Assembly (NCBI GenBank): GCA_021774575.1
Contig: JAJFIX010000045.1
Location: forward strand, 62,001 to 126,000
DNA length: 64,000 nucleotides
Source of the DNA: Alphaproteobacteria bacterium
GTDB lineage: Bacteria > Pseudomonadota > Alphaproteobacteria > UBA6615
Reading direction: 5' to 3'
Positions 1 to 64,000 of the stretch are shown in pieces (the stretch's first letter is position 1; the number at the start of each line of letters is the position of its first letter). Under the pieces are notes generated by a model. The model was not told where the DNA came from. It was given only the letters and a program-made list of their open reading frames with translations, and made no database searches. Both the position numbers and the translations under genes were made by a program.

Positions 1-670
1 ACACATTGTGAAACCCAAAATCCGAGGGGGATATACATCTTTCGTCCATAGGCAGTTCGGTATCGGGCAGCAAACCGAGACTCTCAGCCGCATCGAAGGC
101 CGCCGCTTTTACCGCCAACCAGCGCGGTTCCAATAAATCTGTGACGAATGTCTCGGTCTCGGCGCGCGAGGGCGCTTCCGGGTCGAGCGCGGTCAATTGA
201 TCGACGCGCCCCTGAACCGCCTCTATATGTGCGGCCAAGGAGAAATGGGCTTCGGATGCGAGTTCGATGGCGTCAGTATCGCGGGGCGCAGCGTTTATCG
301 ACGCAATGAAATCCAACGCCGCTTGGATCGCGGTTGCGTCGACATCTTTGGCGGTCATTCGGCGACCGTCGATGAAACCGATCAGCGATGCATTTTCCTG
401 CGCGTCGAAAGTGATGGGCTCGGGAATCGCCCGCACACCGTGCCGCCATGCATATTCGAGGAAACGCCATTCGGCGCCGAGCCGGTCCCGCGTGTCCAGC
501 GGATCTTTGTGGTAAATTTTTAGGACGACGAACCGGTCATCCCCTAGATGAACCTTGAAAACTCGATTGTTGCGGCCTCCCACAAGCTGCTCCACAGCGC
601 TAGGTTTCGGCAAGCCCGCCTTGTCGGTGAGCCGCGCGGCTAGATCGGCCGGTGTAGGATTACCGCCCAT
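1..670 (-). CDS. APH/choline-kinase-type small-molecule kinase, 3' end cut by window edge
   Basis: Partial gene: 223 codons are visible from ATG at 670, which lies one base after the TGA of the HAD gene upstream, so translation is probably coupled. The N-terminal part has the kinase-like pattern GGRNNRVFKV...VLKIY, with the ATP-binding lysine in VLK. Near residues 213-222 the segment SPSDFGFHN matches the catalytic-loop position of aminoglycoside phosphotransferase/choline kinase folds (usual form HGDxxxxN). The C-terminal metal-binding Asp lies outside the window. As the last visible gene of a nucleotide-sugar operon it probably phosphorylates a sugar or a small surface-glycan precursor rather than an antibiotic. 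The substrate is unknown. Confidence 0.8.
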   Translation of the reverse strand, partial: MGGNPTPADLAARLTDKAGLPKPSAVEQLVGGRNNRVFKVHLGDDRFVVLKIYHKDPLDTRDRLGAEWRFLEYAWRHGVRAIPEPITFDAQENASLIGFIDGRRMTAKDVDATAIQAALDFIASINAAPRDTDAIELASEAHFSLAAHIEAVQGRVDQLTALDPEAPSRAETETFVTDLLEPRWLAVKAAAFDAAESLGLLPDTELPMDERCISPSDFGFHNV

Positions 671-671
671 T

Positions 672-1319
672 TCAGAAGTCGGGCTCGAGAAACGCGGCGG
701 CGATATCCGCCCAGCTTGCGAAATATTCGAAAACCTTGTCGTTCCATTCTCCACCCGGATAATGGCCATCAGGCGCGAAAAGAATTGGTCGCGTGGTGCT
801 CGGGAAGCCTTCCTTGCCGAGACATTCGGGTAAATCATCAAAAAAGACGGTGCAACCCAGCGCGCCGATGCGAGACAGTTTCTCATCCATGGTTAGCTCG
901 AAAAACACCAGACTATCGGAGAGCTGGTCCGGTCCGGATCCCATAATGCCTTGATCAAACAGAAAATCGCGCGCAGCCCGGTGCAGGTCGTATTCGGGGC
1001 CCATGAACGGTGTACGGGTCTTGTGGCTGACGACGAAGACCTCATGGTTGGCACCAACGGCGCGAGCGACAAAGTCTTTTACGCCGGGATAGCATGAAAC
1101 AAGGTCCATGCCGGCGCCATAGATATAGCCTTGCAGCTTGGTCCAGTCGTCCTCGCGGCCAGTTTGGCGGAGAAAATCGCGCACGCTGGTCTTGTCGGTA
1201 CCAATATTCTCGGGAATCAGGCCGCGCTCGCGTGCTGCGGCGTGAAAAACGCCGTCGTAACAAGCAATCGTGTTGTCAAAATCTATGCCGATCCGCATTT
1301 GTTGCTGCATCGCGGTCAA
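672..1319 (-). CDS. HAD-superfamily hydrolase, probable sugar-phosphate phosphatase
   Basis: 215 residues. Motif I is IGIDFDNTIACYDGVF near residue 10 (nucleophile Asp and general acid Asp in DFDNT), motif II is VVSHKT near residue 100, and the acidic motif IV is FFDDLPE near residue 160. A start at the internal Met before RIGIDFDN is also possible. The gene overlaps the dehydrogenase upstream by 4 nt (ATGA) and is followed immediately by the kinase gene, so it belongs to the same operon. In heptose-nucleotide pathways a HAD phosphatase (GmhB) removes one phosphate from heptose bisphosphate. This protein is not clearly GmhB by sequence, so the same role here is inference. Confidence 0.82.
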   Translation of the reverse strand: MTAMQQQMRIGIDFDNTIACYDGVFHAAARERGLIPENIGTDKTSVRDFLRQTGREDDWTKLQGYIYGAGMDLVSCYPGVKDFVARAVGANHEVFVVSHKTRTPFMGPEYDLHRAARDFLFDQGIMGSGPDQLSDSLVFFELTMDEKLSRIGALGCTVFFDDLPECLGKEGFPSTTRPILFAPDGHYPGGEWNDKVFEYFASWADIAAAFLEPDF

Positions 1320-2356
1320 AAAATACTCATATCGATCAATGGACGGCCGATGCGACCGGCGGCAAGATCGTCGAGCGCCATGTTAATGTCGGTGAGGGCG
1401 TAAGGGTCCGACATGAGGTCGCGCACTGGAAATCGGCCATTTGTAAGCAGACGACCATATTTCTCGTAGTCGCGGTCAGGTACGCTGTCGCCGCCCCATG
1501 TTCCCATAATGCTTTTTCCCTGATTGAACAAAGATGGGTCCAGGGTGAGGGTCGAGCCCAGTTTCGCATTACCAATAACCACGGCACGCCCACCTTGGGC
1601 ACGCGTCGCGTGAACTGCTTGGTCCATGACCGCAGGGATGCCTGTTGCCTCGACTGCGAGATCGACACCGCCGGGCGCGATTTCTGCGATCTGGGCAACT
1701 ACGTTTTCCGCGTTGGGATCGATAGCATGGGTCGCGCCGAATGTCAGCGCAAGAGCACGCCTGTTTTCGCGCACATCGACACCGATTATCGTTGAAGCGC
1801 CTGCAAGTGCTGCGGCCATGCAGGCATTGAGCCCGATGCCGCCGGTGCCGAACACGGCAACATGATCGCCGGGCTTTGCACCCAAGACATTGAATACTGC
1901 GCCCATGCCGGTAGGTGCCGCGCAACCGAGCAGCACGGCGACGTCCATCGGCAGGTCGTCAGGCAATTTGGTAAGTCGGTTTTCGCTTATCACGCTGTGG
2001 CGTTGAAATGTGCATACCCCGCCTGCATTGACCTTGCGGCCGTCCCAATCGTAAACCGCGCCGCCAGCCTCAATGCCGGATCCCTTAAGCCAGGACAGAA
2101 CGACCTGGTCCCCGACAGCGACTTTAGTGACGGCGGCACCGATTTCGATCACCTTGCCAGTACCCTCATGCCCGAGACAGTGGGGAAGCCATTTGTCCTC
2201 ACCCTTGCCGCCCTGGATTTCCAGAAGCTGGGTTCCGCAGGCGCCCGAAAAGGCGATTTCGACCAATACTTGTCCTGGGTTAAGCGCCGGCGTGACGATA
2301 TCGACGATAACCATCGGTTGGCCCGTCTCGACGAGGATTGCCGCTTGTGTTTTCAT
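1316..2356 (-). CDS. Zinc-type medium-chain alcohol dehydrogenase
   Basis: About 346 residues from ATG at 2356 (MKTQAAIL); a TTG eight codons upstream is less likely. Catalytic-zinc ligands are seen as GACGTQ (Cys), GHEGTG (His-Glu) and LGCAAPTGMGA (Cys). The NAD-binding Rossmann motif is FGTGGIGLN. The usual structural-zinc lobe with four cysteines is missing: in its place is a short loop around KVNAGGVCTFQ. The closest style is the class III/FrmA-like group seen in sugar clusters. It lies between the transketolase subunits and the HAD gene, so it probably oxidises or reduces a sugar-derived intermediate. The substrate is unknown. Confidence 0.82.
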   Translation of the reverse strand: MKTQAAILVETGQPMVIVDIVTPALNPGQVLVEIAFSGACGTQLLEIQGGKGEDKWLPHCLGHEGTGKVIEIGAAVTKVAVGDQVVLSWLKGSGIEAGGAVYDWDGRKVNAGGVCTFQRHSVISENRLTKLPDDLPMDVAVLLGCAAPTGMGAVFNVLGAKPGDHVAVFGTGGIGLNACMAAALAGASTIIGVDVRENRRALALTFGATHAIDPNAENVVAQIAEIAPGGVDLAVEATGIPAVMDQAVHATRAQGGRAVVIGNAKLGSTLTLDPSLFNQGKSIMGTWGGDSVPDRDYEKYGRLLTNGRFPVRDLMSDPYALTDINMALDDLAAGRIGRPLIDMSIF

Positions 2357-2392
2357 GATTTTGATATGCCTACTATGCAATCGCGTTTGCGT

Positions 2393-3316
2393 TCAGGTCA
2401 GTTCCTGTTGGATGCGTGCAGCGACTTGCCATCCGGTTAAGCCGAGATGTTCGCGCGCGAACTGCTGTTCTCCGGATATTTTGTAGAACGCATCCGGGGT
2501 GCCGATCCGCATTAGTTTTTTGGTTTCCTTGCGATTATCCACTGCCCATTCGGCAACCGCGGAGCCAAGTCCGCCGATCAAGGAATGTTCCTCCAGCGTG
2601 ACGACGAGCCTAAAGCGTTCGAATGCGGTTTCGAGATATGCCCCATCGACCGGCTTGACGGTATGGAAGCTCACGACATTGGTTGAGATGCCCTGCGCCT
2701 CGAGTGCGATGCGCGCTTTAATAGCCTCGGGCAGCATATTGCCTGTTGAGAGAATGGCGACTTCGGACCCTTCCTCTATCTGCAGTGCGCGGCCAATTTT
2801 AAATTCTTCGGGCACCTTGTCATGGATGACTGGCTCACCTTTTTTCCCCATCCTGATGTAGACGGGGCCGTCTTGTTTCAACGCGGCACGTAACGCGGCC
2901 CGCACCTCAAATGCGTCGCCGGGGCATATGACCTTCATGTTCGGAATGGAACGCAAAAAGGAAATATCTTCGCAAGCGTGATGGGTGGGTCCAAGCCCCG
3001 CGTAGGAAAGCCCCGCGCCAACGGAAACAATCGTCACCGGTAGTTCGTGATAACAGACATCGGTCCTTATCTGCTCAAGGCAGCGAGTGGTCACGAACGG
3101 AGTGATCGTATAAGAGATGGGACGGAGTCCAGACATCGCCATGCCCGCCGCCACGCCAGTCATATTCTGCTCGGCAACGCCACAATTTAGAAAACGGGCC
3201 GGATTGGCAGCCTTAAATTTGTCAAAAAGCCGGTTGCCAATGTCGCCGGAAAGCAGAACCACGCGTGGGTCTTCACTACCGATTTTGGTTAATTCGTCGG
3301 CAAATGCATTTCTCAT
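2393..3316 (-). CDS. Transketolase, C-terminal subunit (pyrimidine-binding and C domains)
   Basis: 307 residues, the size of the C-terminal half of a split transketolase. The start MRNAFADELTKIG and the segment LNCGVAEQNMTGVAAGMA contain the conserved Glu that activates the thiamine diphosphate pyrimidine ring. GPTHHACEDISFLRSIP follows, then a transketolase C domain from about residue 180. It overlaps the N-subunit gene by 4 nt (ATGA), so both subunits should be made together. Transketolase moves a two-carbon ketol group between sugar phosphates. A dedicated copy inside a nucleotide-sugar operon suggests a specialised sugar-building step rather than the central pentose pathway. Confidence 0.92.
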   Translation of the reverse strand: MRNAFADELTKIGSEDPRVVLLSGDIGNRLFDKFKAANPARFLNCGVAEQNMTGVAAGMAMSGLRPISYTITPFVTTRCLEQIRTDVCYHELPVTIVSVGAGLSYAGLGPTHHACEDISFLRSIPNMKVICPGDAFEVRAALRAALKQDGPVYIRMGKKGEPVIHDKVPEEFKIGRALQIEEGSEVAILSTGNMLPEAIKARIALEAQGISTNVVSFHTVKPVDGAYLETAFERFRLVVTLEEHSLIGGLGSAVAEWAVDNRKETKKLMRIGTPDAFYKISGEQQFAREHLGLTGWQVAARIQQELT

Positions 3317-4152
3317 TTGAGGCCTAGCTCCTCGTGTGCGGCACTAACTTCTTCAGCAGTCGGCGCACGATAATGCCAGTTATTGTCATCCTCCATGAAG
3401 GATACGCCTTTGCCCTTTACCGTATTGGCGATGATTGCAACAGGCTTTCCAGATCCGTTCGGCACTGCGGACATTAACTCAACCAAGGCGCCGATATCGT
3501 GGCCGTCGATTTCGTGGGCGTCCCATCCGGCTGCGGCCCATTTATCCTTCAGGGGAGACAGCATCAGAGTGTCATTCGAGCGCGCCGTCGCTTGCCATTT
3601 GTTATAATCGATTACGACGCAAATTTTCTCCAGGCTGTTGCCAGCGGCAAACATTGCCGCTTCCCAGACCGACCCTTCGTTGCACTCGCCGTCCGACAAG
3701 AGTGCAAATACCCGAAAATCCTCGCCCTTAATACGTCCCGCCATCGCCATACCGCAGCCAATTGGTAGTCCATGTCCCAACGAGCCGGTCGCGGCCTCAA
3801 CACCGGCCAATATGTTAGCTGGCGGATGTTCGGCCAGCTCACCGCCGTCCATGCAAAAACTTTCCAGCTTCTCAAGCGGGAAAAAACCCTTCATCGCCAG
3901 CGTTGCATACAGCGCCGCCGCCGCATGGCCTTTGGATAGAATAAACCGGTCCCGCAAAGGATCGGCAGAGTTTGCCGGATCGATATTCAGCACATGCCAA
4001 TAGGCGGCGGTGAGAATATCGCAGCACGACAAGGAGGATGCCAAATGTGCGGCCTTTGCCGCATGGGACATTTCAATGACCTTACCGCGCAATCGCGCCG
4101 CTTGGCTTTTCAAGTCGGCTATATTCGGTGCCGCCGTTTTATTCGCACTCAC
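3313..4152 (-). CDS. Transketolase, N-terminal subunit (ThDP diphosphate-binding)
   Basis: 279 residues, typical of the split N-terminal subunit. The ThDP/Mg motif is GDGECNEG-like: LLSDGECNEGSVWEAAMFA near residue 150, with Asn following in YNKWQATA. RFILSKGHAAAALYATLA near residue 70 and GSLGHGLPIGCGMA near residue 122 are classic transketolase signatures. It begins 12 bases after the stop of... the upstream SDR gene lies downstream at 4164, so the order of translation is N subunit then C subunit. The pair should form the active ThDP enzyme in the cytoplasm. The small gap to the SDR gene upstream (4153-4163) supports one operon. Confidence 0.93.
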   Translation of the reverse strand: MSANKTAAPNIADLKSQAARLRGKVIEMSHAAKAAHLASSLSCCDILTAAYWHVLNIDPANSADPLRDRFILSKGHAAAALYATLAMKGFFPLEKLESFCMDGGELAEHPPANILAGVEAATGSLGHGLPIGCGMAMAGRIKGEDFRVFALLSDGECNEGSVWEAAMFAAGNSLEKICVVIDYNKWQATARSNDTLMLSPLKDKWAAAGWDAHEIDGHDIGALVELMSAVPNGSGKPVAIIANTVKGKGVSFMEDDNNWHYRAPTAEEVSAAHEELGLK

Positions 4153-4163
4153 AACTTACTCCA

Positions 4164-5162
4164 CTAGACTTTATGGACGTATTTCGATGGTAATTCGGCC
4201 AAATTGTTGCCAAATCGTTCTGCCCATCGAATAACATCGTCAATTCCTTGGTCGAGGGAAATTGTATCGCGCCAACCTAGTTCTTCGCGGATTTTAGAAC
4301 TTTTCAGTAGGTAGGTCATATCCTTACCAGGCCTGTCGGGACCGATTTCGACACATTCGTCGAAGGATTTGCCAAGACAATCGAGAATTTTCTCGACAAG
4401 GGTCCGGATCGAGACGATTTCGTTGCCGGAAATATGATAGGTCTCGCCGATCGTCCCCCGTAGTGCGATTTTAAGGGTCGCGTCGCAGACGTCTCGCATA
4501 TGAATGAAGACCCGTTCGGATTTACCGCCACCATCCAAGCGTAGCTTTTCGCCGCCAAGGGCGGCCACGATGGTTCGGGGTAGAATGCGGTAGAGAGGTT
4601 GGCCCGGCCCATAAACATTGGCAGCGCGGGTTGACAGGGCCGGAAAGTCATACGTCTCAACATAGGTGCGCAGGCTCATATCGCCAGCGGCGCGCGAGAC
4701 GGCGTAAGGGGTCGAAGGGTTGAATGAGTGATTTTCATCTACCCATCCGTCGGTGGAACCGTAGACTTCCGGCGTCGTCACATGAATATAGCGCTCAAGC
4801 CCGTCATAGTTTCTCAGCAAATCGTGCAGCCGGACCGTCGAGACGACGTTGGTCATCATCCAGTGATCCGGATTGTCCCAGCTTTCGCCGACCATGCTCT
4901 GGGCGGCGAAATTGACCACATGGGTTGGGCGTTCGCGCTTCAACAAAGCGCCAAGTGCAGCCAAATCGTGGTTTATATCAATACGTTCGAACACGGCCTT
5001 CCCGGTCCGGGTTTCCCATTTGTAGGGTAACAATGCGTCATGGGGCTCGGGCGAACGGCTGGTGGCCAGGACGTCCCATCCACCCTCGGCGAGAAAATCG
5101 ACAAAAGTCGCGCCCGAAAAGGAGTTTGACCCGAGAATAAGAAACTTTTCTTGCTTGGCCAT
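4164..5162 (-). CDS. NAD-dependent epimerase/dehydratase (extended SDR, GDP-mannose 4,6-dehydratase-like)
   Basis: About 332 residues from ATG at 5162 (MAKQEKFLILGS); the in-frame codons further upstream would overlap the SIS gene. The Rossmann motif near the start is ILGSNSFSGATFVDFL, an unusual form of GxxGxxG. The active-site set is TPEVYGS (Thr/Ser and Glu-like acid region), then YAVSRAAG with the Tyr of the YxxxK position but Arg where Lys is usual, which may mark a divergent or altered active site. The C-terminal substrate region contains RVFIHMRDVCDA. It probably remodels an NDP-sugar (dehydration or epimerisation). The exact reaction cannot be read from the sequence. Confidence 0.85.
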   Translation of the reverse strand: MAKQEKFLILGSNSFSGATFVDFLAEGGWDVLATSRSPEPHDALLPYKWETRTGKAVFERIDINHDLAALGALLKRERPTHVVNFAAQSMVGESWDNPDHWMMTNVVSTVRLHDLLRNYDGLERYIHVTTPEVYGSTDGWVDENHSFNPSTPYAVSRAAGDMSLRTYVETYDFPALSTRAANVYGPGQPLYRILPRTIVAALGGEKLRLDGGGKSERVFIHMRDVCDATLKIALRGTIGETYHISGNEIVSIRTLVEKILDCLGKSFDECVEIGPDRPGKDMTYLLKSSKIREELGWRDTISLDQGIDDVIRWAERFGNNLAELPSKYVHKV

Positions 5163-5172
5163 AGGGGGCGAC

Positions 5173-5778
5173 CTAGCTCCTTGCCGCGGCGACGTCGCCG
5201 GCCTGCCCGCCAAGCCATTGCATGATCATGTGACCGACAATGAGTTGGGCATCTTCGGCAATCTGCATATCATCGATCGCAAAATGAATTGGTACGTCCG
5301 CGATTTTCTTCGCCAGACCTCCCGAATACCCCAGCACCGCATAGCTGATCATGCCGATTTTCTTAGCCTCCTCGAGCGCTTTGAGAATATTTGGTGAATT
5401 ACCGCTGCCGGAGAATACGATCAACACGTCGTTTGCACTTGCCTGCACAGCGAGCTGCAACGAAAAGATTTTCTCATAACCTTCATCGTTGGCCAAGCAG
5501 GTCATGACGGACTGGTTCGCTCCAAGGCTGCTGATTCTGAGTCCCGAGCCGGGCTGCTTTGACACCCCATAGAGAAAGTCGTTTGCAAGATGGTTCGCGT
5601 TGCCAGCACTGCCGCCATTTCCCGCCAAGAACACCCGCCGTCCAGAAACCCAGCATTCTTTCAGTTCTTCAGCCAGTTGTTCAACCGGTGCCCAGTCAAA
5701 ATTAGCAAGCAATTCCGACAGCCGCTTCGAGTAGTCGCGGAAATGGGCGCCCATGGCCATATTGGCAGCCGCAGTCAC
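5173..5778 (-). CDS. SIS-domain sugar isomerase, GmhA (phosphoheptose isomerase)-like
   Basis: 201 residues, the size of GmhA (about 190-200). The SIS phosphosugar-binding loop is FLAGNGGSAGNANHLANDF near residue 55, and SGSGNSPNILKALEEAK near residue 122 is the second GmhA signature. GmhA converts sedoheptulose 7-phosphate to D-glycero-D-manno-heptose 7-phosphate. Its presence with an HldE-like kinase/nucleotidyltransferase and a RmlA/HddC-like nucleotidyltransferase points to a heptose-type route. It overlaps the SDR gene upstream by 4 nt (ATGA). The start MTAAANMAMGAH could also be either of the next in-frame Met codons. Confidence 0.88.
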   Translation of the reverse strand: MTAAANMAMGAHFRDYSKRLSELLANFDWAPVEQLAEELKECWVSGRRVFLAGNGGSAGNANHLANDFLYGVSKQPGSGLRISSLGANQSVMTCLANDEGYEKIFSLQLAVQASANDVLIVFSGSGNSPNILKALEEAKKIGMISYAVLGYSGGLAKKIADVPIHFAIDDMQIAEDAQLIVGHMIMQWLGGQAGDVAAARS

Positions 5779-6716
5779 GCCATCACCTGCTGCTGCATCC
5801 AGCGCAGATTATGCCATTGATCGCGATCTTCCAGTACACCTTGCCGAGAAAGTCCAATAATTTCCTTGATAGCATCGTCGACGGATTTAGAGGGCTTGAA
5901 CCCAGTCGCCAACAACTTGTCCGAATTGACGTGATAGGAACGGGGATCGTCAGACGGTGTGACTTCGATTACAGCGTCAGTATAACTGGCAACTTTCTCG
6001 GCAATTTCCAAAATTGACAAATTTTCGAAGCCCGCGTTGTAGACGCCTTGATGTTCGGGGTGATCGAGCAGGAAACAATAGAGATCCGTAATATCGTCAA
6101 TATGAATGTTGGGTCGCGTTTGTGCACCGCCGAACACCGTGATTTTCCCGTTCTTGATCGCCTGCATCGTAAGCATGTTAACCGAAACGTCGAGGCGCAT
6201 CCGCGGAGAGAAGCCGCAGACCGTCGCCGGACGGACGATCTGCACGACCATATCGTCGCTGTATGAAAGCAAAATACGCTCACTGCACATTTTCGTCTTG
6301 TTATATTCGGAAATCGGCAATAGCTCGAGGTCCTCGGTGACCTCGGGATCGTCCTTGACACCATAGACGCTGCCTGAGGAGGCATAGATGAAACGGTCAA
6401 TACCTTGACGTTTGGCGCGATCAGCGAGTTGCATCGTCGCTAGGCAGCTGATTTCCCAAGTGAGCTTCGGATTTAAGTCGCCACACGGATCGTTAGCTAC
6501 ACTAGAGAGATGAATGATAGCGTCGATCCCATCGAGATCGACCTCATCGATATTGCGCACATCCCCCTGAATAACTTCCAGGTCGGTATGGGGTGTTAAA
6601 TGATTGCCAAACCACATGCTGTCGAACGCCCTGACCTTGTGGCCCGCCAGTAGCAATTTGGGCACCAGAACGCTCCCTTTATATCCGCAAGCTCCGGTTA
6701 CTAAAATATGTGCCAT
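5775..6716 (-). CDS. NAD-dependent epimerase/dehydratase (extended SDR)
   Basis: About 313 residues from ATG at 6716; a GTG codon just before it is the alternative. The motif AHILVTGACGYKGSVLVPKL is the NAD-binding glycine loop. The conserved acid is in GDVRNIDE, the Ser is in YASSGSVYG near residue 116, and the YxxxK pair is YNKTK near residue 140. This is a complete SDR active site, unlike the neighbour at 4164-5162. It probably acts on an NDP-activated sugar made by the nucleotidyltransferase upstream. A 78-bp gap separates it from that gene, while the SIS gene downstream overlaps by 4 nt. Confidence 0.87.
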   Translation of the reverse strand: MAHILVTGACGYKGSVLVPKLLLAGHKVRAFDSMWFGNHLTPHTDLEVIQGDVRNIDEVDLDGIDAIIHLSSVANDPCGDLNPKLTWEISCLATMQLADRAKRQGIDRFIYASSGSVYGVKDDPEVTEDLELLPISEYNKTKMCSERILLSYSDDMVVQIVRPATVCGFSPRMRLDVSVNMLTMQAIKNGKITVFGGAQTRPNIHIDDITDLYCFLLDHPEHQGVYNAGFENLSILEIAEKVASYTDAVIEVTPSDDPRSYHVNSDKLLATGFKPSKSVDDAIKEIIGLSRQGVLEDRDQWHNLRWMQQQVMA

Positions 6717-6797
6717 CACACTCTCAATCTTGTTTTCGACTGTATAGCGGTATTTCCCACCCCGATCACCGAGTGCGGTCTACCGCAAAATGCCTTG

Positions 6798-7538
6798 CTA
6801 CTCAAGGTGCTGCGTGAACTCTACTTCGGCCCGACGAAGACTTTCGACAGAGCCAATATCGCGATGATAGCCGTCTGTCTTGACCGCCAGAATTTTGTTG
6901 AGGTAATGCGGCAAGACTTCCCCCGATAGGTCGACAACTGGTTTTCCGAGGCCTTCCATGAACGCAACGACCGAAGGCTCGAAAATATATACAGCCCCGT
7001 TCGCCAAATCCCCAGGCGGGTCCTCGACTTTTTCGTGGAATGCGGTGACAATACTTTGGCTGTTCAGCTCAAGGATACCGCAAGATTGCGGGTCGTCGCT
7101 GCGAAATGTCAGCATGGTAACATCCACCCCGGCTGGACGGTTCACATGCGCCGCGACAAAAGCGGATAAATCGAAATCGGTCAGATTATCGGAGTGTGCG
7201 ACAAGAAACGGTCGGTCGCCGAAAAACTTTCGGTTGGCCAGGATCGTGCCACCGGTGCCGCGCAGCTCGGGCTCGTGAACGAGTTCGATCCGCGACGCAT
7301 AGGGCGATGCACGGACATGAGCCCCAACCGGCTCGGGAAGCCAGTGGGTGTTAATCAACACCCGTTCAAGACCACCGTCAAACAACAGCTCCAGCCAATA
7401 GTCGAGCAGGGGCTTGCCGTGGATCGGCACGAGGCATTTTGGTGTATTTTCGGTTATCGGGCGTAATCTTGTCCCTAGCCCACCCGCAAGTAGAACAGCT
7501 CGTTTGACGGCAATATTGCCGGAATTTTGATCATTCAT
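6798..7538 (-). CDS. Sugar-phosphate nucleotidyltransferase (HddC/RmlA/ManC-like)
   Basis: About 246 residues. LLAGGLGTRLRPITENTPK near residue 14 is the signature nucleotide-binding loop of sugar nucleotidyltransferases, followed by LVPIHGKPLLDYWLE and VAHSDNLTDFDLSAF (metal/nucleotide Asp). The length fits the short single-domain group that includes HddC, which makes GDP-heptose. Upstream in-frame TTG at 7544 overlaps the stop of the HldE-like gene; ATG at 7538 is chosen. It should activate a sugar 1-phosphate with an NTP in the cytoplasm. Whether the base is G, C, A or T cannot be decided from the sequence. Confidence 0.87.
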   Translation of the reverse strand: MNDQNSGNIAVKRAVLLAGGLGTRLRPITENTPKCLVPIHGKPLLDYWLELLFDGGLERVLINTHWLPEPVGAHVRASPYASRIELVHEPELRGTGGTILANRKFFGDRPFLVAHSDNLTDFDLSAFVAAHVNRPAGVDVTMLTFRSDDPQSCGILELNSQSIVTAFHEKVEDPPGDLANGAVYIFEPSVVAFMEGLGKPVVDLSGEVLPHYLNKILAVKTDGYHRDIGSVESLRRAEVEFTQHLE

Positions 7539-7540
7539 GA

Positions 7541-9022
7541 TCAATCCGAATGATCGATTTCAGCAAGTAACCCGTCCAGGCTCAGGGGTGTATTTCCGAC
7601 TTGCCCAACCTGGCACGAGGCCGCCAATGAACCGAAATAGGCGCTTTCCCATATATCAGCCCCGGCCCGATGCGCCAGGGCGGTCCCGGCAAACAAGCTG
7701 TCACCAGCACCAGCAACGTCCTTAGGCGCGGAGTTAAAGGCCGGCAATCTATCGGTGGTCATTTCATCCCCCATGGGACCAAGAATCAATGTGCCCTCAG
7801 CACCCAGTGTGAGTATCACCGATTTGCATGTAGCTTTTTCGACCAATTTTTCGGCGAGTATGGCTAGGCCGGATTCCGCGTCCTTCAGCGCCAGCCGCGC
7901 CTCGCGCTCCGTGGGCGTAATGAAGGTCATGTCCCTAAATCGCGAGATATCGGAAAGTTGGGACGAGGCTTGACTGTCGGCTGCCATCATAACGTCGCGG
8001 GATTTGGCAAGATCAATGATTGCATCGACCAGCGTTTGCGGCAAACAACCATAGTTGAAATCTGAGAAAAGCAAGACATCGGCGTCAGCCATGAAGTCGT
8101 CGCACGCATTCAACATCTTATTAGCCAGGTCAGCGTTGACCCCGTGCTGCCGCAAATGATTGACCCTTAGCAATGTTTGGCCTTGCGCCCGGTAGCGTTG
8201 TTTGATTGTCGTCGGACGCGTGTCGTCCAGAAAGCCATGATATTCTACACCCAACTCCTCGAAATATTGTTCCGAATATTCTCCCGCTTCGTCCCTGCCC
8301 CTGACCGTAACGAATTTGACTTCGGCGCCAAGTCCATGGGCGTGGGCAGCCACAATTCCGGCCCCGCCAATAAATCGATGGGTCTCGATCGGCGTGACGA
8401 CCACGGCTGGAACCTCTTGCGACATGCCGAGGGGCTCACAAGAAATATACTCGTCGACAATTAGGTCTCCAACAACAACAACTTTTATTCCCGCGAGCCG
8501 GTCAATGCGCCGCTTCAGGCTGTCGATGGTAAAACCATGTCGGCGCGGGTAGCCATCGGGCTTATGTGTCTTGGAGACTGAGGCGGGGCCGAATTCGCTT
8601 GATTCCAGCGCGGCCGAGGACAGTCGCATCTCCCCAGAGGAAAAAAACAACTTTCCACCGTAGCTGTCGACGACATCTTGCTCGACGTTCCATCGCTGCT
8701 CAAATTCCTTGCCTTTGACGACAAATTCCGGCTTCAGCTTTGCAATGAATTTTTCGGGCGGCTCGTCCAGCAAGACTGAATATTTGACTGCCGCAAGCGC
8801 CCGGACATTGGCCAATCGCTCCTCTCCAGGTGCTGCCACGCCAATAGCCGCATCACCACTTACACCCACCACCATGAAATCGCTTATCTCGGAGGCAAAT
8901 TCCAATATTCTGAGATGACCGGGATGGATAAAATTAAAATTTCCGGAAACAAAGCAAATACGAGCCCCCAGCCCGGCGGCAATCGTAATGCTCTCTATTT
9001 GTTCACTCGCACTTGGGGCCAT
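7541..9022 (-). CDS. Bifunctional HldE-like protein with reversed order: nucleotidyltransferase then PfkB sugar kinase
   Basis: About 493 residues from ATG at 9022 (MAPSASEQ). Residues 15-140 form a cytidylyltransferase-like domain: CFVSGNFNFIHPGHLRILEF contains the HxGH catalytic motif, followed by ERLANVRALAAVKY. Residues 165-490 form a PfkB/ribokinase-type kinase: VVVVGDLIVDEYI, FIGGAGIVAAHAHGLGA, and the catalytic DVAGAGDSLFAG (base Asp). In E. coli HldE the kinase comes first and the adenylyltransferase second, so the order here is swapped. Known HldE phosphorylates heptose 7-phosphate at C1 and adds AMP. The substrate here is inferred from the GmhA-like neighbour. It overlaps the next gene by a few bases. 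Confidence 0.88.
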   Translation of the reverse strand: MAPSASEQIESITIAAGLGARICFVSGNFNFIHPGHLRILEFASEISDFMVVGVSGDAAIGVAAPGEERLANVRALAAVKYSVLLDEPPEKFIAKLKPEFVVKGKEFEQRWNVEQDVVDSYGGKLFFSSGEMRLSSAALESSEFGPASVSKTHKPDGYPRRHGFTIDSLKRRIDRLAGIKVVVVGDLIVDEYISCEPLGMSQEVPAVVVTPIETHRFIGGAGIVAAHAHGLGAEVKFVTVRGRDEAGEYSEQYFEELGVEYHGFLDDTRPTTIKQRYRAQGQTLLRVNHLRQHGVNADLANKMLNACDDFMADADVLLFSDFNYGCLPQTLVDAIIDLAKSRDVMMAADSQASSQLSDISRFRDMTFITPTEREARLALKDAESGLAILAEKLVEKATCKSVILTLGAEGTLILGPMGDEMTTDRLPAFNSAPKDVAGAGDSLFAGTALAHRAGADIWESAYFGSLAASCQVGQVGNTPLSLDGLLAEIDHSD

Positions 9023-9102
9023 TTTTATATTGTTCTTAGAGTAATAATATTGCGCATACACACGTCATCGACCCTCGGCGGAGCATCACAGCTGGCGACG
9101 GA

Positions 9103-10257
9103 TTACCAATTGGTCGGTCCATTTATTTCCTGGACATACTTGTCAATGCGGGGGCGACGCAAGACGTCAAGGGTTATTCTGCGTATCCCACTGAACAGGA
9201 GTGCCCAAAGGGACACGGGCTTTTTCTTGATCGTAAACCAGCCTAATAAAAGCGTAACTTTTGCAAACGGCATGGCGCATAGGAGCGATACAATTCTGCG
9301 ATCGAACGAAGAGCCGCCGATGGTATCCATTATCATATCTACCTCGAACGGGCCATTGAGCAGCATATGACGTAGCACAGAAAAACGCCATCGTAATTCA
9401 AAAAGTTCCGCATATCCGTTTGTCGTACCACGCATATCTTCGGCAATCCATTTGTCTAATGCCAAAGACAGAGTTTCCATATTTTTGCCATGCTGGCTAG
9501 CCGTTTTGTGCGAAATACTGTCTGGAATGATCCGCCATGCCGCGAGCGGGGTTGGGACGAAACAAAATCCATGGCGAAGCGCGAGAAGGCGTGAAGCATA
9601 TCCATCGCAAAACGACCCCAGAACGGTATCAAATCCGCCAATTTCAAGGAGAAGTTTCCTGCGGTAAATATTCGCTGATCCAGATAGAAAATTATCGCCA
9701 TTCTCTAAGAGCACAGAGACCTTTGACGGAGAAAGATATTTAGCCGACCAAGTTGGCAAAAACGCTGGCCGGTACCCAATAACATGACTGTCCGCGTCAA
9801 TTAAAGCGACCTCGGCGGTAAACAGGCCCGCCGAAGGGTGCTGTTTTAGTTGGTCCACACCGGTCCCAACCAATCCCGGCAATGGAAAATCGTCGGCGGC
9901 GCCGAATAGAACGAATTCTTCAGCCGCCGCATGTAAACCTGTATTCAGCGCTTCAGGGGCTCCTTGGTTAGCGCTGTGCTCAATGACTTTGATCAACGAG
10001 AATTTCTCAGAAAATGCACGCGCTACATCTAAACTGCCATCGGTCGACGCGTCGTCGACGATAATAATCTCACTCGGCTGCGGCACCTGAGCAAGGAATG
10101 CCGACAGACATACTGGCAAATGGTTTACTTGATTGTAGCTGGGAATTACGACCGATAAGGGAGCAGTTCCACCGGTGGTGCGCTGACGATGTGAGCGGTC
10201 ATTTTCCAGCGAACCGGTCCCGGTTCTTCCGCCGGCTTGGCGTCGCGCGCTCAACAT
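9103..10257 (-). CDS. Family 2 glycosyltransferase
   Basis: 384 residues. After a basic, Gly/Arg-rich N-terminal stretch of about 30 residues, the GT-A fold begins with PLSVVIPSYNQVNHLPV, then IIIVDDASTDGS (nucleotide-binding Asp pair) and NQGAPEALNTGL. The DxD-like metal motif is GAADDFPLPG near residue 140. No clear membrane helix is seen, so it is probably a cytoplasmic enzyme at the inner membrane. It is the first gene of the sugar operon, 80 bp ahead of the HldE-like gene, and is the obvious candidate to transfer the operon's activated sugar to a surface glycan. The acceptor is unknown. Confidence 0.88.
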   Translation of the reverse strand: MLSARRQAGGRTGTGSLENDRSHRQRTTGGTAPLSVVIPSYNQVNHLPVCLSAFLAQVPQPSEIIIVDDASTDGSLDVARAFSEKFSLIKVIEHSANQGAPEALNTGLHAAAEEFVLFGAADDFPLPGLVGTGVDQLKQHPSAGLFTAEVALIDADSHVIGYRPAFLPTWSAKYLSPSKVSVLLENGDNFLSGSANIYRRKLLLEIGGFDTVLGSFCDGYASRLLALRHGFCFVPTPLAAWRIIPDSISHKTASQHGKNMETLSLALDKWIAEDMRGTTNGYAELFELRWRFSVLRHMLLNGPFEVDMIMDTIGGSSFDRRIVSLLCAMPFAKVTLLLGWFTIKKKPVSLWALLFSGIRRITLDVLRRPRIDKYVQEINGPTNW

Positions 10258-10838
10258 TTACTCGACCTCATACTGTTTGCCAAATACTGTGTGCCAAGTT
10301 CGACATTCTCGCTCGGGTAGTCTGTACGGCCACAGGTCGACTTTCTCCCTATGGCGCAAACAATATCCGCCGATTTGGCCCCCTCAGGTTTGACATCCTG
10401 GCATGTGACGCTTTCTAGGAACTTATCACCCCTAAACCACCAGTAGGGCAAGCCGCGCCCTTGGCGGGAAAGATGTGTTTGGCGCCGGTCACCTAGCGGC
10501 CGCATGAAACATTGGTTTCCAGATAAAAAAAAGGAGCGCCGAAATTGATCATATTTTCACGGTGTCCGTCGTCAGAAAACTTAAGACTACTGAGCGAAAA
10601 ATAGTAACGGTGGGGCTAGCTCAACCTTGGCCAGAAGTTAACCAAAAACCATAGTATGATGCAAGCGCCGCTGCTCGACAATATTATACCCTCTACCGTT
10701 TCATAAAAACTGCATTTCCCGGAATGGGGCGATGGTGACTGCTACCTGTGTGGCCGGAGATCAACGCAGTAACTCTCCGAACGTCCGTCATCAAAAAAAT
10801 GTCTCGCTGGTAACAATATATTCACACAGATAACCCAT
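10258..10838. other. Intergenic region of 581 bp, no convincing gene
   Basis: I see no open frame with coding character. The frame at 10251-10505 on the minus strand has a composition unlike the neighbours and no known motif. The stretch is poorer in GC than the sugar operon and contains a short remnant of an insertion-sequence end at 10657-10690. It forms the boundary between the sugar operon and the AT-rich transporter gene. Confidence 0.6.
10657..10690 (-). mobile_element. Short remnant of an IS3-family transposase C-terminus
   Basis: On the minus strand this stretch can be read as IVEQRRLHHT, close to TIEQRRLHHA at the end of the transposase remnant at 12872-13148. The core 10657-10678 and 12891-12912 share 20 of 22 bases. 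Only the tail is left, and the surrounding frame is broken. The two copies lie in the same orientation on either side of the ABC transporter gene. Confidence 0.55.
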
Positions 10839-12665
10839 TCATGAAACGTCAATCGCCGAACTATCGACATAGCGTTTGAACGTATCGTTATTCTTGTACA
10901 GTTCTTTAAATCCGCCAGTGGATTGCCTTCCCATTCCCTCCATAAATATAATTTGATTGCAGTTGCGCAGGGTAGAGAGACGGTGAGCAATTGAGATAAC
11001 CGTGATATCGTCATCCATGGAATCAATGAGCTCAATGAGCTCGCTCTCACTATCCATATCAAGCGAGCTACTGGCTTCGTCAAGGATCAATATTTTTGCT
11101 CCTTTATACAGAGCACGAGCTATAGCAAGGCGCTGCCGTTGTCCGCCTGAAAGAAATTTTCCATTTTCGCCAATGGTTTTATTTTCAGCTTTATTATCAG
11201 CGCCCTTTTCATTTACAGCCAACCCCCAAAGCCCAACCGATTGCAGGCAGTTGCTTACCCGCTCCTCATCAATGTTTTCTGGCCGCACACCGTAAGCAAC
11301 ATTCTCGGCTAAGGTGCCCTCTAGTAGAAACGGTTGCTGATCAACGTAGCTAATTATACTGCGCATTCGAGAGATGTTCTCGCCGACGATTGGAACTCCA
11401 TCAATCAAGTAATGGCCACCATAATCAGTCAGAAACCCGAGAAGGATGTATATCAAGGTTGTTTTTCCACTGCCGGATGCACCAACTATTCCCAAATGCG
11501 TGCCTTTGGGAATGCGGAGGCTTAGATCATGCAATACGCTTTCACTGCCGTTTCGATATCCGAAATAGACATTTGAAAATGTTATTTCTTTTTCGAACTC
11601 GATGGGTTGCTTCGGCGGACTATAAATTTCCAAGTTTTCGCCCGGAGAAAACAGTATATCATAAGTGTCATAGAGCTGAGAAATTGGTATAATTGAAGAA
11701 CGGATCAACGATAGACTGTTGATTGAACGGTTGATTAGAGGAATAATTCGAAGCCCTAGAATAACGACCGCGGTGATATTAACTGCAGCGCTCTGCAAAT
11801 TCTCGGTAATAAAGAGCATGCCAACAAAAGAACTCAGAATAATAACAATTGCAATGAATTCGACTAATATTGATGGCAAGTGTTGGATAAAGACCAGGGA
11901 TAAATCCACCCTGGCAATACCAATAGATGAATGAACAAAACGTTCGCTAAAGAAATGTTCTTTTTGGTGAATACGAGTATCTTTATAGCCAGCGATTGAC
12001 TGCTGTAGCACCTTCAAAAAAGAACCCTTTAGGGTTTGTAAGGTTCCGCCTAACTCTTGAAGTTTTTTACGTTGGGCAAACAAAAAGCCGTAAATAATCG
12101 AAAAACCAATTAGACAAACAAAGATAAAGAGAAATGGATTTATATAAAACATGAATGCTGTAATTAGTGCGGCCATGAGAATAGTTTGTATCAACGCAAT
12201 GACTTGGTAAAAATAATTTGATACTATATATGGGATTACCGACCCAATTATATTTATATAATAGGCTGAACCCTTAACATTAAACTTTTCATAATTTGCA
12301 TACATCAAGCCTCTAAAAATTTGAGAAGCTATATCAATGCGCCATTTGTTGAGAAGTTTAAATTCGTAGCGCCATAGCACTAAATTGAATACGACTTTGG
12401 CCCCAAAAAGCCCAATAACCAGGAATGCTAAAAATAGCCCTAAATGGCGCTTATCTTCGATGCCGACAAATGTATGTATTGCGCCTACAATACGGCCTTC
12501 CGATCCGGCGCCTGGATCAATTACGATAAGCATAAGTGGAAATATAGCCGCGACGCCCACAGTATCTAATATACCTAAAATGAGCCCCCCAATGACCAGG
12601 GTTACTGCCTCTATGCGATTGTGAAATTTGAAGCGTTTTTGCAATTCTCTGTAATCGGAAAACAT
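10839..12665 (-). CDS. ABC exporter half-transporter (six-helix membrane domain fused to ATPase), AT-rich
   Basis: 608 residues, the usual length of an MsbA/PglK-type half-transporter. Residues 1-340 hold about six membrane segments, starting with VTLVIGGLILGILDTVGV. The ATPase domain has Walker A GASGSGKTT near residue 390, signature LSGGQRQRLAIARAL near 510, Walker B ILILDEASSSLD and switch His in SIAHRLSTL. Codon use is rich in ATA, TTA and AAT, in strong contrast to neighbours, and the gene lies between two like-oriented IS-end remnants, so recent transfer is likely. A role in flipping a lipid-linked glycan next to the sugar operon is plausible, but this is only inferred from position. 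Confidence 0.9.
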   Translation of the reverse strand: MFSDYRELQKRFKFHNRIEAVTLVIGGLILGILDTVGVAAIFPLMLIVIDPGAGSEGRIVGAIHTFVGIEDKRHLGLFLAFLVIGLFGAKVVFNLVLWRYEFKLLNKWRIDIASQIFRGLMYANYEKFNVKGSAYYINIIGSVIPYIVSNYFYQVIALIQTILMAALITAFMFYINPFLFIFVCLIGFSIIYGFLFAQRKKLQELGGTLQTLKGSFLKVLQQSIAGYKDTRIHQKEHFFSERFVHSSIGIARVDLSLVFIQHLPSILVEFIAIVIILSSFVGMLFITENLQSAAVNITAVVILGLRIIPLINRSINSLSLIRSSIIPISQLYDTYDILFSPGENLEIYSPPKQPIEFEKEITFSNVYFGYRNGSESVLHDLSLRIPKGTHLGIVGASGSGKTTLIYILLGFLTDYGGHYLIDGVPIVGENISRMRSIISYVDQQPFLLEGTLAENVAYGVRPENIDEERVSNCLQSVGLWGLAVNEKGADNKAENKTIGENGKFLSGGQRQRLAIARALYKGAKILILDEASSSLDMDSESELIELIDSMDDDITVISIAHRLSTLRNCNQIIFMEGMGRQSTGGFKELYKNNDTFKRYVDSSAIDVS

Positions 12666-12871
12666 CCTTAACTATACTCGACTTTATCGTTCACCAAACT
12701 ATTCAACCCCCAAATCATCGCCAATCTAATTGGTTTCGGTAACATATCGTGCATTTTCCATTTCCATTGTTTTTTTTCATTTCCATTGTACTTGTGTCGT
12801 TCTTTTTCCAGGGACCGACGACCGATTTGACCTCTCCACTTGCCATACTGTTTTGTAGCATTAGCCGCAGT
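12666..12871. other. AT-rich upstream region of the ABC exporter with a short direct repeat
   Basis: No gene is seen. The 12-base sequence catttccattgt occurs twice, at 12759-12770 and 12778-12789, in a T-rich stretch. The region probably holds the promoter of the leftward transporter gene, but I cannot name clear -35 and -10 elements. Confidence 0.45.
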
Positions 12872-13148
12872 TTAAGCAGCAGTTTTTGCGTGATGCAAGC
12901 GCCGTTGTTCGATTGTTTTTCGTTTAATCAGAATGGTTTGCCCACGACCGAAGTAAATATCGGCTGGCATGGGGTTTCTCGAGCTCTCGTGATATCGCCG
13001 ACGATGGCAATAACCGACGAAGGTTTCGATCTGGGCCGCTAAATCGCCAGGCAGATATTGGCATTCCAACAAGATGCGGTTTTTGAGGGTTTTATGCCAA
13101 CGATTTTTCTTGCCCTGGGTTTGCGGATAGCGCGGCGCCCAAACGAAC
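12872..13148 (-). pseudogene. C-terminal remnant of an IS3-family transposase (integrase core)
   Basis: Reading leftward from about 13148 the frame gives APRYPQTQGKKNRWHKTLK, then a tail with QIETFVGYCHRRRYHES, PADIYFGRGQ and TIEQRRLHHAKTAA before TAA at 12872-12874. This is the end of the DDE integrase core of IS3-type transposases (usual forms PYHPQTQGKIERWH, YNxxRYHESLNN, PADVYFGR). A stop lies a few codons upstream and the rest of the element is absent, so it is a relic. A second, shorter relic of the same tail is at 10657-10690. Confidence 0.8.
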
Positions 13149-13321
13149 CTAGTTCAGCCCGAACGCTTTCGAACGTCAGTTCTATTAACCGTTACCGCTC
13201 GGGTCAGGTCACCGAAAGCCGGGGAAGTCCAGTTCATCTCTTGATATATATTTGGTGGGGCATTAGGGCGGGACAAACTAGATAAACGCGGCTCCCGTTT
13301 GGACATGTAGATAAAAATATT

Positions 13322-14299
13322 CTATGTGGAATCTTTCGTTGACTCTTGATATTTGCTCATCAGATAGGTACCGGAAGTTATTGGCGCATATTTCGGTAAC
13401 TCATTTGAACCAAGACAAGTCGGTAGACACGTGATTTCCGCTGCCCAATTCGGCTGGTGAAAAAATGCTATCGACAGGCGGGGCCGGTTGATATCGTCTT
13501 TTTGGGTGACGCGATGGAGAGTTGAAACCCATCGATCATTGGTCCACCGCGCCATCAGATCTCCAATATTGATCACCAGGCCACCGGGGACGTGGGGAAC
13601 ATCAATCCATGCTCCGGCCCTCGTCACCACTTGTAGCCCGTCGTCCTTGGAATGCCCCCCTTCCGGCCGAGCGAGGATCGTCAAAGTTCCGAAATCAGTA
13701 TGTGCCCCAGCGCGATTTTGTCCAACTATGGGCAGGCCTGATAGAGCAGGGTAATAAGAAGTCCGTAGGGCGCTAATGTGGCGGTCGATAAACGGGCAAA
13801 AATAGTCCTTCGGCAGACCAAGAGAAATTGCGCAAAGCCCCATCAACCGGTCTGCCAAAATCGACATTGCGCGATAATAGGTTTCGAAAGAGTAGCGAAA
13901 TTCTGGCCACTGTTCGGGCCAAAAATTCGGTGCGCGCGCAAAAATTTGGTCGATCGTCTGATCCGCCTCACGCCGGTCGATAGATCCAATCGCATAGGTT
14001 TCTTTTAGGTCCGGTGGTGTTTGTTCACCACGCGTCGCGGCGAGCCGTTCGTGGTCAGGATACGCCCATCCGTATGGTTGATTGGCGCCCGTCACACGCA
14101 GACGAGATTTTACAACAGTCGGAAGGGTGAAAAATTGGAGCGCAGCCAAGGTAATTTCTTCGGTTGCTTCGGCAGCGACGCCGTGCCCCGTTATCGCAAA
14201 AAAACCGATTTCGCGGCAAGCTAGGTCAATCGCTGCCGCGCAAGTGGCATCGTCTTCGTTCAGGTCGATAATCGGTAAAGGAATATTTGGTTTAATCAT
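13322..14299 (-). CDS. Isopenicillin N synthase-like 2-oxoglutarate/Fe(II) oxygenase
   Basis: About 325 residues from ATG at 14299 (MIKPNIPLPIIDL); an upstream in-frame Met at 14344 adds an unlikely basic leader. The N-terminal DIOX domain has CREIGFFAITGHGV. The double-stranded beta-helix domain has the iron ligands HTD in GAHTDFGTLTIL near residue 212 and His in STLHRVTQ near residue 268, with the co-substrate Arg in RPRLSIAFF. Members of this family hydroxylate or desaturate small molecules, amino acid derivatives or peptides. The gene stands alone between an IS relic and a dead exporter gene, so the context gives no substrate. Confidence 0.85.
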   Translation of the reverse strand: MIKPNIPLPIIDLNEDDATCAAAIDLACREIGFFAITGHGVAAEATEEITLAALQFFTLPTVVKSRLRVTGANQPYGWAYPDHERLAATRGEQTPPDLKETYAIGSIDRREADQTIDQIFARAPNFWPEQWPEFRYSFETYYRAMSILADRLMGLCAISLGLPKDYFCPFIDRHISALRTSYYPALSGLPIVGQNRAGAHTDFGTLTILARPEGGHSKDDGLQVVTRAGAWIDVPHVPGGLVINIGDLMARWTNDRWVSTLHRVTQKDDINRPRLSIAFFHQPNWAAEITCLPTCLGSNELPKYAPITSGTYLMSKYQESTKDST

Positions 14300-14580
14300 G
14301 ACGGCACTATAGGTCAATCGGGCGCGCCCCGGTCGAATATCCAATTTACATTGGACTCATGTTGCAACCAAGAGGTTGTAGGAGTATTGCCGGAAATTAA
14401 GTCAACATCATTTTTTCTCGAACAGGCTGTCACACACGTCAATCTTGCGCGTTCGAATTGCCGCATTTGATTTCAACACCCGCGGCCACATGCGGACAAA
14501 TCATTTCTATCTGCCGAAGGGGGATTTGTTCGTTGAATACGCCTCTATATTGATACCCGACAACTTGGTGAGGACGCGTT

Positions 14581-15206
14581 ATGCAACTGGAAGTTTGGAA
14601 AATCTACGTTGCCGCGGTGTTAGCCCTGATGAGCACCCCTGGCCCCAGCCAACTGCTTATGCTCACCAACAGCGCGACCCATTGATTTCGTAGTTTATTA
14701 GCCACGGCAGGAGGCGACTTGACGGCAAATGCGCTGCAAATGCTCGCGGCCGGACTAGGATTGGGTACGCTCGTGGCGGCTTCGGGCAACACCCTCACAA
14801 TTATCAAGTGACTGGACATCAGATACTTGCTTTGGTTGAGGTTTCGCATGATCCGAAATGCAAATGCGCGGCACCAAGACCACCATGTCAGACAGTCGCC
14901 AGCATCGCTGAAGGCCTTATGGATGCAAGGCTTCCTCACATCAGTCTCAAACCCGAAGGCCATCGATTTTTCGCCGCGCTTTTCCCGCAATTTATCGAGG
15001 CGCAAAGCAGCTTCTGGCCACAGTTCTTGATTCTTTCGGCGACTTATATCACACCGGATGGGCTATTTCTCTTAACCTATGGGATGGCTTCGGGGTGGAT
15101 CTCATCGAAATTTTAGGGACCGGCGAAAGCCTGGATCGAGCGCGCTGGCGGCTTCTCGATTAGTGCGGCCATCATGCTTGGCATGAAGACCCTCAGCGAC
15201 CGCTAA
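14581..15206 (+). pseudogene. LysE/RhtB-type amino acid exporter, degraded
   Basis: Starting at ATG 14581 the frame reads MQLEVWKIYVAAVLALMSTP, then GPSQLLMLTNSATH and a TGA stop. It continues as a recognisable LysE family sequence (LATAGGDLTANALQMLAAG), meets another stop near 14810, then needs frame changes to read MQGFLTSVSNPKAI around 14926 and LILSATYITPDGLFLLTYG to a natural end at TAA 15204-15206. The order and spacing match one complete exporter of about 208 residues. With at least two stops and frameshifts it is not functional. Confidence 0.8.
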
Positions 15207-15404
15207 GGGTTACGAAGGGCGGTAAGCTCCTTCGCTAAATTTATTCCACTTTTTGATCGTAAGCAGGCAATTGTGGCATAAAATCTGGCCCTACTTTTGT
15301 AATCCACCTTTTGGCCGTATGCCTGAATACTGTTGCCACACACTTACTACCCAAACATGGCACCCCAATATATCTCGTTTTTCAGATCGTATTTCGCAGT
15401 TTGA

Positions 15405-17033
15405 TCAAAAATTATACCGCACCATTAGCCCGGCAAAATAAGCGCCGTCGGCACCGGCAAATTGGCCGGGAGAGGTTTCTAGACGGAAGGCATCACCGGG
15501 AAAAAAATACCCGAAAGTGAAATCGACATCGAAATTTGGGGTTATGTCCCGCATGCCGACGATCAAATCAATCTCTTGCCCCAGCGAACGGCTACGCATC
15601 GATGGGTCACTATTGGGGTCTAGATCGATCGGAGACCCCACCAAGCGGTCTGATAATTTATCTTGGCGGTAGTAGTGATAGACGATGTCAACCGAGCTAT
15701 TATCCGTTGGCCGAAACCCGGTCCCAACAGTGTAGATATGTATATTACGGAGATCAGGGTCGAATACTTCACCGTAATATTTAAATCGTGTGACACCGCC
15801 AAACGTGTACTCATTGTCTTCCAAGCCGGTTTGGCGAAACTCAGTGTCCCTATCGTCGGATCGGTCACTGTCGCCACTGCCATGGGCAGCGGCGATTGTC
15901 ACATGTGGATCGAGGCGATGATCGGCGGTAAATGTCGCGCCCGCGTCGAAGCCGTATCCATCGACTCTTTTCAGCCTGCTACGGCCCTGCCTAGTCGCAA
16001 TATCGACCCAGTAATTCAGCTTGTTTTCGCCAAGATCAAGACGCCCCCTGGCCCGCAAACCCAACCACCCGACCCGCCCCTTACGCCCCGACCTGTCATC
16101 CCGAAATAGGGCAAAGGCTGCAAGTCGCAGACTGCGGGCAAGATCATATTCTCCAGACAAAATATAAGTGTTAATTCGGTTAACCTCGTCATTTTCGAGT
16201 AAATCTGGATCGGCGAATTCTTCCCGGCCCGCAACCGCTTCTACGCTGACGGGCCCCTTCTCAAATTCAAGACGAACGGCGTCCAGCTCATCATCTATGT
16301 ACCATTCCCTTCTATCTCTAATTTTTTGCCGACCCAGGGTAAGGGTAGTTCCGTCAATAAGTTCACTAATTTGGATATAGGCCCGACGCAATTTCAATTG
16401 GTTGGCGCTGTCGTTACGGTCCGCGTCATCATCGATATCGAATTCCCGGCTGAGCTCAAGGCTCAGATATCCGAGAACATACCTATTTGGCATGTAGGAA
16501 ATTGCCAGCGATACAGCCGGGTCAATTGTCGTGACGCCGTCATCCGTTCTGCTATCGAGATCGAAATTCCCCTCTGACTGAAAATCCAACTTGGTCCGCC
16601 CACCAGCGTAAAAGCCAAAACCCAAATCGTTGGGTGTCGATGGCGGTATATCGAGGTCGAGTTCGTCCTTATCGTTGGCCGAAATGACCGGTTCGGGTCT
16701 TTGGTCGGATTGAGCCGAATCATCGCCATCCGGTATGGGCACCAAACCGGTGAGTAGATCGACATCTTCGACTTCGACATCAACGTCCGGTATAATCGGG
16801 AGCACCGGCCCCAATTGATCCGGCGTAGTGGTGTCATTAATCATATCGGACTCAACGGACGAGGATGATTCTGTTCCAGAACTTTCCTCGGTAAAATGCC
16901 CAGGAGCCGAATCTTCCAGCGTTGACGTTTCCGCACTCTCTGCCGCCACACGGCCAATTCCCAAGGCGCCAAGCAAGCAAATAGCGGCAGCAACCGTCGC
17001 ATACCATCTGGCCTGGGGAAAATATCTCGACAT
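15405..17033 (-). CDS. AlgE-like outer-membrane beta-barrel porin (alginate_exp family)
   Basis: About 542 residues from ATG at 17033. A signal peptide is seen at residues 1-30 (YATVAAAICLLGALGIGRVAAE). Residues 30-130 are acidic and low-complexity. The barrel region starts near 140 with YAGGRTKLDFQSEGNFDLD and includes repeated amphipathic strands, TLGRQKIRDRREWYIDDELD, which matches AlgE-family strands, and it ends with the aromatic C-terminus LMVRYNF, the usual outer-membrane insertion signal. AlgE exports alginate in Pseudomonas, but many family members are general porins. It lies 119 bp downstream of the hydrolase gene on the same strand, so co-transcription with that operon is possible. 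Confidence 0.85.
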   Translation of the reverse strand: MSRYFPQARWYATVAAAICLLGALGIGRVAAESAETSTLEDSAPGHFTEESSGTESSSSVESDMINDTTTPDQLGPVLPIIPDVDVEVEDVDLLTGLVPIPDGDDSAQSDQRPEPVISANDKDELDLDIPPSTPNDLGFGFYAGGRTKLDFQSEGNFDLDSRTDDGVTTIDPAVSLAISYMPNRYVLGYLSLELSREFDIDDDADRNDSANQLKLRRAYIQISELIDGTTLTLGRQKIRDRREWYIDDELDAVRLEFEKGPVSVEAVAGREEFADPDLLENDEVNRINTYILSGEYDLARSLRLAAFALFRDDRSGRKGRVGWLGLRARGRLDLGENKLNYWVDIATRQGRSRLKRVDGYGFDAGATFTADHRLDPHVTIAAAHGSGDSDRSDDRDTEFRQTGLEDNEYTFGGVTRFKYYGEVFDPDLRNIHIYTVGTGFRPTDNSSVDIVYHYYRQDKLSDRLVGSPIDLDPNSDPSMRSRSLGQEIDLIVGMRDITPNFDVDFTFGYFFPGDAFRLETSPGQFAGADGAYFAGLMVRYNF

Positions 17034-17152
17034 CAAATTTAGTCCCGTATGATTGAGTTCGACGTCACCCCAGAATGTTGGAGGTGCATTCCGGCGCCGA
17101 CCGCAAAATCGATTTAAGGTGTTTGCGGCGTCGTTTAGGCGCTGTTAAGCGT

Positions 17153-18076
17153 TTACCCGCCCGCCCGTTGCAAAAACTCAATAACTTTGAGATCTAGCTG
17201 GCCGTTGGTAATGCAATCCGTAAATGAGTGCCCACATCCCTCAAGGCCATGATATTCGTAGTTTGTCCCCAGCCCACGACGGACAGCAGCGGCCTGCATG
17301 GCGGAAACCCAGTTCCGCCCTCTCGCAGGGCGAGTCAAACCCTGATGTTTATCGATGATAGTTCCTGATCGTAACGTTTCGTCCCGATCAAGGTCTTGGG
17401 TGCCGACAAACACACCAATAGGAATTTGGAGTGCCCGCTCCTCATTCAGCGCGATATCGGTTGTTCGCGGGTTGACCTTCATGCCACGCGGGAACGACGT
17501 GCGGCCATCGGGAAACGTATACCATCCCGGCGAGCCCAATGCCGCTGCCGCAACACGATCTGGATGGGCAAAACAATAACGATGCACGAATTGACCACCA
17601 CCGGAAAACCCGAACATATAAAGGCTATCAGTTGATGTTCTGGTCTTTGCCTCGACTTCGGATAGAATCATATTGAGCGCCAAATCCGGCCGTGGATGGC
17701 GCCGATTTTTGGCAAAGCCAAGTCGTTGATATTTTGGGAATGAGCTCGGCAAAAATAACGGTGCGACGACAACCCAACCCAGCTCATTGCAAAATTTTGA
17801 AAAAATGAATGCGTGCTCGCGTGCGTTTCTCGAAATACCGTGCATGCAAACGAGAACTCGAGATTTGTCGACATGGCCATCGGGCTCCGCCAAATAGTAG
17901 CTCACCTCAGGACATGCCGAGCAAGTCAGAAGCCGAACCGACGCACTCCCGGCGACCGAGTCGCCGGTGTTTGGGCCCCCCGTATTTGGACCCCCTGTGT
18001 TTGGATCGAGAATAGGGGCTTCTAACTGACTATCAAGCCAACCTACATTTCGATCATTCACTGTTTGCATATCCAT
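17153..18076 (-). CDS. Alpha/beta hydrolase (poly-ester depolymerase/esterase-like)
   Basis: 307 residues. The fold markers are VLVCMHGISRNAREHAF (oxyanion region), the nucleophile elbow FGFSGGGQF with Ser near residue 150, a candidate Asp in GTQDLDRDE, and the His in LEGCGHSFTDC near the end. The N-terminus contains three tandem GPNTG units of 15 bp, an apparent in-frame duplication. No signal peptide is seen. It is 31 bp downstream of the ABC exporter gene and shares its strand with that gene and the P-loop protein, so the three probably form one operon. The substrate, perhaps an exported ester or polymer, is unknown. Confidence 0.8.
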   Translation of the reverse strand: MDMQTVNDRNVGWLDSQLEAPILDPNTGGPNTGGPNTGDSVAGSASVRLLTCSACPEVSYYLAEPDGHVDKSRVLVCMHGISRNAREHAFIFSKFCNELGWVVVAPLFLPSSFPKYQRLGFAKNRRHPRPDLALNMILSEVEAKTRTSTDSLYMFGFSGGGQFVHRYCFAHPDRVAAAALGSPGWYTFPDGRTSFPRGMKVNPRTTDIALNEERALQIPIGVFVGTQDLDRDETLRSGTIIDKHQGLTRPARGRNWVSAMQAAAVRRGLGTNYEYHGLEGCGHSFTDCITNGQLDLKVIEFLQRAGG

Positions 18077-18107
18077 AAAACATCTCGTTGTGGTGAAACA
18101 AAACTTG

Positions 18108-19811
18108 TTAGCTCGCCAACATTAATTGGCGCTTAAATAAGGACCGCGTCGGGCCTTCACGACTGAGCAAATCGGAAGGAACGCCCTGTTCAACAATGAG
18201 ACCGTCGCGAATGTGCCACATGGCATCCGCTTCGATGATTTGTTCCAATCTGTGGCTGACGAACAGCACCGTGCCGCTTTGTTGCCTTATGACTTTGTTG
18301 ACGAGGGCTGCGGTCTTGGGATCCAGGTTGGCGTCAAATTCATCGAGCAATAATATTTTAGGACGGCCGAGCAGAGCGCGCGCCAAAGCAATGCGCTGGC
18401 GCTCACCCAGGGATAAATTGAGACCACCCTCGACAATCCGCCCCTCAAGGCCGTCGGGTATTTTCCGCAAAACTTCATCGACGCCACATAGGGCGCACAC
18501 ATCTTGGACTTCGCTTGCGGATGCATTTGGAAACCGGTAGCGAATATTGCGACCGACTGTGCCCCGTAGAAGCGGCAAATCCGGACTGACGGCGCCAATT
18601 GCCTCGCGAATTGAAGTCACGCTATGTTTTCGAATATCGTGCCCGTCAATTTTGATTTTTCCGGATGTCGGCTTGACCAGCTGCGCCACAAGTGCGAGCA
18701 GCGATGATTTCCCGGAGCCGTTTGGTCCAATAATCGCGATCTTGGCACCGGGCGCTGCGGTGGCACTTAGGCCTTGAAGCACACCGTCGAATTTCACGCG
18801 ATCAAATTGAAGTTCACCCTTTGTTATGGGAGCCGCAGTGGCCGAGGCCCTGCTCCTTACAGACGGCCGCATACTGTTGAAGGCCTCAATTCTGTCAATC
18901 GCCACCGCATAGCCGTGCCAATATTCGTAGGCACGTCCAATATCGCGAAGCGCCGGTGTCAGAAACCCAAGCACGAACATAGCCGCAACGATGGACCCCG
19001 GTGTCGCGCGACCTTGAGCAACTTCGACACCGCCAACGACCAAAACGGCGACCACCGATATTCCCGCAGTCGTTTCCGCGATGGCTCTTACATTGCCAAT
19101 AACCCGGGCTCGGTTGACCATCGCTTCGCCCAAATCTGAACTCCGACGTTCGATCCGGCTCCGCTCGCGCCGCACCTGAGAAAACATCTGGACGACTGGC
19201 ATAGCTATAATTCGCTCGCTTATATCGCTCGCTAACCGCGATCGATACTTACGCGCCACGCGAATTGCCACATGCAGTCTCTTGCCCATAATGAGGGTCG
19301 CCATACAGCCCAGGAAGAACAGGAGTGCGACAGCAGCGGCCAAATTCAAATTGATAAAACACAGCGCCGCCAGCGTTGAGGTTGCCGTGACCGATCCGAC
19401 AATGAGGCGCGCCAAACCGAGTGTGATCCATTGCCGGAGTGCTGTCAGGTCACCGATAAAGCGCAGCAGGTGTCCCCCCTTGCTCTGTCCCTGCAAGTCG
19501 CGCGGTGTCAAAGATCCCAAGCGAGAGTACAATGCCAACCTGACATCATGTGCGTATGACTGGCCAAGACTTTCGGCCGCAACCCTCTCCCACCGACGCA
19601 TCCATGCAAGCAATAAAACAATCAATGTGGCGATACCGATGACAACTGATTTGCCTGTTTCACCGGACGCCGGAAGGCCGGCAAGCGCATTAAAAAGAAA
19701 TCGCACAATAAATGCCATTCCAACTGCAAGCGCCGACTGGCCAACGGCAATACCAACGATGATCGCAAAACCGCGCCGCCTTTTTCCAGCGAATGGTCTG
19801 GGCGTTTTCAT
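18108..19811 (-). CDS. ABC exporter half-transporter (membrane domain fused to ATPase)
   Basis: 567 residues. The N-terminal half has about six membrane segments (for example FAIIVGIAVGQSALAVGMAF). The ATPase half has Walker A GPNGSGKSS near residue 360, a variant signature LSLGERQRIALARALL instead of LSGGQ, Walker B ILLLDEFDANLD with Phe after DE, and switch His in LFVSHRLEQI. The signature and Walker B variants occur in some lipid and peptide exporters and do not by themselves imply loss of activity. It sits between the P-loop protein gene (26 bp upstream) and the hydrolase gene, so its cargo is probably made or processed by these partners. Confidence 0.88.
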   Translation of the reverse strand: MKTPRPFAGKRRRGFAIIVGIAVGQSALAVGMAFIVRFLFNALAGLPASGETGKSVVIGIATLIVLLLAWMRRWERVAAESLGQSYAHDVRLALYSRLGSLTPRDLQGQSKGGHLLRFIGDLTALRQWITLGLARLIVGSVTATSTLAALCFINLNLAAAVALLFFLGCMATLIMGKRLHVAIRVARKYRSRLASDISERIIAMPVVQMFSQVRRERSRIERRSSDLGEAMVNRARVIGNVRAIAETTAGISVVAVLVVGGVEVAQGRATPGSIVAAMFVLGFLTPALRDIGRAYEYWHGYAVAIDRIEAFNSMRPSVRSRASATAAPITKGELQFDRVKFDGVLQGLSATAAPGAKIAIIGPNGSGKSSLLALVAQLVKPTSGKIKIDGHDIRKHSVTSIREAIGAVSPDLPLLRGTVGRNIRYRFPNASASEVQDVCALCGVDEVLRKIPDGLEGRIVEGGLNLSLGERQRIALARALLGRPKILLLDEFDANLDPKTAALVNKVIRQQSGTVLFVSHRLEQIIEADAMWHIRDGLIVEQGVPSDLLSREGPTRSLFKRQLMLAS

Positions 19812-19837
19812 GTCAGGGTGTGCCTAAGAGCCGTCGT

Positions 19838-21028
19838 TTACGCTTGGGCTTGGCTGATATCGGGTGCAACCCGTTCAATGGTGATAATATCCGCCACCTG
19901 CTGCTGCACGGCGGGGATGCCAATCGGCATCCAATTTCCACTGAACAGATCCTCTGATGTCACCACTGGAACGTCGAGCAATCTCTTGGCTTCCTCAATT
20001 GTGAGATCCGATGCAGTTAATGCGCCACCGACAGCAGCTACTGAATGTCCAATTTCGTTCAGAAATTGAACTCCGGCCAACGCACCAAGTGCATCGCCGG
20101 CGGCAAAAAATAATTTGCCGCAATAGGTTTTGAATACATCTGATTTGATCAATTCTGCGGTTTCACGTTGGCAAATACCGTCGGCGATTTCCACCACGAT
20201 CGCTTCGCAATATTCCGCGGCGAGACGATTTGTTAAATTGACGAAGATGTCTTCAATCTGGGTAATAGGCAGGCCGAAGGTGGACGGAACGCCGGCATCA
20301 GTTATGTCGAGCACGATATCGGCGCCATAATCCGAGAGCATCCACCGATCCCCCCCCGAGCCTGTTCCGGTTACCTTGGCTGCACCAACACGAAGGCCCT
20401 CATTCTTTAAACCATGGACCAAATTAGCCGCAAAAGTCGTCTTACCGGCGTTCATCATTGTCCCGACCACGACATATACATTTGGACGATTATTAGAAAT
20501 AGGACGGTGTTCGACCGCCCATTCACCGAGATTGATTGGATTTCCATTCTCGCGTGCCAGGAGTCCGACCGGCTCGATCCGTGTCGGCTTTTTCATTTTG
20601 GAATTTTGAGTGACGCACAATGACGCGACGCCCCCCGCCGCGACAAGGTGGCATGGCCCGAGGTCATCGGGCACATATGATTCAAATTGGTCGGGAGCAT
20701 AGCGTGCGCCATAAGCAACGATGACCTCATCGCCGACATTCAGTCGTGCCCGTCGCCCAGACGGTAATTCAATTCGCGCGTGCTGACCAATTCGGGCGAT
20801 CCGCGCCAGAACGAGATCACCTGCCCGCGGGCGGATACCGCCTGTCAAAATATGTTTGGCGATACCGAAACTCACGCGCCGCGTAGTATAGGCCGATTTG
20901 GCGTTCGAAATACGGCTTTCGGAAAGAGGAACACGGATGATATCAGGCGATGACATATCTCGCAGGCTCGCGCGCCCCGACGTGTGGCAGGATGCGGAAT
21001 TTTCGGCGAGTACACCGTCTACAGACAT
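19838..21028 (-). CDS. P-loop NTPase, DUF1611/dethiobiotin-synthetase-like
   Basis: 396 residues. The start at 21028 is well supported by AAGGAG seven bases upstream. Residues 60-130 look like a small beta-rich domain (AGDLVLARIARIGQHARIEL). The P-loop is VVGTMMNAGKTTFAANLV near residue 198, followed by GAAKVTGTGSGGDRW and DITDAGVPSTFGLP, the pattern of DUF1611 and related dethiobiotin synthetase-type folds. Such enzymes use ATP to activate a carboxylate or modify an amino acid; DUF1611 includes the D-glutamate acetyltransferase DgcN. Here it heads an operon with an ABC exporter and a hydrolase, so a small exported amino-acid or peptide-like product is possible. Confidence 0.7.
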   Translation of the reverse strand: MSVDGVLAENSASCHTSGRASLRDMSSPDIIRVPLSESRISNAKSAYTTRRVSFGIAKHILTGGIRPRAGDLVLARIARIGQHARIELPSGRRARLNVGDEVIVAYGARYAPDQFESYVPDDLGPCHLVAAGGVASLCVTQNSKMKKPTRIEPVGLLARENGNPINLGEWAVEHRPISNNRPNVYVVVGTMMNAGKTTFAANLVHGLKNEGLRVGAAKVTGTGSGGDRWMLSDYGADIVLDITDAGVPSTFGLPITQIEDIFVNLTNRLAAEYCEAIVVEIADGICQRETAELIKSDVFKTYCGKLFFAAGDALGALAGVQFLNEIGHSVAAVGGALTASDLTIEEAKRLLDVPVVTSEDLFSGNWMPIGIPAVQQQVADIITIERVAPDISQAQA

Positions 21029-21198
21029 TTAGTTCTCCTTTTGGAATAAGATTGTCGGCAACGATTCAACGCCGCTAACTGGTTATTTCTGATCTGTTAA
21101 TAATTGCTTTACGGTCCTACAAAACATCGATGTGGGAGACTTCAAATTGGCCCTGAAGCGGTTTGCAGGGGATTGATTACGAAAATTCAATGCACATT

Positions 21199-21567
21199 CT
21201 AGCCCTCAGCCACCCATCCAGACGCTGTCCGGCACGCGCGCTCAACCCTGGTCACCGCTGGCACGCCTTGGGTTTCCACCATGACCCGGTAGTCGCGACA
21301 AAAACTGTTATCGCGCCGCCTAAACGTCCTAATTGGTGTAATTTCTCCGCTGACTGCCGCACGCACAATGCGCCAATGTGTTGTCACCCCACTTTTCGAG
21401 GTTTCCAATGCCAATTGAATGACTGAATCAGGAATCACCATCCTGTCTGACTGAAGACTGACTTGAGCAACTGTTTCGTTGAGTGACTGTGCCAGGGAAA
21501 TGCTGACAAAAAATGCACAAATAAAAATGACTGCACCAGTCGATGTCGCTGCACGGCGCACTATCAT
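21199..21567 (-). CDS. Small exported protein sharing a domain with the nearby anti-sigma factor
   Basis: About 122 residues from ATG at 21567, placed by GGGAGG six bases upstream and a 4-nt ATGA overlap with the gene before it. An N-terminal signal segment (AVIFICAFFVSISLAQS) is followed by a domain with the fixed residues ALET, W, ITP, TF, FCR, ACR and GW. The same pattern in the same order is found at the C-terminus of the anti-sigma factor at 23072-23704. This resembles the C-terminal domain of RT0821/Lpp0805-type surface proteins. It is probably periplasmic or surface-exposed. The role is unknown, but co-control by the ECF pair is likely. Confidence 0.72.
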   Translation of the reverse strand: MIVRRAATSTGAVIFICAFFVSISLAQSLNETVAQVSLQSDRMVIPDSVIQLALETSKSGVTTHWRIVRAAVSGEITPIRTFRRRDNSFCRDYRVMVETQGVPAVTRVERACRTASGWVAEG

Positions 21568-22343
21568 TGCCAACCTCCCGCAATTGCGGCGTCTTCTTCA
21601 TCTGGCGTCAGTACTCTTGCACCCGATAACAGGTCGCGAATAATATCTAAAACCGAATCCCCATCCTGAGCGTCAGCGCCATCACCGTCTGATTCCTCGA
21701 CCTCGATTTCAACGACACGGTTTTCGTCAAGAACGCGGGCGGCAGAGCCTGATATCCCCATCGATATAATCTGCACGTCGCCTATTGGACCTGGGTTACG
21801 CCGCGCGTCGCCTCCATGCGGTTTGGCCTTCACAACAATTTCGCCGTTCTCACTCTCGATCTCAACTTCCAGGACTCTGCCCAGGTCATCGATTACAACC
21901 GAATTACCAACGATGACTTGCCGAAGTTCGTCATTTGTCAGGTTTAAAATTATTTCCGGACGATCAAGTTCACTGTCATCATCGTCGGAGTCATTTCGAT
22001 TGCTTGAACCGCTCCTGTCCTCATCCTGCCTATCGTTCCGGTTTCCCGGCCCGCTGTTATCTTCCTCCGTATCCTCGTCGCTCCCAGAGCCGCTGCCTGA
22101 GTCATCATCACTAGAGTCATCATCACTAGAGTCATCATCACCGGAACTGTCGTCACCGGAATCGTCGTCACCGGAACTGTCGTCACCGGAACTGTCGTCT
22201 TCGCCATCTTTGGCGAATGCAGGCGAAATTAGACTGAACTTAAAGTGTGCTGCCCCGCCACCATCGGCAGGCATTTCGACTAACGTCAGCATCGAGCCAA
22301 GACCGACAAGCAGCGCAGGCAGGATAAGAATATGCGATTTCAT
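21564..22343 (-). CDS. Exported acidic repeat protein with DSSGDD-type tract
   Basis: About 259 residues from ATG at 22343, chosen because GAGGAG and AAGAGA lie just upstream and because it leaves a normal leader after the promoter at 22389-22414. The signal peptide covers about residues 1-40 and ends near SPAFAKD. A tract of Asp/Ser/Gly repeats follows (roughly residues 42-85), then a charged Asn/Asp/Arg stretch. The second half has a folded-looking region with IILNLTNDELRQVIVGNSV and VLEVEIESENGEIVVKAK. The acidic tract could bind calcium or other cations, which is inference only. It is transcribed away from the ECF sigma gene. Confidence 0.7.
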   Translation of the reverse strand: MKSHILILPALLVGLGSMLTLVEMPADGGGAAHFKFSLISPAFAKDGEDDSSGDDSSGDDDSGDDSSGDDDSSDDDSSDDDSGSGSGSDEDTEEDNSGPGNRNDRQDEDRSGSSNRNDSDDDDSELDRPEIILNLTNDELRQVIVGNSVVIDDLGRVLEVEIESENGEIVVKAKPHGGDARRNPGPIGDVQIISMGISGSAARVLDENRVVEIEVEESDGDGADAQDGDSVLDIIRDLLSGARVLTPDEEDAAIAGGWQ

Positions 22344-22388
22344 TCTCTTGCTCCTCAAGAACGAGCCCAACAGGCCTCACAACAACAC

Positions 22389-22414
22389 AACACGCCACCT
22401 CAAGAAATTATTCC
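22389..22414 (-). promoter_or_regulatory. ECF-type promoter of the acidic repeat protein gene
   Basis: On the minus strand GGAATAA (22414-22408) is followed by exactly 16 bases and then GTT (22391-22389). ECF sigma factors commonly recognise GGAA-type -35 elements with a GTT-type -10. The same motif with the same 16-base spacing occurs on the other strand in front of the ECF gene. Start of transcription would be near 22380, which fits translation from 22343. Confidence 0.65.
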
Positions 22415-22446
22415 ATCAATCGAAAAATAAATAATTCGGCGGGCAG

Positions 22447-22472
22447 GGAATAAATCATATGGCCGGAGTGTT
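22447..22472 (+). promoter_or_regulatory. ECF-type promoter of the sigma/anti-sigma operon
   Basis: GGAATAA at 22447-22453, a 16-base spacer, then GTT at 22470-22472, matching the motif facing the other way at 22389-22414. It lies about 65 bases before the sigma gene start. The layout predicts that the sigma factor drives its own operon and the divergent exported proteins. Confidence 0.65.
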
Positions 22473-22535
22473 ATATGTATATGGACGCCCAATGACGCCC
22501 TGCCGTTCCGCGGCGCCAAATGAGAAGGCGGTCAT

Positions 22536-23057
22536 GTGACATTAGATACGGCCATCGAAGAGCAGATGATAAACCTGCTTCCTAAACTTCGGAGTTTCGC
22601 ACTCGGACTCACTGGATCGGGACCGGATGCTGACGATCTAGTGCAGGCGACGTTCGAACGCGCCATCAAGAATATGGATAAATGGATACCGGGTTCACGG
22701 CTCGATAGTTGGATGTACCGCATCGCTCAAAACCTTCATCGCAACAGCATCCGCAACGAAAGCGGACGGAGTCGCATCATTGAAGAAATTTCGTTCAATC
22801 AACCGAAGACTATTGATGGTGTGCAGGAGGCAGAGACGGCACGGACCGCAGGCCAGGTCTGGAAGCGGATCCAGTCCCTGAGCGCCGAACAGCGGGAAGT
22901 TCTTGTCTTAATCTGCATCAATGGCCTGTCCTATCGAGAGACCGCAGAAACGCTTCGCGTACCAATTGGAACAGTGACCAGCCGCCTGGCCCGCGCGCGG
23001 GAAGAACTTTCGCCGATCATGGATATGGAGCCAAGCTTCGGAAAAACTCAGTCTTGA
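22536..23057 (+). CDS. ECF-family RNA polymerase sigma factor
   Basis: 173 residues starting with GTG at 22536; the ATG just before it is followed at once by a stop in its frame. Region 2 is seen in GPDADDLVQATFERAIKNMD and the promoter-melting part LDSWMYRIAQNLHRN. Region 4 is LSAEQREVLVLICINGLSY with the helix-turn-helix ETAETLRVPIGTVTSRLARAR. The length and the lack of regions 1 and 3 mark the ECF group. The anti-sigma gene follows after 14 bases, and two matching promoters flank the upstream region, so autoregulation is likely. The signal is unknown. Confidence 0.95.
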   Translation: MTLDTAIEEQMINLLPKLRSFALGLTGSGPDADDLVQATFERAIKNMDKWIPGSRLDSWMYRIAQNLHRNSIRNESGRSRIIEEISFNQPKTIDGVQEAETARTAGQVWKRIQSLSAEQREVLVLICINGLSYRETAETLRVPIGTVTSRLARAREELSPIMDMEPSFGKTQS

Positions 23058-23071
23058 AGGAGGAATTTACA

Positions 23072-23704
23072 ATGAGCGATATATCAGAGACCGACCTCAT
23101 GCGGCTAGCCGACGGCGAGCTGCCGACCCACGAGCGGCTTGCACTTGAGGGCATCATTGAGTCGAATCCCGCAGCGAAGCAAAAACTAGCCCGACTGCGA
23201 CGGCAAAACGAGCTCATCCGTCTATCATTTCAAGAACATCAAGACGAGCTAGCGCTCGCACGCCTGAAGACCAATATAAGACAGCAATTCAAACAGCATG
23301 ACAGGCGCGCTGCCGGGTCCAATAGAGCGTTTGGAACCGCGCTCGCCGCGTCAGTCGCAATCTCAGTTATCGCGGCTGTTTTCGCTTATATGTTTGGCGT
23401 GCAGCATGCCGACAACAAGGTCGACCAACTACTGGCCATGCAGGCAATGGAACGTTCGTTGCGCCAAGAAACGATCGAAACTGCCTTGGAAACAACGACC
23501 GGCGGAGAAAGTTTGACTTGGTCTAGTCCCACCAGCGGAACCCATGGCATTATTACGCCCTTGAATACGTTTCGCAGTGCTGGCGGCAGATTTTGCCGCG
23601 AATTAACCGTAACAACTAAATCAGCAATGTCAGAGGAGATCGCGCAAGGCGTGGCTTGTCGTCATCAAAGCGGTGGGTGGACGGTATTAACATCGCAAAC
23701 TTAG
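23072..23704 (+). CDS. Membrane-bound anti-sigma factor with periplasmic surface-antigen-like domain
   Basis: About 210 residues from ATG at 23072, set by AAGGAGG around 23057-23063. The N-terminus DLMRLADGELPTHERLALE is typical of anti-sigma domains, but there is no HxxxCxxC zinc motif. One membrane helix is seen at about residues 85-107 (GTALAASVAISVIAAVFAY). The C-terminal periplasmic part ends with ITPLNTF, RFCREL, ACRH and GGW, the same pattern as in the exported protein at 21199-21567. This suggests the sensor domain and a regulon product share a fold and maybe a ligand or partner. The cognate partner is the ECF factor just upstream. Confidence 0.85.
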   Translation: MSDISETDLMRLADGELPTHERLALEGIIESNPAAKQKLARLRRQNELIRLSFQEHQDELALARLKTNIRQQFKQHDRRAAGSNRAFGTALAASVAISVIAAVFAYMFGVQHADNKVDQLLAMQAMERSLRQETIETALETTTGGESLTWSSPTSGTHGIITPLNTFRSAGGRFCRELTVTTKSAMSEEIAQGVACRHQSGGWTVLTSQT

Positions 23705-23790
23705 GCGGCGCTTCATTTTGGGAAGGAACAAATCATCTCACGTCCGGCTCCCGCCTGTTTTGCATGAAGTCTTCATCATACGCAATTTGA

Positions 23791-26148
23791 TTAAACCTTT
23801 ACGCGCTGCAGCCGCAGCGCATTGGCGATTACCGAAACAGAGCTCAGTGACATGGCGGCGGCGGCAATGATTGGGCTGAGCAATATTCCGATGAACGGGA
23901 ACAGCACACCGGCAGCCACCGGCACGCCGAGGGAATTGTAGATAAACGCGAAAAAGAGGTTCTGCCGGATATTTCGCATCGTGGCCCGGCTGAGATTTCG
24001 AGCGCGAACGATACCCATTAAATCGCCTTTGACCAGGGTAATTCCTGCGCTCTCCATTGCAATATCGGTGCCGGTTCCCATGGCAATGCCAACATGGGCT
24101 CGCGCCAATGCCGGCGCATCATTAACACCGTCGCCGGCCATCGCGACGATGCGACCTTCGTCACGCAACCGGCGAACGAACTCTCCCTTACCTTCGGGCA
24201 AAACACCGGCCGCAAAGCGGGTGATCCCAAGTTGGTCGGCGACAGCTTTAGCAGTAACTTTATTATCGCCCGTTACCATCACGACGGTGATGCCGATGGC
24301 AGCGAGCTCCTGCAAGGCCTGGGGCGTGGTTTCCTTAATCGGATCGGCGACCGCGATCAAGCCAGCAATCACACTATCGATCGTCAGATAGACAATTGTG
24401 GCACCGGCAGTGCGCAACTCATCGGCCGCCTCATTTGTATCTTCATGGGCAATATGCATTTCTCGTATCAATGTATCGTTACCCAACGCCACCTCTCGAC
24501 CGCCAATACGGCCTTGAACCCCTCGCCCGGTCAGAGACTCAAATGTCTCTGGGTCGGGCAAATTGACGCCGGTCTTTGTTGCGGCATCGATAATGGCTGC
24601 CGCTAATGGGTGTTCGCTTTGCTTTTCAAGGGCACCGGCAAGTCGCAAAATTTCGACTTCGCTAAATCCATTGAAAGGCACAATTAACGAAACTTTGGGC
24701 ATACCCAGTGTCAGCGTTCCAGTTTTGTCGACGACCAGCGTGTCGACGGTTTCCATCTGCTCCAGAGATTCGGCATTCTTGATCAAAACGCCTGCATGGG
24801 CACCTCGACCGGTACCGACCATGATCGACATCGGCGTGGCCAAACCAAGAGCGCAAGGGCAGGCTATGATAAGGACGGAGACCGCCGCAATTAACCCGTG
24901 GGAGACGGAAGGGACCGGCCCCCAGATCGACCATATGGCAAATGCTAATCCGGCAACCGTGACGACGGTCGGAACGAAATAGCCGGCCACCCTATCGGCT
25001 ACCTTTTGAATGGGTGCGCGGGTTCTTTGCGCATCGGCAACCATTTGAACAATTTGCGCCAATAAGGTCTCGCGGCCGATGCGATCAGCGCGCATGATAA
25101 AGCTGCCGGTACCGTTCAGTGTGCCGCCAATTACGGTATCGCGAACCGTTTTTTCTATTGGGATAGATTCGCCGGTGACCATGGATTCGTCGACCGAACT
25201 GGTGCCGCCGACCACGCTTCCATCGACCGGCACTTTCTCTCCAGGGCGGACCCGCAGCAAATCGCCGACGAGAACTTGATCCAAATTTACGTCTTCGTCG
25301 GCTTCACCCCCAGCATTTTCACCAACCCGCCGGGCCGTTTTTGGCGCCAGGTCGAGGAGCGCGCGCAGCGCTGAGCCAGTCCGTTCCCGAGCCCGCAACT
25401 CTAGGACCTGGCCCAAAAGCACCAAGACGACAATGACCGCCGCAGCTTCAAAATAGATCGCAACGGTGCCGTGCTCATTTTGAAAGGTTTCGGGGAAGAT
25501 GTTTGGGGCCAATGTGGCAACGACGCTGTAGATGAAGGCGGCGCCGGTTCCTAGCGCGATCAATGTAAACATATTGAGATTTCGAGTTCTGAGCGACTCC
25601 CAACCGCGAATGAAGAACGGCATACCACACCAAACAACCGCGGGCGTCGCAAGGATCAGTTGCAGCCAATTTAGTTGGGTGGCCGAAACATATCGCGTCG
25701 CCTGTAGGTTAAAAAAATGCCCCCCCATTTCAAGAACCAATAGCGGAATCGAGAAAACCAGGCCAACCCAAAACCGTCGTGTCATATCTATCAGTTCCGG
25801 GCTCGGTCCGATATCGATGGACGCGTCCATCGGTTCCAATGCCATTCCACATATGGGGCAGCTCCCCGGCCCGACCTGCACAATTTCCAGGTGCATGGGG
25901 CAGGTCCACTCAGCGTCGGCGGGAACATCGGCGGGATCGAACGCCGGTTCACCGCTAAGGTATTTTTCCGGATCGCTAGCGAACTTCGTTTTACAACCGG
26001 CGCCGCAGAAATAATATTTTTTGTCTGAATGCTGGTAAATATGTTTGGCGTTTAGCGTATCGACGGACATGCCGCAAACCAGATCCTTTGCAACCGACAC
26101 CTCCGTGCCTGTCGTCGTGTCGTCGGCTGCGTTCATATGTTTTTTCAC
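23791..26148 (-). CDS. copA: Copper-type P1B ATPase with YHS and heavy-metal-binding N-terminal domains
   Basis: 785 residues, starting with GTG at 26148 behind AGGAGG; ATG four codons later is the alternative. A YHS domain ([10 protein letters not shown]...[11 protein letters not shown]) is at about 20-65 and a HMBD ([10 protein letters not shown]...CPICGMALE) at 83-110. Then come the P-type signatures: TGES in [29 protein letters not shown], the HP locus EHPLAAAI, and [10 protein letters not shown]. The usual MxCxxC HMA domain is missing. CPC marks Cu(I)/Ag(I) export from the cytoplasm. A merR-type regulator gene lies directly upstream on the same strand but is broken. Confidence 0.93.
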
Positions 26149-26186
26149 TGCTTAGCCTCCTGCAGATCAGCGGTTCATCTGATGTT

Positions 26187-26597
26187 TCACGAGTTTGATG
26201 AAACCTTGCCCGAAACGTGCTTCTGTGCCCCGAACGAGCCAACGAGATCATCGAAAATTGGACAATCGGGCATGTCATCGCCATGGCACTCCCTAGCCAA
26301 ATGCGTCAGCGTGGCCCGCATAGACTGGAGTTGAGAAATTTTGATTTTAATATCCTCAATCCGGGCCAACGCCATTTCTTTTACGTCCAATCTCGCCCGG
26401 CTCTTGGCCTGATATAGCGCGAGTAACTCTCGTCATCGGGCGCGATGGAGGAACTGCAGGACATGAACATCTCGGTCGACATAGGTTCTATACCCGTTGT
26501 TGGATCGGCTCGCCGGGATAGCCAGTCCTATTTGCCCGTAAAAACGTATCGTTTTGGCCGGAAATCCAGTTTTGCCAGCAACCTCTCCGATAAGCAT
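26187..26597 (-). pseudogene. MerR-family (CueR/HmrR-like) copper regulator, broken by an internal deletion and stop
   Basis: ATG at 26597 opens MLIGEVAGKTGFPAKTIRFY, a clear MerR DNA-binding domain, continuing to YVDRDVHVLQFLHRAR. TGA follows at 26433-26435, and then in the same frame RELLALYQAKSRARLDVKE and the dimer/metal region with CHGDDMPDCPIFDDL, holding both copper-ligand cysteines. Related proteins have about nine more residues (pattern DLGFSLEEI) between RAR and RELLAL. So a small deletion and a stop inactivate the gene, unless the stop is read through. It precedes copA on the same strand, so copA probably lacks its own working regulator here. Confidence 0.85.
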
Positions 26598-26638
26598 TTT
26601 CCAACCCTCACGATGAATGATTGTCGCGTTCTGACTGG

Positions 26639-26669
26639 AATATAGAGCTTCCAGTATGTAGAGGGTCAA
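26639..26669 (-). promoter_or_regulatory. MerR-type promoter with 19-bp spacer upstream of merR-copA
   Basis: On the minus strand TTGACC (26669-26664) and TATATT (26644-26639) are separated by 19 bases, the long spacer typical of MerR-controlled promoters. The spacer contains TGGAAG, one arm of the usual CueR box; the other arm (CTTCC) is not preserved (CTCTA). It lies about 42 bases before the merR start. Confidence 0.6.
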
Positions 26670-26810
26670 GACGATTTTTGGAGAAAACCGCATGCAAGAA
26701 TGCGTTGACCTTCCTTTGGAGGAAACTGGAAACCCTCGCGCTGTTTTGGACGGCAGGGTCAGACTGCGTCGAAACTACTGCAATTTACCCATCCCGCCAC
26801 ATTGGCCGCG

Positions 26811-26845
26811 AATTGCCAATAATCGCCAATAATCGCCAATAATCG
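26811..26845. repeat. 10-bp tandem repeat, about three copies
   Basis: The unit aatcgccaat is repeated with one variant copy (aattgccaat, aatcgccaat, aatcgccaat, then aatcga). It lies in the 214-bp gap between the merR remnant and the end of the TPR gene, where no other gene is seen. Confidence 0.8.
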
Positions 26846-26907
26846 AATGAGTTCTGCAAGACTAATGAGGCAACTTTTAATAGTGTCGGCGGACGCGCTG
26901 GGCCTAA

Positions 26908-27756
26908 CTATTGCTGGCGTTGGGTTATCCGGCAGTAAGATCCCGCAACTTGCGCCTGAGATTGGACGAGAAAAGATTTACCGGTATCGGGGTCGGCAAA
27001 GGAGATGCCACCGCATTCATCTTCGGCCGCTTGATCGGCCGCAACGACGTAGGGCGGCAAATCCTCATTATCCCATTCGAACATCTCGAAGGCCATGGCG
27101 CTGCTCTGTGGATCGACATGGCTTTTCGGGGTTGGCGTTGCACTCGCAACCAAAGTTGTTTCGGCGGCAAATTCCATCGCGCCCAAGGCAGATCTCAGAG
27201 CAATGACATAGTCCGAATTTTCCGGGTCGAGTTTTACGAGGTTGCTGAAATCTGCGACTGCTAGGTCGACGTCACCCATTTCCAGCAACAAATTCGCCCG
27301 ATTATAGAGCGGCAATGAATTTGCTGGCTCCAGGGCAATAGCCGCGGAATAATCTTCGATCGCCCGTCCGAATTGGGCCAAACTCTCCCGCGCAATGCCT
27401 CTATTGTAATAGGCAGACGCATCATCGGACGCGATCGATATCGCGGTGTCATAATCGTCGATAGCGGCCTCAGTCTGACCATTTAGCTGGTGCGCATAGC
27501 CAAGATTGTAATGAACGGTTGCCAACTGGTCGTCCGACAGGCTTGCCCCATCCGCTTCGATCAAATTCGTCAAGGTCGCAATGGCGTTAGAGAATTCACC
27601 ATTCAGAATTTCGGAAACAGCAGAATTTACGACGCCGATATTTTGATCTGATGTTGCCGTCGCATCACGGACAACGGCGTCGCCGCCAAATGCCACCAAC
27701 ACAACACCCAAAACCGCAATTTTGACTTTATTTTCCAGGGTAACAAAACGACGCAT
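26908..27756 (-). CDS. Exported TPR-repeat protein
   Basis: About 282 residues from ATG at 27756, placed by GGAGGG six bases upstream. A signal peptide or anchor is at residues 8-28 (IAVLGVVLVAFGGDAVV). Residues 35-180 contain about four TPR units: HYNLGYAHQLNGQTEAAIDD, YYNRGIARESLAQFGRAIED and LYNRANLLLEMGDVDLAVAD are typical. The C-terminal 70 residues have two cysteines (ECGGISFADPDTG...SYCRITQ), which could form a disulphide bond outside the cytoplasm. It is a paralog of the next gene upstream (27896-29464), which has the same signal-TPR layout. TPRs mediate protein contacts; the partner is unknown. Confidence 0.78.
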   Translation of the reverse strand: MRRFVTLENKVKIAVLGVVLVAFGGDAVVRDATATSDQNIGVVNSAVSEILNGEFSNAIATLTNLIEADGASLSDDQLATVHYNLGYAHQLNGQTEAAIDDYDTAISIASDDASAYYNRGIARESLAQFGRAIEDYSAAIALEPANSLPLYNRANLLLEMGDVDLAVADFSNLVKLDPENSDYVIALRSALGAMEFAAETTLVASATPTPKSHVDPQSSAMAFEMFEWDNEDLPPYVVAADQAAEDECGGISFADPDTGKSFLVQSQAQVAGSYCRITQRQQ

Positions 27757-27895
27757 AATCCCTCCAAAAATCCGCATTCGGCTCGGCATTTTCAGTCAGC
27801 CACCGAATCCCCTTTAGTATAGCACTATTTAACGGATTTTTGGTAATGCTTTTTTAATAGAACATAACAGTTCCTTAGGAGGTTTACGCCGGAAT

Positions 27896-29464
27896 TTAGC
27901 GGCGTAACACGACAAGCCCAGCCTCAAACATTGCCCGACAATCAGTACCGTCATGGAGCACGTCAGCCTTTAAGAGCTGGGTATGTGCCATGCCGGGCCC
28001 GGTGAAACGCGCATCGTCGCATTCTCCATCTGTGGCAAATGGGCTGGCGTCATCGCCAAAATTTGGCGTCAACTCATGCCCAAGGGCAGTCCCGCCCGCT
28101 TGGTCGGGTTGACTAAGGCCACCGCCTAGAACGGCGCCGGGCAACAAGGGGGGTGTCGGCACCACAACAGGAGCCTGGGCTACTTGGGGAATATCCGGGA
28201 TTTGGCCTGACGGCGGCAATGGCGTCGGTTGCTCAATAGCCTGAGGAGTAACCTCAGGAGCAGCTTGCGGAGCGGTGGCAATGACACGTTTGTTCGATGT
28301 CGCCTTGCGGGGGGGTACACTAGGCGATGATGCGACCTCGGATATTGCAGGTAAATCCGGGACGGGCACCGAGACCGATGGCGCCAATGGCTGTTGCGCC
28401 GGAGCAGGTGGCGTGTCGGAAACACTAGATTGCCGCTGTGGCTCCAGCGTTTGAGGTTCCGCGACTGATTGAACGGGCCCAGCAGCCACCTCAACCGGAG
28501 GCACTTCGGGCTCAAGCTCGGGGACCGGCTGCGCAGGAACAGAAACAACCGATGGCGTAGAATTTTGTAATTCCGGCACAGCGGCAACTTCGACTTCAAC
28601 TTCAACTTCAACTTCGACTTCGACTTCAACTTCAACTTCGACTTCGACCTCGTCCTCGTCCTCGTCCTCTACCGCCACCTCTGTCGTTGGAGCTGGAGCT
28701 GGAGCTGGAGCTGGAGCTGGAGCTGGAGCTGGAGCTGGAGCTGGAGCTGGAGCTGGAGCTGGAGCTGGAGCTGGAGCTGGAGCTGGAGCTGGAGCTGGAG
28801 CTGGAGCTGGAGCTGGAGCTGGGACTTCTTCCTCCGGCTCTTGGCGAGCGGTCGTATCCTGTATGACTTGGCGTCTATTGGGGGTAATGGGCACCGGCAC
28901 TCGGGTCGCTGCAAGCTCCTCTGCCGCAGCGACCTGCGCCAATCGGGCGCTGCAGGCCGCGCCATCCCCGAGTCCCTGGGTTGCGGCAAATCTATCACTA
29001 ATTTCGCGTCGGGTCGGATTCAATCTCACAGCATCGGCGTAGTCGGCAACGGCGCAATTGATGTCGCCAAGCGCCTCGTAGGCCGTTCCTCGATTAAAAA
29101 AAGAAAACGAATCAGTGGGGCTTAAACCAATTGATTGGGTATAATCTTCAATCGCTGCGTCAAGATTGCCCAAGCGCTGCTGAGCAAGACCACGATTGTA
29201 GAGCACCTGCCCCCGATCACCTTCAGTCAGGCCGTCGCCGGCTGCTAAGGCCCGGGTTAAAATATCTATGGCCCGCGCATTCTCCCCCTGCACAACAGCG
29301 GTAATGCCGACGTTAGCGTCCTGGAGAGCGGTCGAAAATGCGGCACTGGAAATGCCAAATAGCGCCAAAGAGAACAGCAACATAGAAATCACTGCCTGGG
29401 AAATCACCGCCTGGGAAATCACTGCCTGGCGCGCATCAAAAAACTGTCTTCCGGGCCCGGACAT
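27896..29464 (-). CDS. Exported TPR protein with long Ala-Pro and Val-Glu repeat stalks
   Basis: 522 residues; ATG at 29464 follows AGGAGG by eight bases. The N-terminal leader has three tandem QAVIS units before the hydrophobic core SMLLFSLALFGISSAAFS. TPR units follow at about 45-150 (YNRGLAQQRLGNLDAAIED, FFNRGTAYEALGDINCAVAD). Then come about 23 Ala-Pro dipeptides (near 214-260), an acidic Val-Glu stretch and a long Pro-rich linker. The C-terminal 70 residues have two cysteines (ECDDARFTG...DGTDCRAMF) like the paralog downstream. The AP stalk is rigid and could span the periplasm or peptidoglycan. Length change of the 6-bp repeat keeps the frame. Confidence 0.78.
   Translation of the reverse strand: MSGPGRQFFDARQAVISQAVISQAVISMLLFSLALFGISSAAFSTALQDANVGITAVVQGENARAIDILTRALAAGDGLTEGDRGQVLYNRGLAQQRLGNLDAAIEDYTQSIGLSPTDSFSFFNRGTAYEALGDINCAVADYADAVRLNPTRREISDRFAATQGLGDGAACSARLAQVAAAEELAATRVPVPITPNRRQVIQDTTARQEPEEEVPAPAPAPAPAPAPAPAPAPAPAPAPAPAPAPAPAPAPAPAPAPAPTTEVAVEDEDEDEVEVEVEVEVEVEVEVEVEVEVAAVPELQNSTPSVVSVPAQPVPELEPEVPPVEVAAGPVQSVAEPQTLEPQRQSSVSDTPPAPAQQPLAPSVSVPVPDLPAISEVASSPSVPPRKATSNKRVIATAPQAAPEVTPQAIEQPTPLPPSGQIPDIPQVAQAPVVVPTPPLLPGAVLGGGLSQPDQAGGTALGHELTPNFGDDASPFATDGECDDARFTGPGMAHTQLLKADVLHDGTDCRAMFEAGLVVLRR
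28689..28822. repeat. Perfect hexanucleotide tandem repeat, about 22 copies of ggagct
   Basis: The stretch is 134 bp of ggagct units without visible interruption and encodes the Ala-Pro stalk on the minus strand. A second impure 6-bp repeat around 28590-28650 (acttcg/acttca) encodes the Val-Glu run. Such a perfect repeat is prone to replication slippage and would vary the stalk by two residues per unit. Confidence 0.95.
29385..29429. repeat. 15-bp tandem repeat, three copies, in the leader of the TPR protein
   Basis: Units of the form gaaatcactgcctgg occur at 29385-29399, 29400-29414 (one base different) and 29415-29429. On the minus strand they encode three QAVIS units just before the hydrophobic core of the signal segment. 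Confidence 0.9.
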
Positions 29465-29964
29465 AGCTTAGGCCTCCTATACTTACTCTACCCCTTGTTC
29501 CACTCACGCAAGTCCCACTCACGCGAGCCCGACAAAGGCACAAAATAACTCCCCGACTATACAAATCCGCCTTCTCCCCGTTATCCCAGGATTTCCGGCG
29601 AGCCCCACAAATTACGGGGCATATGGTTTCAAATGGCTGGAAAAAGTTAATATTCCGCTAATAACCACAAAGAACCACAAATTGCCACAAAGCCAATTCA
29701 GACTGCCTGCACGACAAATCAAATATCCAAACCGGATCTTTTCCATATGCGCGCCAATTCCGCGATCTACGAATCCAAAACCGTCACGCAGCGCCGCTAC
29801 TCGCAGTGTTGCATGGCCAAATCCCTATTTCCGTCCGGAATCCTACATGGTACCCCTATATATGGGGTCCGTCCGCGGGCCAACCACTACCCGTATTTAT
29901 TCTTTAAGTTGAGTAACTTAGTACCATTCAACAGGCAAAATAGTCAAGTCTGGAAGGGATTAAA
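29465..29964. other. Intergenic region of 500 bp, no convincing gene
   Basis: The gap separates the leftward TPR gene from the rightward DUF2141 gene, so it should hold both promoters. I see small motifs only: a direct repeat cactcacgc near 29503-29525, three ccacaaa words around 29665-29692, and a 5-bp-arm inverted repeat acccc-tatatat-ggggt at 29852-29868. None can be assigned a function. Confidence 0.5.
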
Positions 29965-30420
29965 ATGATAGAATGCCCAGCAATGAACACCAGTTGGATG
30001 GCAAGATCAACGGTCATCGGTGCCGCAATTTTTGCCATAACCAGCCCGTTTCAGCAGTCATTTGGCGCCGAACTGGAAATTCGCCTGACCGGCATGAAAA
30101 GTCAGCGGGGCGATGTCCATTTCGGACTTTACAATAATGCCGAAGATTTTCCCGGCGGAGACTCAATTACCGGCGACAACCGGCCTGCAGACCAAGACAT
30201 TGTCGTCTTCAAAGTGCCCGACTTGCCCCCCGGCCAATATGCAATTGCCGGATTTCATGACAGCAACGGCAACGGCGAGCACGACGTATCGATATTCCGC
30301 ATAGAAGACTTCGTCTTCTCACAAGGCGCAAAAGCCCTCTTTCGCGCGCCGGATTTTTCCGATGCAGCGTTCACGGTTATCGAGCCGTCTACAGTTGTCA
30401 CCCTAGACTTTTCGGACTAA
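29965..30420 (+). CDS. DUF2141 family exported protein
   Basis: 151 residues; ATG at 29965 follows GGAAGGG by about eight bases, with a second Met at 29983. A signal peptide is seen around residues 10-36 (VIGAAIFAITSPFQQSFGAE). The domain matches DUF2141: LEIRLTGMKSQRGDVHFGLY, VPDLPPGQYAIAGFHDSNG and NGEHDV. These are small beta-sandwich proteins of unknown function, probably in the periplasm or at the surface. It faces the mlaC-like gene tail to tail, with a short hairpin between them. Confidence 0.85.
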   Translation: MIECPAMNTSWMARSTVIGAAIFAITSPFQQSFGAELEIRLTGMKSQRGDVHFGLYNNAEDFPGGDSITGDNRPADQDIVVFKVPDLPPGQYAIAGFHDSNGNGEHDVSIFRIEDFVFSQGAKALFRAPDFSDAAFTVIEPSTVVTLDFSD

Positions 30421-30438
30421 CGGTGCAGCGCCGCACCG
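30421..30438. terminator. Short hairpin between convergent genes, possible terminator
   Basis: CGGTGC, a six-base loop, then GCACCG form a perfect 6-bp stem directly after the DUF2141 stop and 15 bases before the end of the MlaC-like gene. There is no T-tract, so a true intrinsic terminator is uncertain. Confidence 0.35.
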
Positions 30439-30453
30439 GCTAAAGCAGGGGCG

Positions 30454-31089
30454 CTAATTAATTGCATCTCGCCGTTCGCGCAGCAAATCGTTGAGCGCCG
30501 AGACGCTGCCGTTATTTTGCCGCAACACAGCTTCAAATTCGTCGCGCTGCGCTTGCACGAGGCTAATGCCGCTGACCACGACATCTGTGACCTTGAAGAC
30601 ATTATTCTGGGCGGCGACCTGCCATTCGACCGGCAACTGATCGGCTCCGCTGCCGAAGGTCGTGCGAACCAAAGCAAAATTTAGCTGGGGATTTGGGTTG
30701 TCCAAGTTTTTTGCCCCGATGACAGTAAACCTTTGCCCGCCTAGGTCACCGAGGCGACCCGACCAGGCGCGGACAGTCACATCCTGAAATAGCTGTAAAA
30801 ACTCGGATTTTTCTTGATCAGTGCTGGCATTCCAATTTCGGCCCAGAACAAAGCGCCCAATGATGTTAACGGCCAAATTTTCGACCAAAACGTTGCTCAG
30901 TCTTTCTTCGAGCTCACTTTTTGAAAGTCCAGCCTCGGTCAATGAATTAACCGCATCGTCGGTCACCGCAGCGATAAAATCCATCGACGTATCGACATGG
31001 TCCTGGGCCGTTACCGGTCCGGAAAATACCGTTGCCACGGTCAACACCAGCCCTGCAACAACTCCAAAAACCTTACTTCGCACGGTCAT
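30454..31089 (-). CDS. MlaC/Ttg2D-type periplasmic phospholipid-binding protein
   Basis: About 211 residues from ATG at 31089, supported by GGAG seven bases upstream. A signal peptide ends near TAQDHVD (residue 30). The MlaC fold is indicated by NIIGRFVLGRNWNASTDQEK and FLQLFQDVTVRAWSGRL, followed by WQVAAQNNVFKVTDVVVSGIS and the C-terminal helix with NDLLRERRDAIN. MlaC shuttles lipids between the outer-membrane MlaA and the inner-membrane transporter. It lies 173 bp after the MlaA-like gene on the same strand. It is a paralog of the HpnM-like protein at 32640-33296. Confidence 0.88.
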   Translation of the reverse strand: MTVRSKVFGVVAGLVLTVATVFSGPVTAQDHVDTSMDFIAAVTDDAVNSLTEAGLSKSELEERLSNVLVENLAVNIIGRFVLGRNWNASTDQEKSEFLQLFQDVTVRAWSGRLGDLGGQRFTVIGAKNLDNPNPQLNFALVRTTFGSGADQLPVEWQVAAQNNVFKVTDVVVSGISLVQAQRDEFEAVLRQNNGSVSALNDLLRERRDAIN

Positions 31090-31262
31090 AATTTCTCCGA
31101 TCTTACTCAGTATTATCATCCCATATTCCATTTAGGAGGGCTTTACAAATTGACCAGCTCTTTTCCCGCTTCGGCAGGTTTTGCCCAAAATCAAATTTCG
31201 GGTGGCACCCCCACGAAACTCTATCAATATAGACCTGGCAATACAGATCTGGATAGATCTGG

Positions 31263-32330
31263 TTAATTCTGGCTTGTTTCCATTGCAGGTCCGGCACCGA
31301 ATAAATCAACATCAATGCCGCTCTTTTTCAACTCTGCAATAGCCGATACGGGTACATCTCCTTCAATATCGGCCGACGGCGCTTCGACAATCGACGCCGC
31401 ATCATCTCCAGTAAAGCCAGCGGCAAAATCGTCTCCCAGCGCATCGCCGAAATCATCTTCAAATTCCGCCCCAAACTCCACAATTACCGTTGGCGAAGTG
31501 CCAATCAGCGGATCGATATTTCCGTCCCTGATCAGGGAGTTTCTATTTTGCGTGTAGAGGCTACGAACAGTGGCGTAAAAATCTAAGGATGTCGCCTCAA
31601 GGTTTTCAAGTTCATCGCCAAGGCGGGCCCTTGTATCGACGCCGCCAACAACTGTGCGTGCCAAGCCACCTGTTGGACCGATTGCAATACCAACTGGATC
31701 AATGATCGAATCAATTAATCGGCCGAACGCGTCACGAACATTTGCCGGCCCCAACAAGGGCAGGACTATATATGGGCCTTCGGCAATGCCGGCAACGGCC
31801 AAGGTCTGGCCCGCATCCTCATCTGGATAAGGCATATCGTCGGAGAAATCCCCCAGCCACAAGGTAACACCATTGGTAACGAACCGAGCCACCGTTGTGC
31901 CAGCTTCCCCGGGCTTTCCTTGGAATAACGAATGCAGGGCCGAAAGGGGCAGCTGAAAATTCCGCAACAGGGTGGTAACCCGGTCACGAATTGGCTCCGG
32001 TGTCAGTTCGGTATATGAGATGGCTATGGGCTCGAATAAAAACCGGTCAAGTGTGGTGTTAAACGCGAATATCGCTCTATTCACGCCCTCGAACGGATCG
32101 TTGGGCTCGACGGGAACAGGTAGGCCCAGGGGCCCGATTTCCAAGCCTGCCGCCGTGCCATTTTGTACATTGTCGGAGACACAAGCGCCAAGCGCTAGCG
32201 GCATTGCAACTAACGCAACGAACAAGAGTCGACTTAATTTAGAACCAGACCAGCCGCATTCATCGCCCGAGTCAGGTGCCCGCGCATTATCCAGATAAAT
32301 ACGCGTGGCAACGTCAAATTTTGCCTTCAT
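31263..32330 (-). CDS. mlaA: MlaA/VacJ-family outer-membrane lipoprotein
   Basis: 355 residues. The lipobox LALGAC is at about residues 43-48 after a hydrophobic stretch, following an unusually long N-terminal region. The MlaA core shows VNRAIFAFNTTLDRFLFEPIA, PLLGPANVRDAFGRLIDSI and DARARLGDELENLEATSLDFY-like elements (here TRARLGDELENLEATSLDFY). The last 90 residues are acidic with FEDDFGDALGDDF, a tail also seen in the second MlaA at 47263-48327. MlaA removes lipids from the outer leaflet of the outer membrane. Here it pairs with the MlaC-like gene downstream and lies beside hpn genes, which hints at hopanoid trafficking. Confidence 0.9.
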   Translation of the reverse strand: MKAKFDVATRIYLDNARAPDSGDECGWSGSKLSRLLFVALVAMPLALGACVSDNVQNGTAAGLEIGPLGLPVPVEPNDPFEGVNRAIFAFNTTLDRFLFEPIAISYTELTPEPIRDRVTTLLRNFQLPLSALHSLFQGKPGEAGTTVARFVTNGVTLWLGDFSDDMPYPDEDAGQTLAVAGIAEGPYIVLPLLGPANVRDAFGRLIDSIIDPVGIAIGPTGGLARTVVGGVDTRARLGDELENLEATSLDFYATVRSLYTQNRNSLIRDGNIDPLIGTSPTVIVEFGAEFEDDFGDALGDDFAAGFTGDDAASIVEAPSADIEGDVPVSAIAELKKSGIDVDLFGAGPAMETSQN

Positions 32331-32470
32331 AATAGCCCTACGTGCCAGTGTGAGCTCATATGTCGCCGCGGCTTCGCCTGCCAGTTGGGCCGCTTGCGAC
32401 TATTCCGCGCCGATCATATACGGCAAAAAGTGAGGAATCCGCGCTAATCCAAACGTGACGACACGCATTC

Positions 32471-32479
32471 TGTGGATAA
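32471..32479 (-). promoter_or_regulatory. DnaA box, perfect match
   Basis: TGTGGATAA is the reverse complement of the consensus TTATCCACA. The partner box lies at 32609-32617 in the opposite orientation. Confidence 0.6.
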
Positions 32480-32608
32480 CTCTCCACCCACCACGCTGCC
32501 TTCGCATCAATTGCGCGGCAAACAATATTCAGCCGGCAAAATACCCATCATTTCCGCCGAATTTAGAGGAATCATGAATACAACATCCAGACCCGGAAAA
32601 CCAAAAAC

Positions 32609-32617
32609 TTATCCACA
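32609..32617 (+). promoter_or_regulatory. DnaA box, perfect match
   Basis: TTATCCACA exactly matches the consensus. It lies in an AT-rich context (aaaaacttatccacaagt) 22 bases from the end of hpnM. Confidence 0.6.
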
Positions 32618-32639
32618 AGTTTTCGAAATCGCGGCTAGA

Positions 32640-33296
32640 TTACCGACCTGATGCGAGCTGCCTAACCTTGCCTTCCAGCAATTGGATGAGGCCGGTGGGA
32701 CTATTGGAGCGCAAAATAGATCCATACTCCGACCGTTTTAGGCTGAGCTCGCTGATCGCCCCCCCCAGCCGAATATCGACAATGCGCCAATCCTCGTCGG
32801 GGCGACCAACCACGTAATTGATATCGATCTCTTCCCCATCCGACTTGACGATGCTGTTTTCTACCAAAGCCAAGCCGCGACGGCCCTCAACAACCTCGCC
32901 GATTTGAAATTGTTCGCCGGCGAAATCATTAAACCGAGAGGCAAATTCGGCTATTGTCAGCCGCGTAAACACGTCAATCATCGCCTGTTTGGCGGCGCTA
33001 TCAAAAGATTGCCAGGACCGGCCTACAGAAAATGCCGCCATTCGATCAAAACTGAATACATCCTGCAAAACTGGCGCAAGAATATCGTATCGCCCTTGAT
33101 ATCCGAGCTGGTCCGCATCTCTCATGGCATGCAGCAATGCATCGTTAAGCCGTCGGACGGGCTCATCGGCGGCTTGTTGCGCCGCCGCCGGTGAAATGCC
33201 AATGGCCGACGTCCCAAGCGCGAGGACAGCAACGCTTAAAAACATCCGGAAAAACACAGAAATGTTGGATAAATACGTTCGTTTTGTTATGAGCAT
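32640..33296 (-). CDS. hpnM: HpnM-like MlaC/Ttg2D-family hopanoid-associated periplasmic protein
   Basis: 218 residues with a signal peptide (FLSVAVLALGTSAIGISPAAAQQ), cleaved near residue 40. The fold is that of MlaC: FDRMAAFSVGRSWQSFDSAAKQ, FTRLTIAEFASRFNDFAGEQF and YVVGRPDEDWRIVDIRLGGA. The start at 33296 may instead be the Met at the head of the hydrophobic core. It is divergent from hpnN with a 112-bp shared promoter region, and hpnM and hpnN are typical partners in hopanoid clusters. It probably carries hopanoids or other lipids across the periplasm, which is inferred from family and context. Confidence 0.85.
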   Translation of the reverse strand: MLITKRTYLSNISVFFRMFLSVAVLALGTSAIGISPAAAQQAADEPVRRLNDALLHAMRDADQLGYQGRYDILAPVLQDVFSFDRMAAFSVGRSWQSFDSAAKQAMIDVFTRLTIAEFASRFNDFAGEQFQIGEVVEGRRGLALVENSIVKSDGEEIDINYVVGRPDEDWRIVDIRLGGAISELSLKRSEYGSILRSNSPTGLIQLLEGKVRQLASGR

Positions 33297-33408
33297 GACT
33301 GCCTATTTGCTAATGAGTGTTATAGCGGCTCTGCCGTCTGTATCGTATCGGGATCTACGGTCCCTTCATTCGTGCCGGTTTCAGGTACGCAAACAATGAA
33401 GACCTAAC

Positions 33409-36081
33409 TTGCCCACCTTATCACGCCCCGAACCAAAGAGTCTTACCCGCCATCCAATGCAGCGTTGGATGGCGACGGTTCATCGTTTTGCCTTGCCGGT
33501 CGTTTTGGCAGCGGTCGCCCTTTCGGCGATGAGCCTTATATATATTTCTCGGGAGCTCGGAATCAATACCAGCACCACCGACATGATCGCTTCGGAGGTG
33601 CCGTTCCGGCAGGCCAGCGCCGCCTATGACCGGGCTTTTCCACAATTTAACGACAATATAGTCGTCGTCATTGAGGCGCTGTCAGCGCAAGCCGCCACCG
33701 AAACCGTTGAGCGGGCGGCGGATCAACTTGCCACACGACTTGCTGCAATAACCGAGCAGTTTTCTTCTGTCTCTCGCCCCGGTGGCGAAGCATATTTTCA
33801 GGAAAACGGCCTATTATTCATGGATACGGTCGAGCTTTACGATCTATCCGATCGCATCGCCGAGGCCGAACCGTTGCTTGGCGCGCTGGCCAACGACCCG
33901 ACACTCCGTGGACTTTCAGGGATCATTTCGACGGCCCTTGAAACCGACGAGGATATTGCCGGTGTGACCGATAGCACGGCCCTTGAAAGCGCGATCACGC
34001 AAATGGCTGTCGTCGCCGAAACAATGGACCTAAACCAGCCACTGACTTTGTCATGGGCCAATTTGTTGAGCGGCAATGACAGCAACCGATCCCCCGCTCG
34101 GCAATTTGTGCTGATCAGACCGATCCTCGATTTTAGCTCAATGAAACCTGCGTCCGACGCGCTCGAGACAATCCGCGCCCAGGCGGCAGAATTGGCCATC
34201 GACGAAACATCGGGTTTGCGCCTGCGCATCACCGGGTCGGCGGCAATCGAGCAGGAGGAACTCGAAAGCGTCGAGGTGGGCGGTCAGACCGCAGGCTATC
34301 TCTCCCTTACTCTGGTAACAATCCTGCTTTTGGTCGGTTTGAAATCCATCCGCCTCGCCGTGGTTGCTGTTGTGACCCTGATGATCGGCCTCATTTGGAC
34401 CGCCGCGTTGGCCACCGCGACCGTTGGCGAACTCAACTTATTATCCGTCGCTTTCGCCGTTCTATTTATCGGTCTGGGTGTCGATTTCAGCATCCATTTT
34501 GCGCTGCGCTACTTGGAAACCGATATTTCTGCACGCGATAGTGCAAAGGCCCTTGCAGCAACCGGCGAGAGCGTCGGGGGCGCATTAACCTTGAGCGCGG
34601 TGTGCGCTGCGGCCGGGTTTTTCGCCTTTATGCCAACCGACTACATCGGCCTTGCCGAACTCGGCCAAATAGCCGGGATAGGCATGTTTGTCGCCTTGAG
34701 CGCCAATTTGACGGTTCTGCCAGCTTTAATAAAACTAGCAAAGCTGAAAACCGTACTGAAGACACAGTCACATTGGGCCACCAGGTTTTCTCATTTTCTT
34801 CAATTGCGCGCCAAATTAGTCATCGGTGCCGCCGGAATTACCGGCCTTGCCGGCTTGCTCCTCGTTCCGTCGATGATTTTCGATTTCAATCCAATCAATT
34901 TGCGCGACCCGAATTCGGAATCCGTCGCTACCTATATGGATTTGGCGGCGGACCCGGACAGCTCATTTTATTCAATTGATCTGCTCGTGCCTGACACCGG
35001 CTTGATCGGCACGACGACCGCCGCCTTAGACGAGCTGGCGCTCGTCGGTAGCGTGATCTCGATCACAAGCTTCGTGCCCTCCGATCAGGACGAAAAACTC
35101 GCTCTTATCGACGAGTTGGCCTTTGTTCTCGCCGGAATATTGGCGCCACTAGCGGCCAAAGCCGATCCAACACCGGCAGAAAACAGCGCCTTGCTAGCCG
35201 ACTTTCTCGCCACCCTCGCCACCCGCAGCGCCCAAAATGACGCGCTTGGTACAGCCGCCGGACGGCTTGCCCGGGCCATTGCGTCTCTCGGGGACACCAG
35301 CGGCAATCTCAACGACGCGACCATTGCCGAACTTGAGCGGCGTTATGTCACCCACGTTCCTTATATGTTTGACCGGCTGGATGCGACATTGCTTGCCGGG
35401 CCAGTCGATTTGGCGACTTTGCCCGAAGAAATCACCTCCCAATGGATTGCCGCTGATGGCCAGGCACGTTTGCTCATCCAACCAGCAAGCGGCATTACGT
35501 CAAATCGCGATTTACAGATCTTTGCCGATGCGGTGGGCTCAATTGCGCCGGACGCGACCGGAACCCCAGTCATCGTCACCGAAGCGGGCCGCGTGATCTT
35601 GCATGCATTTTTCACGGCATCGGCGATCGCTTTTTTGGCGATCATCCTCATTTTGGCTGTCATGCTGCGTCGCCCCGCCGACATCTTGCTCATTCTCTTG
35701 CCTTTGGCGCTTTCGGCGACGGTAACGATTGCCGTTGCGGTGATATTTGGGCTCACGTTTAATTTTGCCAATATCATCGTCTTGCCGCTGCTCCTCGGAT
35801 TGGGTATCGCCAGCGCCATTCACCTGGTCATACGCTGGCGTCGATCCGGCGGTGATATGGCGGTTGTCGCGGGCTCAACGCCCAGGGCGGTATTTTATAG
35901 TGCAATGACGACCATTGCCGCCTTTGGCAGCCTCACGGTTTCAGGCCATTTGGGCATGCGGTCAATGGGCTTGCTGCTTGCAATCGCGCTGACATCAACA
36001 TTGATATCTACGTTAGTTGTCTTGCCGAGCCTGATGACCCTGATCGGCAGTAGCAAGAGTAGAGAACGGAGCGTCTCCTAA
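33409..36081 (+). CDS. hpnN: HpnN-type RND transporter for hopanoids
   Basis: Up to 890 residues. The first in-frame start is TTG at 33409; ATG at 33457 (MQRWMATVH) is an equal or better choice. The MMPL/RND layout is repeated twice: one helix at the start (VVLAAVALSAMSLIYI), a periplasmic domain, helices around residue 290-430 (GVDFSIHFALRYLE), a second large domain, and closing helices (IIVLPLLLGLGIASAIHLVI). In Rhodopseudomonas HpnN moves hopanoids to the outer membrane. It starts the rightward hpn operon, and its TAA overlaps the ATG of hpnA by one base. Confidence 0.9.
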   Translation: MPTLSRPEPKSLTRHPMQRWMATVHRFALPVVLAAVALSAMSLIYISRELGINTSTTDMIASEVPFRQASAAYDRAFPQFNDNIVVVIEALSAQAATETVERAADQLATRLAAITEQFSSVSRPGGEAYFQENGLLFMDTVELYDLSDRIAEAEPLLGALANDPTLRGLSGIISTALETDEDIAGVTDSTALESAITQMAVVAETMDLNQPLTLSWANLLSGNDSNRSPARQFVLIRPILDFSSMKPASDALETIRAQAAELAIDETSGLRLRITGSAAIEQEELESVEVGGQTAGYLSLTLVTILLLVGLKSIRLAVVAVVTLMIGLIWTAALATATVGELNLLSVAFAVLFIGLGVDFSIHFALRYLETDISARDSAKALAATGESVGGALTLSAVCAAAGFFAFMPTDYIGLAELGQIAGIGMFVALSANLTVLPALIKLAKLKTVLKTQSHWATRFSHFLQLRAKLVIGAAGITGLAGLLLVPSMIFDFNPINLRDPNSESVATYMDLAADPDSSFYSIDLLVPDTGLIGTTTAALDELALVGSVISITSFVPSDQDEKLALIDELAFVLAGILAPLAAKADPTPAENSALLADFLATLATRSAQNDALGTAAGRLARAIASLGDTSGNLNDATIAELERRYVTHVPYMFDRLDATLLAGPVDLATLPEEITSQWIAADGQARLLIQPASGITSNRDLQIFADAVGSIAPDATGTPVIVTEAGRVILHAFFTASAIAFLAIILILAVMLRRPADILLILLPLALSATVTIAVAVIFGLTFNFANIIVLPLLLGLGIASAIHLVIRWRRSGGDMAVVAGSTPRAVFYSAMTTIAAFGSLTVSGHLGMRSMGLLLAIALTSTLISTLVVLPSLMTLIGSSKSRERSVS

Positions 36082-37070
36082 TGAAAATCCTTGTTACCGG
36101 CAGCACCGGCTTTGTCGGCGCCGCCGTGGCGCGCCAACTGGCCGCCAAAGGTCATGACCTCAAACTGCTCGTTCGGCCGGAAAGCGATCGCGGCAATATT
36201 GCGTCCCTGGACGCACAAATCGCCATCGGAGACCTGCGTGACACGAACTCGCTTGCCGCCGCCGTTAAGGGCTGCAACGCGCTCTACCATGTCGCGGCCG
36301 ATTACAGGCTTTGGGTCCGCCGCACCAAAGATCTCTACGAGACCAATGTAGGGGGCACCAAGGCGCTCATCCTGGCAGCTGCGGATGCCGGGGTTGAGCG
36401 CATCGTCTATACATCCAGCGTCGCCGCCCTTGGCCTTAACGCCGACGGCTCTCCAGCCAACGAAGATACACCGGTACGACCAGCGTCAATTATCGGCCAT
36501 TATAAAAAATCAAAATATGATGCTGAACAAGCCGTGCTCGCCTTGGTCAAGGATCGCGGCTGCCCGGTCGTTATCGTCAACCCATCGACGCCAATTGGGC
36601 CCGGCGATATCAAACCGACACCTACCGGGCGCATGATAGTTCAGGCGGCAACGGGTCGGATGCCCGCCTATGTCGATACCGGGTTAAATGTGGTTCACGT
36701 CGACGATGTGGCGGCTGGTCATTTGAACGCCTATGCCAAAGGCAAAATCGGCGAACGCTACATTCTCGGCGGAGAAGATATGAGCCTTGCCGAAATCCTC
36801 GCCACCGTTGCCCGATTGCTCGACCGCAAGCCGCCGAAAATTAAGCTGCCCCACGGGTTGATAATGCCTATCGCCTATTGTGCGACCGCCGTTGCGCAAA
36901 TTACCGGACGTGAGCCCTTTGTTTCGACTGATGCAATACGGATGGCCCGAAAAAAGATGTTTTTTTCCTCCCTCAAGGCCGAAAAAGAGCTGGGATATAT
37001 CCACCGATCTCCGAGTGTTGCCATCGCCGACGCGTTGCAATGGTTTCGGACTGCCGGGTATATTGGCTGA
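36081..37070 (+). CDS. hpnA: HpnA hopanoid-associated sugar epimerase
   Basis: 329 residues with ATG at 36081 overlapping the hpnN stop (TAATG). It is an extended SDR: ILVTGSTGFVGAAVARQL binds NAD(P), YTSSVAALG gives the Ser, and HYKKSKYDAEQ gives the YxxxK pair near residue 140. RMPAYVDTGLNVVHVDDVA is the family pattern. HpnA is named for its constant place in hopanoid clusters; a sugar-epimerase role in hopanoid head-group formation is assumed from the fold and is not proven here. It precedes ispH by 161 bp. Confidence 0.9.
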   Translation: MKILVTGSTGFVGAAVARQLAAKGHDLKLLVRPESDRGNIASLDAQIAIGDLRDTNSLAAAVKGCNALYHVAADYRLWVRRTKDLYETNVGGTKALILAAADAGVERIVYTSSVAALGLNADGSPANEDTPVRPASIIGHYKKSKYDAEQAVLALVKDRGCPVVIVNPSTPIGPGDIKPTPTGRMIVQAATGRMPAYVDTGLNVVHVDDVAAGHLNAYAKGKIGERYILGGEDMSLAEILATVARLLDRKPPKIKLPHGLIMPIAYCATAVAQITGREPFVSTDAIRMARKKMFFSSLKAEKELGYIHRSPSVAIADALQWFRTAGYIG

Positions 37071-37231
37071 ACATACCGTTCGGGGTAGAAAGACCACCCT
37101 TGACCGGAGATGTTTTCAAGTCCATATCCCCTTTTTCTATTGTTCTGAGTTTCTATTTTTATGGGATGACAGGCGCGAGACCGGTCCGCGCCATGATACA
37201 CCGGTCAAATCGATAAGGTTGAGGTATTCAA

Positions 37232-38224
37232 GTGGTTGCACAGCAAATGAGTGACGACACCAGACGCAAATTGCGGGTCATATTAGCCAGCCCGCGTGGT
37301 TTTTGTGCCGGGGTTGAGCGGGCGATTGAAATCGTCGAACGCTCGCTGGAAAAATACGGCCCCCCCGTCTATGTTCGCCACGAGATTGTCCACAATAAGC
37401 GCGTCGTCGAAACGCTGCGGGCCAAAGGCGCAGTCTTTGTCGAGGAAATCGACGAAGTGCCGGTCGGCGCGGTGACGATATTCAGCGCCCATGGCGTGGC
37501 GAGAAAAGTCGAGGAACATTCGGCCGAACGCGAATTGCACGTCATCGATGCGACCTGCCCGCTGGTTTCCAAGGTCCACAAACAGGGGCAGCGCTATAGC
37601 GAAAAAGGCTATGAGGTGGTGCTGATCGGCCATCACGGCCATCCGGAAGTCGAAGGCACGATGGGCCAAGTGCCTGGCACAGTACATCTGGTTGGCGGCG
37701 TCGAAGAAACTAAAACGCTTAGCCCTGCGGACCCAAAGAAAATCTCATATGTGACCCAAACAACGCTCAGCGTCGACGATACCCGCGACATCATCACGGC
37801 CCTGGAAAATAAATATCCAGACATTGTTGGCCCGGATGTGCGCGACATTTGTTATGCCACCCAAAACCGCCAGACAGCGGTCCGCGAATTAGTGGAGAAA
37901 TCCGACGTGCTGCTTGTCGTCGGCGCCAGCAACAGTTCCAATTCCAATCGTTTGCGCGAAATCGGCGAGGCGGCAGGCGTCCCGAGCTATCTCGTCGCCG
38001 ATGCAACTGCTCTGGATCCAGAATGGCTGGTGAATGCGGAATCTGTTGGAATTACGGCGGGTGCCTCTGCACCCGAGGAATTGGTGAGCGAGCTTGTCGA
38101 GCGTATGGGCTCTATGTTTACCGTCGAAGTACAATCTCTGCCGGGTGTTGAAGAGAGCATGCAGTTTCGCTTACCCCGCGAACTGCTTGATCAATCCGCG
38201 GATGCCGAAGTGGCAGCCGAATAA
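37232..38224 (+). CDS. ispH: 4-hydroxy-3-methylbut-2-enyl diphosphate reductase
   Basis: 330 residues from GTG at 37232, behind AAGGTTGAGG; ATG five codons later is the alternative. The three iron-sulphur cysteines are in [17 protein letters not shown] and ICYATQNRQ. The His and Glu of the active site are in [22 protein letters not shown] and TQTTLSVDD. IspH forms IPP and DMAPP in the last step of the MEP pathway. Its place between hpnA and hpnH links C5 precursor supply with hopanoid formation. It is probably in the same transcript as hpnN-hpnA. Confidence 0.96.
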
Positions 38225-38262
38225 CGTCCCGCCAGCAGATTTTTTTGTGAAAGGATTAACAC

Positions 38263-39417
38263 GTGTCGATACCCCTTAGTCAGGCCATAGCTGTCGGCAG
38301 CTATGTATTCAAACAGCGGATAACCGGCCGCGATCGCTATCCATTGGTCTTGATGTTGGAGCCCCTATTCCGCTGCAACCTTGCCTGTCCGGGCTGCGGA
38401 AAGATCGACTATCCAGATGAAATTCTTAATCGACGCATGTCGGTCGCTGAATGTATTGAAGCGGTTGAAGAATGCGGTGCCCCGGTCGTTTCGATCCCCG
38501 GTGGCGAGCCGTTGCTGCACAAGGAAATGGGCGAAGTTGTCGAGGAATTGGTGAAGCGCAAAAAGTATATATATCTATGTACCAATGCGCTGTTGCTCGA
38601 AAAGAAAATGCATCTTTTCAAACCAACAAAATATTTGACCTTTTCGGTCCATCTCGACGGTTTGGAAAAAGAGCACGATCACGCGGTCGATCAAGACGGC
38701 ACGTTCAAACGCGCTGTCGCGGCAATCCGCAAGGTCAAGGAGGCCGGTTTCCGGGTCAACGTCAACTCGACGATTTTCAATAATGCAGAGCCGGCTCGGG
38801 TGGGCGAATTCATGGATCTTGTTTGCGACGATTTGGGCGTCGAGGGCGTCACAATCTCGCCGGGATATGCCTATGAGCGGGCCGCCGACCAGGATCATTT
38901 TCTGACACGGCAAAAAACCAAACAGCTATTTAGAGATTTGCTCCGCCTGGGCAAGGGTAAAAAATGGCGCTTCAGCCAGTCGACCTTGTTCATGGATTTC
39001 CTCGCCGGTAATCAGACCTATCATTGCTCGCCTTGGTCCAATCCAACGCGCAATGTGTTTGGGTGGCAGCGCCCCTGCTATCTCCTCAACGAAGGCTATA
39101 CCAAGACTTTCGCCGAGTTGATGGAGGAGACAGAATGGGACCAATATGGGGTCGGCAATTACGAAAAATGCGCAAATTGCATGGTCCATTGCGGTTTTGA
39201 AGGTACGGCGGTCGTCGATACGACCAAACATCCCATCAAAGCCCTTATGGTCTGGCTCAAAGGTGTGCGGACCGATGGCGAAATGACCCCGGATATTAGC
39301 CTTGAGAACCAACGTCCGGCGGAAAATGTCTATGACAATCTGATCGCGCTGGAGATGGATGCAACCAAGAAGCCCGCATCGGCAAAGGTGGACGAAGCAG
39401 CGAGAGGCGCCGCCTAG
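38263..39417 (+). CDS. hpnH: HpnH radical SAM adenosylhopane synthase
   Basis: 384 residues from GTG at 38263, with AAAGGA about nine bases upstream. The [4Fe-4S] motif is C38-x3-C42-x2-C45 in CNLACPGC. SIPGGEPLLHKE is the SAM GGE motif. A C-terminal auxiliary Cys cluster is in YEKCANCMVHCGFEG. HpnH joins a 5'-deoxyadenosyl radical to diploptene, making adenosylhopane, the first step to C35 hopanoids. HpnG, which faces it tail to tail, acts next. The stop TAG lies inside a 13-bp tandem repeat shared with the end of hpnG. Confidence 0.95.
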   Translation: MSIPLSQAIAVGSYVFKQRITGRDRYPLVLMLEPLFRCNLACPGCGKIDYPDEILNRRMSVAECIEAVEECGAPVVSIPGGEPLLHKEMGEVVEELVKRKKYIYLCTNALLLEKKMHLFKPTKYLTFSVHLDGLEKEHDHAVDQDGTFKRAVAAIRKVKEAGFRVNVNSTIFNNAEPARVGEFMDLVCDDLGVEGVTISPGYAYERAADQDHFLTRQKTKQLFRDLLRLGKGKKWRFSQSTLFMDFLAGNQTYHCSPWSNPTRNVFGWQRPCYLLNEGYTKTFAELMEETEWDQYGVGNYEKCANCMVHCGFEGTAVVDTTKHPIKALMVWLKGVRTDGEMTPDISLENQRPAENVYDNLIALEMDATKKPASAKVDEAARGAA

Positions 39418-39463
39418 CGACCCGGCCTAGAGACCCGGCCTAGAGACTCTGCCTAGAGACTCT
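39412..39463. repeat. 13-bp tandem repeat, four copies, spanning two convergent stop codons
   Basis: Units gcctagcgacccg, gcctagagacccg, gcctagagactct and gcctagagactct run back to back. The palindromic CTAG in each unit gives TAG on both strands. The first copy supplies the stop of hpnH (39415-39417) and the last copy the stop of hpnG (39455-39453). Confidence 0.9.
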
Positions 39464-40235
39464 GTGCGGCAAAGAACGACGACGCGGCGGTTAGGCCCTG
39501 GCTAAGAGCCTTGGCCGCAGCCCCAGCGCCGCCACCCATTTTTATGAACACACCCAGTTGCCAAGGGTGAGTCGCCAGGTGCCAAGATAGGGCGGGAATA
39601 TCTATCCGCCCATTTTCTTTGATCACCGACATGGCTTGGGGTGGCATCTCCAGGCCAGGCGGATCACTTATTGCCCGCAAGACGAAAAACGGCAATCCAG
39701 CCTCATTGGCCGCTTGCGCCATAATATGGCTTTCCATATCGACGGCGACCGCGCCGGTGCGCCGATACAGGTCCTGCTTTCGCGCCGCCGTCAGGACCGG
39801 GTCATCGCTGCCAAAGATTGCACCATCTGAGAAAACCGCATTTGATTGGCCCTGGCTTAAGATCTGCGCTAGCGCCCCATGGGCGCAGGGATCGGTCATG
39901 TGGTACTTCCCATCAGCGGAAATGACTTTTTTGGGCAGGAGTAAAGTCCCGGCGCCATACCCCGGCTCCAAACCACCCGCATAGCCAAAGCTCATCAGCA
40001 TTTCAGCGCCGGCATTAACCAGGTCGGTAACGGCTGCTTGCGCCATTTTCTTGCGCGCAGCAGATATCCGGATTAACGGAGCCTGGCCGGAATCGCTCTT
40101 ATGTTGCGCATAATGGCGATGCAAAATGCGGTGCTCAGCGGCAATTCCGGTGAGAATACCAAGCCGGGCTATATTCCCAGCATGACCCGTTCGCTGTTCG
40201 ATTTTTTTAGGTTCCTGTAACGCGCCAATGCCCAT
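39453..40235 (-). CDS. hpnG: HpnG adenosylhopane nucleosidase/phosphorylase
   Basis: Up to 260 residues. The only ATG available is at 40235, which overlaps the end of shc by 67 bases; the conserved part begins near residue 25 (LGILTGIAAEHRIL). The PNP/MTA nucleosidase fold is shown by SFGYAGGLEPGYGAGTLL, DMESHIMAQAANEAGLPF and VLRAISD, with the catalytic Glu in VDMESHIMA. HpnG cleaves adenine from adenosylhopane to give ribosylhopane (or its phosphate). It is the last gene of the leftward hpnB-C-D-E-shc-hpnG operon. Confidence 0.88.
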   Translation of the reverse strand: MGIGALQEPKKIEQRTGHAGNIARLGILTGIAAEHRILHRHYAQHKSDSGQAPLIRISAARKKMAQAAVTDLVNAGAEMLMSFGYAGGLEPGYGAGTLLLPKKVISADGKYHMTDPCAHGALAQILSQGQSNAVFSDGAIFGSDDPVLTAARKQDLYRRTGAVAVDMESHIMAQAANEAGLPFFVLRAISDPPGLEMPPQAMSVIKENGRIDIPALSWHLATHPWQLGVFIKMGGGAGAAAKALSQGLTAASSFFAAQSL

Positions 40236-42106
40236 AGCGGAAAATACGAGCTATAGCCGTGATATTTGATAAAGAACACACGTGGAAACCCGACGCCGGT
40301 CCATAAATTTTCGACCCAATTGGCGCCGTTGCGCGGTGTGGCCAAGAGATACTCAATGCCACGACGTACCGCGTCGCTATCGACCTCACCCGCTGCCATC
40401 AGTCCAATCAGAGCCCAAGCAGTCTGCGACGCTGTGCTCTGCTTTACTTCACTCCGGCGATCGTCCCAATAGGTCGCACAGTCTTCACCCCATCCGCCAT
40501 CTGAGCGTTGCTGGGCTTTCAACCAGGTCACCGCGCGCTGCACCATTTCCGATCGCATATCGAAACCAACCGCGTTGAGGGCGCACAAGGCTGACCAAGT
40601 GCCGTAAATATAGTTAACCCCCCACCTTCCGTACCAAGATCCGTCATCTTCTTGCTCGGCGCGCAGATACTCTACACCGCGTGCAACGGTCGTATGTTCC
40701 ATGCCTAAACCGAATTGGCCGAGCATGCTGAGGCAGCGCGCGGACACGTCAACGGTCGGCGGATCGAGTAATGCGCCGTGATCGGCAAAAGGAATATAAT
40801 TTAGATAGTAATTGGTATTTTCGGCGTCGAAACTACCCCAACCGCCGTTGGACGACTGCATGCCCAGGATCCAATTAATGGTCCGCTGCAGAACCGGATT
40901 CTCGACCTTCATGCCAGCCTTATTCAAGGCCATAGCAACAACAGCGGTATCATCCACATCTGGATAATGATCGTTACGATACTGAAATGCCCAGCCCCCC
41001 GGCGGCAGATTCGGCCGCTTTAGACCCCAATCGCCCTTCGTGTCAGTGATTTCCAGATCGCATAACCATCGATTTGCATCGACCACTCGAGCATCGGCAC
41101 CACCAAGTCCGGCTTCCATCACCGCATGAGCGGCAAGCGCCGTATCCCATATCGGCGACAGGCACGGTTGGCAGTAGGCGTAATCGTCTTTTACAACCAA
41201 TAATTTCTGTACCGCCGTCTTGGCGATCACCATGTCGGGATGATCCGGCGCATATCCCAGCGCGTCGAAGGCCATCACGGCATTGGCCATCGCTGGAAAG
41301 ATCCCGCCAAACCCGTCTTCACCGTTCAGCCGTTTGGTTACAAACTTAACCGCCGCATCTATCGCCTTGCGCCGGCTCCGTCCAGGGAACAGAAATTCAA
41401 CCCGGCGCAAAACCTTGTCGAGTACAACAAAAATATCGCCAGTCACATCACCGGTTGGGTTGGTGACATAGTTTGTTTCTTCACTGGGCGGTGTAATGAA
41501 CAATTCGTCGAGCATCACATTTTTCGGATTGCGCGCTTTTGGCTTCAGAGCCATCAGAATTAGTAAGGGCGCAATGACCGTGCGAGACCAATAGGATACC
41601 TTGGATAGATTGAACGGAAACCAATGTGGCATCAGCATGATCTCGACCGGCATGACCGGTACGCCGCGCCACGGCAATTGTCCAAATAATGCCAACGTAA
41701 TGCGGGTAAAAACATTGACCCGAGCAGCACCGCCATGGGCCCGTATTGCCGCGCGGGCGCGCACCATATGATCCGCATCAATATCGTCGCCGATTAGTTT
41801 CAACGCCCAATAGGCTTTGACCGTCGCCGAGAGATCCATATCCCCATCTTGGAACAGCGCCCAGCCAGCATGCTCGCCCTGCTGGCCCCGAATATAGGTC
41901 CCGATCTTGCTTTCCAGCTCGGGGTCTATTTCATCGAGATAATGCTGCAACAACACATATTCGGCCGGAATGGTTACGTCGGCTTCGAATTCAAACATCC
42001 AATGCCCGTCATCGCGCTGCAACCCCATCAGCTTGCCCAACGCGTCGTCTATTGTCGGCACGACATTAATAGTGTCCGGCAACATTTCAGTACTAACCAA
42101 AACCAC
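40169..42106 (-). CDS. shc: Squalene-hopene cyclase
   Basis: 645 residues, the usual length. The protonating DXDD motif is DVDD at residues 383-386 in HYPDVDDTAVVAM. Several QW repeats are seen (QSSNGGWGSFDAEN, QEDDGSWYGRWGVNY, QRSDGGWGEDCATY), which brace the alpha/alpha barrels. The enzyme cyclises squalene to hopene/hopanol at the inner-membrane face. It follows hpnE (176-bp gap) and overlaps hpnG. hpnC-D-E upstream supply squalene, so the cluster is a complete route from farnesyl diphosphate to hopene. Confidence 0.97.
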   Translation of the reverse strand: MVLVSTEMLPDTINVVPTIDDALGKLMGLQRDDGHWMFEFEADVTIPAEYVLLQHYLDEIDPELESKIGTYIRGQQGEHAGWALFQDGDMDLSATVKAYWALKLIGDDIDADHMVRARAAIRAHGGAARVNVFTRITLALFGQLPWRGVPVMPVEIMLMPHWFPFNLSKVSYWSRTVIAPLLILMALKPKARNPKNVMLDELFITPPSEETNYVTNPTGDVTGDIFVVLDKVLRRVEFLFPGRSRRKAIDAAVKFVTKRLNGEDGFGGIFPAMANAVMAFDALGYAPDHPDMVIAKTAVQKLLVVKDDYAYCQPCLSPIWDTALAAHAVMEAGLGGADARVVDANRWLCDLEITDTKGDWGLKRPNLPPGGWAFQYRNDHYPDVDDTAVVAMALNKAGMKVENPVLQRTINWILGMQSSNGGWGSFDAENTNYYLNYIPFADHGALLDPPTVDVSARCLSMLGQFGLGMEHTTVARGVEYLRAEQEDDGSWYGRWGVNYIYGTWSALCALNAVGFDMRSEMVQRAVTWLKAQQRSDGGWGEDCATYWDDRRSEVKQSTASQTAWALIGLMAAGEVDSDAVRRGIEYLLATPRNGANWVENLWTGVGFPRVFFIKYHGYSSYFPLWALARYRNLKKSNSERVMLGI

Positions 42107-42282
42107 GTATTCCTTCTACGCCGCCCAAACAACAGGCGGAGGGGGGGATTTGCGCAAAGTGACGAGCCTTCTAAGAGCCCATCTCTATCAGTTTAATATA
42201 GAGAACCAAGTGATTTTTCCACCATCTGTTCACATATTCTCTCTGTGCATATTTTTAACCAAATAGCGAAAATTCACATGGG

Positions 42283-43569
42283 TCACATGGGTAATGCCCG
42301 CGAGGCGGCTATCGCGGAACGGATTGTACCTTCAATTGATGCCGGCAAGCCGGTATTGGTCCAATCACCGGCGAGGACGATATTGGACCAATTTGTCACT
42401 GGGCCCGGCCGCCGGGCCGTTTGCTCAGGGGTTTGGGCGAATGTCGCCCGCTTTTCTTTGATTATTCTCGCGGCCACCAAATCTTGTTCGTCCAGACCAA
42501 GGGCGAATGCCGTATCTCGCCATAAAGCCTGTTCAATGGTTTTGCTGGACCAATTTGCGATTACATCGGCCGCACTGACGGTCACACTGACAATGTCATC
42601 GCGCATGAATAGCCAATCCGCATCGCCGCCGATCAACCCAAGAAATTCAACCTCGTCTTTCGATGTTAGGGGGCGAGCCACGCGAAAATGGGCATTCACG
42701 ATTGCCCTCGACTGGGTGGGTGCGATCAGTCCTGGTAAAATTCCGGCTGCCGGGACCGGCGGGATGGCCAAAACGATATTGTCATCGGCGGCCAGGTTGA
42801 TCGTCCCAATGCCAGTGTCGTCGGAAAAAACGAGCGCAGTCGCCCGACCTTTGCCGCCTCTATTTTTCTCTGCACTGGAAAATTTTACATCGCGCAGTCG
42901 GGTGCCAAAATGAATTTTTACCCCAAGTTTTTCCAGGGTCGCTATCGCCGGGTTGATCAATGCTGGCCCTAGCCCCTCGCGCGCAACCATCGGAACGCAA
43001 CCTGCCCCGCCTTTGGCAAAAGTCTCGGCCATCACCCGCCATAGGAGTTTTGCCGTAGCTTCGCTTGGATGGGTATTTAAGGCGGCAACGGTCAATGGCT
43101 CCCAAAACCGGCGATACAAAGGACCCGCGCGATTGAGACACTCATCGACGGTGCGCTCTGCCCCGGCGAAAGGCAGCCTGATACCGGACAAATAATGCCA
43201 CGGACGCGTCCCGGCAACCCGTGAACCGGGCTTGAAGATCCACCGCGGAAAAGCGCCTTTATCAATGTTTAATGTCCAGCGCTCTTGAGTTTCTAAATCA
43301 AAGAATGGATAGGCTGCCTCCCGCGGCGACCAAAAACGGCCATGGGAACCAATAGACCGGAGATAGTCGCGAACGCCGTGATTAGCGCTCATCAAAAGAT
43401 GATTTCCGTTATCGATAGTTCGACCAAGGGTCTCATCGAAAAACGACCGGCAGCGGCCACCGGCCTGCCCCGCCATTTCATAAATCGATACGTCCCGACC
43501 AGCTTGGGCCAATTCGACGGCGCTCGCCAATCCGGCTAGCCCGCTACCAATGATATGAACTCGGGCCAT
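42283..43569 (-). CDS. hpnE: HpnE FAD-dependent squalene-forming oxidoreductase
   Basis: About 428 residues from ATG at 43569 (MARVHIIGSG), just after the end of hpnD is crossed on the same strand; upstream in-frame codons lie inside hpnD. The FAD-binding loop is IIGSGLAGLASAVELAQAG with the acid in VSIYEMAGQAGGRCRSF. The C-terminal FAD motif is NIVLAGDWTNTGLPASIEG. HpnE reduces hydroxysqualene to squalene, after HpnD makes presqualene diphosphate and HpnC converts it to hydroxysqualene. Its start abuts the end of hpnD at 43574. Confidence 0.92.
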   Translation of the reverse strand: MARVHIIGSGLAGLASAVELAQAGRDVSIYEMAGQAGGRCRSFFDETLGRTIDNGNHLLMSANHGVRDYLRSIGSHGRFWSPREAAYPFFDLETQERWTLNIDKGAFPRWIFKPGSRVAGTRPWHYLSGIRLPFAGAERTVDECLNRAGPLYRRFWEPLTVAALNTHPSEATAKLLWRVMAETFAKGGAGCVPMVAREGLGPALINPAIATLEKLGVKIHFGTRLRDVKFSSAEKNRGGKGRATALVFSDDTGIGTINLAADDNIVLAIPPVPAAGILPGLIAPTQSRAIVNAHFRVARPLTSKDEVEFLGLIGGDADWLFMRDDIVSVTVSAADVIANWSSKTIEQALWRDTAFALGLDEQDLVAARIIKEKRATFAQTPEQTARRPGPVTNWSNIVLAGDWTNTGLPASIEGTIRSAIAASRALPM

Positions 43570-43573
43570 GATA

Positions 43574-44443
43574 CTAGAGCCCGTAACGCAGAAAAACCCA
43601 TATCTTCCGGGCTTTTGAAATACCAACGTCGCGCTGCAAATCCTTCCAACCACGCCGTTCCAAACGCTCAAGTATACGCCGATACATTTCGAGCATTAGT
43701 CGGCTGGGTCGGACGGCACGGCGATTCGTCTGGGCCATCAATGCGTCGGCTTCGCGATAGCGTTGACGTGCCTGGGCGGCCAATTCTCGACAAACCGAGG
43801 CCAAATTTGGGTGGGCCAGCACCTGGTCGGGATCACGGCTCTCGATACCGTATTTCTCCAGCAAATCCACCGGCAGATAAAGCCGGCCGATTGCCGCGTC
43901 TTCGGCCAAATCACGCAATATATTTGTCAATTGAAGGGCCTCGCCTTGGGCAACCGCCAAGGCCGGACCAATCTTGGGTGCAACACCAAAAATATTAACC
44001 GATATCATGCCAACAGCGCCGGCAACACGTCGGCAATAGAGCGCCAAACCCGCCTGGTCGGCGGGGCGTATTCCAGCTCCTAAATCCATCGCCATCCCAT
44101 CGATTATGGCTACAAATTCCTCCTTCGGCAGGGCATATTCCTTGACCGAGTCAACCAGGGCCAGGGCGATCGGGTGAGTTGGCTTTTTATCGTATAGCAG
44201 GTCAATCTGATGGCGCCATTCATCAAGCCGTTTGCGCTGATTTTCCTCCTCATCCGGCTCATCGACAATATCGTCAACGACACGGCAAAAAGCATAAAGA
44301 GCGTACATTGCATCACGCCGCTTCGGGGGCAGTACGCGCATTCCCAGAGCAAACGACGTTCCCGACGATGCGACGATTTTCGCCACATATTCTGCTGGAG
44401 ATAGATCTTCAGAGACTTCCGCTGCGGCGGTCGACGTGCTCAT
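43574..44443 (-). CDS. hpnD: HpnD presqualene diphosphate synthase
   Basis: 289 residues. Trans-isoprenyl synthase head-to-head family: the first acidic motif is RVVDDIVDEPDEEEN near residue 55, and the second is LTNILRDLAEDAAIGRLYLP near residue 170 (DxxxD pattern with Arg-Leu-Tyr-Leu-Pro). HpnD condenses two farnesyl diphosphates to presqualene diphosphate. It starts one base after the end of hpnC and ends before hpnE, so the three enzymes are translated from one transcript. Confidence 0.95.
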   Translation of the reverse strand: MSTSTAAAEVSEDLSPAEYVAKIVASSGTSFALGMRVLPPKRRDAMYALYAFCRVVDDIVDEPDEEENQRKRLDEWRHQIDLLYDKKPTHPIALALVDSVKEYALPKEEFVAIIDGMAMDLGAGIRPADQAGLALYCRRVAGAVGMISVNIFGVAPKIGPALAVAQGEALQLTNILRDLAEDAAIGRLYLPVDLLEKYGIESRDPDQVLAHPNLASVCRELAAQARQRYREADALMAQTNRRAVRPSRLMLEMYRRILERLERRGWKDLQRDVGISKARKIWVFLRYGL

Positions 44444-44444
44444 T

Positions 44445-45389
44445 TCAAATCTCTTTTCCGGTCATGTCTCTCTTCCGGCCGAACATCATCCTGCGTAATG
44501 GCAGAGCCCCGGCGGCAATTAGTAAATTCCCGATAAGTTGTACTTTACTGAATGCGACACGTTCGGCAATCGGGTCCCGGGCCCGAAGCTTGCGGCTCAA
44601 ACGCCGCGCCAGGCGAACGATTGCCGCCGATTCCATTGCCAAACGTCCATCGGCTAGAATGAGCGCCAACGGCGCAGCCTGCTCGATGAGCATATCGGTT
44701 GCGTCCAAGCATCGATCAATAACCCGGCGCAGGCCGGGGCTCGCTTTACCGGCGGTTAAATCGGCTATCGTCACCCCCTCTTGGGCCATCCAGTCACCAG
44801 GCAAATAAACCCGGTCGAGGGTTGCACAATCATCCTTGATGTCTTGCAAGTGATTGAGCACTTGTAGCGCGCTGCAAAGCCCGTCGGACGCGGGATAGGA
44901 GCTTGCCGGGTCATCATGCAAATCGAGGAGATAACGGCCAACGGGATTTGCCGACAGCTCACAATAGTCCATCAGCTCGCCCCAATTGGCATAGCGGTTT
45001 TTAACCGCGTCTTGTTTGAAAGCGGCCAACAAGTCTAGCGCATGGCGCTCCGACACGGCTGAGTCGGCGAGGCTCTTATGCAAGGTTGTGGCCTTGGCTA
45101 AGTCCCGCATCGGCGTTTCGCCCGAATCGCCACTGGTAACGGCGGCCTCAAACAAATTCAGCTGCTCCAATTTTTCGGCAGCGCTCAATTCGCCGCTATC
45201 GGCAATATCGTCGGCGGCCCGGGCAAAGGCATAAAAGACCGCAACATGAGGTCGCAACCGAGCCGGCAAAAGACGCGATCCGACCGGGAAATTTTCCCCG
45301 TCCGCCGTCTTTCCGACCGTAGCTCCGGACATATTTTCTTTTGGCGCCTGGGCGCCAGACCTACTTATTTCGGCGCTTGAAGTCATCAT
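44445..45389 (-). CDS. hpnC: HpnC hydroxysqualene synthase
   Basis: 314 residues, starting ATGATG at 45389 and overlapping hpnB by 4 nt. It belongs to the squalene/phytoene synthase family: FYAFARAADDIADSGELSA holds the first acidic motif (DDIAD) near residue 60, and LNHLQDIKDDCATLDRVYLP the second near residue 185. HpnC converts presqualene diphosphate to hydroxysqualene. About 35 residues at the N-terminus are low-complexity and probably not part of the fold. It is a distant paralog of hpnD next door. Confidence 0.94.
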   Translation of the reverse strand: MMTSSAEISRSGAQAPKENMSGATVGKTADGENFPVGSRLLPARLRPHVAVFYAFARAADDIADSGELSAAEKLEQLNLFEAAVTSGDSGETPMRDLAKATTLHKSLADSAVSERHALDLLAAFKQDAVKNRYANWGELMDYCELSANPVGRYLLDLHDDPASSYPASDGLCSALQVLNHLQDIKDDCATLDRVYLPGDWMAQEGVTIADLTAGKASPGLRRVIDRCLDATDMLIEQAAPLALILADGRLAMESAAIVRLARRLSRKLRARDPIAERVAFSKVQLIGNLLIAAGALPLRRMMFGRKRDMTGKEI

Positions 45390-46684
45390 TTTTTACTCAA
45401 AATACCGGCTGCACTCCCAATGCGCCCCTTCCAGGCGCCCCCTCGGCCACGGTAATAAGCTATCGCAGACCCAATTGTCATCAGTGTGTATAGCAAGCCA
45501 GCGACCGGTATAAGTGCCGCCAGCGCCCACCAAGTTCGATATAAGATGAGATGGGGCAAAAAACAGAGCGCCGAAAGTCCGTAGGCGACGGCGCCCAATA
45601 GCGCAGCGAGGGTTTGCCCATGCACCAAATAGCCAATGGCCAGCGCTGGCCCAACCAAATAGACGAGGCACATCCCGAGGACCGTCCCGACCAATAAGAT
45701 CGGCGAATATCTGAGCTGGGTGTAGGCGCTCCGCGACACCATCTGCCAAATTCCGCCAATCCCGTCATAAGGTCGGATGCTGCGGGATTGTCTTGTCCAG
45801 CCCAGCCACAACCGACCACCACCGGGCCGTCCACCACCGGGCCGCCCCTTTTTGCGCAATAGTCTTGCCAGAGCGCAATCGTCGATTATCTGGGCGCGGA
45901 TCTGGGCCAAGCCCCCTGCATTTTGCAGGGCTGATCGGCTGACCAGCATGCAGCCTCCGGCAGCCGCTGCGATAGGTTGACGGCCGCTGATGTGGCCGGA
46001 ATTGACCCAGGCAAAAGGATAGAGCTTGGCAAAAAAGAAAACGAAGGCCGGGATCAGCAGACGCTCCCAAAATCTTTGCACAGTCAATTGCACCATTTGC
46101 GAAACCATATCGAGATCGTCGCGGTCGGCCTTAGCCGTCAACCGCCGCAAAACATTTTGCTCATGCACAATATCGGCATCACAAAAGAGATAATAATCAG
46201 GGGTGACTTCACTTTCATCGGCCCTCCCAACGCCACACGACATCGCCCAGAGCTTCCCGGCCCATCCTGCCTGAAGCGGCTTGGCGTCCATCATTTCGAC
46301 AGACACATTGTCAGGTGACCGTCCCAAGCCTAAATCATCGATCACCGCCTGGGCGACGGCGCCGGTGCCGTCAGTGCTGGCATCGTTGACCAGAATAATC
46401 CTCAGGCGCCCCGGATAATCGAGATTATGCAGAGACCGAATGACCGGCCCAACCACATCCGCCTCATTGCGTGCCGGGACTATAGCGGCTACCGACGGCC
46501 AATTCGGCAGGTCTGCCGCTGCATTATCCAGGCTTTCCCCAACGCGCCAAAACCCGCCCCGGAAGAAGAATAAATAAAGCCAAATGACCAGGGCAAGACC
46601 GCCGGCAGCGGTCAACAACTGGCGCTCGTGAGAAAAAATGCGGCCACGCGCATACTCCGCCTGTAAGAAGTTTGGCGGTCGCAT
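45386..46684 (-). CDS. hpnB: HpnB hopene-associated family 2 glycosyltransferase
   Basis: About 432 residues if ATG 46684 (MRPPNFLQ) is used; the open frame continues upstream to 46939, but HpnB relatives begin close to the first helix AAGGLALVIWLYLFFFRGG. GT2 motifs are AIVPARNEADVVGPVIRS, ILVNDASTDGTG and LFCDADIVHE (DxD). Membrane helices follow at the end (LAALIPVAGLLYTLMTIGSAI). A 15-bp duplication gives GRPGGGRPGGGR near the middle, probably a loop insertion. HpnB is named from gene context; its sugar and acceptor are not established. It starts the leftward hpn operon. Confidence 0.88.
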   Translation of the reverse strand: MRPPNFLQAEYARGRIFSHERQLLTAAGGLALVIWLYLFFFRGGFWRVGESLDNAAADLPNWPSVAAIVPARNEADVVGPVIRSLHNLDYPGRLRIILVNDASTDGTGAVAQAVIDDLGLGRSPDNVSVEMMDAKPLQAGWAGKLWAMSCGVGRADESEVTPDYYLFCDADIVHEQNVLRRLTAKADRDDLDMVSQMVQLTVQRFWERLLIPAFVFFFAKLYPFAWVNSGHISGRQPIAAAAGGCMLVSRSALQNAGGLAQIRAQIIDDCALARLLRKKGRPGGGRPGGGRLWLGWTRQSRSIRPYDGIGGIWQMVSRSAYTQLRYSPILLVGTVLGMCLVYLVGPALAIGYLVHGQTLAALLGAVAYGLSALCFLPHLILYRTWWALAALIPVAGLLYTLMTIGSAIAYYRGRGGAWKGRIGSAAGILSKK

Positions 46685-47262
46685 GCTTGTCCGGCAGATT
46701 GCAGCCAAGCCCCGCGACCGCATTTTATCGGTCTTATGTTGCAACACGGCAACACATGCTTCGTTAATTGGGGGTAATTGCTGTGGCTCGAAAAATACCG
46801 TACGCCTTGAAATATTACATATTTTTGCGCCAAGCCAAACATTTGACGGACGACAGGATGACACTAAGGGAAATACCCCCAATTTTCCCGACATCACTTT
46901 TTCAATTTGTTGCAACGCGATTCTAAGGCTTAAACTCACCCACTTGCTCGCACACCGTTGGCGCTAGCCAATTGATATTTTGGTGATAGGTGGCGTTTGT
47001 TCCGGCTGTCGACCCTGTGGGTGCGGCTTATCGATGGTGGTTCCTTGATCTATTGCGGGGCTCGACACAAGTCCCAGATTGGCCGTCCTGAAACTAGGAT
47101 TATCCATGGTCAATCACACCATCTTTCCAAGACTCGCCGACCATCGGTTAGAAAGTCGGATGGTACTTTTAGATAAACGACGCTGGTACTTATTTTGTTC
47201 GTATCCGCCCGGCGGGGGACTCTACGCCGGCAAGACAACAAATTTTCGGGGAGACAGAGAAA
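46685..47262. other. 578-bp divergent region between hpnB and the second MlaA gene
   Basis: It contains the in-frame upstream extension of hpnB (to 46939), which has no conserved features, and otherwise no gene I can support. It should contain promoters for the leftward hpn operon and the rightward MlaA gene. No clear -35/-10 pair or operator stands out. Confidence 0.45.
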
Positions 47263-48327
47263 TTGGCCAGGTCATTCGAAATCGCCAGGCTCGGCGAGTC
47301 CATCAGTAGCGGCATATTAATGCCCAAACCGGCAGGCGCACGGTTTGCATTCGGTTGGTCCAGGACCGTCTCCTATATCCGCACAATCTTTATCGTTATG
47401 GCGATGGGGTTTGTGGCTACAGCCTGTGCATCGGGCGGCAGACAATTGGACGGCGCCGATAGCTCGTCACTCGACGGCGATGCGGCTTCTCAGGAAATTG
47501 CCGATCCGATCGAAGGCTTCAACCGTGCAATGTTTGCCTTCAACGACAAGGTTGATGCGATCATTTTCAAGCCAGTTGCCAAGGTTTATCGCTTCATTCT
47601 CCCCGAACCGGTCCGCACATCAATTCGCAACTTCCTGAACAATCTCGAATCTCCTGTCATTTTTGCCAACGATATTTTGCAGGGCGAGTTTCACCGTGGC
47701 AGCGAGACCACCACCCGCTTTCTCATTAACTCGACCATCGGCCTTGCCGGACTATTCGATGTCGCCGACAATTTAGGGATTGAGCGTCACGAAGAAGATT
47801 TTGGTCAGACACTCGCCGTCTGGGGTGTCGGTGATGGATTTTATCTGGTCCTGCCGTTCCTCGGCCCGTCTTCGGTACGCGATGGCGTCGGACTGGCGGT
47901 AGATTCCGTCATGGACCCGTTCAATTATGTGATCGGCTCGGCGGCTGCCGCCAATGGCTTGTCGCGCGGACGCTCGATCGTCGAAGGGGTTGATACCAGA
48001 GCAGAAAACATTGAAACTCTGGACCAAATTCGCGCCGATTCGATTGATTTCTATGCCCGGATACGCAGCATGTATCACCAGCATCGCCAATTCCTCATCG
48101 AAAATGGCGACGACCCCGATGCAATCACCGAACCGGATCTGCTTATCATTGATACCGGTGATGAATTTGGTGACGATTTTGGTGATGCTTTTGGCAGCGA
48201 TTTCGAGGACGACTTCGCGCCGTTAAGCAACCAGGATGCCGATGCCCAAGATACCGGTGACGCTTCATCCGATCAGCTCGATGAAGAGCCGAAAAAAGAA
48301 GGCATTGAAGTCGAAATTATCAAATAG
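47263..48327 (+). CDS. mlaA: MlaA/VacJ-family outer-membrane lipoprotein, second copy
   Basis: Up to 354 residues from TTG at 47263 with GGGGAGA upstream; ATG at 47320 is the alternative. The lipobox VATAC is after the hydrophobic stretch IRTIFIVMAMGF (about residues 39-55). The MlaA core is clear: IEGFNRAMFAFNDKVDAIIF, FGQTLAVWGVGDGFYLVLP and PFLGPSSVRDGVGLAVDSV. The acidic C-terminus has FGDDFGDAFGSDFEDDF, like the first copy at 31263-32330. Having two MlaA genes around a hopanoid cluster suggests specialised lipid cargo. A strong terminator follows at 48385-48424. Confidence 0.92.
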   Translation: MARSFEIARLGESISSGILMPKPAGARFAFGWSRTVSYIRTIFIVMAMGFVATACASGGRQLDGADSSSLDGDAASQEIADPIEGFNRAMFAFNDKVDAIIFKPVAKVYRFILPEPVRTSIRNFLNNLESPVIFANDILQGEFHRGSETTTRFLINSTIGLAGLFDVADNLGIERHEEDFGQTLAVWGVGDGFYLVLPFLGPSSVRDGVGLAVDSVMDPFNYVIGSAAAANGLSRGRSIVEGVDTRAENIETLDQIRADSIDFYARIRSMYHQHRQFLIENGDDPDAITEPDLLIIDTGDEFGDDFGDAFGSDFEDDFAPLSNQDADAQDTGDASSDQLDEEPKKEGIEVEIIK

Positions 48328-48384
48328 GCGAAATCAGTTTGGCGATCAGAGCTGAACAGAACCTCTAAGTGACAAACATTAATA

Positions 48385-48424
48385 GGCGGCCGTGGTCTCA
48401 TAGACCTCCGCCGCCATTTTTTTA
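48385..48424 (+). terminator. Rho-independent terminator after the second MlaA gene
   Basis: GGCGGC (48385-48390) pairs with GCCGCC (48410-48415), and inside it GGTC pairs with GACC around a TCATA loop. A run of seven T follows. The T-run overlaps the stop codon of the convergent chaC gene, so it may also stop leftward transcripts weakly. Confidence 0.8.
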
Positions 48425-49102
48425 AGTATCGGTCCCCGCGACGGCGGCAGTTAAGCGACGCAATTTAGCGTCAACAATGCCCAGCCCCTCTAGCTGACTG
48501 ACCGTAGCGTTCAGGTAATCGATATTGGTCCCTCGATTCCCCACGCCTTGACGAAGCAGTTGAACTGTTTCATCGAACCCCAAACGGCCAGCATATTGTT
48601 CGTGGGTTTGGTCGGCAACAAAGCAATGAGCTTTGACCCGGCGTCTCTTTTTCGACCCAGAGCACTGAACGGTTTCTAGAGGACCGGCATCTATCGTCAG
48701 CTCACGGGGAACATAGGCATGGGACACCATTTCCCGGCGCCAAAGATAGCGCGCCACGTCCAGCGTATCGCGACGGGCAACCCGCATGGCGACGCCATGA
48801 CACGATCCACCGCGATCAAGCCCGAGAACCAACCCCGGTTGCTCGCGGGTGCCGCGATAATGGAACGAATAAACACAAAATGACCTGTGATAGCCAAATG
48901 CCTGGGCCATCATCTGTTCGGCAACCGGAAAATCAGGATGCCAAATCAACGACCCATAGGCAAAAACCCAAAATTCTCCATCGCGTCCCAGCCCAGCCAT
49001 CAATTTATCGACCCACTCCTGGCAAGCATCCAGGGTCGGCTCCAAATCTTCGTCCGCCGGTGGGCTGAAGGTGTAATAAGTGCGGTCCGTCGGTATATTC
49101 AT
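48422..49102 (-). CDS. chaC: ChaC-type glutathione-specific gamma-glutamylcyclotransferase
   Basis: 226 residues. The gamma-glutamylcyclotransferase motif is WVFAYGSLIWHPDFPV near residue 45 (YGSL loop binding the gamma-glutamyl group). FGYHRSFCVYSFHYRGT and PGLVLGLDRGGSCHGVAMRV are typical of ChaC, with the catalytic Glu in the following region. ChaC degrades glutathione to 5-oxoproline and Cys-Gly in the cytoplasm. It stands alone, facing the MlaA gene tail to tail and divergent from the DUF2125 gene. Confidence 0.92.
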   Translation of the reverse strand: MNIPTDRTYYTFSPPADEDLEPTLDACQEWVDKLMAGLGRDGEFWVFAYGSLIWHPDFPVAEQMMAQAFGYHRSFCVYSFHYRGTREQPGLVLGLDRGGSCHGVAMRVARRDTLDVARYLWRREMVSHAYVPRELTIDAGPLETVQCSGSKKRRRVKAHCFVADQTHEQYAGRLGFDETVQLLRQGVGNRGTNIDYLNATVSQLEGLGIVDAKLRRLTAAVAGTDT

Positions 49103-49210
49103 CGTAAGGATTAACTGCCTTCGTTCTGTATATTTGATTAGGCGGTCATTATAGGGTCACCGGCGGCAAAACAATAAGGCGTTCGCAACGCCGAACCTAA
49201 ATTTGGATGT

Positions 49211-50299
49211 TTGATGATGAACAAGCGCGTTTTAATCGGCGGTTTTTCAGCTCTGCTGATTGCTGGTATCGGCGTCTCGAGCGCATGGGTCTTGATGGCC
49301 CGCGGCACCGAGCAAGTGATCGCCGACTTTTTCTGGATACAACCGGCACACGGAGAATTTAGCCAGACGGGTCAAATTCATATGTCCGGATTTCCATTTC
49401 GCGTCTCGGCGCGAATCGAGGACCCTGCATTTGAGGCAAACGGCGGCACCAATTTTGACTCCGGAATTGATCTCGGAATTGATCATTGGCAAGCGGCTGA
49501 AATTACTGCGGAATATTTTCTTTTTGCGCCACGCCGAGTCAAATTTAGCGCCCCGGGCCACATCATCGGGTTGCAGGCTGACTGGGCCGGGCCAAACGGT
49601 GTTGTCGTCGACGCGGTCGAGGCCTGGCTTGAAGTTCATCGAACAAAGGCCGATGAAATCGACGAGTTCACACTGAGCGTCAAAGGCCTGGCCACGCAAT
49701 TTAACGAAGATCGCACTCTGCGCGCCGGGACAATCACCCTCGATTTCAAGCAGCGCGACCCCGGTGATGATCGCGCATCAAACGACACCGCCGACACACT
49801 TATTCGACTTGATATGACCAGTTTGGAGCTGCCGATTGACCTCGCCGGACCACTTGCGGCCACCATCGATCATATGGAAATCGATCTCGCCATTGCTGGA
49901 AATCTCGCGACCGGCACCCTGACAAAAGCCGAACTAGATCATTGGCGACGCCAGGGCGGATTTATCCAGCTGCGCAGTCTAAAATTTGATTTGGGAGATC
50001 TGTCTATCGATGCCAATGGCCGGGTCGAGCTGGATGAAGATTTGCAACCCGTTGGTCGGTTCGAAACCAATACTGAAGGCTTGAGCGAATTTTTCGCCCA
50101 GTTGGAAAGCACCGGACTGGTCGACCCGGAAAAAATTATGATGGCCAATTTGGTTGTTTTGGGCCTGAATGCCTTAGGCGGCAATCGTAATGCTTCGGAC
50201 GAGAACCAAATTAGCCTGCCGATCACTCTGCACGACAATGGCTTTTACCTCGGCCCGATAAAATTGATCGAATTTGACCGTTTAGACTGGGTCGAATAG
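49211..50299 (+). CDS. DUF2125 family protein
   Basis: 362 residues. One N-terminal anchor or signal helix (VLIGGFSALLIAGIGVSSAW) is followed by a long beta-rich region with GQIHMSGFPFRVSARIEDPAF, typical of DUF2125. FETNTEGLSEFFAQLESTGL lies near the end. The protein is probably anchored in the inner membrane with the rest in the periplasm. The function is unknown; such proteins have an AsmA-like appearance in alphaproteobacteria. It is convergent with tyrA (6-bp gap). Confidence 0.82.
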   Translation: MMMNKRVLIGGFSALLIAGIGVSSAWVLMARGTEQVIADFFWIQPAHGEFSQTGQIHMSGFPFRVSARIEDPAFEANGGTNFDSGIDLGIDHWQAAEITAEYFLFAPRRVKFSAPGHIIGLQADWAGPNGVVVDAVEAWLEVHRTKADEIDEFTLSVKGLATQFNEDRTLRAGTITLDFKQRDPGDDRASNDTADTLIRLDMTSLELPIDLAGPLAATIDHMEIDLAIAGNLATGTLTKAELDHWRRQGGFIQLRSLKFDLGDLSIDANGRVELDEDLQPVGRFETNTEGLSEFFAQLESTGLVDPEKIMMANLVVLGLNALGGNRNASDENQISLPITLHDNGFYLGPIKLIEFDRLDWVE

Positions 50300-50305
50300 C
50301 AGGAC

Positions 50306-51274
50306 TCAGCTGTCTTTCGGCTCTTTTTCACCGTTTTCCGTCGGCACAAATCGTCCGGCCTGACCGGCCTCGACAACGCCTTGGCGAATTTCACGTGTCC
50401 GGGTGAACAGGTTTTCCAACGTGTCGGCTTCGCCCCAGCGGATCGCCCGCTGCAATGCCGTGAGATCTTCTGAAAACCGGCCCAGCATCTCCAAAACCGC
50501 TTCTCGGTTGGCCAGAAAGACGTCCCGCCACATGACGGGATTAGACCCGGCGATGCGGGTGAAGTCCCGGAAACCACCGGCCGAATATTTGATAACTTCT
50601 GTGGTCGTTACCGTGTCGGTGCCCTCATTATCCGCCCGTAATTGATCTTCCAGATCACTCGCCGTCGCAACAATTGTGTAGGCAATAAGATGCGGTAAAT
50701 GGCTGGTGATCGCCAAGACACGGTCATGATGATCCGCGTCCATAATTTCAACATCGCTGCCGATCTTTCGCCAGAGGGAAGCGACTTTCTCAACCGCCCC
50801 GGGATCGGTTCCGGTTGGGGGGGTCAGAATGCACCAGCGGTCCTTAAATAGGTCGGCAAACCCTGCCGCCGGCCCCGAAAGCTCGGTGCCGGCAACCGGA
50901 TGTCCGGGAACCAGCGAGACTCCCTGGGGCATGAAAGGCGCCAGCGCCCCAATCGCATCGGCTTTTACCGACCCGACATCGGTGACGATCGCGCCATCTT
51001 TCAGGCTCGCCTTTAGGGACGGGCCCAGGGCGCGATAGGCCCCCACCGGCACTGCGAGCAGCACGAGATCGGCGCCGGCAATTGCTGCGGTTAGGTCCGG
51101 GGCAATTTCGTCAACCACCCCCAGGGCCATCGCTTCATCAAGGTGAGTTTGGTTCGTGTCAAAACCGATCACCGTACCGAACGCCCCCACGGCCATCCCG
51201 GCGCGGGCAAATGACGAACCGATTAGCCCGACACCGATTATGGCGACCCGGTCAAATATCGGGTTATCCGCCAT
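50306..51274 (-). CDS. tyrA: Prephenate/arogenate dehydrogenase
   Basis: About 322 residues from ATG at 51274 (MADNPIFD); an upstream Met at 51295 gives seven extra residues made from a 12-bp duplication shared with the end of hisC. The NAD-binding loop is AIIGVGLIGSSFARA. The catalytic His region is LVPGHPVAGTELSGP, and HHDRVLAITSHLPHL is the second family signature. It makes 4-hydroxyphenylpyruvate or tyrosine. It overlaps hisC, forming an operon with hisC and the chorismate mutase gene. Confidence 0.94.
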   Translation of the reverse strand: MADNPIFDRVAIIGVGLIGSSFARAGMAVGAFGTVIGFDTNQTHLDEAMALGVVDEIAPDLTAAIAGADLVLLAVPVGAYRALGPSLKASLKDGAIVTDVGSVKADAIGALAPFMPQGVSLVPGHPVAGTELSGPAAGFADLFKDRWCILTPPTGTDPGAVEKVASLWRKIGSDVEIMDADHHDRVLAITSHLPHLIAYTIVATASDLEDQLRADNEGTDTVTTTEVIKYSAGGFRDFTRIAGSNPVMWRDVFLANREAVLEMLGRFSEDLTALQRAIRWGEADTLENLFTRTREIRQGVVEAGQAGRFVPTENGEKEPKDS

Positions 51275-52391
51275 TGGCTCCACCATTGGCCCCATCCATG
51301 AACTGCGTCAAGACCGCCCCCACCCGCGCCATATCGGCGTGGGTGCCAATGGTAAAGCGAATACAATCTGCAAGCCCGTAGCCCCCCATTGCCCGCGCGC
51401 GAATAGAGTGAGACAGCAAAAACCGATGTGCAGCGGCGGCCATTTCATCACCACCGGGAAACCGCACCAAAACGAAATTACCAACCGAGGGCGCCGGAAT
51501 CAGTCCCAGCTCAACGACAAATTTGGAAAAATTGGTCAGCCCTTCATCGTTCAATTCCCGGGCCTGCCCCGTATAGGCAATATCTTCCATCGCAGCGGTT
51601 GCCGCCGCAATGGCCGGGGCACTGACGTTAAACGGTCCACGGATACGATTGAGAATATCGGCGATCCGCGCCGGACAATAGGCCCAGCCGATGCGCAATG
51701 CGGCGAGCCCGTAAATCTTAGAAAATGTCCGGCACATAACGACATTATCGGACGTCTCGACCATACGGACCCCCGGTTCATAATCATTTCGCGAGACATA
51801 TTCAGCGTAGGCCGCATCAATCACCAGTAATGTTTTTTCGGGCAGGCCTTCACGCAAACGAACCATCTCAGACTGGGGAAGGTAGGAGCCGGTCGGATTA
51901 TTGGGATTGGCGAGAAAGACAATACGGGTCCGTTCCGTCGTCAGGGCAAGCAGAGCGTCAACGCTGGCGGTCAAATCGGTCTCGGCGGCAGCGACCGGGG
52001 TTGCCCCAACGGATTTGGCGACAATCGGATACATGAGAAAACCGTGGGCGCTGTAAAGTATTTCGTCGCCGGGCCCAGCAAACGCGCGGGCAAGCAAGGT
52101 CAATAACTCGTCGGACCCCGCGCCGCAGACAATTTGCTCGGCCGGAATACCGTGGCGGCGGGCGATCGCCTGACGCAAAACTTGAGCGCTGCCATCGGGG
52201 TAAATATTCAACGTCTCGGCGACTGCTTTATGGGCCTTCATTGCCAAACGACTTGGCCCCAACGGGTTTTCATTGGACGCAATATTTATCAGATCCTCGG
52301 GCTCATCCATATCGGCGTTACCGCCGACATAGGCTTCGATATCGAGAATTCCCTGTTTAGGTGACGGTCCGGTCAACTTATTCACTTTCAT
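51264..52391 (-). CDS. hisC: Histidinol-phosphate/aromatic aminotransferase
   Basis: 375 residues, class II PLP aminotransferase of the HisC group. NENPLGPSRLAMKA is near residue 40, the PLP-phosphate motif is CGAGSDELL, and the lysine is in RTFSKIYGLAALRIGW near residue 225. It ends with MDGANGGANGG, a tandem 12-bp duplication. In this operon, with chorismate mutase and prephenate dehydrogenase, it probably supplies transamination for tyrosine/phenylalanine synthesis, as well as possibly histidine. It overlaps the chorismate mutase gene by 14 nt. Confidence 0.93.
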   Translation of the reverse strand: MKVNKLTGPSPKQGILDIEAYVGGNADMDEPEDLINIASNENPLGPSRLAMKAHKAVAETLNIYPDGSAQVLRQAIARRHGIPAEQIVCGAGSDELLTLLARAFAGPGDEILYSAHGFLMYPIVAKSVGATPVAAAETDLTASVDALLALTTERTRIVFLANPNNPTGSYLPQSEMVRLREGLPEKTLLVIDAAYAEYVSRNDYEPGVRMVETSDNVVMCRTFSKIYGLAALRIGWAYCPARIADILNRIRGPFNVSAPAIAAATAAMEDIAYTGQARELNDEGLTNFSKFVVELGLIPAPSVGNFVLVRFPGGDEMAAAAHRFLLSHSIRARAMGGYGLADCIRFTIGTHADMARVGAVLTQFMDGANGGANGG

Positions 52392-53283
52392 CTTTACCCT
52401 GAATGACCCCCGGCATGACTAGTGGGGTCGCATATCCTCCGACATGCAGCAGAGTAGCATCCGCTTCGGCAAAAGCCGCTAAAAAGGCCTCAAACCGTTT
52501 GTCGTCGCCGGTGATATAGCCCTCCAGATCAAGCAAATGCAATCGCTCGCCACCCTCCTCCTCGGGGGCATAAAATTTGTGCTCGGCGAGGGGCAGCCCG
52601 GCTTTGATCGTCGCATCGCGAACCAGCGCTCGGCTAGCCGATTGGGCACCGGTCAAGACAAACAAACTATGATCGTCGTCCGATTGTTCAACGTCGAAGG
52701 CGGCAACAATGAGGGCGTTCGGCTCGTTTTTGGCGGCAGTACTCCCCGATTGGGGCCTACTCGCTAGGAAAGGCAAGCGCGCAACGACCCGCAACGGATT
52801 TGCATCCTGGCGGCACAGATGGTGCCACCAGTTCGGCCCCTGTTCACCTTGGTCGAAGGGCAGCAATCCAATTGCCGCCCGGCCTTGCGAAACCGCGTTC
52901 AATACTTGGGCCGGGGTTCCATGATAGCTTGCATCCATATCGGAGCTGAAATGCTCCAGGCCCAGGGTCCTCGCCGTCTCGTCTTCTGCATTTTTCAACA
53001 CCGCCAGGGTAAGCCCCCCCTGCATTTCGATCGAGGCAGTTACCAAGTCACGCCAGATGGCGAATATCGCCCGCTTGCTCATTTTACCGGTTGGCCGCGC
53101 CAAAATCCGGCGGAAGAGACGCGCTTCCCGGCTCGGCTGATAGGAGGCGGTTTTGCTCAGTCCTTTTTCCCTGCCGATTTGCTCAACGATATCCGCCCGC
53201 TGCAAAATAAGATCGTGCAGGCGAATATCGATTTCATCGATTTTCTTGCGGAAATCATCCAGCTTATGTGAGGGTGTGCTCAT
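52378..53283 (-). CDS. Chorismate mutase (AroQ type) with a C-terminal accessory domain
   Basis: 301 residues. Residues 1-100 are an AroQ-type chorismate mutase: FRKKIDEIDIRLHDLILQRADIV, the basic residues in REKGLSK and PSREARLFRRIL, and the third helix SKRAIFAIWRDLVTASIEMQ. Residues 110-290 have a different domain (TPAQVLNAVSQGRAAIGLLPF, SASRALVRDATIKAGLPL) that looks like a degraded periplasmic-binding/prephenate-dehydratase-like fold, with no clear TRF catalytic motif. So mutase activity is likely and dehydratase activity uncertain. It heads the leftward hisC-tyrA operon. Confidence 0.85.
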   Translation of the reverse strand: MSTPSHKLDDFRKKIDEIDIRLHDLILQRADIVEQIGREKGLSKTASYQPSREARLFRRILARPTGKMSKRAIFAIWRDLVTASIEMQGGLTLAVLKNAEDETARTLGLEHFSSDMDASYHGTPAQVLNAVSQGRAAIGLLPFDQGEQGPNWWHHLCRQDANPLRVVARLPFLASRPQSGSTAAKNEPNALIVAAFDVEQSDDDHSLFVLTGAQSASRALVRDATIKAGLPLAEHKFYAPEEEGGERLHLLDLEGYITGDDKRFEAFLAAFAEADATLLHVGGYATPLVMPGVIQGKDESE

Positions 53284-53427
53284 GGGCGACGATTATCGGT
53301 GATTGACGGACGTGAGTCTTAATAGGCCGGCCACGTAAAGGCAAAGAAAACATTGACTTGCGAGCTCGTTTGCCAAGTGATGCACAATGATTTAAGTGCG
53401 CGAACAGCAACATACGACCCGGCGTAA

Positions 53428-54642
53428 ATGACCACACACAATAGCGATAGCATAGTAAAGACCGACCCAAGCACCGAGATCGACTGGACCGACGATGGTC
53501 CCGGCGAAACCGTTCTGCTTGGCACGAAAGAAAAACTGCGCCTTGCCTGCGGGGCAGAGCTGGGACCGTTTCGCGTTTCCTATCAAACATACGGCACCCT
53601 CAATGCCGATAAATCAAATGTAATCTTGGTCTGTCACGCGCTCACCGGCGATCAATTCGCCGCCGAAACCCACCCAATAACCGGGCGACCCGGCTGGTGG
53701 GCACGGCTCATCGGCCCCGGAAAATCTTTGGATACAGACAGATATTTTATTTTATGTACCAATGTTTTGGGCGGGTGCATGGGTACGACGGGTCCGATGG
53801 ATATAGACCCCAAATCGGGCAAACCCTTCGGGCTCGATTTTCCAGTCATTACTATCGCGGACATGGTGCGCGCCCAAAAAATGCTGATCGACGAGCTTGG
53901 TATCGAGAAGCTTTTCTGCGTCACCGGTGGGTCGATGGGGGCGATGCAGGTTCTCGAATGGGCCGCTTTATATCCTGAAAGAGTTTATGCGGCCGCTCAT
54001 ATCGCCGGCACGGCGCGGCACACGGCGCAGAATATCGGTTTTCACGAGGTTGGCCGGCAAGCCATCGTCGCCGACCCCGACTGGTGCGAAGGCGAGTATT
54101 ATAAACACGAGCGCCGGCCCGCCGCCGGTCTGGCAGTCGCCCGCATGGCCGCCCATATTACCTATATGTCAGAAGCGGCGTTGCATCGGAAATTCGGCCG
54201 AAACCTCAATGACCGTGAAGCGCTGGCCTATGGCTTCGATGCCGATTTTAGCGTTGAGAGTTATTTGCGCCACCAAGGCAGCACTTTCGTCGACCGGTTT
54301 GACGCAAATTCCTATCTCTACATCACCCGGGCGATGGACTATTTCGACATCGCTGCCGAACATGGCGACGGGATTCTAGCCAATGTGTTCAAAAATACGC
54401 CGGTTCGGTTCGGCGTAATCAGTTTTAGCTCCGACTGGTTGTTTCCAACGTCGGAATCTCGGCGGCTGGTCCATGCGCTGAACGCTGTGTCGGCAAGCGT
54501 CGGGTTTGTCGAGATCGAAACCGATGCGGGGCACGATGCCTTTTTGTTAGAGGAACCGGAATTTTTTCGCTCCCTTGAAGGTTTCCTCAATGGCGCCGCC
54601 GAACAGCTCGGCCTAAATGCCCCGACGGCAGATCAAAAATGA
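53428..54642 (+). CDS. metX: Homoserine O-acetyltransferase
   Basis: 404 residues. Alpha/beta hydrolase fold with the nucleophile Ser169 in [14 protein letters not shown]. The Asp is in [14 protein letters not shown] and the His in [35 protein letters not shown] is the family oxyanion/entry region. It activates homoserine for methionine synthesis by acetylation (or succinylation; the choice cannot be settled here). It overlaps metW by 4 nt. I looked for a SAM riboswitch in the 144-bp leader and did not find a convincing one. Confidence 0.95.
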
Positions 54643-55274
54643 ATATTTTACAAGCCGCGAATGCTGGCATTCGGTCCGACCAGCGATATATTGCCGATAT
54701 GATCGAACCCAATGCGCGGGTTCTCGATGTTGGGTGTGGCGACGGAAAACTGCTTTATCACCTGGTTCACGAAAAAGGCGTCGACGGGCGGGGCATTGAG
54801 CTCAGCCGCGAGGGTGTGACCGCCTGTTTTCATTTGGGGCTTTCGGTCATCCAAGGGGATGCCGAAGCCGATCTTGCGGAATATCCGGCAGCCAGCTTCG
54901 ACTATGTGATCCTGTCGCAAACATTGCAGACCATTCACGACATCAAGGGTGTTGTCGATCAGCTGTTACGGATCGGCCACCGAGCGATCGTCAGCTTTCC
55001 CAATTTCGGCCACTGGCAGGTCCGATGGCGGTTGCTGACGCGCGGCCGGGCGCCGTCCACCGACACGCTGCCATTTGGCTGGCACGACACCCCAAATATC
55101 CGAATTTTCACAATATTGGATTTATTGGATTTTTGCCGCGACCAGGGTATCGGGATCGAGAAAATGATTGCCCTTGGTAGCAATGGCGCAGAAATTTCAG
55201 CCGGTGGAAATATTGGCACGCGGATCGCCAATTTGCGGGCCACCCAAGGACTGCTGCTCATTTCGCGTGATTAG
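54639..55274 (+). CDS. metW: MetW methionine biosynthesis methyltransferase-like protein
   Basis: 211 residues, SAM-methyltransferase fold with [16 protein letters not shown] near residue 30 and [14 protein letters not shown]. The family pattern [21 protein letters not shown] and [15 protein letters not shown] is clearly MetW. MetW partners MetX in homoserine acetylation in many proteobacteria. It overlaps metX by 4 nt (ATGA), so the two are co-translated. It faces the sugar dehydrogenase gene tail to tail. Confidence 0.95.
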
Positions 55275-55278
55275 GTCG

Positions 55279-56445
55279 TTATCGCCCCGGCACGATGCGA
55301 GCAATCCGACCACGCGCGTGGTCCAAAATTAATATCTCGCCATCCGTGCCTTGCGCAAATGCGGCGATATTCAAACCGACTCTCGCCAGCTCGACAACTT
55401 GCCCGTCTTCGCGTGTCGCCCAAATCCGGCCGGAACAAAAATCCCCATAGACAAACCAGCCAACCAAATCAGGTATGGCGCTACCCCGATAGACAAAGCC
55501 CCCGGTGACCGAGCAGCCAAGATTATGACTATATTCGGCGACCGGTTCGATCAGGCCGTTTGTGTTTGTGTCGGACAGTTCAAACACATGCGCGCCTTCG
55601 CGTGCATTCCATCCATAATTGCCACCGAGAGTAATACGGTCGACTTCTTCCCACCGGTTTTGGCCAACGTCAGCCAGCCATAGATCGCCGGTTTCCCGGT
55701 CAAAACTCCAGCGCCAGGGATTGCGCAATCCATAGGCGAAAATCTCTGACAATCCATCTTGGCCAACAAACGGATTGTCATCGGGAATCCCATAGGGCGC
55801 GCCCTGGTCAACATCTATGCGGATCATCGTGCCGAGCATCGTGTCTCGATTCTGCCCATGCCCCTGGGGATCGCCGGCGCTACCGCCATCGCCAAACCCG
55901 GCATAAAGAAAACCGTCCGGGCCGAAGGAGATTTGACCACCATTATGATTGGCAAACGGCTGATCAACGGTCAGGATAATTTCCTCGCTCCTCGGATCAA
56001 GCACTTGGCCGTTTTCGTCGGCCATGCGAAAGCGTGAGATCACCGAAGTTAGGGCCACCCCACCCCCCGATCCACGGCGGGTATAGGACAGAAATAGTTC
56101 GCCGTTCGACTGAAAATCAGGGTGAAAAGCGATTCCCAGAAGCCCAGCCTCATTGGGACCGGACGCAATTCTTCCACGTAGATCTGCAACCACGCCAACG
56201 GTATTTGCAGCGGTCGAATTATCGATGATTAATAGTCGGCCAGCCTGTTCCGCCACATACCAGCGATCTTGCCGACCCGGCGACTGCACCATCGAAACCG
56301 GCCGGTCTAAGGCAGGAGAGAGATCGGGGAACACCAAAACAAGATCAACCGGCCCTGGCAAATTCTGCGCCGCTACGCCGAAACAACCGAATATAGCAAA
56401 TGCCCCCAACCAGACACCAAGCCTCGAAACCAGAGATTTCATCAT
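55279..56445 (-). CDS. PQQ-dependent sugar dehydrogenase (GSDH/YliI-like), exported
   Basis: 388 residues with a signal peptide (LGVWLGAFAIFGCFGVAAQN), cleaved near residue 27. The GSDH domain shows repeated beta-propeller strands; FANHNGGQISFGPDGFLYAGFGDGG holds the His involved in PQQ binding and catalysis. LGLAFHPDFQ-like GIAFHPDFQSNGELFLSY and NYGWNAREG are further family markers. It should oxidise free aldose sugars in the periplasm if PQQ is available; the true substrate is unknown. It starts with ATGATG overlapping the methyltransferase gene by 4 nt. Confidence 0.88.
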   Translation of the reverse strand: MMKSLVSRLGVWLGAFAIFGCFGVAAQNLPGPVDLVLVFPDLSPALDRPVSMVQSPGRQDRWYVAEQAGRLLIIDNSTAANTVGVVADLRGRIASGPNEAGLLGIAFHPDFQSNGELFLSYTRRGSGGGVALTSVISRFRMADENGQVLDPRSEEIILTVDQPFANHNGGQISFGPDGFLYAGFGDGGSAGDPQGHGQNRDTMLGTMIRIDVDQGAPYGIPDDNPFVGQDGLSEIFAYGLRNPWRWSFDRETGDLWLADVGQNRWEEVDRITLGGNYGWNAREGAHVFELSDTNTNGLIEPVAEYSHNLGCSVTGGFVYRGSAIPDLVGWFVYGDFCSGRIWATREDGQVVELARVGLNIAAFAQGTDGEILILDHARGRIARIVPGR

Positions 56446-57194
56446 TTTTTCACCAACTTGCCCTCGCTAATGACCCCACGCGCAACACCGCTGACGGCTA
56501 CATATTTTCGTTTTGTCGCGCGCTGACCCACCGGTGTACCGGCATATATCGTTTTTGAGGCCTCAATCAGCGAGACTCCGCCTAACGGTTTGAGCCACCG
56601 CCGTCCGATATTTTCGATCGCCGGGGCCGCAGCCAGCAAAAACCGGCGGCGGGTAGGCGGAATATAGAGCGCATGGACAGATTGTAGAGGCGTAAACATC
56701 GCATCGCGCAAGATGCGGTTGATCTGGCCCAAGGAGTATGGCTGCCCATTGCCAAAGGGTGTCCGGTCGGTGCGTGCCCAAATACCGCCCCGATTTGGAA
56801 CCAGCAGCAGCAATCGCCCGCCATCGTCCATCACCCGCCAGATTTCGCGCAAAAAACTGGGAACGTGCTCACTTGCTTCCAGGCAATGAGCAATCAGGAC
56901 CCGTTCCATACTCAGATCGGGCAAGGGCAAGTCCGCCTCATGGGCCAGGCAGGCAGCATTTGGCTCACCCTCAGGCCAGGGCAAAACGCCAATTCTGTCG
57001 GGCATGACGGATATCAATGCCTGCGCCTGGCCGCGAAAATTCGTCAAGTAAGGCGTCGCATAGCCAACGCCGAGAACCGTTCGACCGGTTAAATCGGGCC
57101 AAATATCTTCGACCGCCCGGCCAATCGCCTGACGGGCAATGCCGCCAAGGCCGGTCGCATAAAAATCCCGCAGATCGATTACATCGGAAAGCAT
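56442..57194 (-). CDS. Class I SAM-dependent methyltransferase
   Basis: 250 residues. The glycine loop is VLGVGYATPYLTNFR near residue 40, with a conserved Pro-rich and acid region LPLPDLSMERVLIAHCLEA near residue 92 and REIWRVMDDGGRLLLLVPNRGG. The last 70 residues are basic and contain RRRFLLAAAPAIENIGRRWL. It belongs to the group of UbiE/Menaquinone-like or small methyltransferases of unknown substrate common in alphaproteobacteria. It is followed by the sugar dehydrogenase with a 4-nt overlap. The start at 57194 gives MLSDVIDLRDFYATGLG. Confidence 0.85.
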   Translation of the reverse strand: MLSDVIDLRDFYATGLGGIARQAIGRAVEDIWPDLTGRTVLGVGYATPYLTNFRGQAQALISVMPDRIGVLPWPEGEPNAACLAHEADLPLPDLSMERVLIAHCLEASEHVPSFLREIWRVMDDGGRLLLLVPNRGGIWARTDRTPFGNGQPYSLGQINRILRDAMFTPLQSVHALYIPPTRRRFLLAAAPAIENIGRRWLKPLGGVSLIEASKTIYAGTPVGQRATKRKYVAVSGVARGVISEGKLVKK

Positions 57195-57284
57195 GACGCA
57201 TATTATACAGGAATTTATTATTTTTCGGTAAGGGGCGACATCGAACCCAGGTTGGAAACTTCCGACCCGCCCCCCAAAGACCCA

Positions 57285-58082
57285 TCAGTCACCGGCAATA
57301 AATGACACCATTAACCAAGTACCATCCGCTTGTTTTCTGAAATTGGCACGATAATCGACCGGCGACCGAAAATCGCTGCTGCTATCGACGAAACCGAGAT
57401 TTGCCCCAAGGTCTTTATTAGCGCTATCGCCCGCCAGCCGCACCTCAAACCAGGGATAATGTGTGCCCTGATCATCTACGGTCACGACGCCATAAGCCAA
57501 GGTGGCAACGACCTGGGAATTGCCATCGGGCGCCGCATGGATGACCGATCCTTGGCTGACGGCGACCAAGGTGGTGAACGGATCGCAATCGGAGCATCCG
57601 GGAATATCAAGACAGAAAACATAGGGGCTGCAGAAATCGTCTGGTGTTTCGAACACGCCGCCGAGAGCAATTGCGGTCTCAAGCTCGCGCCAATATCGGC
57701 TCCCATCCTGGTCGTTCACGAGTTGTTGGCGAAACTGTTCCGAGCCGAATCCACCACCAAAATCCAGATGAATATCCGGCGCCGCAGCGGCAACAACAGC
57801 CACCAAGTCACGGTCGCGAATGGCCCTGAGTAAGGCTGTGCGATGGGTCAAAAAATCGTTGTCACGCGCCGCTTCATCGACCGGCAACATGGTGATGGGT
57901 GCAGCAATTGACGGTGGCGTCTCGGTCGCTGGAATCGCCTTGACTGATCCGGCAGAATTCTGTTTTGCTCCCGTTTGCGCAACAACATCACCAACCGCCA
58001 GCATCTCAGTGCCACCACATTGGACCAACGCTAAGGCAACAAGGACGCAAGCGGTAAAGTTACAAAGAAGCGATTTGGTCAT
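57285..58082 (-). CDS. Putative lipoprotein with bacterial SH3-like segment
   Basis: 265 residues. A lipobox (LALVQC) at about residues 17-22 follows a short hydrophobic stretch, so an outer- or inner-membrane lipoprotein is likely. No firm family match. VAVSQGSVIHAAPDGNSQVVATLAYG near residue 165 resembles an SH3b repeat, as found in periplasmic peptidoglycan-linked proteins. YVFCLDIPGCSDCDPF has three cysteines. It ends with FRKQADGTWLMVSFIAGD. It is upstream of nothing on its strand except the methyltransferase gene 90 bp further on. Confidence 0.7.
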   Translation of the reverse strand: MTKSLLCNFTACVLVALALVQCGGTEMLAVGDVVAQTGAKQNSAGSVKAIPATETPPSIAAPITMLPVDEAARDNDFLTHRTALLRAIRDRDLVAVVAAAAPDIHLDFGGGFGSEQFRQQLVNDQDGSRYWRELETAIALGGVFETPDDFCSPYVFCLDIPGCSDCDPFTTLVAVSQGSVIHAAPDGNSQVVATLAYGVVTVDDQGTHYPWFEVRLAGDSANKDLGANLGFVDSSSDFRSPVDYRANFRKQADGTWLMVSFIAGD

Positions 58083-58220
58083 CTCTTACTAAGTCCTATA
58101 TTTTTTCGATGAGTGCACCGACAAAAGAGACACGAGATACGAGTGAACTCAAATCGGCAACAAACCACAAGGTAAAACAACCGATACGGGGGCCAATTCC
58201 CCAAAAAGGGTAGGACGATA

Positions 58221-58820
58221 ATGAGCCAAATAAAAAAGCAACGCGTTAAGCGCACCCGGACGCTGAAACCCTCTGATATCGAAACTACGACCAGGATCAG
58301 ACGGCGCCAAGCGCTGTCGGTCATCGGCGGGTTTATCGCCAGCACGACCGTCCTGGCCTATGGCCGACTGTCCTATGCGCAGACGGATGAAGATGAAATT
58401 TATCTTGCCGATAAGGAGGGTCGAGGTAGATATCTCGACAATGATACCGGCAAACGTGGCGACCCCTATCGAACCGGCACCGACACTGACATTACCACTA
58501 AGGCCGACCCCGCGGGCGGTGGTTTGCAGGAAGCCGATGTCGACGGCGACCCAGCCGGCAGCGGCGCCGACACCGACGGCGACCCAACACCCATAGGCCG
58601 CCCCCGCCAAACCGGGCTGACCGATACCGACGAAGGCTCCGGCGCCGATGAAGCTGCGTTTGGCCGTGGTAATACAACGGATAACGATAGTGGCGCTAAC
58701 GCCGACCCGGCCTATCAAGGGGGCGAAACCGGTAGTGACTCGGCTTTGCGCGGCCGCCTTAACGATAGTGATACCGGCCGCTTTGCCGATGCCGCCGGCC
58801 ATGGAACAGATTCCGACTGA
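58221..58820 (+). CDS. Tat-type exported Asp/Gly-rich repeat protein
   Basis: 199 residues; ATG at 58221 behind AGGGTAGGA. Residues 27-38 are RRRQALSVIGGF, a twin-arginine-like signal, followed by a hydrophobic core and a probable cleavage near YAQ at about 53. The mature part is a repetitive Asp/Gly/Thr sequence with recurring DTD, DSD, ADPAG and DPAYQG units (for example TGTDTDITTKADPAGG, DTDGDPTPIG, SDSALRG), resembling calcium-binding repeat proteins. The repeats are imperfect. Function unknown. Confidence 0.7.
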   Translation: MSQIKKQRVKRTRTLKPSDIETTTRIRRRQALSVIGGFIASTTVLAYGRLSYAQTDEDEIYLADKEGRGRYLDNDTGKRGDPYRTGTDTDITTKADPAGGGLQEADVDGDPAGSGADTDGDPTPIGRPRQTGLTDTDEGSGADEAAFGRGNTTDNDSGANADPAYQGGETGSDSALRGRLNDSDTGRFADAAGHGTDSD

Positions 58821-58836
58821 AGGTTAGCCGGTAATA

Positions 58837-59283
58837 TCAGATCAATGCGGTCCCACCAGCCAATATCTTGTCTGCCAGCCCAATGACCCGGACCGTCTCG
58901 TCCCACAATGTATAATCATCAAGCTCGCTAAGCTTTGCCCAACACACATCACTTGCATCGCTACCAGGGCAAATAGCGCCACCAGTCCAGCGGGCGGCAA
59001 AATCGAATAAGCTATAATGGAAACGCACCGCGCCTTCGGCATCACGGGTGATGCTGTCAATGGCATCGATCATGCCGACAAGTTCGATTTCGGCGCCGGT
59101 TTCCTCGGCGACTTCGCGTATTGCCGCTTCGCGTAGCGTTTCGCCCAGCTCCTGCCCGCCACCGGGCAAACTCCACTGACCTTGGCGCGGCGCCTTGGCA
59201 CGCCGGATCAGCAGGACCGACCCGTCATGGATAATGACCACGCCGACGCCAACGACGGGGCGTTCAGGATAGGCCCGGCTCAT
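58837..59283 (-). CDS. NUDIX hydrolase
   Basis: 148 residues. The NUDIX box (GX5EX7REUXEEXGU) is seen in GGGQELGETLREAAIREV followed by AEETGA, with the N-terminal strand VGVGVVIIHDGSVLLIRRAK. Such enzymes hydrolyse nucleoside diphosphates linked to another group; the substrate (for example an oxidised nucleotide or sugar nucleotide) cannot be named. It is convergent with the Tat repeat gene (16-bp gap) and lies just downstream of phaB on the same strand. Confidence 0.93.
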   Translation of the reverse strand: MSRAYPERPVVGVGVVIIHDGSVLLIRRAKAPRQGQWSLPGGGQELGETLREAAIREVAEETGAEIELVGMIDAIDSITRDAEGAVRFHYSLFDFAARWTGGAICPGSDASDVCWAKLSELDDYTLWDETVRVIGLADKILAGGTALI

Positions 59284-59318
59284 CTTTCCACACTTTTTGG
59301 CCTCAACGTAGCCGAGCC

Positions 59319-60041
59319 CTAATACATATGCTGACCGCCATTGATCGACAGGGTCGAACCGGTGACGAAATCAGCATCATCGGCGGTCAAAAAAGTGACA
59401 CCACGGGCGATATCTTCGGCATGGCCGAGCCGCCCCGCCGGAATGCGCGCTATGATTTTCTCCAGCACATCGGCAGGTACGGCGCGAACCATCTCGGTAT
59501 CGACATAGCCCGGCGCGATAGCATTCACTGTAACGCCCTTGGCCGCGCCTTCTTGCGCTAAAGCCTTGGTAAAACCATGAATGCCGGATTTTGCCGCAGC
59601 ATAATTAACCTGCCCATATTGGCCAGCCTGACCATTGATCGAACCGATATTGACGATCCGCCCAAAGCTGCGCTCGCGCATGCCATCGATCACGCAGCGG
59701 CTGGTATTAAAACAGCCGCCAAGATTGGTATCGATCACCTGCTGCCATTGTTCATGATCCATGCGGTGCATGGTCCCATCGCGGGTGATACCCGCATTAT
59801 TTACGAGTATTTCGACCGGCCCGACTTCGCTGACAATTTCGGCAAAAGCGGCTTGGCATTGCTCGAATTTCGAAACGTCAAATTTCTTAACCGCTATTCC
59901 GGTTGCATTGACGAAAGCCTCGGCTGCTTGATCATTGCCCGCGTAATTGGCAATCACCGTGCGTCCCGCCGCCTTGAGCGCAATTGATATTTCTTCGCCA
60001 ATACCCCGTGTTCCCCCAGTAACGACTGCGACCCGGCTCAT
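59319..60041 (-). CDS. phaB: Acetoacetyl-CoA reductase (PhaB/FabG-type SDR)
   Basis: About 240 residues from ATG at 60041 (MSRVAVVTGG), with AAGGAG about 10 bases upstream; a longer reading to 60092 has no support. The NADP loop is VAVVTGGTRGIGEEISI. The catalytic Ser is in VNIGSINGQAGQYGQVNYAAAKSG, with the Tyr and Lys of YxxxK. The length and the GQxGQ form are typical of PhaB, which reduces acetoacetyl-CoA to (R)-3-hydroxybutyryl-CoA for polyhydroxyalkanoate. A FabG role cannot be excluded. It is divergent from the MaoC hydratase gene at 60298. Confidence 0.88.
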   Translation of the reverse strand: MSRVAVVTGGTRGIGEEISIALKAAGRTVIANYAGNDQAAEAFVNATGIAVKKFDVSKFEQCQAAFAEIVSEVGPVEILVNNAGITRDGTMHRMDHEQWQQVIDTNLGGCFNTSRCVIDGMRERSFGRIVNIGSINGQAGQYGQVNYAAAKSGIHGFTKALAQEGAAKGVTVNAIAPGYVDTEMVRAVPADVLEKIIARIPAGRLGHAEDIARGVTFLTADDADFVTGSTLSINGGQHMY

Positions 60042-60297
60042 AATAGATATACTCCTTGGTTGAACGATCAACATGGCTGCCCCGCCATTCATATCTATAA
60101 ATAGCGGTTCAACGGCGCGAGCAAGAAGGTTCTTTTTGCCAGGACTGCAGCAGCCGCATCGTCATTCACCGCGCGGCGCAATATTGTTGCGGTGCAAAAA
60201 TCATAAATTTCAGTAAATGCATTAACTTGACGTATATTTGCCATCAGATATATTGCACTGCACTATAATTTAAGCCCTGCATTTAGGATATATACCG

Positions 60298-60783
60298 ATG
60301 GATATGAAAACCGAAACCGCCGACCAAAACGGATACGACGAGGCATCTTTGCTAGCCGAACTCAGTGGCTATTTCTTCGAAGACCTGGAAGTCGGCATGA
60401 CGGCGGTCTATGCGCGCACCATCGGCCCGGCCGACCTTGTCATGTTTGCTGGCATGTCCGGCGACACCAATCCGATGCACCTCAACGAGCAATATGCGGC
60501 CAATACCATGTTCAATGGCGTGATCGCCCACGGCATGCTGTGTTCGAGTTTCATTTCGACCGTTGTCGGGACCCGGCTACCCGGTCCGGGCTGTGTCTAT
60601 ATCAAACAATCCTTGCGGTTTTTGGCCCCGGTTCGTCCCGGCGACACAGTGACAGCCCGAGCGACGGTCAAGGCACTGTCCCCGGAACGCCGCCGCGCCA
60701 CTCTTGAAACCAACTGCATGGTTGGCGACACGCTGGTCATCGACGGCGAGGCCGAAGTTTTGGTCCCGGCCCGCCCCAAATAG
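60298..60783 (+). CDS. MaoC-family (R)-specific enoyl-CoA hydratase-like protein
   Basis: 161 residues in a hot-dog fold. The hydratase 2 motif is VGMTAVYARTIGPADLVMFAGMSGDTNPMHLNE with the Asp/His pair (SGDTNPMH) followed by VIAHGMLCSSFISTVVGT. The family includes PhaJ, which supplies (R)-3-hydroxyacyl-CoA, and its location next to phaB supports a role in hydroxyacyl-CoA/PHA metabolism. Not proven. The divergent 256-bp region to phaB is likely to contain promoters for both. Confidence 0.85.
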   Translation: MDMKTETADQNGYDEASLLAELSGYFFEDLEVGMTAVYARTIGPADLVMFAGMSGDTNPMHLNEQYAANTMFNGVIAHGMLCSSFISTVVGTRLPGPGCVYIKQSLRFLAPVRPGDTVTARATVKALSPERRRATLETNCMVGDTLVIDGEAEVLVPARPK

Positions 60784-60852
60784 GGCGCGGACACCGGCAG
60801 CCAACTAAAACCTTTACCTGGTCGTAAATCGCGGCTAACAGCTTGGATCGCG

Positions 60853-61854
60853 ATGCGCGTATACCAGAACCCCAAAGATGTCCCGGCGACTTGCCATGGC
60901 GCCCATATTGTCATTGGCAATTTTGACGGCGTCCATCTTGGCCACCAGGCCCTGATTAAAGCCGCCACCGATGCTGGCGGTAATGACGCGCTGCTTGGCG
61001 TACTCACTTTCGAGCCACATCCGCGTAGTTTTTTTATGCCCGACGCCGCGCCGTTCCGGCTCACACCCAGCCACATAAAGCAACGGCACATGGAAATGCT
61101 TAATGTCGGGCTGATGGTCGAATTGGCCTTCGACACAAACCTGGTCACAATGGCGCCAGAGAGCTTTGTCTCCGACATTCTCGTTGAGTGCCTACGCCCC
61201 AAACAGGTGATTATCGGCTGGGACTTTTGCTTTGGTAAGGGCCGGGCGGGAAACGCCAAGACACTCAGCGGTATGGGCCGCGATCTTGGCTTTGGCGTCA
61301 CCATTGTTGATCCGGTCCGCGACCCGGAAAATGAAACATACTCGTCTAATCTCGTCCGGGACTATCTGGCCCAAGGCGAGCCGGCCCGGGCGGCATCGCT
61401 GCTTGGGCATCTCTGGGAGATCACCGGTATCGTCGAACGGGGCGACCAACGGGGTCGAACAATTGGCTTTCCAACCGCCAATATCGCGCTGGCCGATTAT
61501 CTGGTGCCAAAGCTGGGTGTCTACGCGGTTCGGGCGGGCCTCGATATCGGCGGTGAAACGGTTTGGCGAGACGGCATTGTCAATATAGGCACACGGCCGA
61601 CGGTCGATGGCGCGGGAAAACCACTGCTTGAACTACATTTGTTCGATTTTGACGCCGATATTTATGATCAGGAATGGCGGGTCGCCTTGGTCGATTTTAT
61701 CAGGCCGGAGCAGAAATTTGAGGGGCTTGAGGCCCTTAAAGAACAAATTGCGGCGGATGCAAGGAAAGCGCGTCAACTTCTGAGCGCACGACGGATCCGC
61801 GCCGGATCCATTGGGGACCACAATGGCGACCAAAATGGCGACAATGTGCATTAA
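60853..61854 (+). CDS. ribF: Bifunctional riboflavin kinase/FAD synthetase
   Basis: 333 residues. The N-terminal FAD synthetase part has IVIGNFDGVHLGHQALI (HxGH motif) and GWDFCFGKGRAGN. The C-terminal flavokinase part has HLWEITGIVERGDQRGRTIGFPTANI and LGVYAVRAGLD, with NIGTRPTV as a family marker. It makes FMN and FAD. The C-terminus ends with a tandem 12-bp duplication giving GDHNGDQNGDN, which lies outside the fold. It precedes ileS on the same strand by 218 bp. Confidence 0.95.
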   Translation: MRVYQNPKDVPATCHGAHIVIGNFDGVHLGHQALIKAATDAGGNDALLGVLTFEPHPRSFFMPDAAPFRLTPSHIKQRHMEMLNVGLMVELAFDTNLVTMAPESFVSDILVECLRPKQVIIGWDFCFGKGRAGNAKTLSGMGRDLGFGVTIVDPVRDPENETYSSNLVRDYLAQGEPARAASLLGHLWEITGIVERGDQRGRTIGFPTANIALADYLVPKLGVYAVRAGLDIGGETVWRDGIVNIGTRPTVDGAGKPLLELHLFDFDADIYDQEWRVALVDFIRPEQKFEGLEALKEQIAADARKARQLLSARRIRAGSIGDHNGDQNGDNVH

Positions 61855-62072
61855 CCTACTGGCAGCCTCTTGCCCAATTATGAGGTTCTTGACCGTGAAT
61901 TCCTGCCTCCCTATGTTGGCGCCATGCCCGACTATAGATGCACAAGAAGGCGAATTATGTGCCCGGCCTTCGGATGAAGGTCGGCCGGTAATATCGGTAT
62001 GATTTGGAACGCCGATAACGGGTTTACCCCATCAATTTACCACACAACATATTCTCTCGTGAGTTTGCATCA

Positions 62073-64000
62073 ATGAGCATCGATTATAAAAACACCGTTA
62101 TTCTGCCAAAAACAGACTTTCCCATGCGGGCCGGTTTGCCGAAAAAAGAGCCGGGGATTGTCGCCCGCTGGCAGGCAATGGATCTCTACCAATTGCAGCG
62201 CCAAGCCTCAAAAGGGCGGGAAAAATTCATCCTGCATGACGGCCCGCCATATGCAAACGGCCATTTGCATATCGGCCATGCGCTGAACAAAATTTTGAAA
62301 GACGTCATCAACCGATCTCAGCAAATGCTCGGTAAAGACGCAAATTACGTGCCGGGCTGGGACTGCCACGGGCTGCCGATCGAATGGAAAGTCGAAGAGA
62401 GATACCGGAAAAAGGGCCTCGATAAAGACGAAGTTGAAATTAACGAATTCCGGCAAGAATGTCGTGATTTTGCCGCCGAATGGGTCGACATCCAAAGCCA
62501 AGAATTCCAGCGGCTCGGTGTGATCGGCGATTGGCAGAGCCCTTATACGACCATGGCCTTTCAGGCCGAGGCCCAAATCGCCCGGGAGATTGGCAAATTT
62601 GCCATGTCGGGCGCTCTATTCCAGGGCTCCAAACCGGTTCTATGGTCAATCGTTGAACGCACCGCATTGGCTGAAGCCGAAGTCGAATATGAAGAGATAA
62701 AATCGCCAACGATTTTCACTAAATTTCCAATCGTCGAGACAAAGGCTGCCGGTTTCGAAGACGCGTCGATCGTTATCTGGACCACGACCCCCTGGACGAT
62801 ACCCGGCAATCGTGCGGTCGCGACCGCTGCCGGATCGGATTATGTTTGCCTCATCGCAAATTCGGTTGAGGAAACTTCACTGGTCACGCCAAACCAACGA
62901 TTTGTCGTCGCAAAAGACCTTGCTCAGGCCTTTGCCGATGGCTGTCGAATCACCGAATACGAAATTACAGCAAAGGTGCAGGGCACGGATTTTGAAGGCA
63001 CGATTTGCGCCCATCCATTGCGCGGCCGAGGGTATGATTTTGATGTGCCGGTTCTCGCCGCCGATTTCGTCACCATGGAGCAAGGAACGGGCTTTGTTCA
63101 TATCGCGCCGGGCCACGGCGAGGATGATTTTACCCTCGGCAAAGCCAATGATATCGAAGTGCCGCGCACCGTTGCCGAAGATGGCAGCTATTATGAGCAT
63201 GTTCCAATTTTTGCCGGGAAATTTGTGCTTGATGCGGACGGCAAACCGGGCAACGCCAATGGCGCCGTGATCAAGGAATTGATTGACGCCGGCGGGCTGG
63301 CTGGCAAAGGCAGCCTGCGGCACTCTTACCCCCACTCGTGGCGCTCAAAAGCGCCGCTGATTTTCCGCAATACATCCCAATGGTTCATTTCCATGGACCA
63401 TGATAATTTGCGCGGGAAGGCGTTGGAGGCGCTGGGCGAAACCCGCTTCGTTCCCGAAGGCGCGCGCAACCGCATCACATCAATGGTCACCGACCGACCC
63501 GACTGGTGTATTTCGCGCCAGCGGGCCTGGGGCGTTCCGATCCCACTTTTTGTCGAGAAAAAAACCGGCGCCGTTCTGTGTGATCAAGCCGTGTTTGACC
63601 GGATTGCCGAGGCCTTCGAGCAAGATGGCGGTGACGCCTGGTTTGCTAGCCCCCCGGAACGTTTTCTCGGCGACGCTTATAACGCCGACGATTATGCCCA
63701 AGTCAAAGATATCGTCGATGTCTGGTTCGATAGCGGCTCAACCCACGCCTTTGTGCTCGAACAACGTGCGGATCTGGATTGGCCCGCGTCGCTTTATCTA
63801 GAAGGGTCCGACCAGCATCGCGGCTGGTTTCATTCGTCATTGCTGGAAAGTTGCGGCACCCGAGGCCGTGCACCCTATGACGCGGTCCTGACACATGGTT
63901 TTGTCATGGCCGAAGATGGCCGTAAAATGTCGAAATCCCTCGGCAACATCACCGCGCCGCAAAAAATAATCGAGCAATATGGGGCCGATATTTTAAGACT
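62073..64000 (+). CDS. ileS: Isoleucyl-tRNA synthetase, cut by right window edge
   Basis: Partial: about 642 codons from ATG at 62073 (MSIDYKNTVILPKTDFPM). The HIGH motif is at residues 66-69 in PPYANGHLHIGHALNK, the connecting editing domain follows, and KMSKS is at residues 618-622 in GRKMSKSLGN. The rest of the catalytic and anticodon domains lie outside. The enzyme charges tRNA-Ile and hydrolyses mischarged Val-tRNA. ribF and ileS are often neighbours in proteobacteria. Confidence 0.97.
   Translation, partial: MSIDYKNTVILPKTDFPMRAGLPKKEPGIVARWQAMDLYQLQRQASKGREKFILHDGPPYANGHLHIGHALNKILKDVINRSQQMLGKDANYVPGWDCHGLPIEWKVEERYRKKGLDKDEVEINEFRQECRDFAAEWVDIQSQEFQRLGVIGDWQSPYTTMAFQAEAQIAREIGKFAMSGALFQGSKPVLWSIVERTALAEAEVEYEEIKSPTIFTKFPIVETKAAGFEDASIVIWTTTPWTIPGNRAVATAAGSDYVCLIANSVEETSLVTPNQRFVVAKDLAQAFADGCRITEYEITAKVQGTDFEGTICAHPLRGRGYDFDVPVLAADFVTMEQGTGFVHIAPGHGEDDFTLGKANDIEVPRTVAEDGSYYEHVPIFAGKFVLDADGKPGNANGAVIKELIDAGGLAGKGSLRHSYPHSWRSKAPLIFRNTSQWFISMDHDNLRGKALEALGETRFVPEGARNRITSMVTDRPDWCISRQRAWGVPIPLFVEKKTGAVLCDQAVFDRIAEAFEQDGGDAWFASPPERFLGDAYNADDYAQVKDIVDVWFDSGSTHAFVLEQRADLDWPASLYLEGSDQHRGWFHSSLLESCGTRGRAPYDAVLTHGFVMAEDGRKMSKSLGNITAPQKIIEQYGADILR

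Follow-up and report, generated by a model that had tools for sequence, protein, structure and literature searches.

A protein that joins the two domain superfamilies of HldE in the opposite order raises the question of whether its gene encodes a permuted enzyme of ordinary ADP-heptose synthesis, a local rearrangement, or a member of a separate family that acts on another sugar. The gene, here called REV, lies on the minus strand at 7541..9061 of the window, by which we mean the whole 64,000-nucleotide stretch of alphaproteobacterial DNA that was analysed. The likely start is the ATG at 9022, giving a protein of 493 aa, with a GTG at 9061 as the alternative (506 aa). Pfam places CTP_transf_like at residues 38–127 (E = 6e-10) and PfkB at residues 193–491 (E = 3e-29), NCBIfam places rfaE_dom_II at 32–149 followed by rfaE_dom_I at 187–499, and the two collections thus agree with the preliminary description of this DNA, which had read an HPGH nucleotidyltransferase (NT) ahead of a GAGDS-type PfkB kinase, opposite to the order in HldE. 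The N-terminal NT domain (8603..8950, minus strand) keeps the HPGH motif (~8926-8915, read from the translation, as is the kinase motif), lacks the K...RP loop, and has GNFN in place of GxFD and SSA in place of STT; the C-terminal kinase domain (7589..8485, minus strand) keeps GAGD(S) (~7711-7700), and its closest solved fold is HldA.

Chance, sequencing error or a frame artefact can be set aside as sources of this order, because the reading frame is uninterrupted over 506 codons with no internal stop and 120 other proteins are arranged alike. The NT domain comes first in 40 of 40 full-length relatives and in all 121 reversed proteins scored by domain HMMs (the window's included, and one locus counted twice); since the relatives were picked by a match across both domains, these counts speak for consistency of the order rather than for its frequency. 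While rfaE_dom_I and rfaE_dom_II are the best profile matches, REV fails the curated cut-offs for HldE throughout, scoring 61.9 bits against 181.5 for TIGR02199 (rfaE_dom_II), 194.7 against 345 for TIGR02198 (rfaE_dom_I; a strict cut-off, passed in just two of 14 control genomes) and 160.8 against 521 for NF008454. A normal, kinase-first HldE is also present in the window's own genome, and it is because of these failed cut-offs and this second protein that 'HldE-like', the functional label first given to the gene, is misleading.

The reversed order is widespread. Among 385 genomes of the class, at least 52 have a match spanning both domains, and a profile search of 398 genomes of the phylum recovered the order in at least 50. 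Both counts include the window's own genome and are lower bounds tallied by eye among the matches listed. A scan of named species, with patterns taken from clades 1 and 2 of the family (see below), gave 499 relatives, the best 80 of which share 48–58% identity; these 80 comprise alpha-, beta-, gamma- and other proteobacterial records together with metagenome-assembled genomes (MAGs) labelled Nitrospina, Nitrospira, Omnitrophota, Lentisphaerae, Marinimicrobia, Riflebacteria and others, labels that may be wrong. REV belongs to a large family, most of it unnamed, in which the reversed order is the rule, and the order is neither the product of a local rearrangement nor a peculiarity of one locus. 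Searches of the literature found neither a paper describing a reversed HldE nor a published heptose cluster that has this domain order. A passage of a jumbo-phage paper (PMC7824862) that treats cyanophage PfkB kinases and nucleotidyltransferases of the HIGH superfamily does not contain the fusion. We also considered a phage or plasmid origin and set it aside, as all five phage and 32 plasmid records fall below 60% identity and many are either kinase halves or normal HldE proteins. Two plasmid-borne reversed fusions (clade c3) are annotated merely as 'PfkB family carbohydrate kinase', and automatic labels of this sort (PfkB kinase, HldE, RfaE) obscure the existence of a large family whose role is probably different.

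Separate trees of the kinase domain (73 rows) and the NT domain (72 rows), each with 52 reversed rows, bear on how the fusion arose; the canonical rows are HldE, to which the kinase tree adds three kinase-only rows. A branch separates all 52 reversed rows from the canonical ones (support 100/100 and 100/99 in the two trees), and both trees give the same inner order, ((c2,c3),c1), with 97/84 and 92/83 for c2 plus c3 and with the window's REV in clade c1. Adding one outgroup row to the kinase tree retains the split between reversed and canonical proteins at 97/88, with the rooting made weak by the length of that single row's branch (6.9). The outgroup row is another PfkB kinase from the window's own genome, the one of seven candidate loci to pass the filters. 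A single old fusion, apart from HldE, is the simplest reading of these sequence trees; the root and the c2–c3 join are uncertain because the inner branches are long (c2 1.75, c3 3.25, with a warning from the tree program that the join may be a long-branch effect), the bootstrap of the NT tree is unsettled and the outgroup is poor. The idea of an independent fusion is therefore upheld in so far as both trees fit one separate old event, and falls in so far as it implied an origin peculiar to this locus. Among the individual rows, L045, at first tagged c2, joins clade 1 by a very long branch; this row was retained in both main trees, where c1 and c2 accordingly show two changes, and excluded from the outgroup kinase tree, the residue-conservation groups and the count of c2/c3 neighbours. 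L041 and L160 are the same locus, so that the 85 clade-1 rows used below contain one duplicate, the canonical NT rows L221 and L223 are frames cut by the end of their stretch, from which no stand-alone status is implied, and L216 (a 100-base placeholder) was left out.

REV heads a close run of eleven genes on the same strand. Gene 2, its partner, is an NTP_transferase of the RmlA/HddC/MurU-like type (PF00483; 6798..7544, minus strand, as are all the genes that follow; Pfam and NCBIfam). It is followed by an NAD-dependent epimerase/dehydratase of the SDR type (gene 3, 5775..6719; Pfam), a GmhA-like SIS isomerase (gene 4, 5173..5778; Pfam and NCBIfam) and an SDR resembling dTDP-glucose 4,6-dehydratase (gene 5, 4164..5213), and then by the N-terminal (gene 6, 3313..4152) and C-terminal (gene 7, 2393..3316) subunits of a transketolase and a zinc-type alcohol dehydrogenase (gene 8, 1316..2380), all three assigned by Pfam. 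Gene 9 (672..1319), which has no Pfam or NCBIfam match, was recognized by eye as a HAD-like phosphatase from its DFDNT motif. Gene 10, an APH-fold kinase, is represented in the window by its 5' part (1..886, the longest frame, with a start that is probably over-long) and crosses the window edge to extend to G000:C40 ~61639; gene 11, a SAM methyltransferase, follows it outside the window at G000:C40 ~60947-61789 (L191:8947-9789). Two further genes just outside the window, downstream of the operon (L191:4650-5915 and 1906-3105, G000:C40), carry Methyltransf_14 (PF08484), the C-terminal domain of C-methyltransferases, and are possible makers of C-methyl branched sugars.

The photosynthetic strain Bradyrhizobium sp. 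BTAi1 has counterparts of all eleven genes in the same order, at 48–80% identity (55% for REV). This directs attention to bradyrhizose, a C10 sugar whose synthesis genes Busset et al. (2016; PMC4743980) called unknown and for which they offered an eleven-gene candidate cluster. In their account the cluster shows perfect synteny in six photosynthetic strains, BTAi1 among them, and includes gdh, encoding a dTDP-glucose 4,6-dehydratase, ~40-44 kb from rfaL, which in turn neighbours rfaD, rfaE and rfaF; LPS of a gdh mutant was without bradyrhizose, and the authors themselves note possible polar effects of the gdh mutations, so that no single gene is proven (PMC4743980). In BTAi1 we place the dehydratase at ~5.876 Mb, a Wzy_C ligase-type gene (one of four over the Pfam cut-off) ~36 kb away at 5.913 Mb, and the normal HldE at 5.914 Mb, with ~42 kb between it and REV. 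The BTAi1 operon and the cluster as described are thus placed alike with respect to a ligase-type gene and to HldE. Since gene number, dehydratase, this placement and synteny all agree, the operon in the window appears to be a homologue of the Busset cluster, an identification that draws on these four features rather than on locus tags. By place and annotation gene 5 is the presumed counterpart of gdh. With the BTAi1 cluster taken as theirs, the window shares all eleven genes, the same order and 48–80% identity, and differs in that its genome (3.5 Mb) belongs to another genus group of the same class. In photosynthetic Bradyrhizobium, the LPS is reported to contain bradyrhizose and also, on its lipid A, a hopanoid (PMC4743980). 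As a separate observation, the window contains a run of genes that by eye resemble those of hopanoid biosynthesis (33409-46939; HpnN-, HpnA-, HpnH- and HpnE/HpnC/HpnB-like), 25–40 kb from the operon, with a squalene-hopene cyclase at 40169-42106 within it.

Within Bradyrhizobium the c1 gene occurs in 16 of 265 genomes. Fifteen carriers, BTAi1 included, have all eleven genes in identical order at 42–82% identity, and the sixteenth (G912, locus L271), represented by a partial stretch only, has the first five genes in order; seven of these 16 are also among the 80 named loci, so that the counts overlap. Reaction-centre genes are found in ten of the 16 carriers and in 17 of the other 249 genomes of the genus, a difference that is significant by Fisher's test when phylogeny is ignored (p = 1.2e-7), and with only ten carriers so equipped the operon extends beyond photosynthetic strains. 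Farther afield, homologues of all eleven genes occur in 12 of the 80 named loci, those of Bosea vaviloviae SD260 and Thalassospira alkalitolerans among them, and the arrangement is not constant: Bosea (L089) has the pair of REV and NTP_transferase inverted, and Thalassospira (L146) is one of several loci with the alcohol dehydrogenase and this pair placed elsewhere. The HAD, APH and transketolase N genes are present in 24, 25 and 26, respectively, of 83 clade-1 loci over the stretches examined. Because these genes occur in a minority, and because the order is frequently different outside Bradyrhizobium, the products of clade-1 loci probably vary. Some related loci pair an E1-alpha-type gene (PF00676 in L042) with a transketolase-C-like partner in place of the split transketolase. 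An O-antigen of Rhodopseudomonas palustris is reported to contain a C4-branched sugar (PMC9912281). Three Rhodopseudomonas loci (L141, L149, L153) combine a clade-1 fusion with E1-alpha/beta-like genes and a gene of ~600 aa (F37) that by eye is TPP-enzyme-like.

The two halves of the protein have fared differently. In the kinase domain, for which the best solved fold is that of Burkholderia HldA (model pLDDT 87.9), G-x-G-D is kept with an invariant Asp (100%). The GGAANVAxN stretch that is fixed in HldE and HldA reads GGAGIVAxH in most c1 and c2 rows, and the lysine of DPK is a glutamine (DSQ) in all reversed rows. An earlier hint of a distinct sugar specificity gains from these fixed differences in the kinase pocket and from an operon that points beyond ordinary ADP-heptose; with sugar-pocket residues unlike those of HldE, heptose 7-phosphate as the substrate is itself a guess. 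In the NT domain HxGH is kept at 100% in all groups. At the R and P positions of the K...RP loop, 98% of the 85 clade-1 rows show gaps; K, R and P are 100% kept in 23 c2 and 15 c3 rows, and R and P likewise in 20 canonical rows. GxFD has become GxFN in 85 of 85 clade-1 rows. Mean pairwise identities of the NT and kinase domains are 0.528 and 0.583 in c1, 0.671 and 0.639 in c2, 0.580 and 0.539 in c3, and 0.542 and 0.451 in the canonical proteins, so that c1 is the only one of the four groups in which the NT domain is the less conserved. Moreover, an NTP_transferase (PF00483) adjoins REV in 74 of 80 clade-1 loci and is found in one of 37 c2/c3 loci (L045 excluded), as a copy cut by the contig end some 8 kb off. 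Loop loss, GxFN, lower conservation and the adjacent NTP_transferase together suggest that the fused NT domain of c1 has changed or lost its job and that the neighbouring enzyme took it over, which would make this a natural case of half of a two-domain enzyme seemingly replaced by a neighbouring gene. The near-complete conservation of HxGH and of the KG of VKG (97–100%) in clade 1 calls for caution before the domain is called dead.

From the anatomy of the gene, the separateness of its family, the identity of the operon with that of BTAi1, the motif losses and the co-occurrence of neighbours, all of them observed, we infer with a probability of about 70% that REV is gene 1 of a bradyrhizose-type operon and an anomeric sugar-phosphate kinase whose NT domain is altered or superseded; the substrates and reactions that follow are what these observations would lead us to expect. 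The GmhA-like SIS protein would convert a ketose phosphate (sedoheptulose 7-phosphate or octulose 8-phosphate) to an aldose phosphate, which the PfkB domain of REV would phosphorylate at the anomeric carbon, as HldE and HldA do. The HAD enzyme may then take off the terminal phosphate and the adjacent NTP_transferase form the NDP-sugar, with the N-terminal NT domain probably altered or superseded by it. The 4,6-dehydratase-like enzyme would yield a 4-ketone, onto whose C4 the split transketolase could place a two-carbon branch, and the alcohol dehydrogenase, SDR and methyltransferase may help to finish the sugar and close its inositol-like ring. By our own deduction the six-membered ring of bradyrhizose through O9 needs a C9–C4 bond, and C4 is therefore a hydroxyl-bearing branch point; adding two carbons to a 4-ketosugar would produce just such a centre. 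Reactions of this kind have been proposed for avilamycin and paulomycin, with pyruvate-dehydrogenase-like E1-alpha/beta proteins, and for yersiniose, with YerE; in the passages concerned the precedents use pyruvate-type donors or YerE, and a transketolase is not named for the step (PMC4425429, PMC4753412). A transaldolase, such as the one encoded at L055:6077-6835 in clade c2, was also considered as a supplier of the pathway and set aside, there being none among the eleven genes of the operon. The L055 gene itself is transaldolase-like (TAL_FSA) and lies in a c2 sugar cluster; similar ORFs occur in 18 other loci, and many reversed loci of clade c2 carry such a gene, as if producing their own sedoheptulose 7-phosphate.

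How do other explanations fare? If REV were simply a permuted HldE supplying ADP-D,D-heptose for the LPS core, its best profile matches and the company of GmhA-like SIS and HAD-like genes would be expected; a normal HldE in the same genome, curated cut-offs missed by a wide margin, pocket residues fixed in HldE and exchanged for others fixed in the reversed family, and transketolase, dehydratase, alcohol dehydrogenase and NTP_transferase genes that are superfluous for ADP-heptose synthesis make this very improbable. A proposal closer to our own would keep both domains of REV active and consecutive, the kinase making a sugar 1-phosphate and the NT domain an NDP-sugar with an altered acceptor, with the NTP_transferase activating a second sugar of the same polymer. 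The invariance of HxGH and of R78 (alignment column; 100%) in the 85 clade-1 rows, the conservation of KG there and the side-by-side retention of both genes in BTAi1 are consistent with it. Set against these are the lost K...RP loop, the change of D to N in every clade-1 row and an NT domain less conserved than its kinase, and, further, the bradyrhizose O-antigen, described as a homopolysaccharide (PMC9912281), needs one activated sugar; we regard two active domains as rather unlikely.

The reversed order might also have arisen several times, through independent fusions of HldA-like and HldC-like genes, as the different neighbours of the three reversed clades, their long deep branches and the possibly artefactual c2–c3 join would allow. 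We consider this improbable, given that both domain trees return the same fully supported split from the canonical proteins and the same inner order, and that the split survives in the kinase tree with its one outgroup row. Returning to REV as an anomeric kinase with an altered or superseded NT domain, we would extend it only tentatively, at rather less than even odds, to the family as a whole: the reversed fusions would be the entry enzymes of cross-phylum pathways to branched C8–C10 sugars, including bradyrhizose and perhaps the C4-branched sugar of Rhodopseudomonas, in which an NDP-heptose or NDP-octose would receive a two-carbon unit from a TPP enzyme, with the clade-1 NT domain, its acceptor loop lost, replaced by its partner and now regulatory or structural. 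On that reading, and as a carbon count only, the C10 inositol-fused skeleton of bradyrhizose could be made up of C7 plus C2 (transketolase) plus C1 (methyltransferase), with aldol closure after oxidation at C7.

The operon is intact in another genus, that of the window, and its gene set, often reordered, recurs in additional genera as well as in MAGs attributed to other phyla, a spread which predicts bradyrhizose-like sugars outside Bradyrhizobium. With REV at its head, the apparent bradyrhizose operon offers a defined first set of steps for work in vitro.

REV can be compared with three known enzymes or routes. It shares with HldE both domain superfamilies, the GxGD and HxGH motifs and a GmhA-like SIS gene, here in its own operon, and differs in domain order, sub-cut-off scores, the pocket (GGAGIVAxH for GGAANVAxN, DSQ for DPK), the absent K...RP loop of the NT domain and the presence of a normal HldE in the same genome. 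The GDP-heptose route (GmhA-HddA-GmhB-HddC) likewise combines a SIS isomerase, a kinase, a phosphatase-like gene and a PF00483 nucleotidyltransferase, all of which REV's operon brings together; the HddA kinase is of the GHMP type, whereas that of REV is PfkB, the NTP gene of the operon scores 65 bits against the HddC cut-off of 300, and the NT domain and the transketolase, alcohol dehydrogenase and dehydratase genes are additions to that route. RibF, the FAD synthetase, is built in the same order as REV, with an HxGH nucleotidyltransferase first and a kinase second in one chain, but its kinase domain is unrelated to PfkB and its substrate is riboflavin. A RibF-like ORF, recognized by eye, lies on the plus strand at 60853-61854 of the window. 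Elsewhere in the window, near polysaccharide genes, an outer-membrane porin-like protein with an Alginate_exp domain (PF13372) is encoded on the minus strand at 15405-17036.

Follow-up and report, generated by a model that had tools for sequence, protein, structure and literature searches.

In the RseA/RseB/DegS system, the anti-sigma factor has a periplasmic domain and a periplasmic partner, and the C-terminal peptide of exported proteins serves as the signal. Pairs of ECF sigma factors with anti-sigma factors are already known, as is the domain of the 17-kDa surface antigens. In ECF54, an ECF sigma gene has a subtilase neighbor and is described as working without an anti-sigma factor (PMC8999054). 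Our search of the literature, with the main ECF classification outside its scope, yielded no function for the 17-kDa antigen domain and nothing that joins this domain, anti-sigma factors and subtilases; nor did it yield the combination, the tail or the reciprocal placement described below. The gene neighborhood may already be catalogued in the main ECF classification, without the present reading.

Layout of the Locus

The window (the whole 64,000-nucleotide stretch of DNA that was analyzed) is part of a 3.5-Mb genome (G000, contig 40), and the locus within it consists of a sigma/anti-sigma operon and a divergent operon for a secreted and an exported protein (Table 1). The sigma factor matches regions 2 and 4, with no match to the sigma-3 domain, and scores above the cut-off of TIGR02937 (sigma70-ECF), which identifies it as an ECF sigma factor. 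Its neighbor reaches only 25.9 bits against the NCBIfam anti-sigma model (cut-off, 100); the protein appears to comprise a cytoplasmic N-terminal part, one hydrophobic segment (approximately residues 88–110) and a periplasmic 17-kDa domain, with the membrane segment and topology assigned by inspection only. On the opposite strand, the anti-sigma gene adjoins a heavy-metal P-type ATPase gene (window 23791–26148, −); farther along, an exported protein of TPR-like character contains long repeats of Pro-Ala and Glu-Val (window 27896–29464, −).

The acidic secreted protein has no Pfam match above cut-off, and neither Pfam nor NCBIfam gives it a name. Its open reading frame begins with a TTG at 22370, and the ATG at 22343 is the most likely start. 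The frame of the exported protein is listed from an upstream TTG (21573); its ATG at 21567 overlaps the stop codon of the secreted-protein gene (ATGA), so that the two form a translationally coupled pair. The secreted proteins of these loci, the one in the window included, share an unusual N-terminus in which a hydrophobic segment is separated by ~20–25 residues from an AxA-like site, with the acidic stretch beyond it.

Table 1. Features of the locus, in window positions
Feature	Position	Strand	Basis or remark
ECF sigma factor gene	22536..23057	+	GTG start; Pfam Sigma70_r2 and Sigma70_r4_2 above cut-off
Anti-sigma factor gene	23072..23704	+	Directly 3' of the sigma gene
17-kDa domain of the anti-sigma factor (residues 135-207)	23474..23692	+	PF16998; aligned with exported orthologs
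Acidic Asp/Ser-rich secreted protein	21564..22343	-	Related loci have counterparts in this position
C-terminal tail region GDSVLDIIRDLLSGARVLTPDEEDAAIAGGWQ of the secreted protein	21567..21662	-	Tail model, conservation, genome-wide best match
Small exported protein, signal sequence and stand-alone 17-kDa domain	21199..21567	-	Counted from ATG
Promoter-like motif GGAATAA-N14-GTGTT facing the sigma operon	22447..22472	+	Exact; recurs in related loci
Promoter-like motif GGAATAA-N14-GTGTT facing the secreted-protein operon	22389..22414	-	Exact; recurs in related loci

A 17-kDa Antigen Domain in Both Proteins

A preliminary description of this DNA had pointed out that the motifs ALET, W, ITP, TF, FCR, ACR and GW follow one another in the same order in the C-terminus of the anti-sigma factor and in the exported protein, and they are indeed present in both where it had placed them. 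The shared domain that it proposed on this ground is borne out by the comparison of a profile of 12 exported orthologs with a profile of 11 anti-sigma domains (99.8% probability, E = 4e-30) and by BLASTP of the window's own pair (30% identity; E = 4e-11 for this single comparison). The Smith-Waterman score of the pair is 108, versus at most 60 across 5000 shuffles of the mature part. The families matched, PF16998 (17kDa_Anti_2) and PF16587 (DUF5061), are those of 17-kDa surface antigens, and residues 135–207 of the anti-sigma factor reach 42.8 bits with PF16998 against a curated cut-off of 26.6.

Taken alone, the exported protein of the window has no Pfam or NCBIfam match and stays below the PF16998 cut-off. 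Two of three exported orthologs at the same operon position exceed the Pfam cut-off when scanned singly, as do 25 of the 28 members of the alignment of exported orthologs with matching anti-sigma domains. Through these orthologs and the profile comparison, the window's protein is assigned as a divergent member of the 17-kDa-domain group. AlphaFold, supplied with 28 relatives, predicts its domain as one helix and five strands (pLDDT 94–98 within the domain); a sequence search of solved structures gave no convincing relative of the 17-kDa domain or of the tailed domain. The lipobox and glycine zipper that complete the architecture of 17-kDa antigen lipoproteins are absent from both the exported protein and the anti-sigma factor.

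The pairing of sensor and exported protein is conserved; the domain is not special to this pair, for the same genome encodes other 17-kDa-domain proteins (L069, L070). In the domain tree, which has only 75 columns, the ordinary glycine-zipper antigens lie on a branch separate from the exported and anti-sigma domains. We rejected the idea that the exported domain is a recent duplicate of the anti-sigma domain, since the tree, at low resolution, has mostly separate, mirrored lineages. A cysteine-based redox sensor was likewise discarded: the cysteines are equally conserved in ordinary antigens and are, for that reason, probably structural. Elsewhere in the genome there is a decayed second copy of the anti-sigma gene (L004:5289-5766, −; G000:C42:226291-226811), whose frame is broken between the start and the 17-kDa part and which has no match to a sigma gene next to it.

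Promoter Motifs and the Regulon

Identical promoter-like motifs in the intergenic region face the two operons, and the 64-kb window contains no further match to GGAATAA-N14-GTGTT at up to one mismatch (0.18 expected). In 95 related-locus regions, a loose form of the motif was present on the sigma side in 48 and on the divergent side in 24, compared with an expectation of 0.54 per direction from base shuffles. Because the motif faces both operons and recurs in related loci, the exported protein is very probably under control of the sigma factor, in agreement with its earlier designation as a regulon member. A whole-genome scan revealed three more exact matches, none of them clearly upstream of a fitting gene, and we thus claim no wider regulon.

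Three Arrangements in Related Loci

We searched 387 genomes of the class with profiles and scanned public genomes once on the basis of the sigma factor; together these yielded 97 loci (two counted twice) with a sigma gene and an anti-sigma gene after it. Most of the named relatives belong to the Alphaproteobacteria, and the pairing is kept in many members of this class and in some Gammaproteobacteria; hosts include Kiloniellales, Pelagibius, Sphingopyxis and Hyphomicrobium, and, among the gammaproteobacteria, Motiliproteus and Competibacteraceae.

In type A, to which the window belongs, the anti-sigma factor carries the 17-kDa domain, and a divergent secreted, low-complexity Asp/Gly-rich protein is followed by a stand-alone 17-kDa protein. 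In most loci, the start of the latter adjoins or overlaps the stop before it; in many relatives this stand-alone protein is a lipoprotein. Type B loci have a subtilisin-like protease (PF00082) in the neighboring gene, with an Asp/Gly-rich stretch before the catalytic part in 23 of 47, and lack the stand-alone 17-kDa protein. Type C has a longer 17-kDa lipoprotein after the anti-sigma gene (e.g., L146, L152 and L155). The window is set apart from type B by having neither an S8 protease beside the sigma gene nor a tail on the anti-sigma factor. One genome contains both type A and type B (L109 and L110; G166:C91 and G166:C36).

The C-Terminal Tail

Between the exported protein and the sigma operon lies the gene for the acidic secreted protein, which the preliminary description had passed over together with its tail. 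This protein ends in LTPDEEDAAIAGGWQ, its extreme C-terminal end in the window being VLTPDEEDAAIAGGWQ. The tail consensus in the secreted proteins of types A and C is DLSxDEEAxAIxxGWQ; across 14 type A tails, its L, E, I, G and W do not vary, and the same tail stands behind the 17-kDa domain in many type B anti-sigma factors. When run on 6141 ORFs, a model whose training set consisted solely of 38 anti-sigma tails matches the secreted protein of the window (E = 1.3e-3). Outside anti-sigma factors, it matches hardly anything but divergent secreted proteins, and almost always at their C-terminal end; the two top matches outside the set proved to be anti-sigma factors that the N-terminal model had missed. 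In 500 trials each, no shuffled tail scored as high as the real ones. Six whole genomes were searched, and in each of them the tail gives its best match at this locus; the profile used did not contain five of these six tails, but did contain that of the window. For a type B anti-sigma factor, AlphaFold predicts the tail as two confident helices (pLDDT about 94, pTM 0.75), a model compatible with their packing on the 17-kDa domain.

The tail and the stand-alone 17-kDa protein are placed reciprocally. Loci with a tailed anti-sigma factor have a stand-alone 17-kDa protein in 0 of 43 cases and a separate tail protein in 0 of 43; in the remaining loci, these are present in 32 of 54 and 24 of 54, respectively. 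None of the 97 loci has a stand-alone 17-kDa protein beside an S8 protease. The arrangements cluster in the sigma tree, where no more than two independent contrasts fall on branches with strong support; these counts and their contingency p-values are for this reason descriptive. Exceptions are L164, L179 and L203, which encode a 17-kDa anti-sigma factor with neither tail nor stand-alone protein detected, and several type B anti-sigma factors that keep the tail, their 17-kDa domain being undetected by the model used.

Several genera have type A secreted proteins with a Hint (hedgehog/intein-like) domain, whose terminal VHNKG immediately precedes the Gly-rich linker and tail (L141:4842-5891, L143:4788-5792, L144:3877-4758, L145:1845-2798, L151:4102-5127 and L214:4064-5842; all −) and which suggests self-cleavage that would release the tail part. 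Both Pelagibius loci encode a second Hint-domain protein with the same tail ~1–2 kb beyond the stand-alone 17-kDa gene (L141:2649-3719 and L143:2663-3649; both −). A gene for a PKHD-type 2OG-Fe(II) hydroxylase, which may modify the acidic secreted protein, lies directly 3' of the stand-alone 17-kDa gene in two loci, and a third has two copies (L066:4137-4808, −; L107:6871-7542, +; L108:7196-8599, +).

A Proposed Self-Monitoring Switch and Its Alternatives

The tail and the 17-kDa domain probably act together, because they are fused in the sister systems and encoded by neighboring, coupled genes here. We infer that the 17-kDa domain binds the tail, and the C-terminal tail of the secreted protein is the best candidate for the ligand. 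On these grounds, our best explanation, with a probability of roughly 0.4, is that the locus encodes a self-monitoring ECF sigma switch in which the domain would bind the tail and the exported protein and the sensor would share it, giving feedback. The feedback between exported protein and sensor suggested in the preliminary description is plausible in this form, although the exported copy appears not as an isolated mimic but as the second half of a coupled pair.

In such a switch, the sigma factor would drive synthesis of the tail protein and, in an amount coupled to it, of the 17-kDa partner. The exported 17-kDa protein, as the regular partner of the tail (an escort or anchor), would take it up, and the 17-kDa domain of the anti-sigma factor would sense only what its exported counterpart leaves over. 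If the tail-bound anti-sigma factor stays inhibitory, sigma would remain on until enough tail protein has been made; that bound means off is a guess and the least certain step. In type B, the built-in tail would keep the sensor occupied until proteolysis, with release perhaps by the linked subtilisin-like protease, whose role is likewise a guess. Somewhat less probable is a signaling principle by which the anti-sigma factor uses the 17-kDa-antigen domain to measure the unbound C-terminal tail of a secreted protein from its own regulon, with the co-translated exported copy as a buffer for the tail; if true, it would suggest that the widespread 17-kDa antigen domain generally reads C-terminal tails.

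Alternatively, the exported 17-kDa protein might bind its counterpart domain on the anti-sigma factor and serve in the periplasm as a co-inhibitor or release factor, much as RseB does for RseA, the tail being a separate feature of the secreted protein. Such a contact would agree with the homology of the two domains and with the joint retention of both lineages in type A loci; we nevertheless consider it unlikely, since type B has the sensor with no stand-alone copy and since it would leave unexplained why the secreted protein carries the tail here but the anti-sigma factor carries it in type B. According to the preliminary description, the exported protein could compete for the ligand of the sensor; in this model, both would bind one small or envelope ligand that the locus does not encode. 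This would account for a domain common to two members of one regulon, but it seems rather improbable: no result points to such a ligand, and the model ignores a tail that is specific to these loci.

It is also improbable, in our view, that the anti-sigma factor carries the domain solely as a periplasmic module for stability or protease recognition, with the members co-traveling as one regulon and the signal lying elsewhere. In favor of this reading, the domain is widespread on unrelated lipoproteins and degenerate in many type B anti-sigma factors; against it stand the reciprocal placement of the tail and the stand-alone domain, which would be unexpected, and the cysteines and core motifs, which remain conserved in type A. 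That the tail is an export or surface-sorting signal of the secreted protein, unrelated to sensing, is very unlikely, even though a low-complexity linker leads into the tail at the very end of the protein and many exported partners are lipoproteins, given that the tail also occurs on 43 anti-sigma factors, which are expected to stay in the membrane, and that a sorting receptor built of the 17-kDa domain would merge with the switch favored here.

The self-monitoring switch offers a concrete ligand hypothesis, with the 17-kDa domain as an anti-sigma sensor and one dedicated tail, secreted or fused. If it is correct, it would represent a new kind of input for ECF signaling and would account for the small exported copy that accompanies the sensor.

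Comparison with Known Systems

The sister type B loci resemble ECF54 in having a subtilase gene beside the ECF sigma gene (PMC8999054), but differ from it in possessing an anti-sigma factor; a protease is absent from the window itself. With the 17-kDa surface antigens (PF16998/PF16587), the anti-sigma domain and the exported orthologs share the paired cysteines and the FCR/ACR/W core. Ordinary members of these families are lipoproteins that possess a glycine-zipper segment and group on a separate branch, whereas here an anti-sigma factor and a small exported protein lacking a glycine zipper bear the domain.

The locus agrees with ECF sigma factors controlled by class I membrane anti-sigma factors (PMC7406223) in having a sigma factor of regions 2 and 4 only, an adjacent anti-sigma gene with one putative membrane segment and a promoter motif that faces its own operon. 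It departs from those systems in its sensor, which is a 17-kDa domain, and in the presence of the same domain on a regulon product.

In its proposed working, the switch resembles RseA/RseB/DegS, with an anti-sigma periplasmic domain, a periplasmic partner and a C-terminal peptide as the putative signal. The locus showed no homolog of DegS or RseB, and the exported partner is, by profile comparison and AlphaFold, a 17-kDa domain and not of the RseB type. Unlike the peptide signal of that system, the proposed peptide here would be a dedicated tail carried on a product of the regulon.
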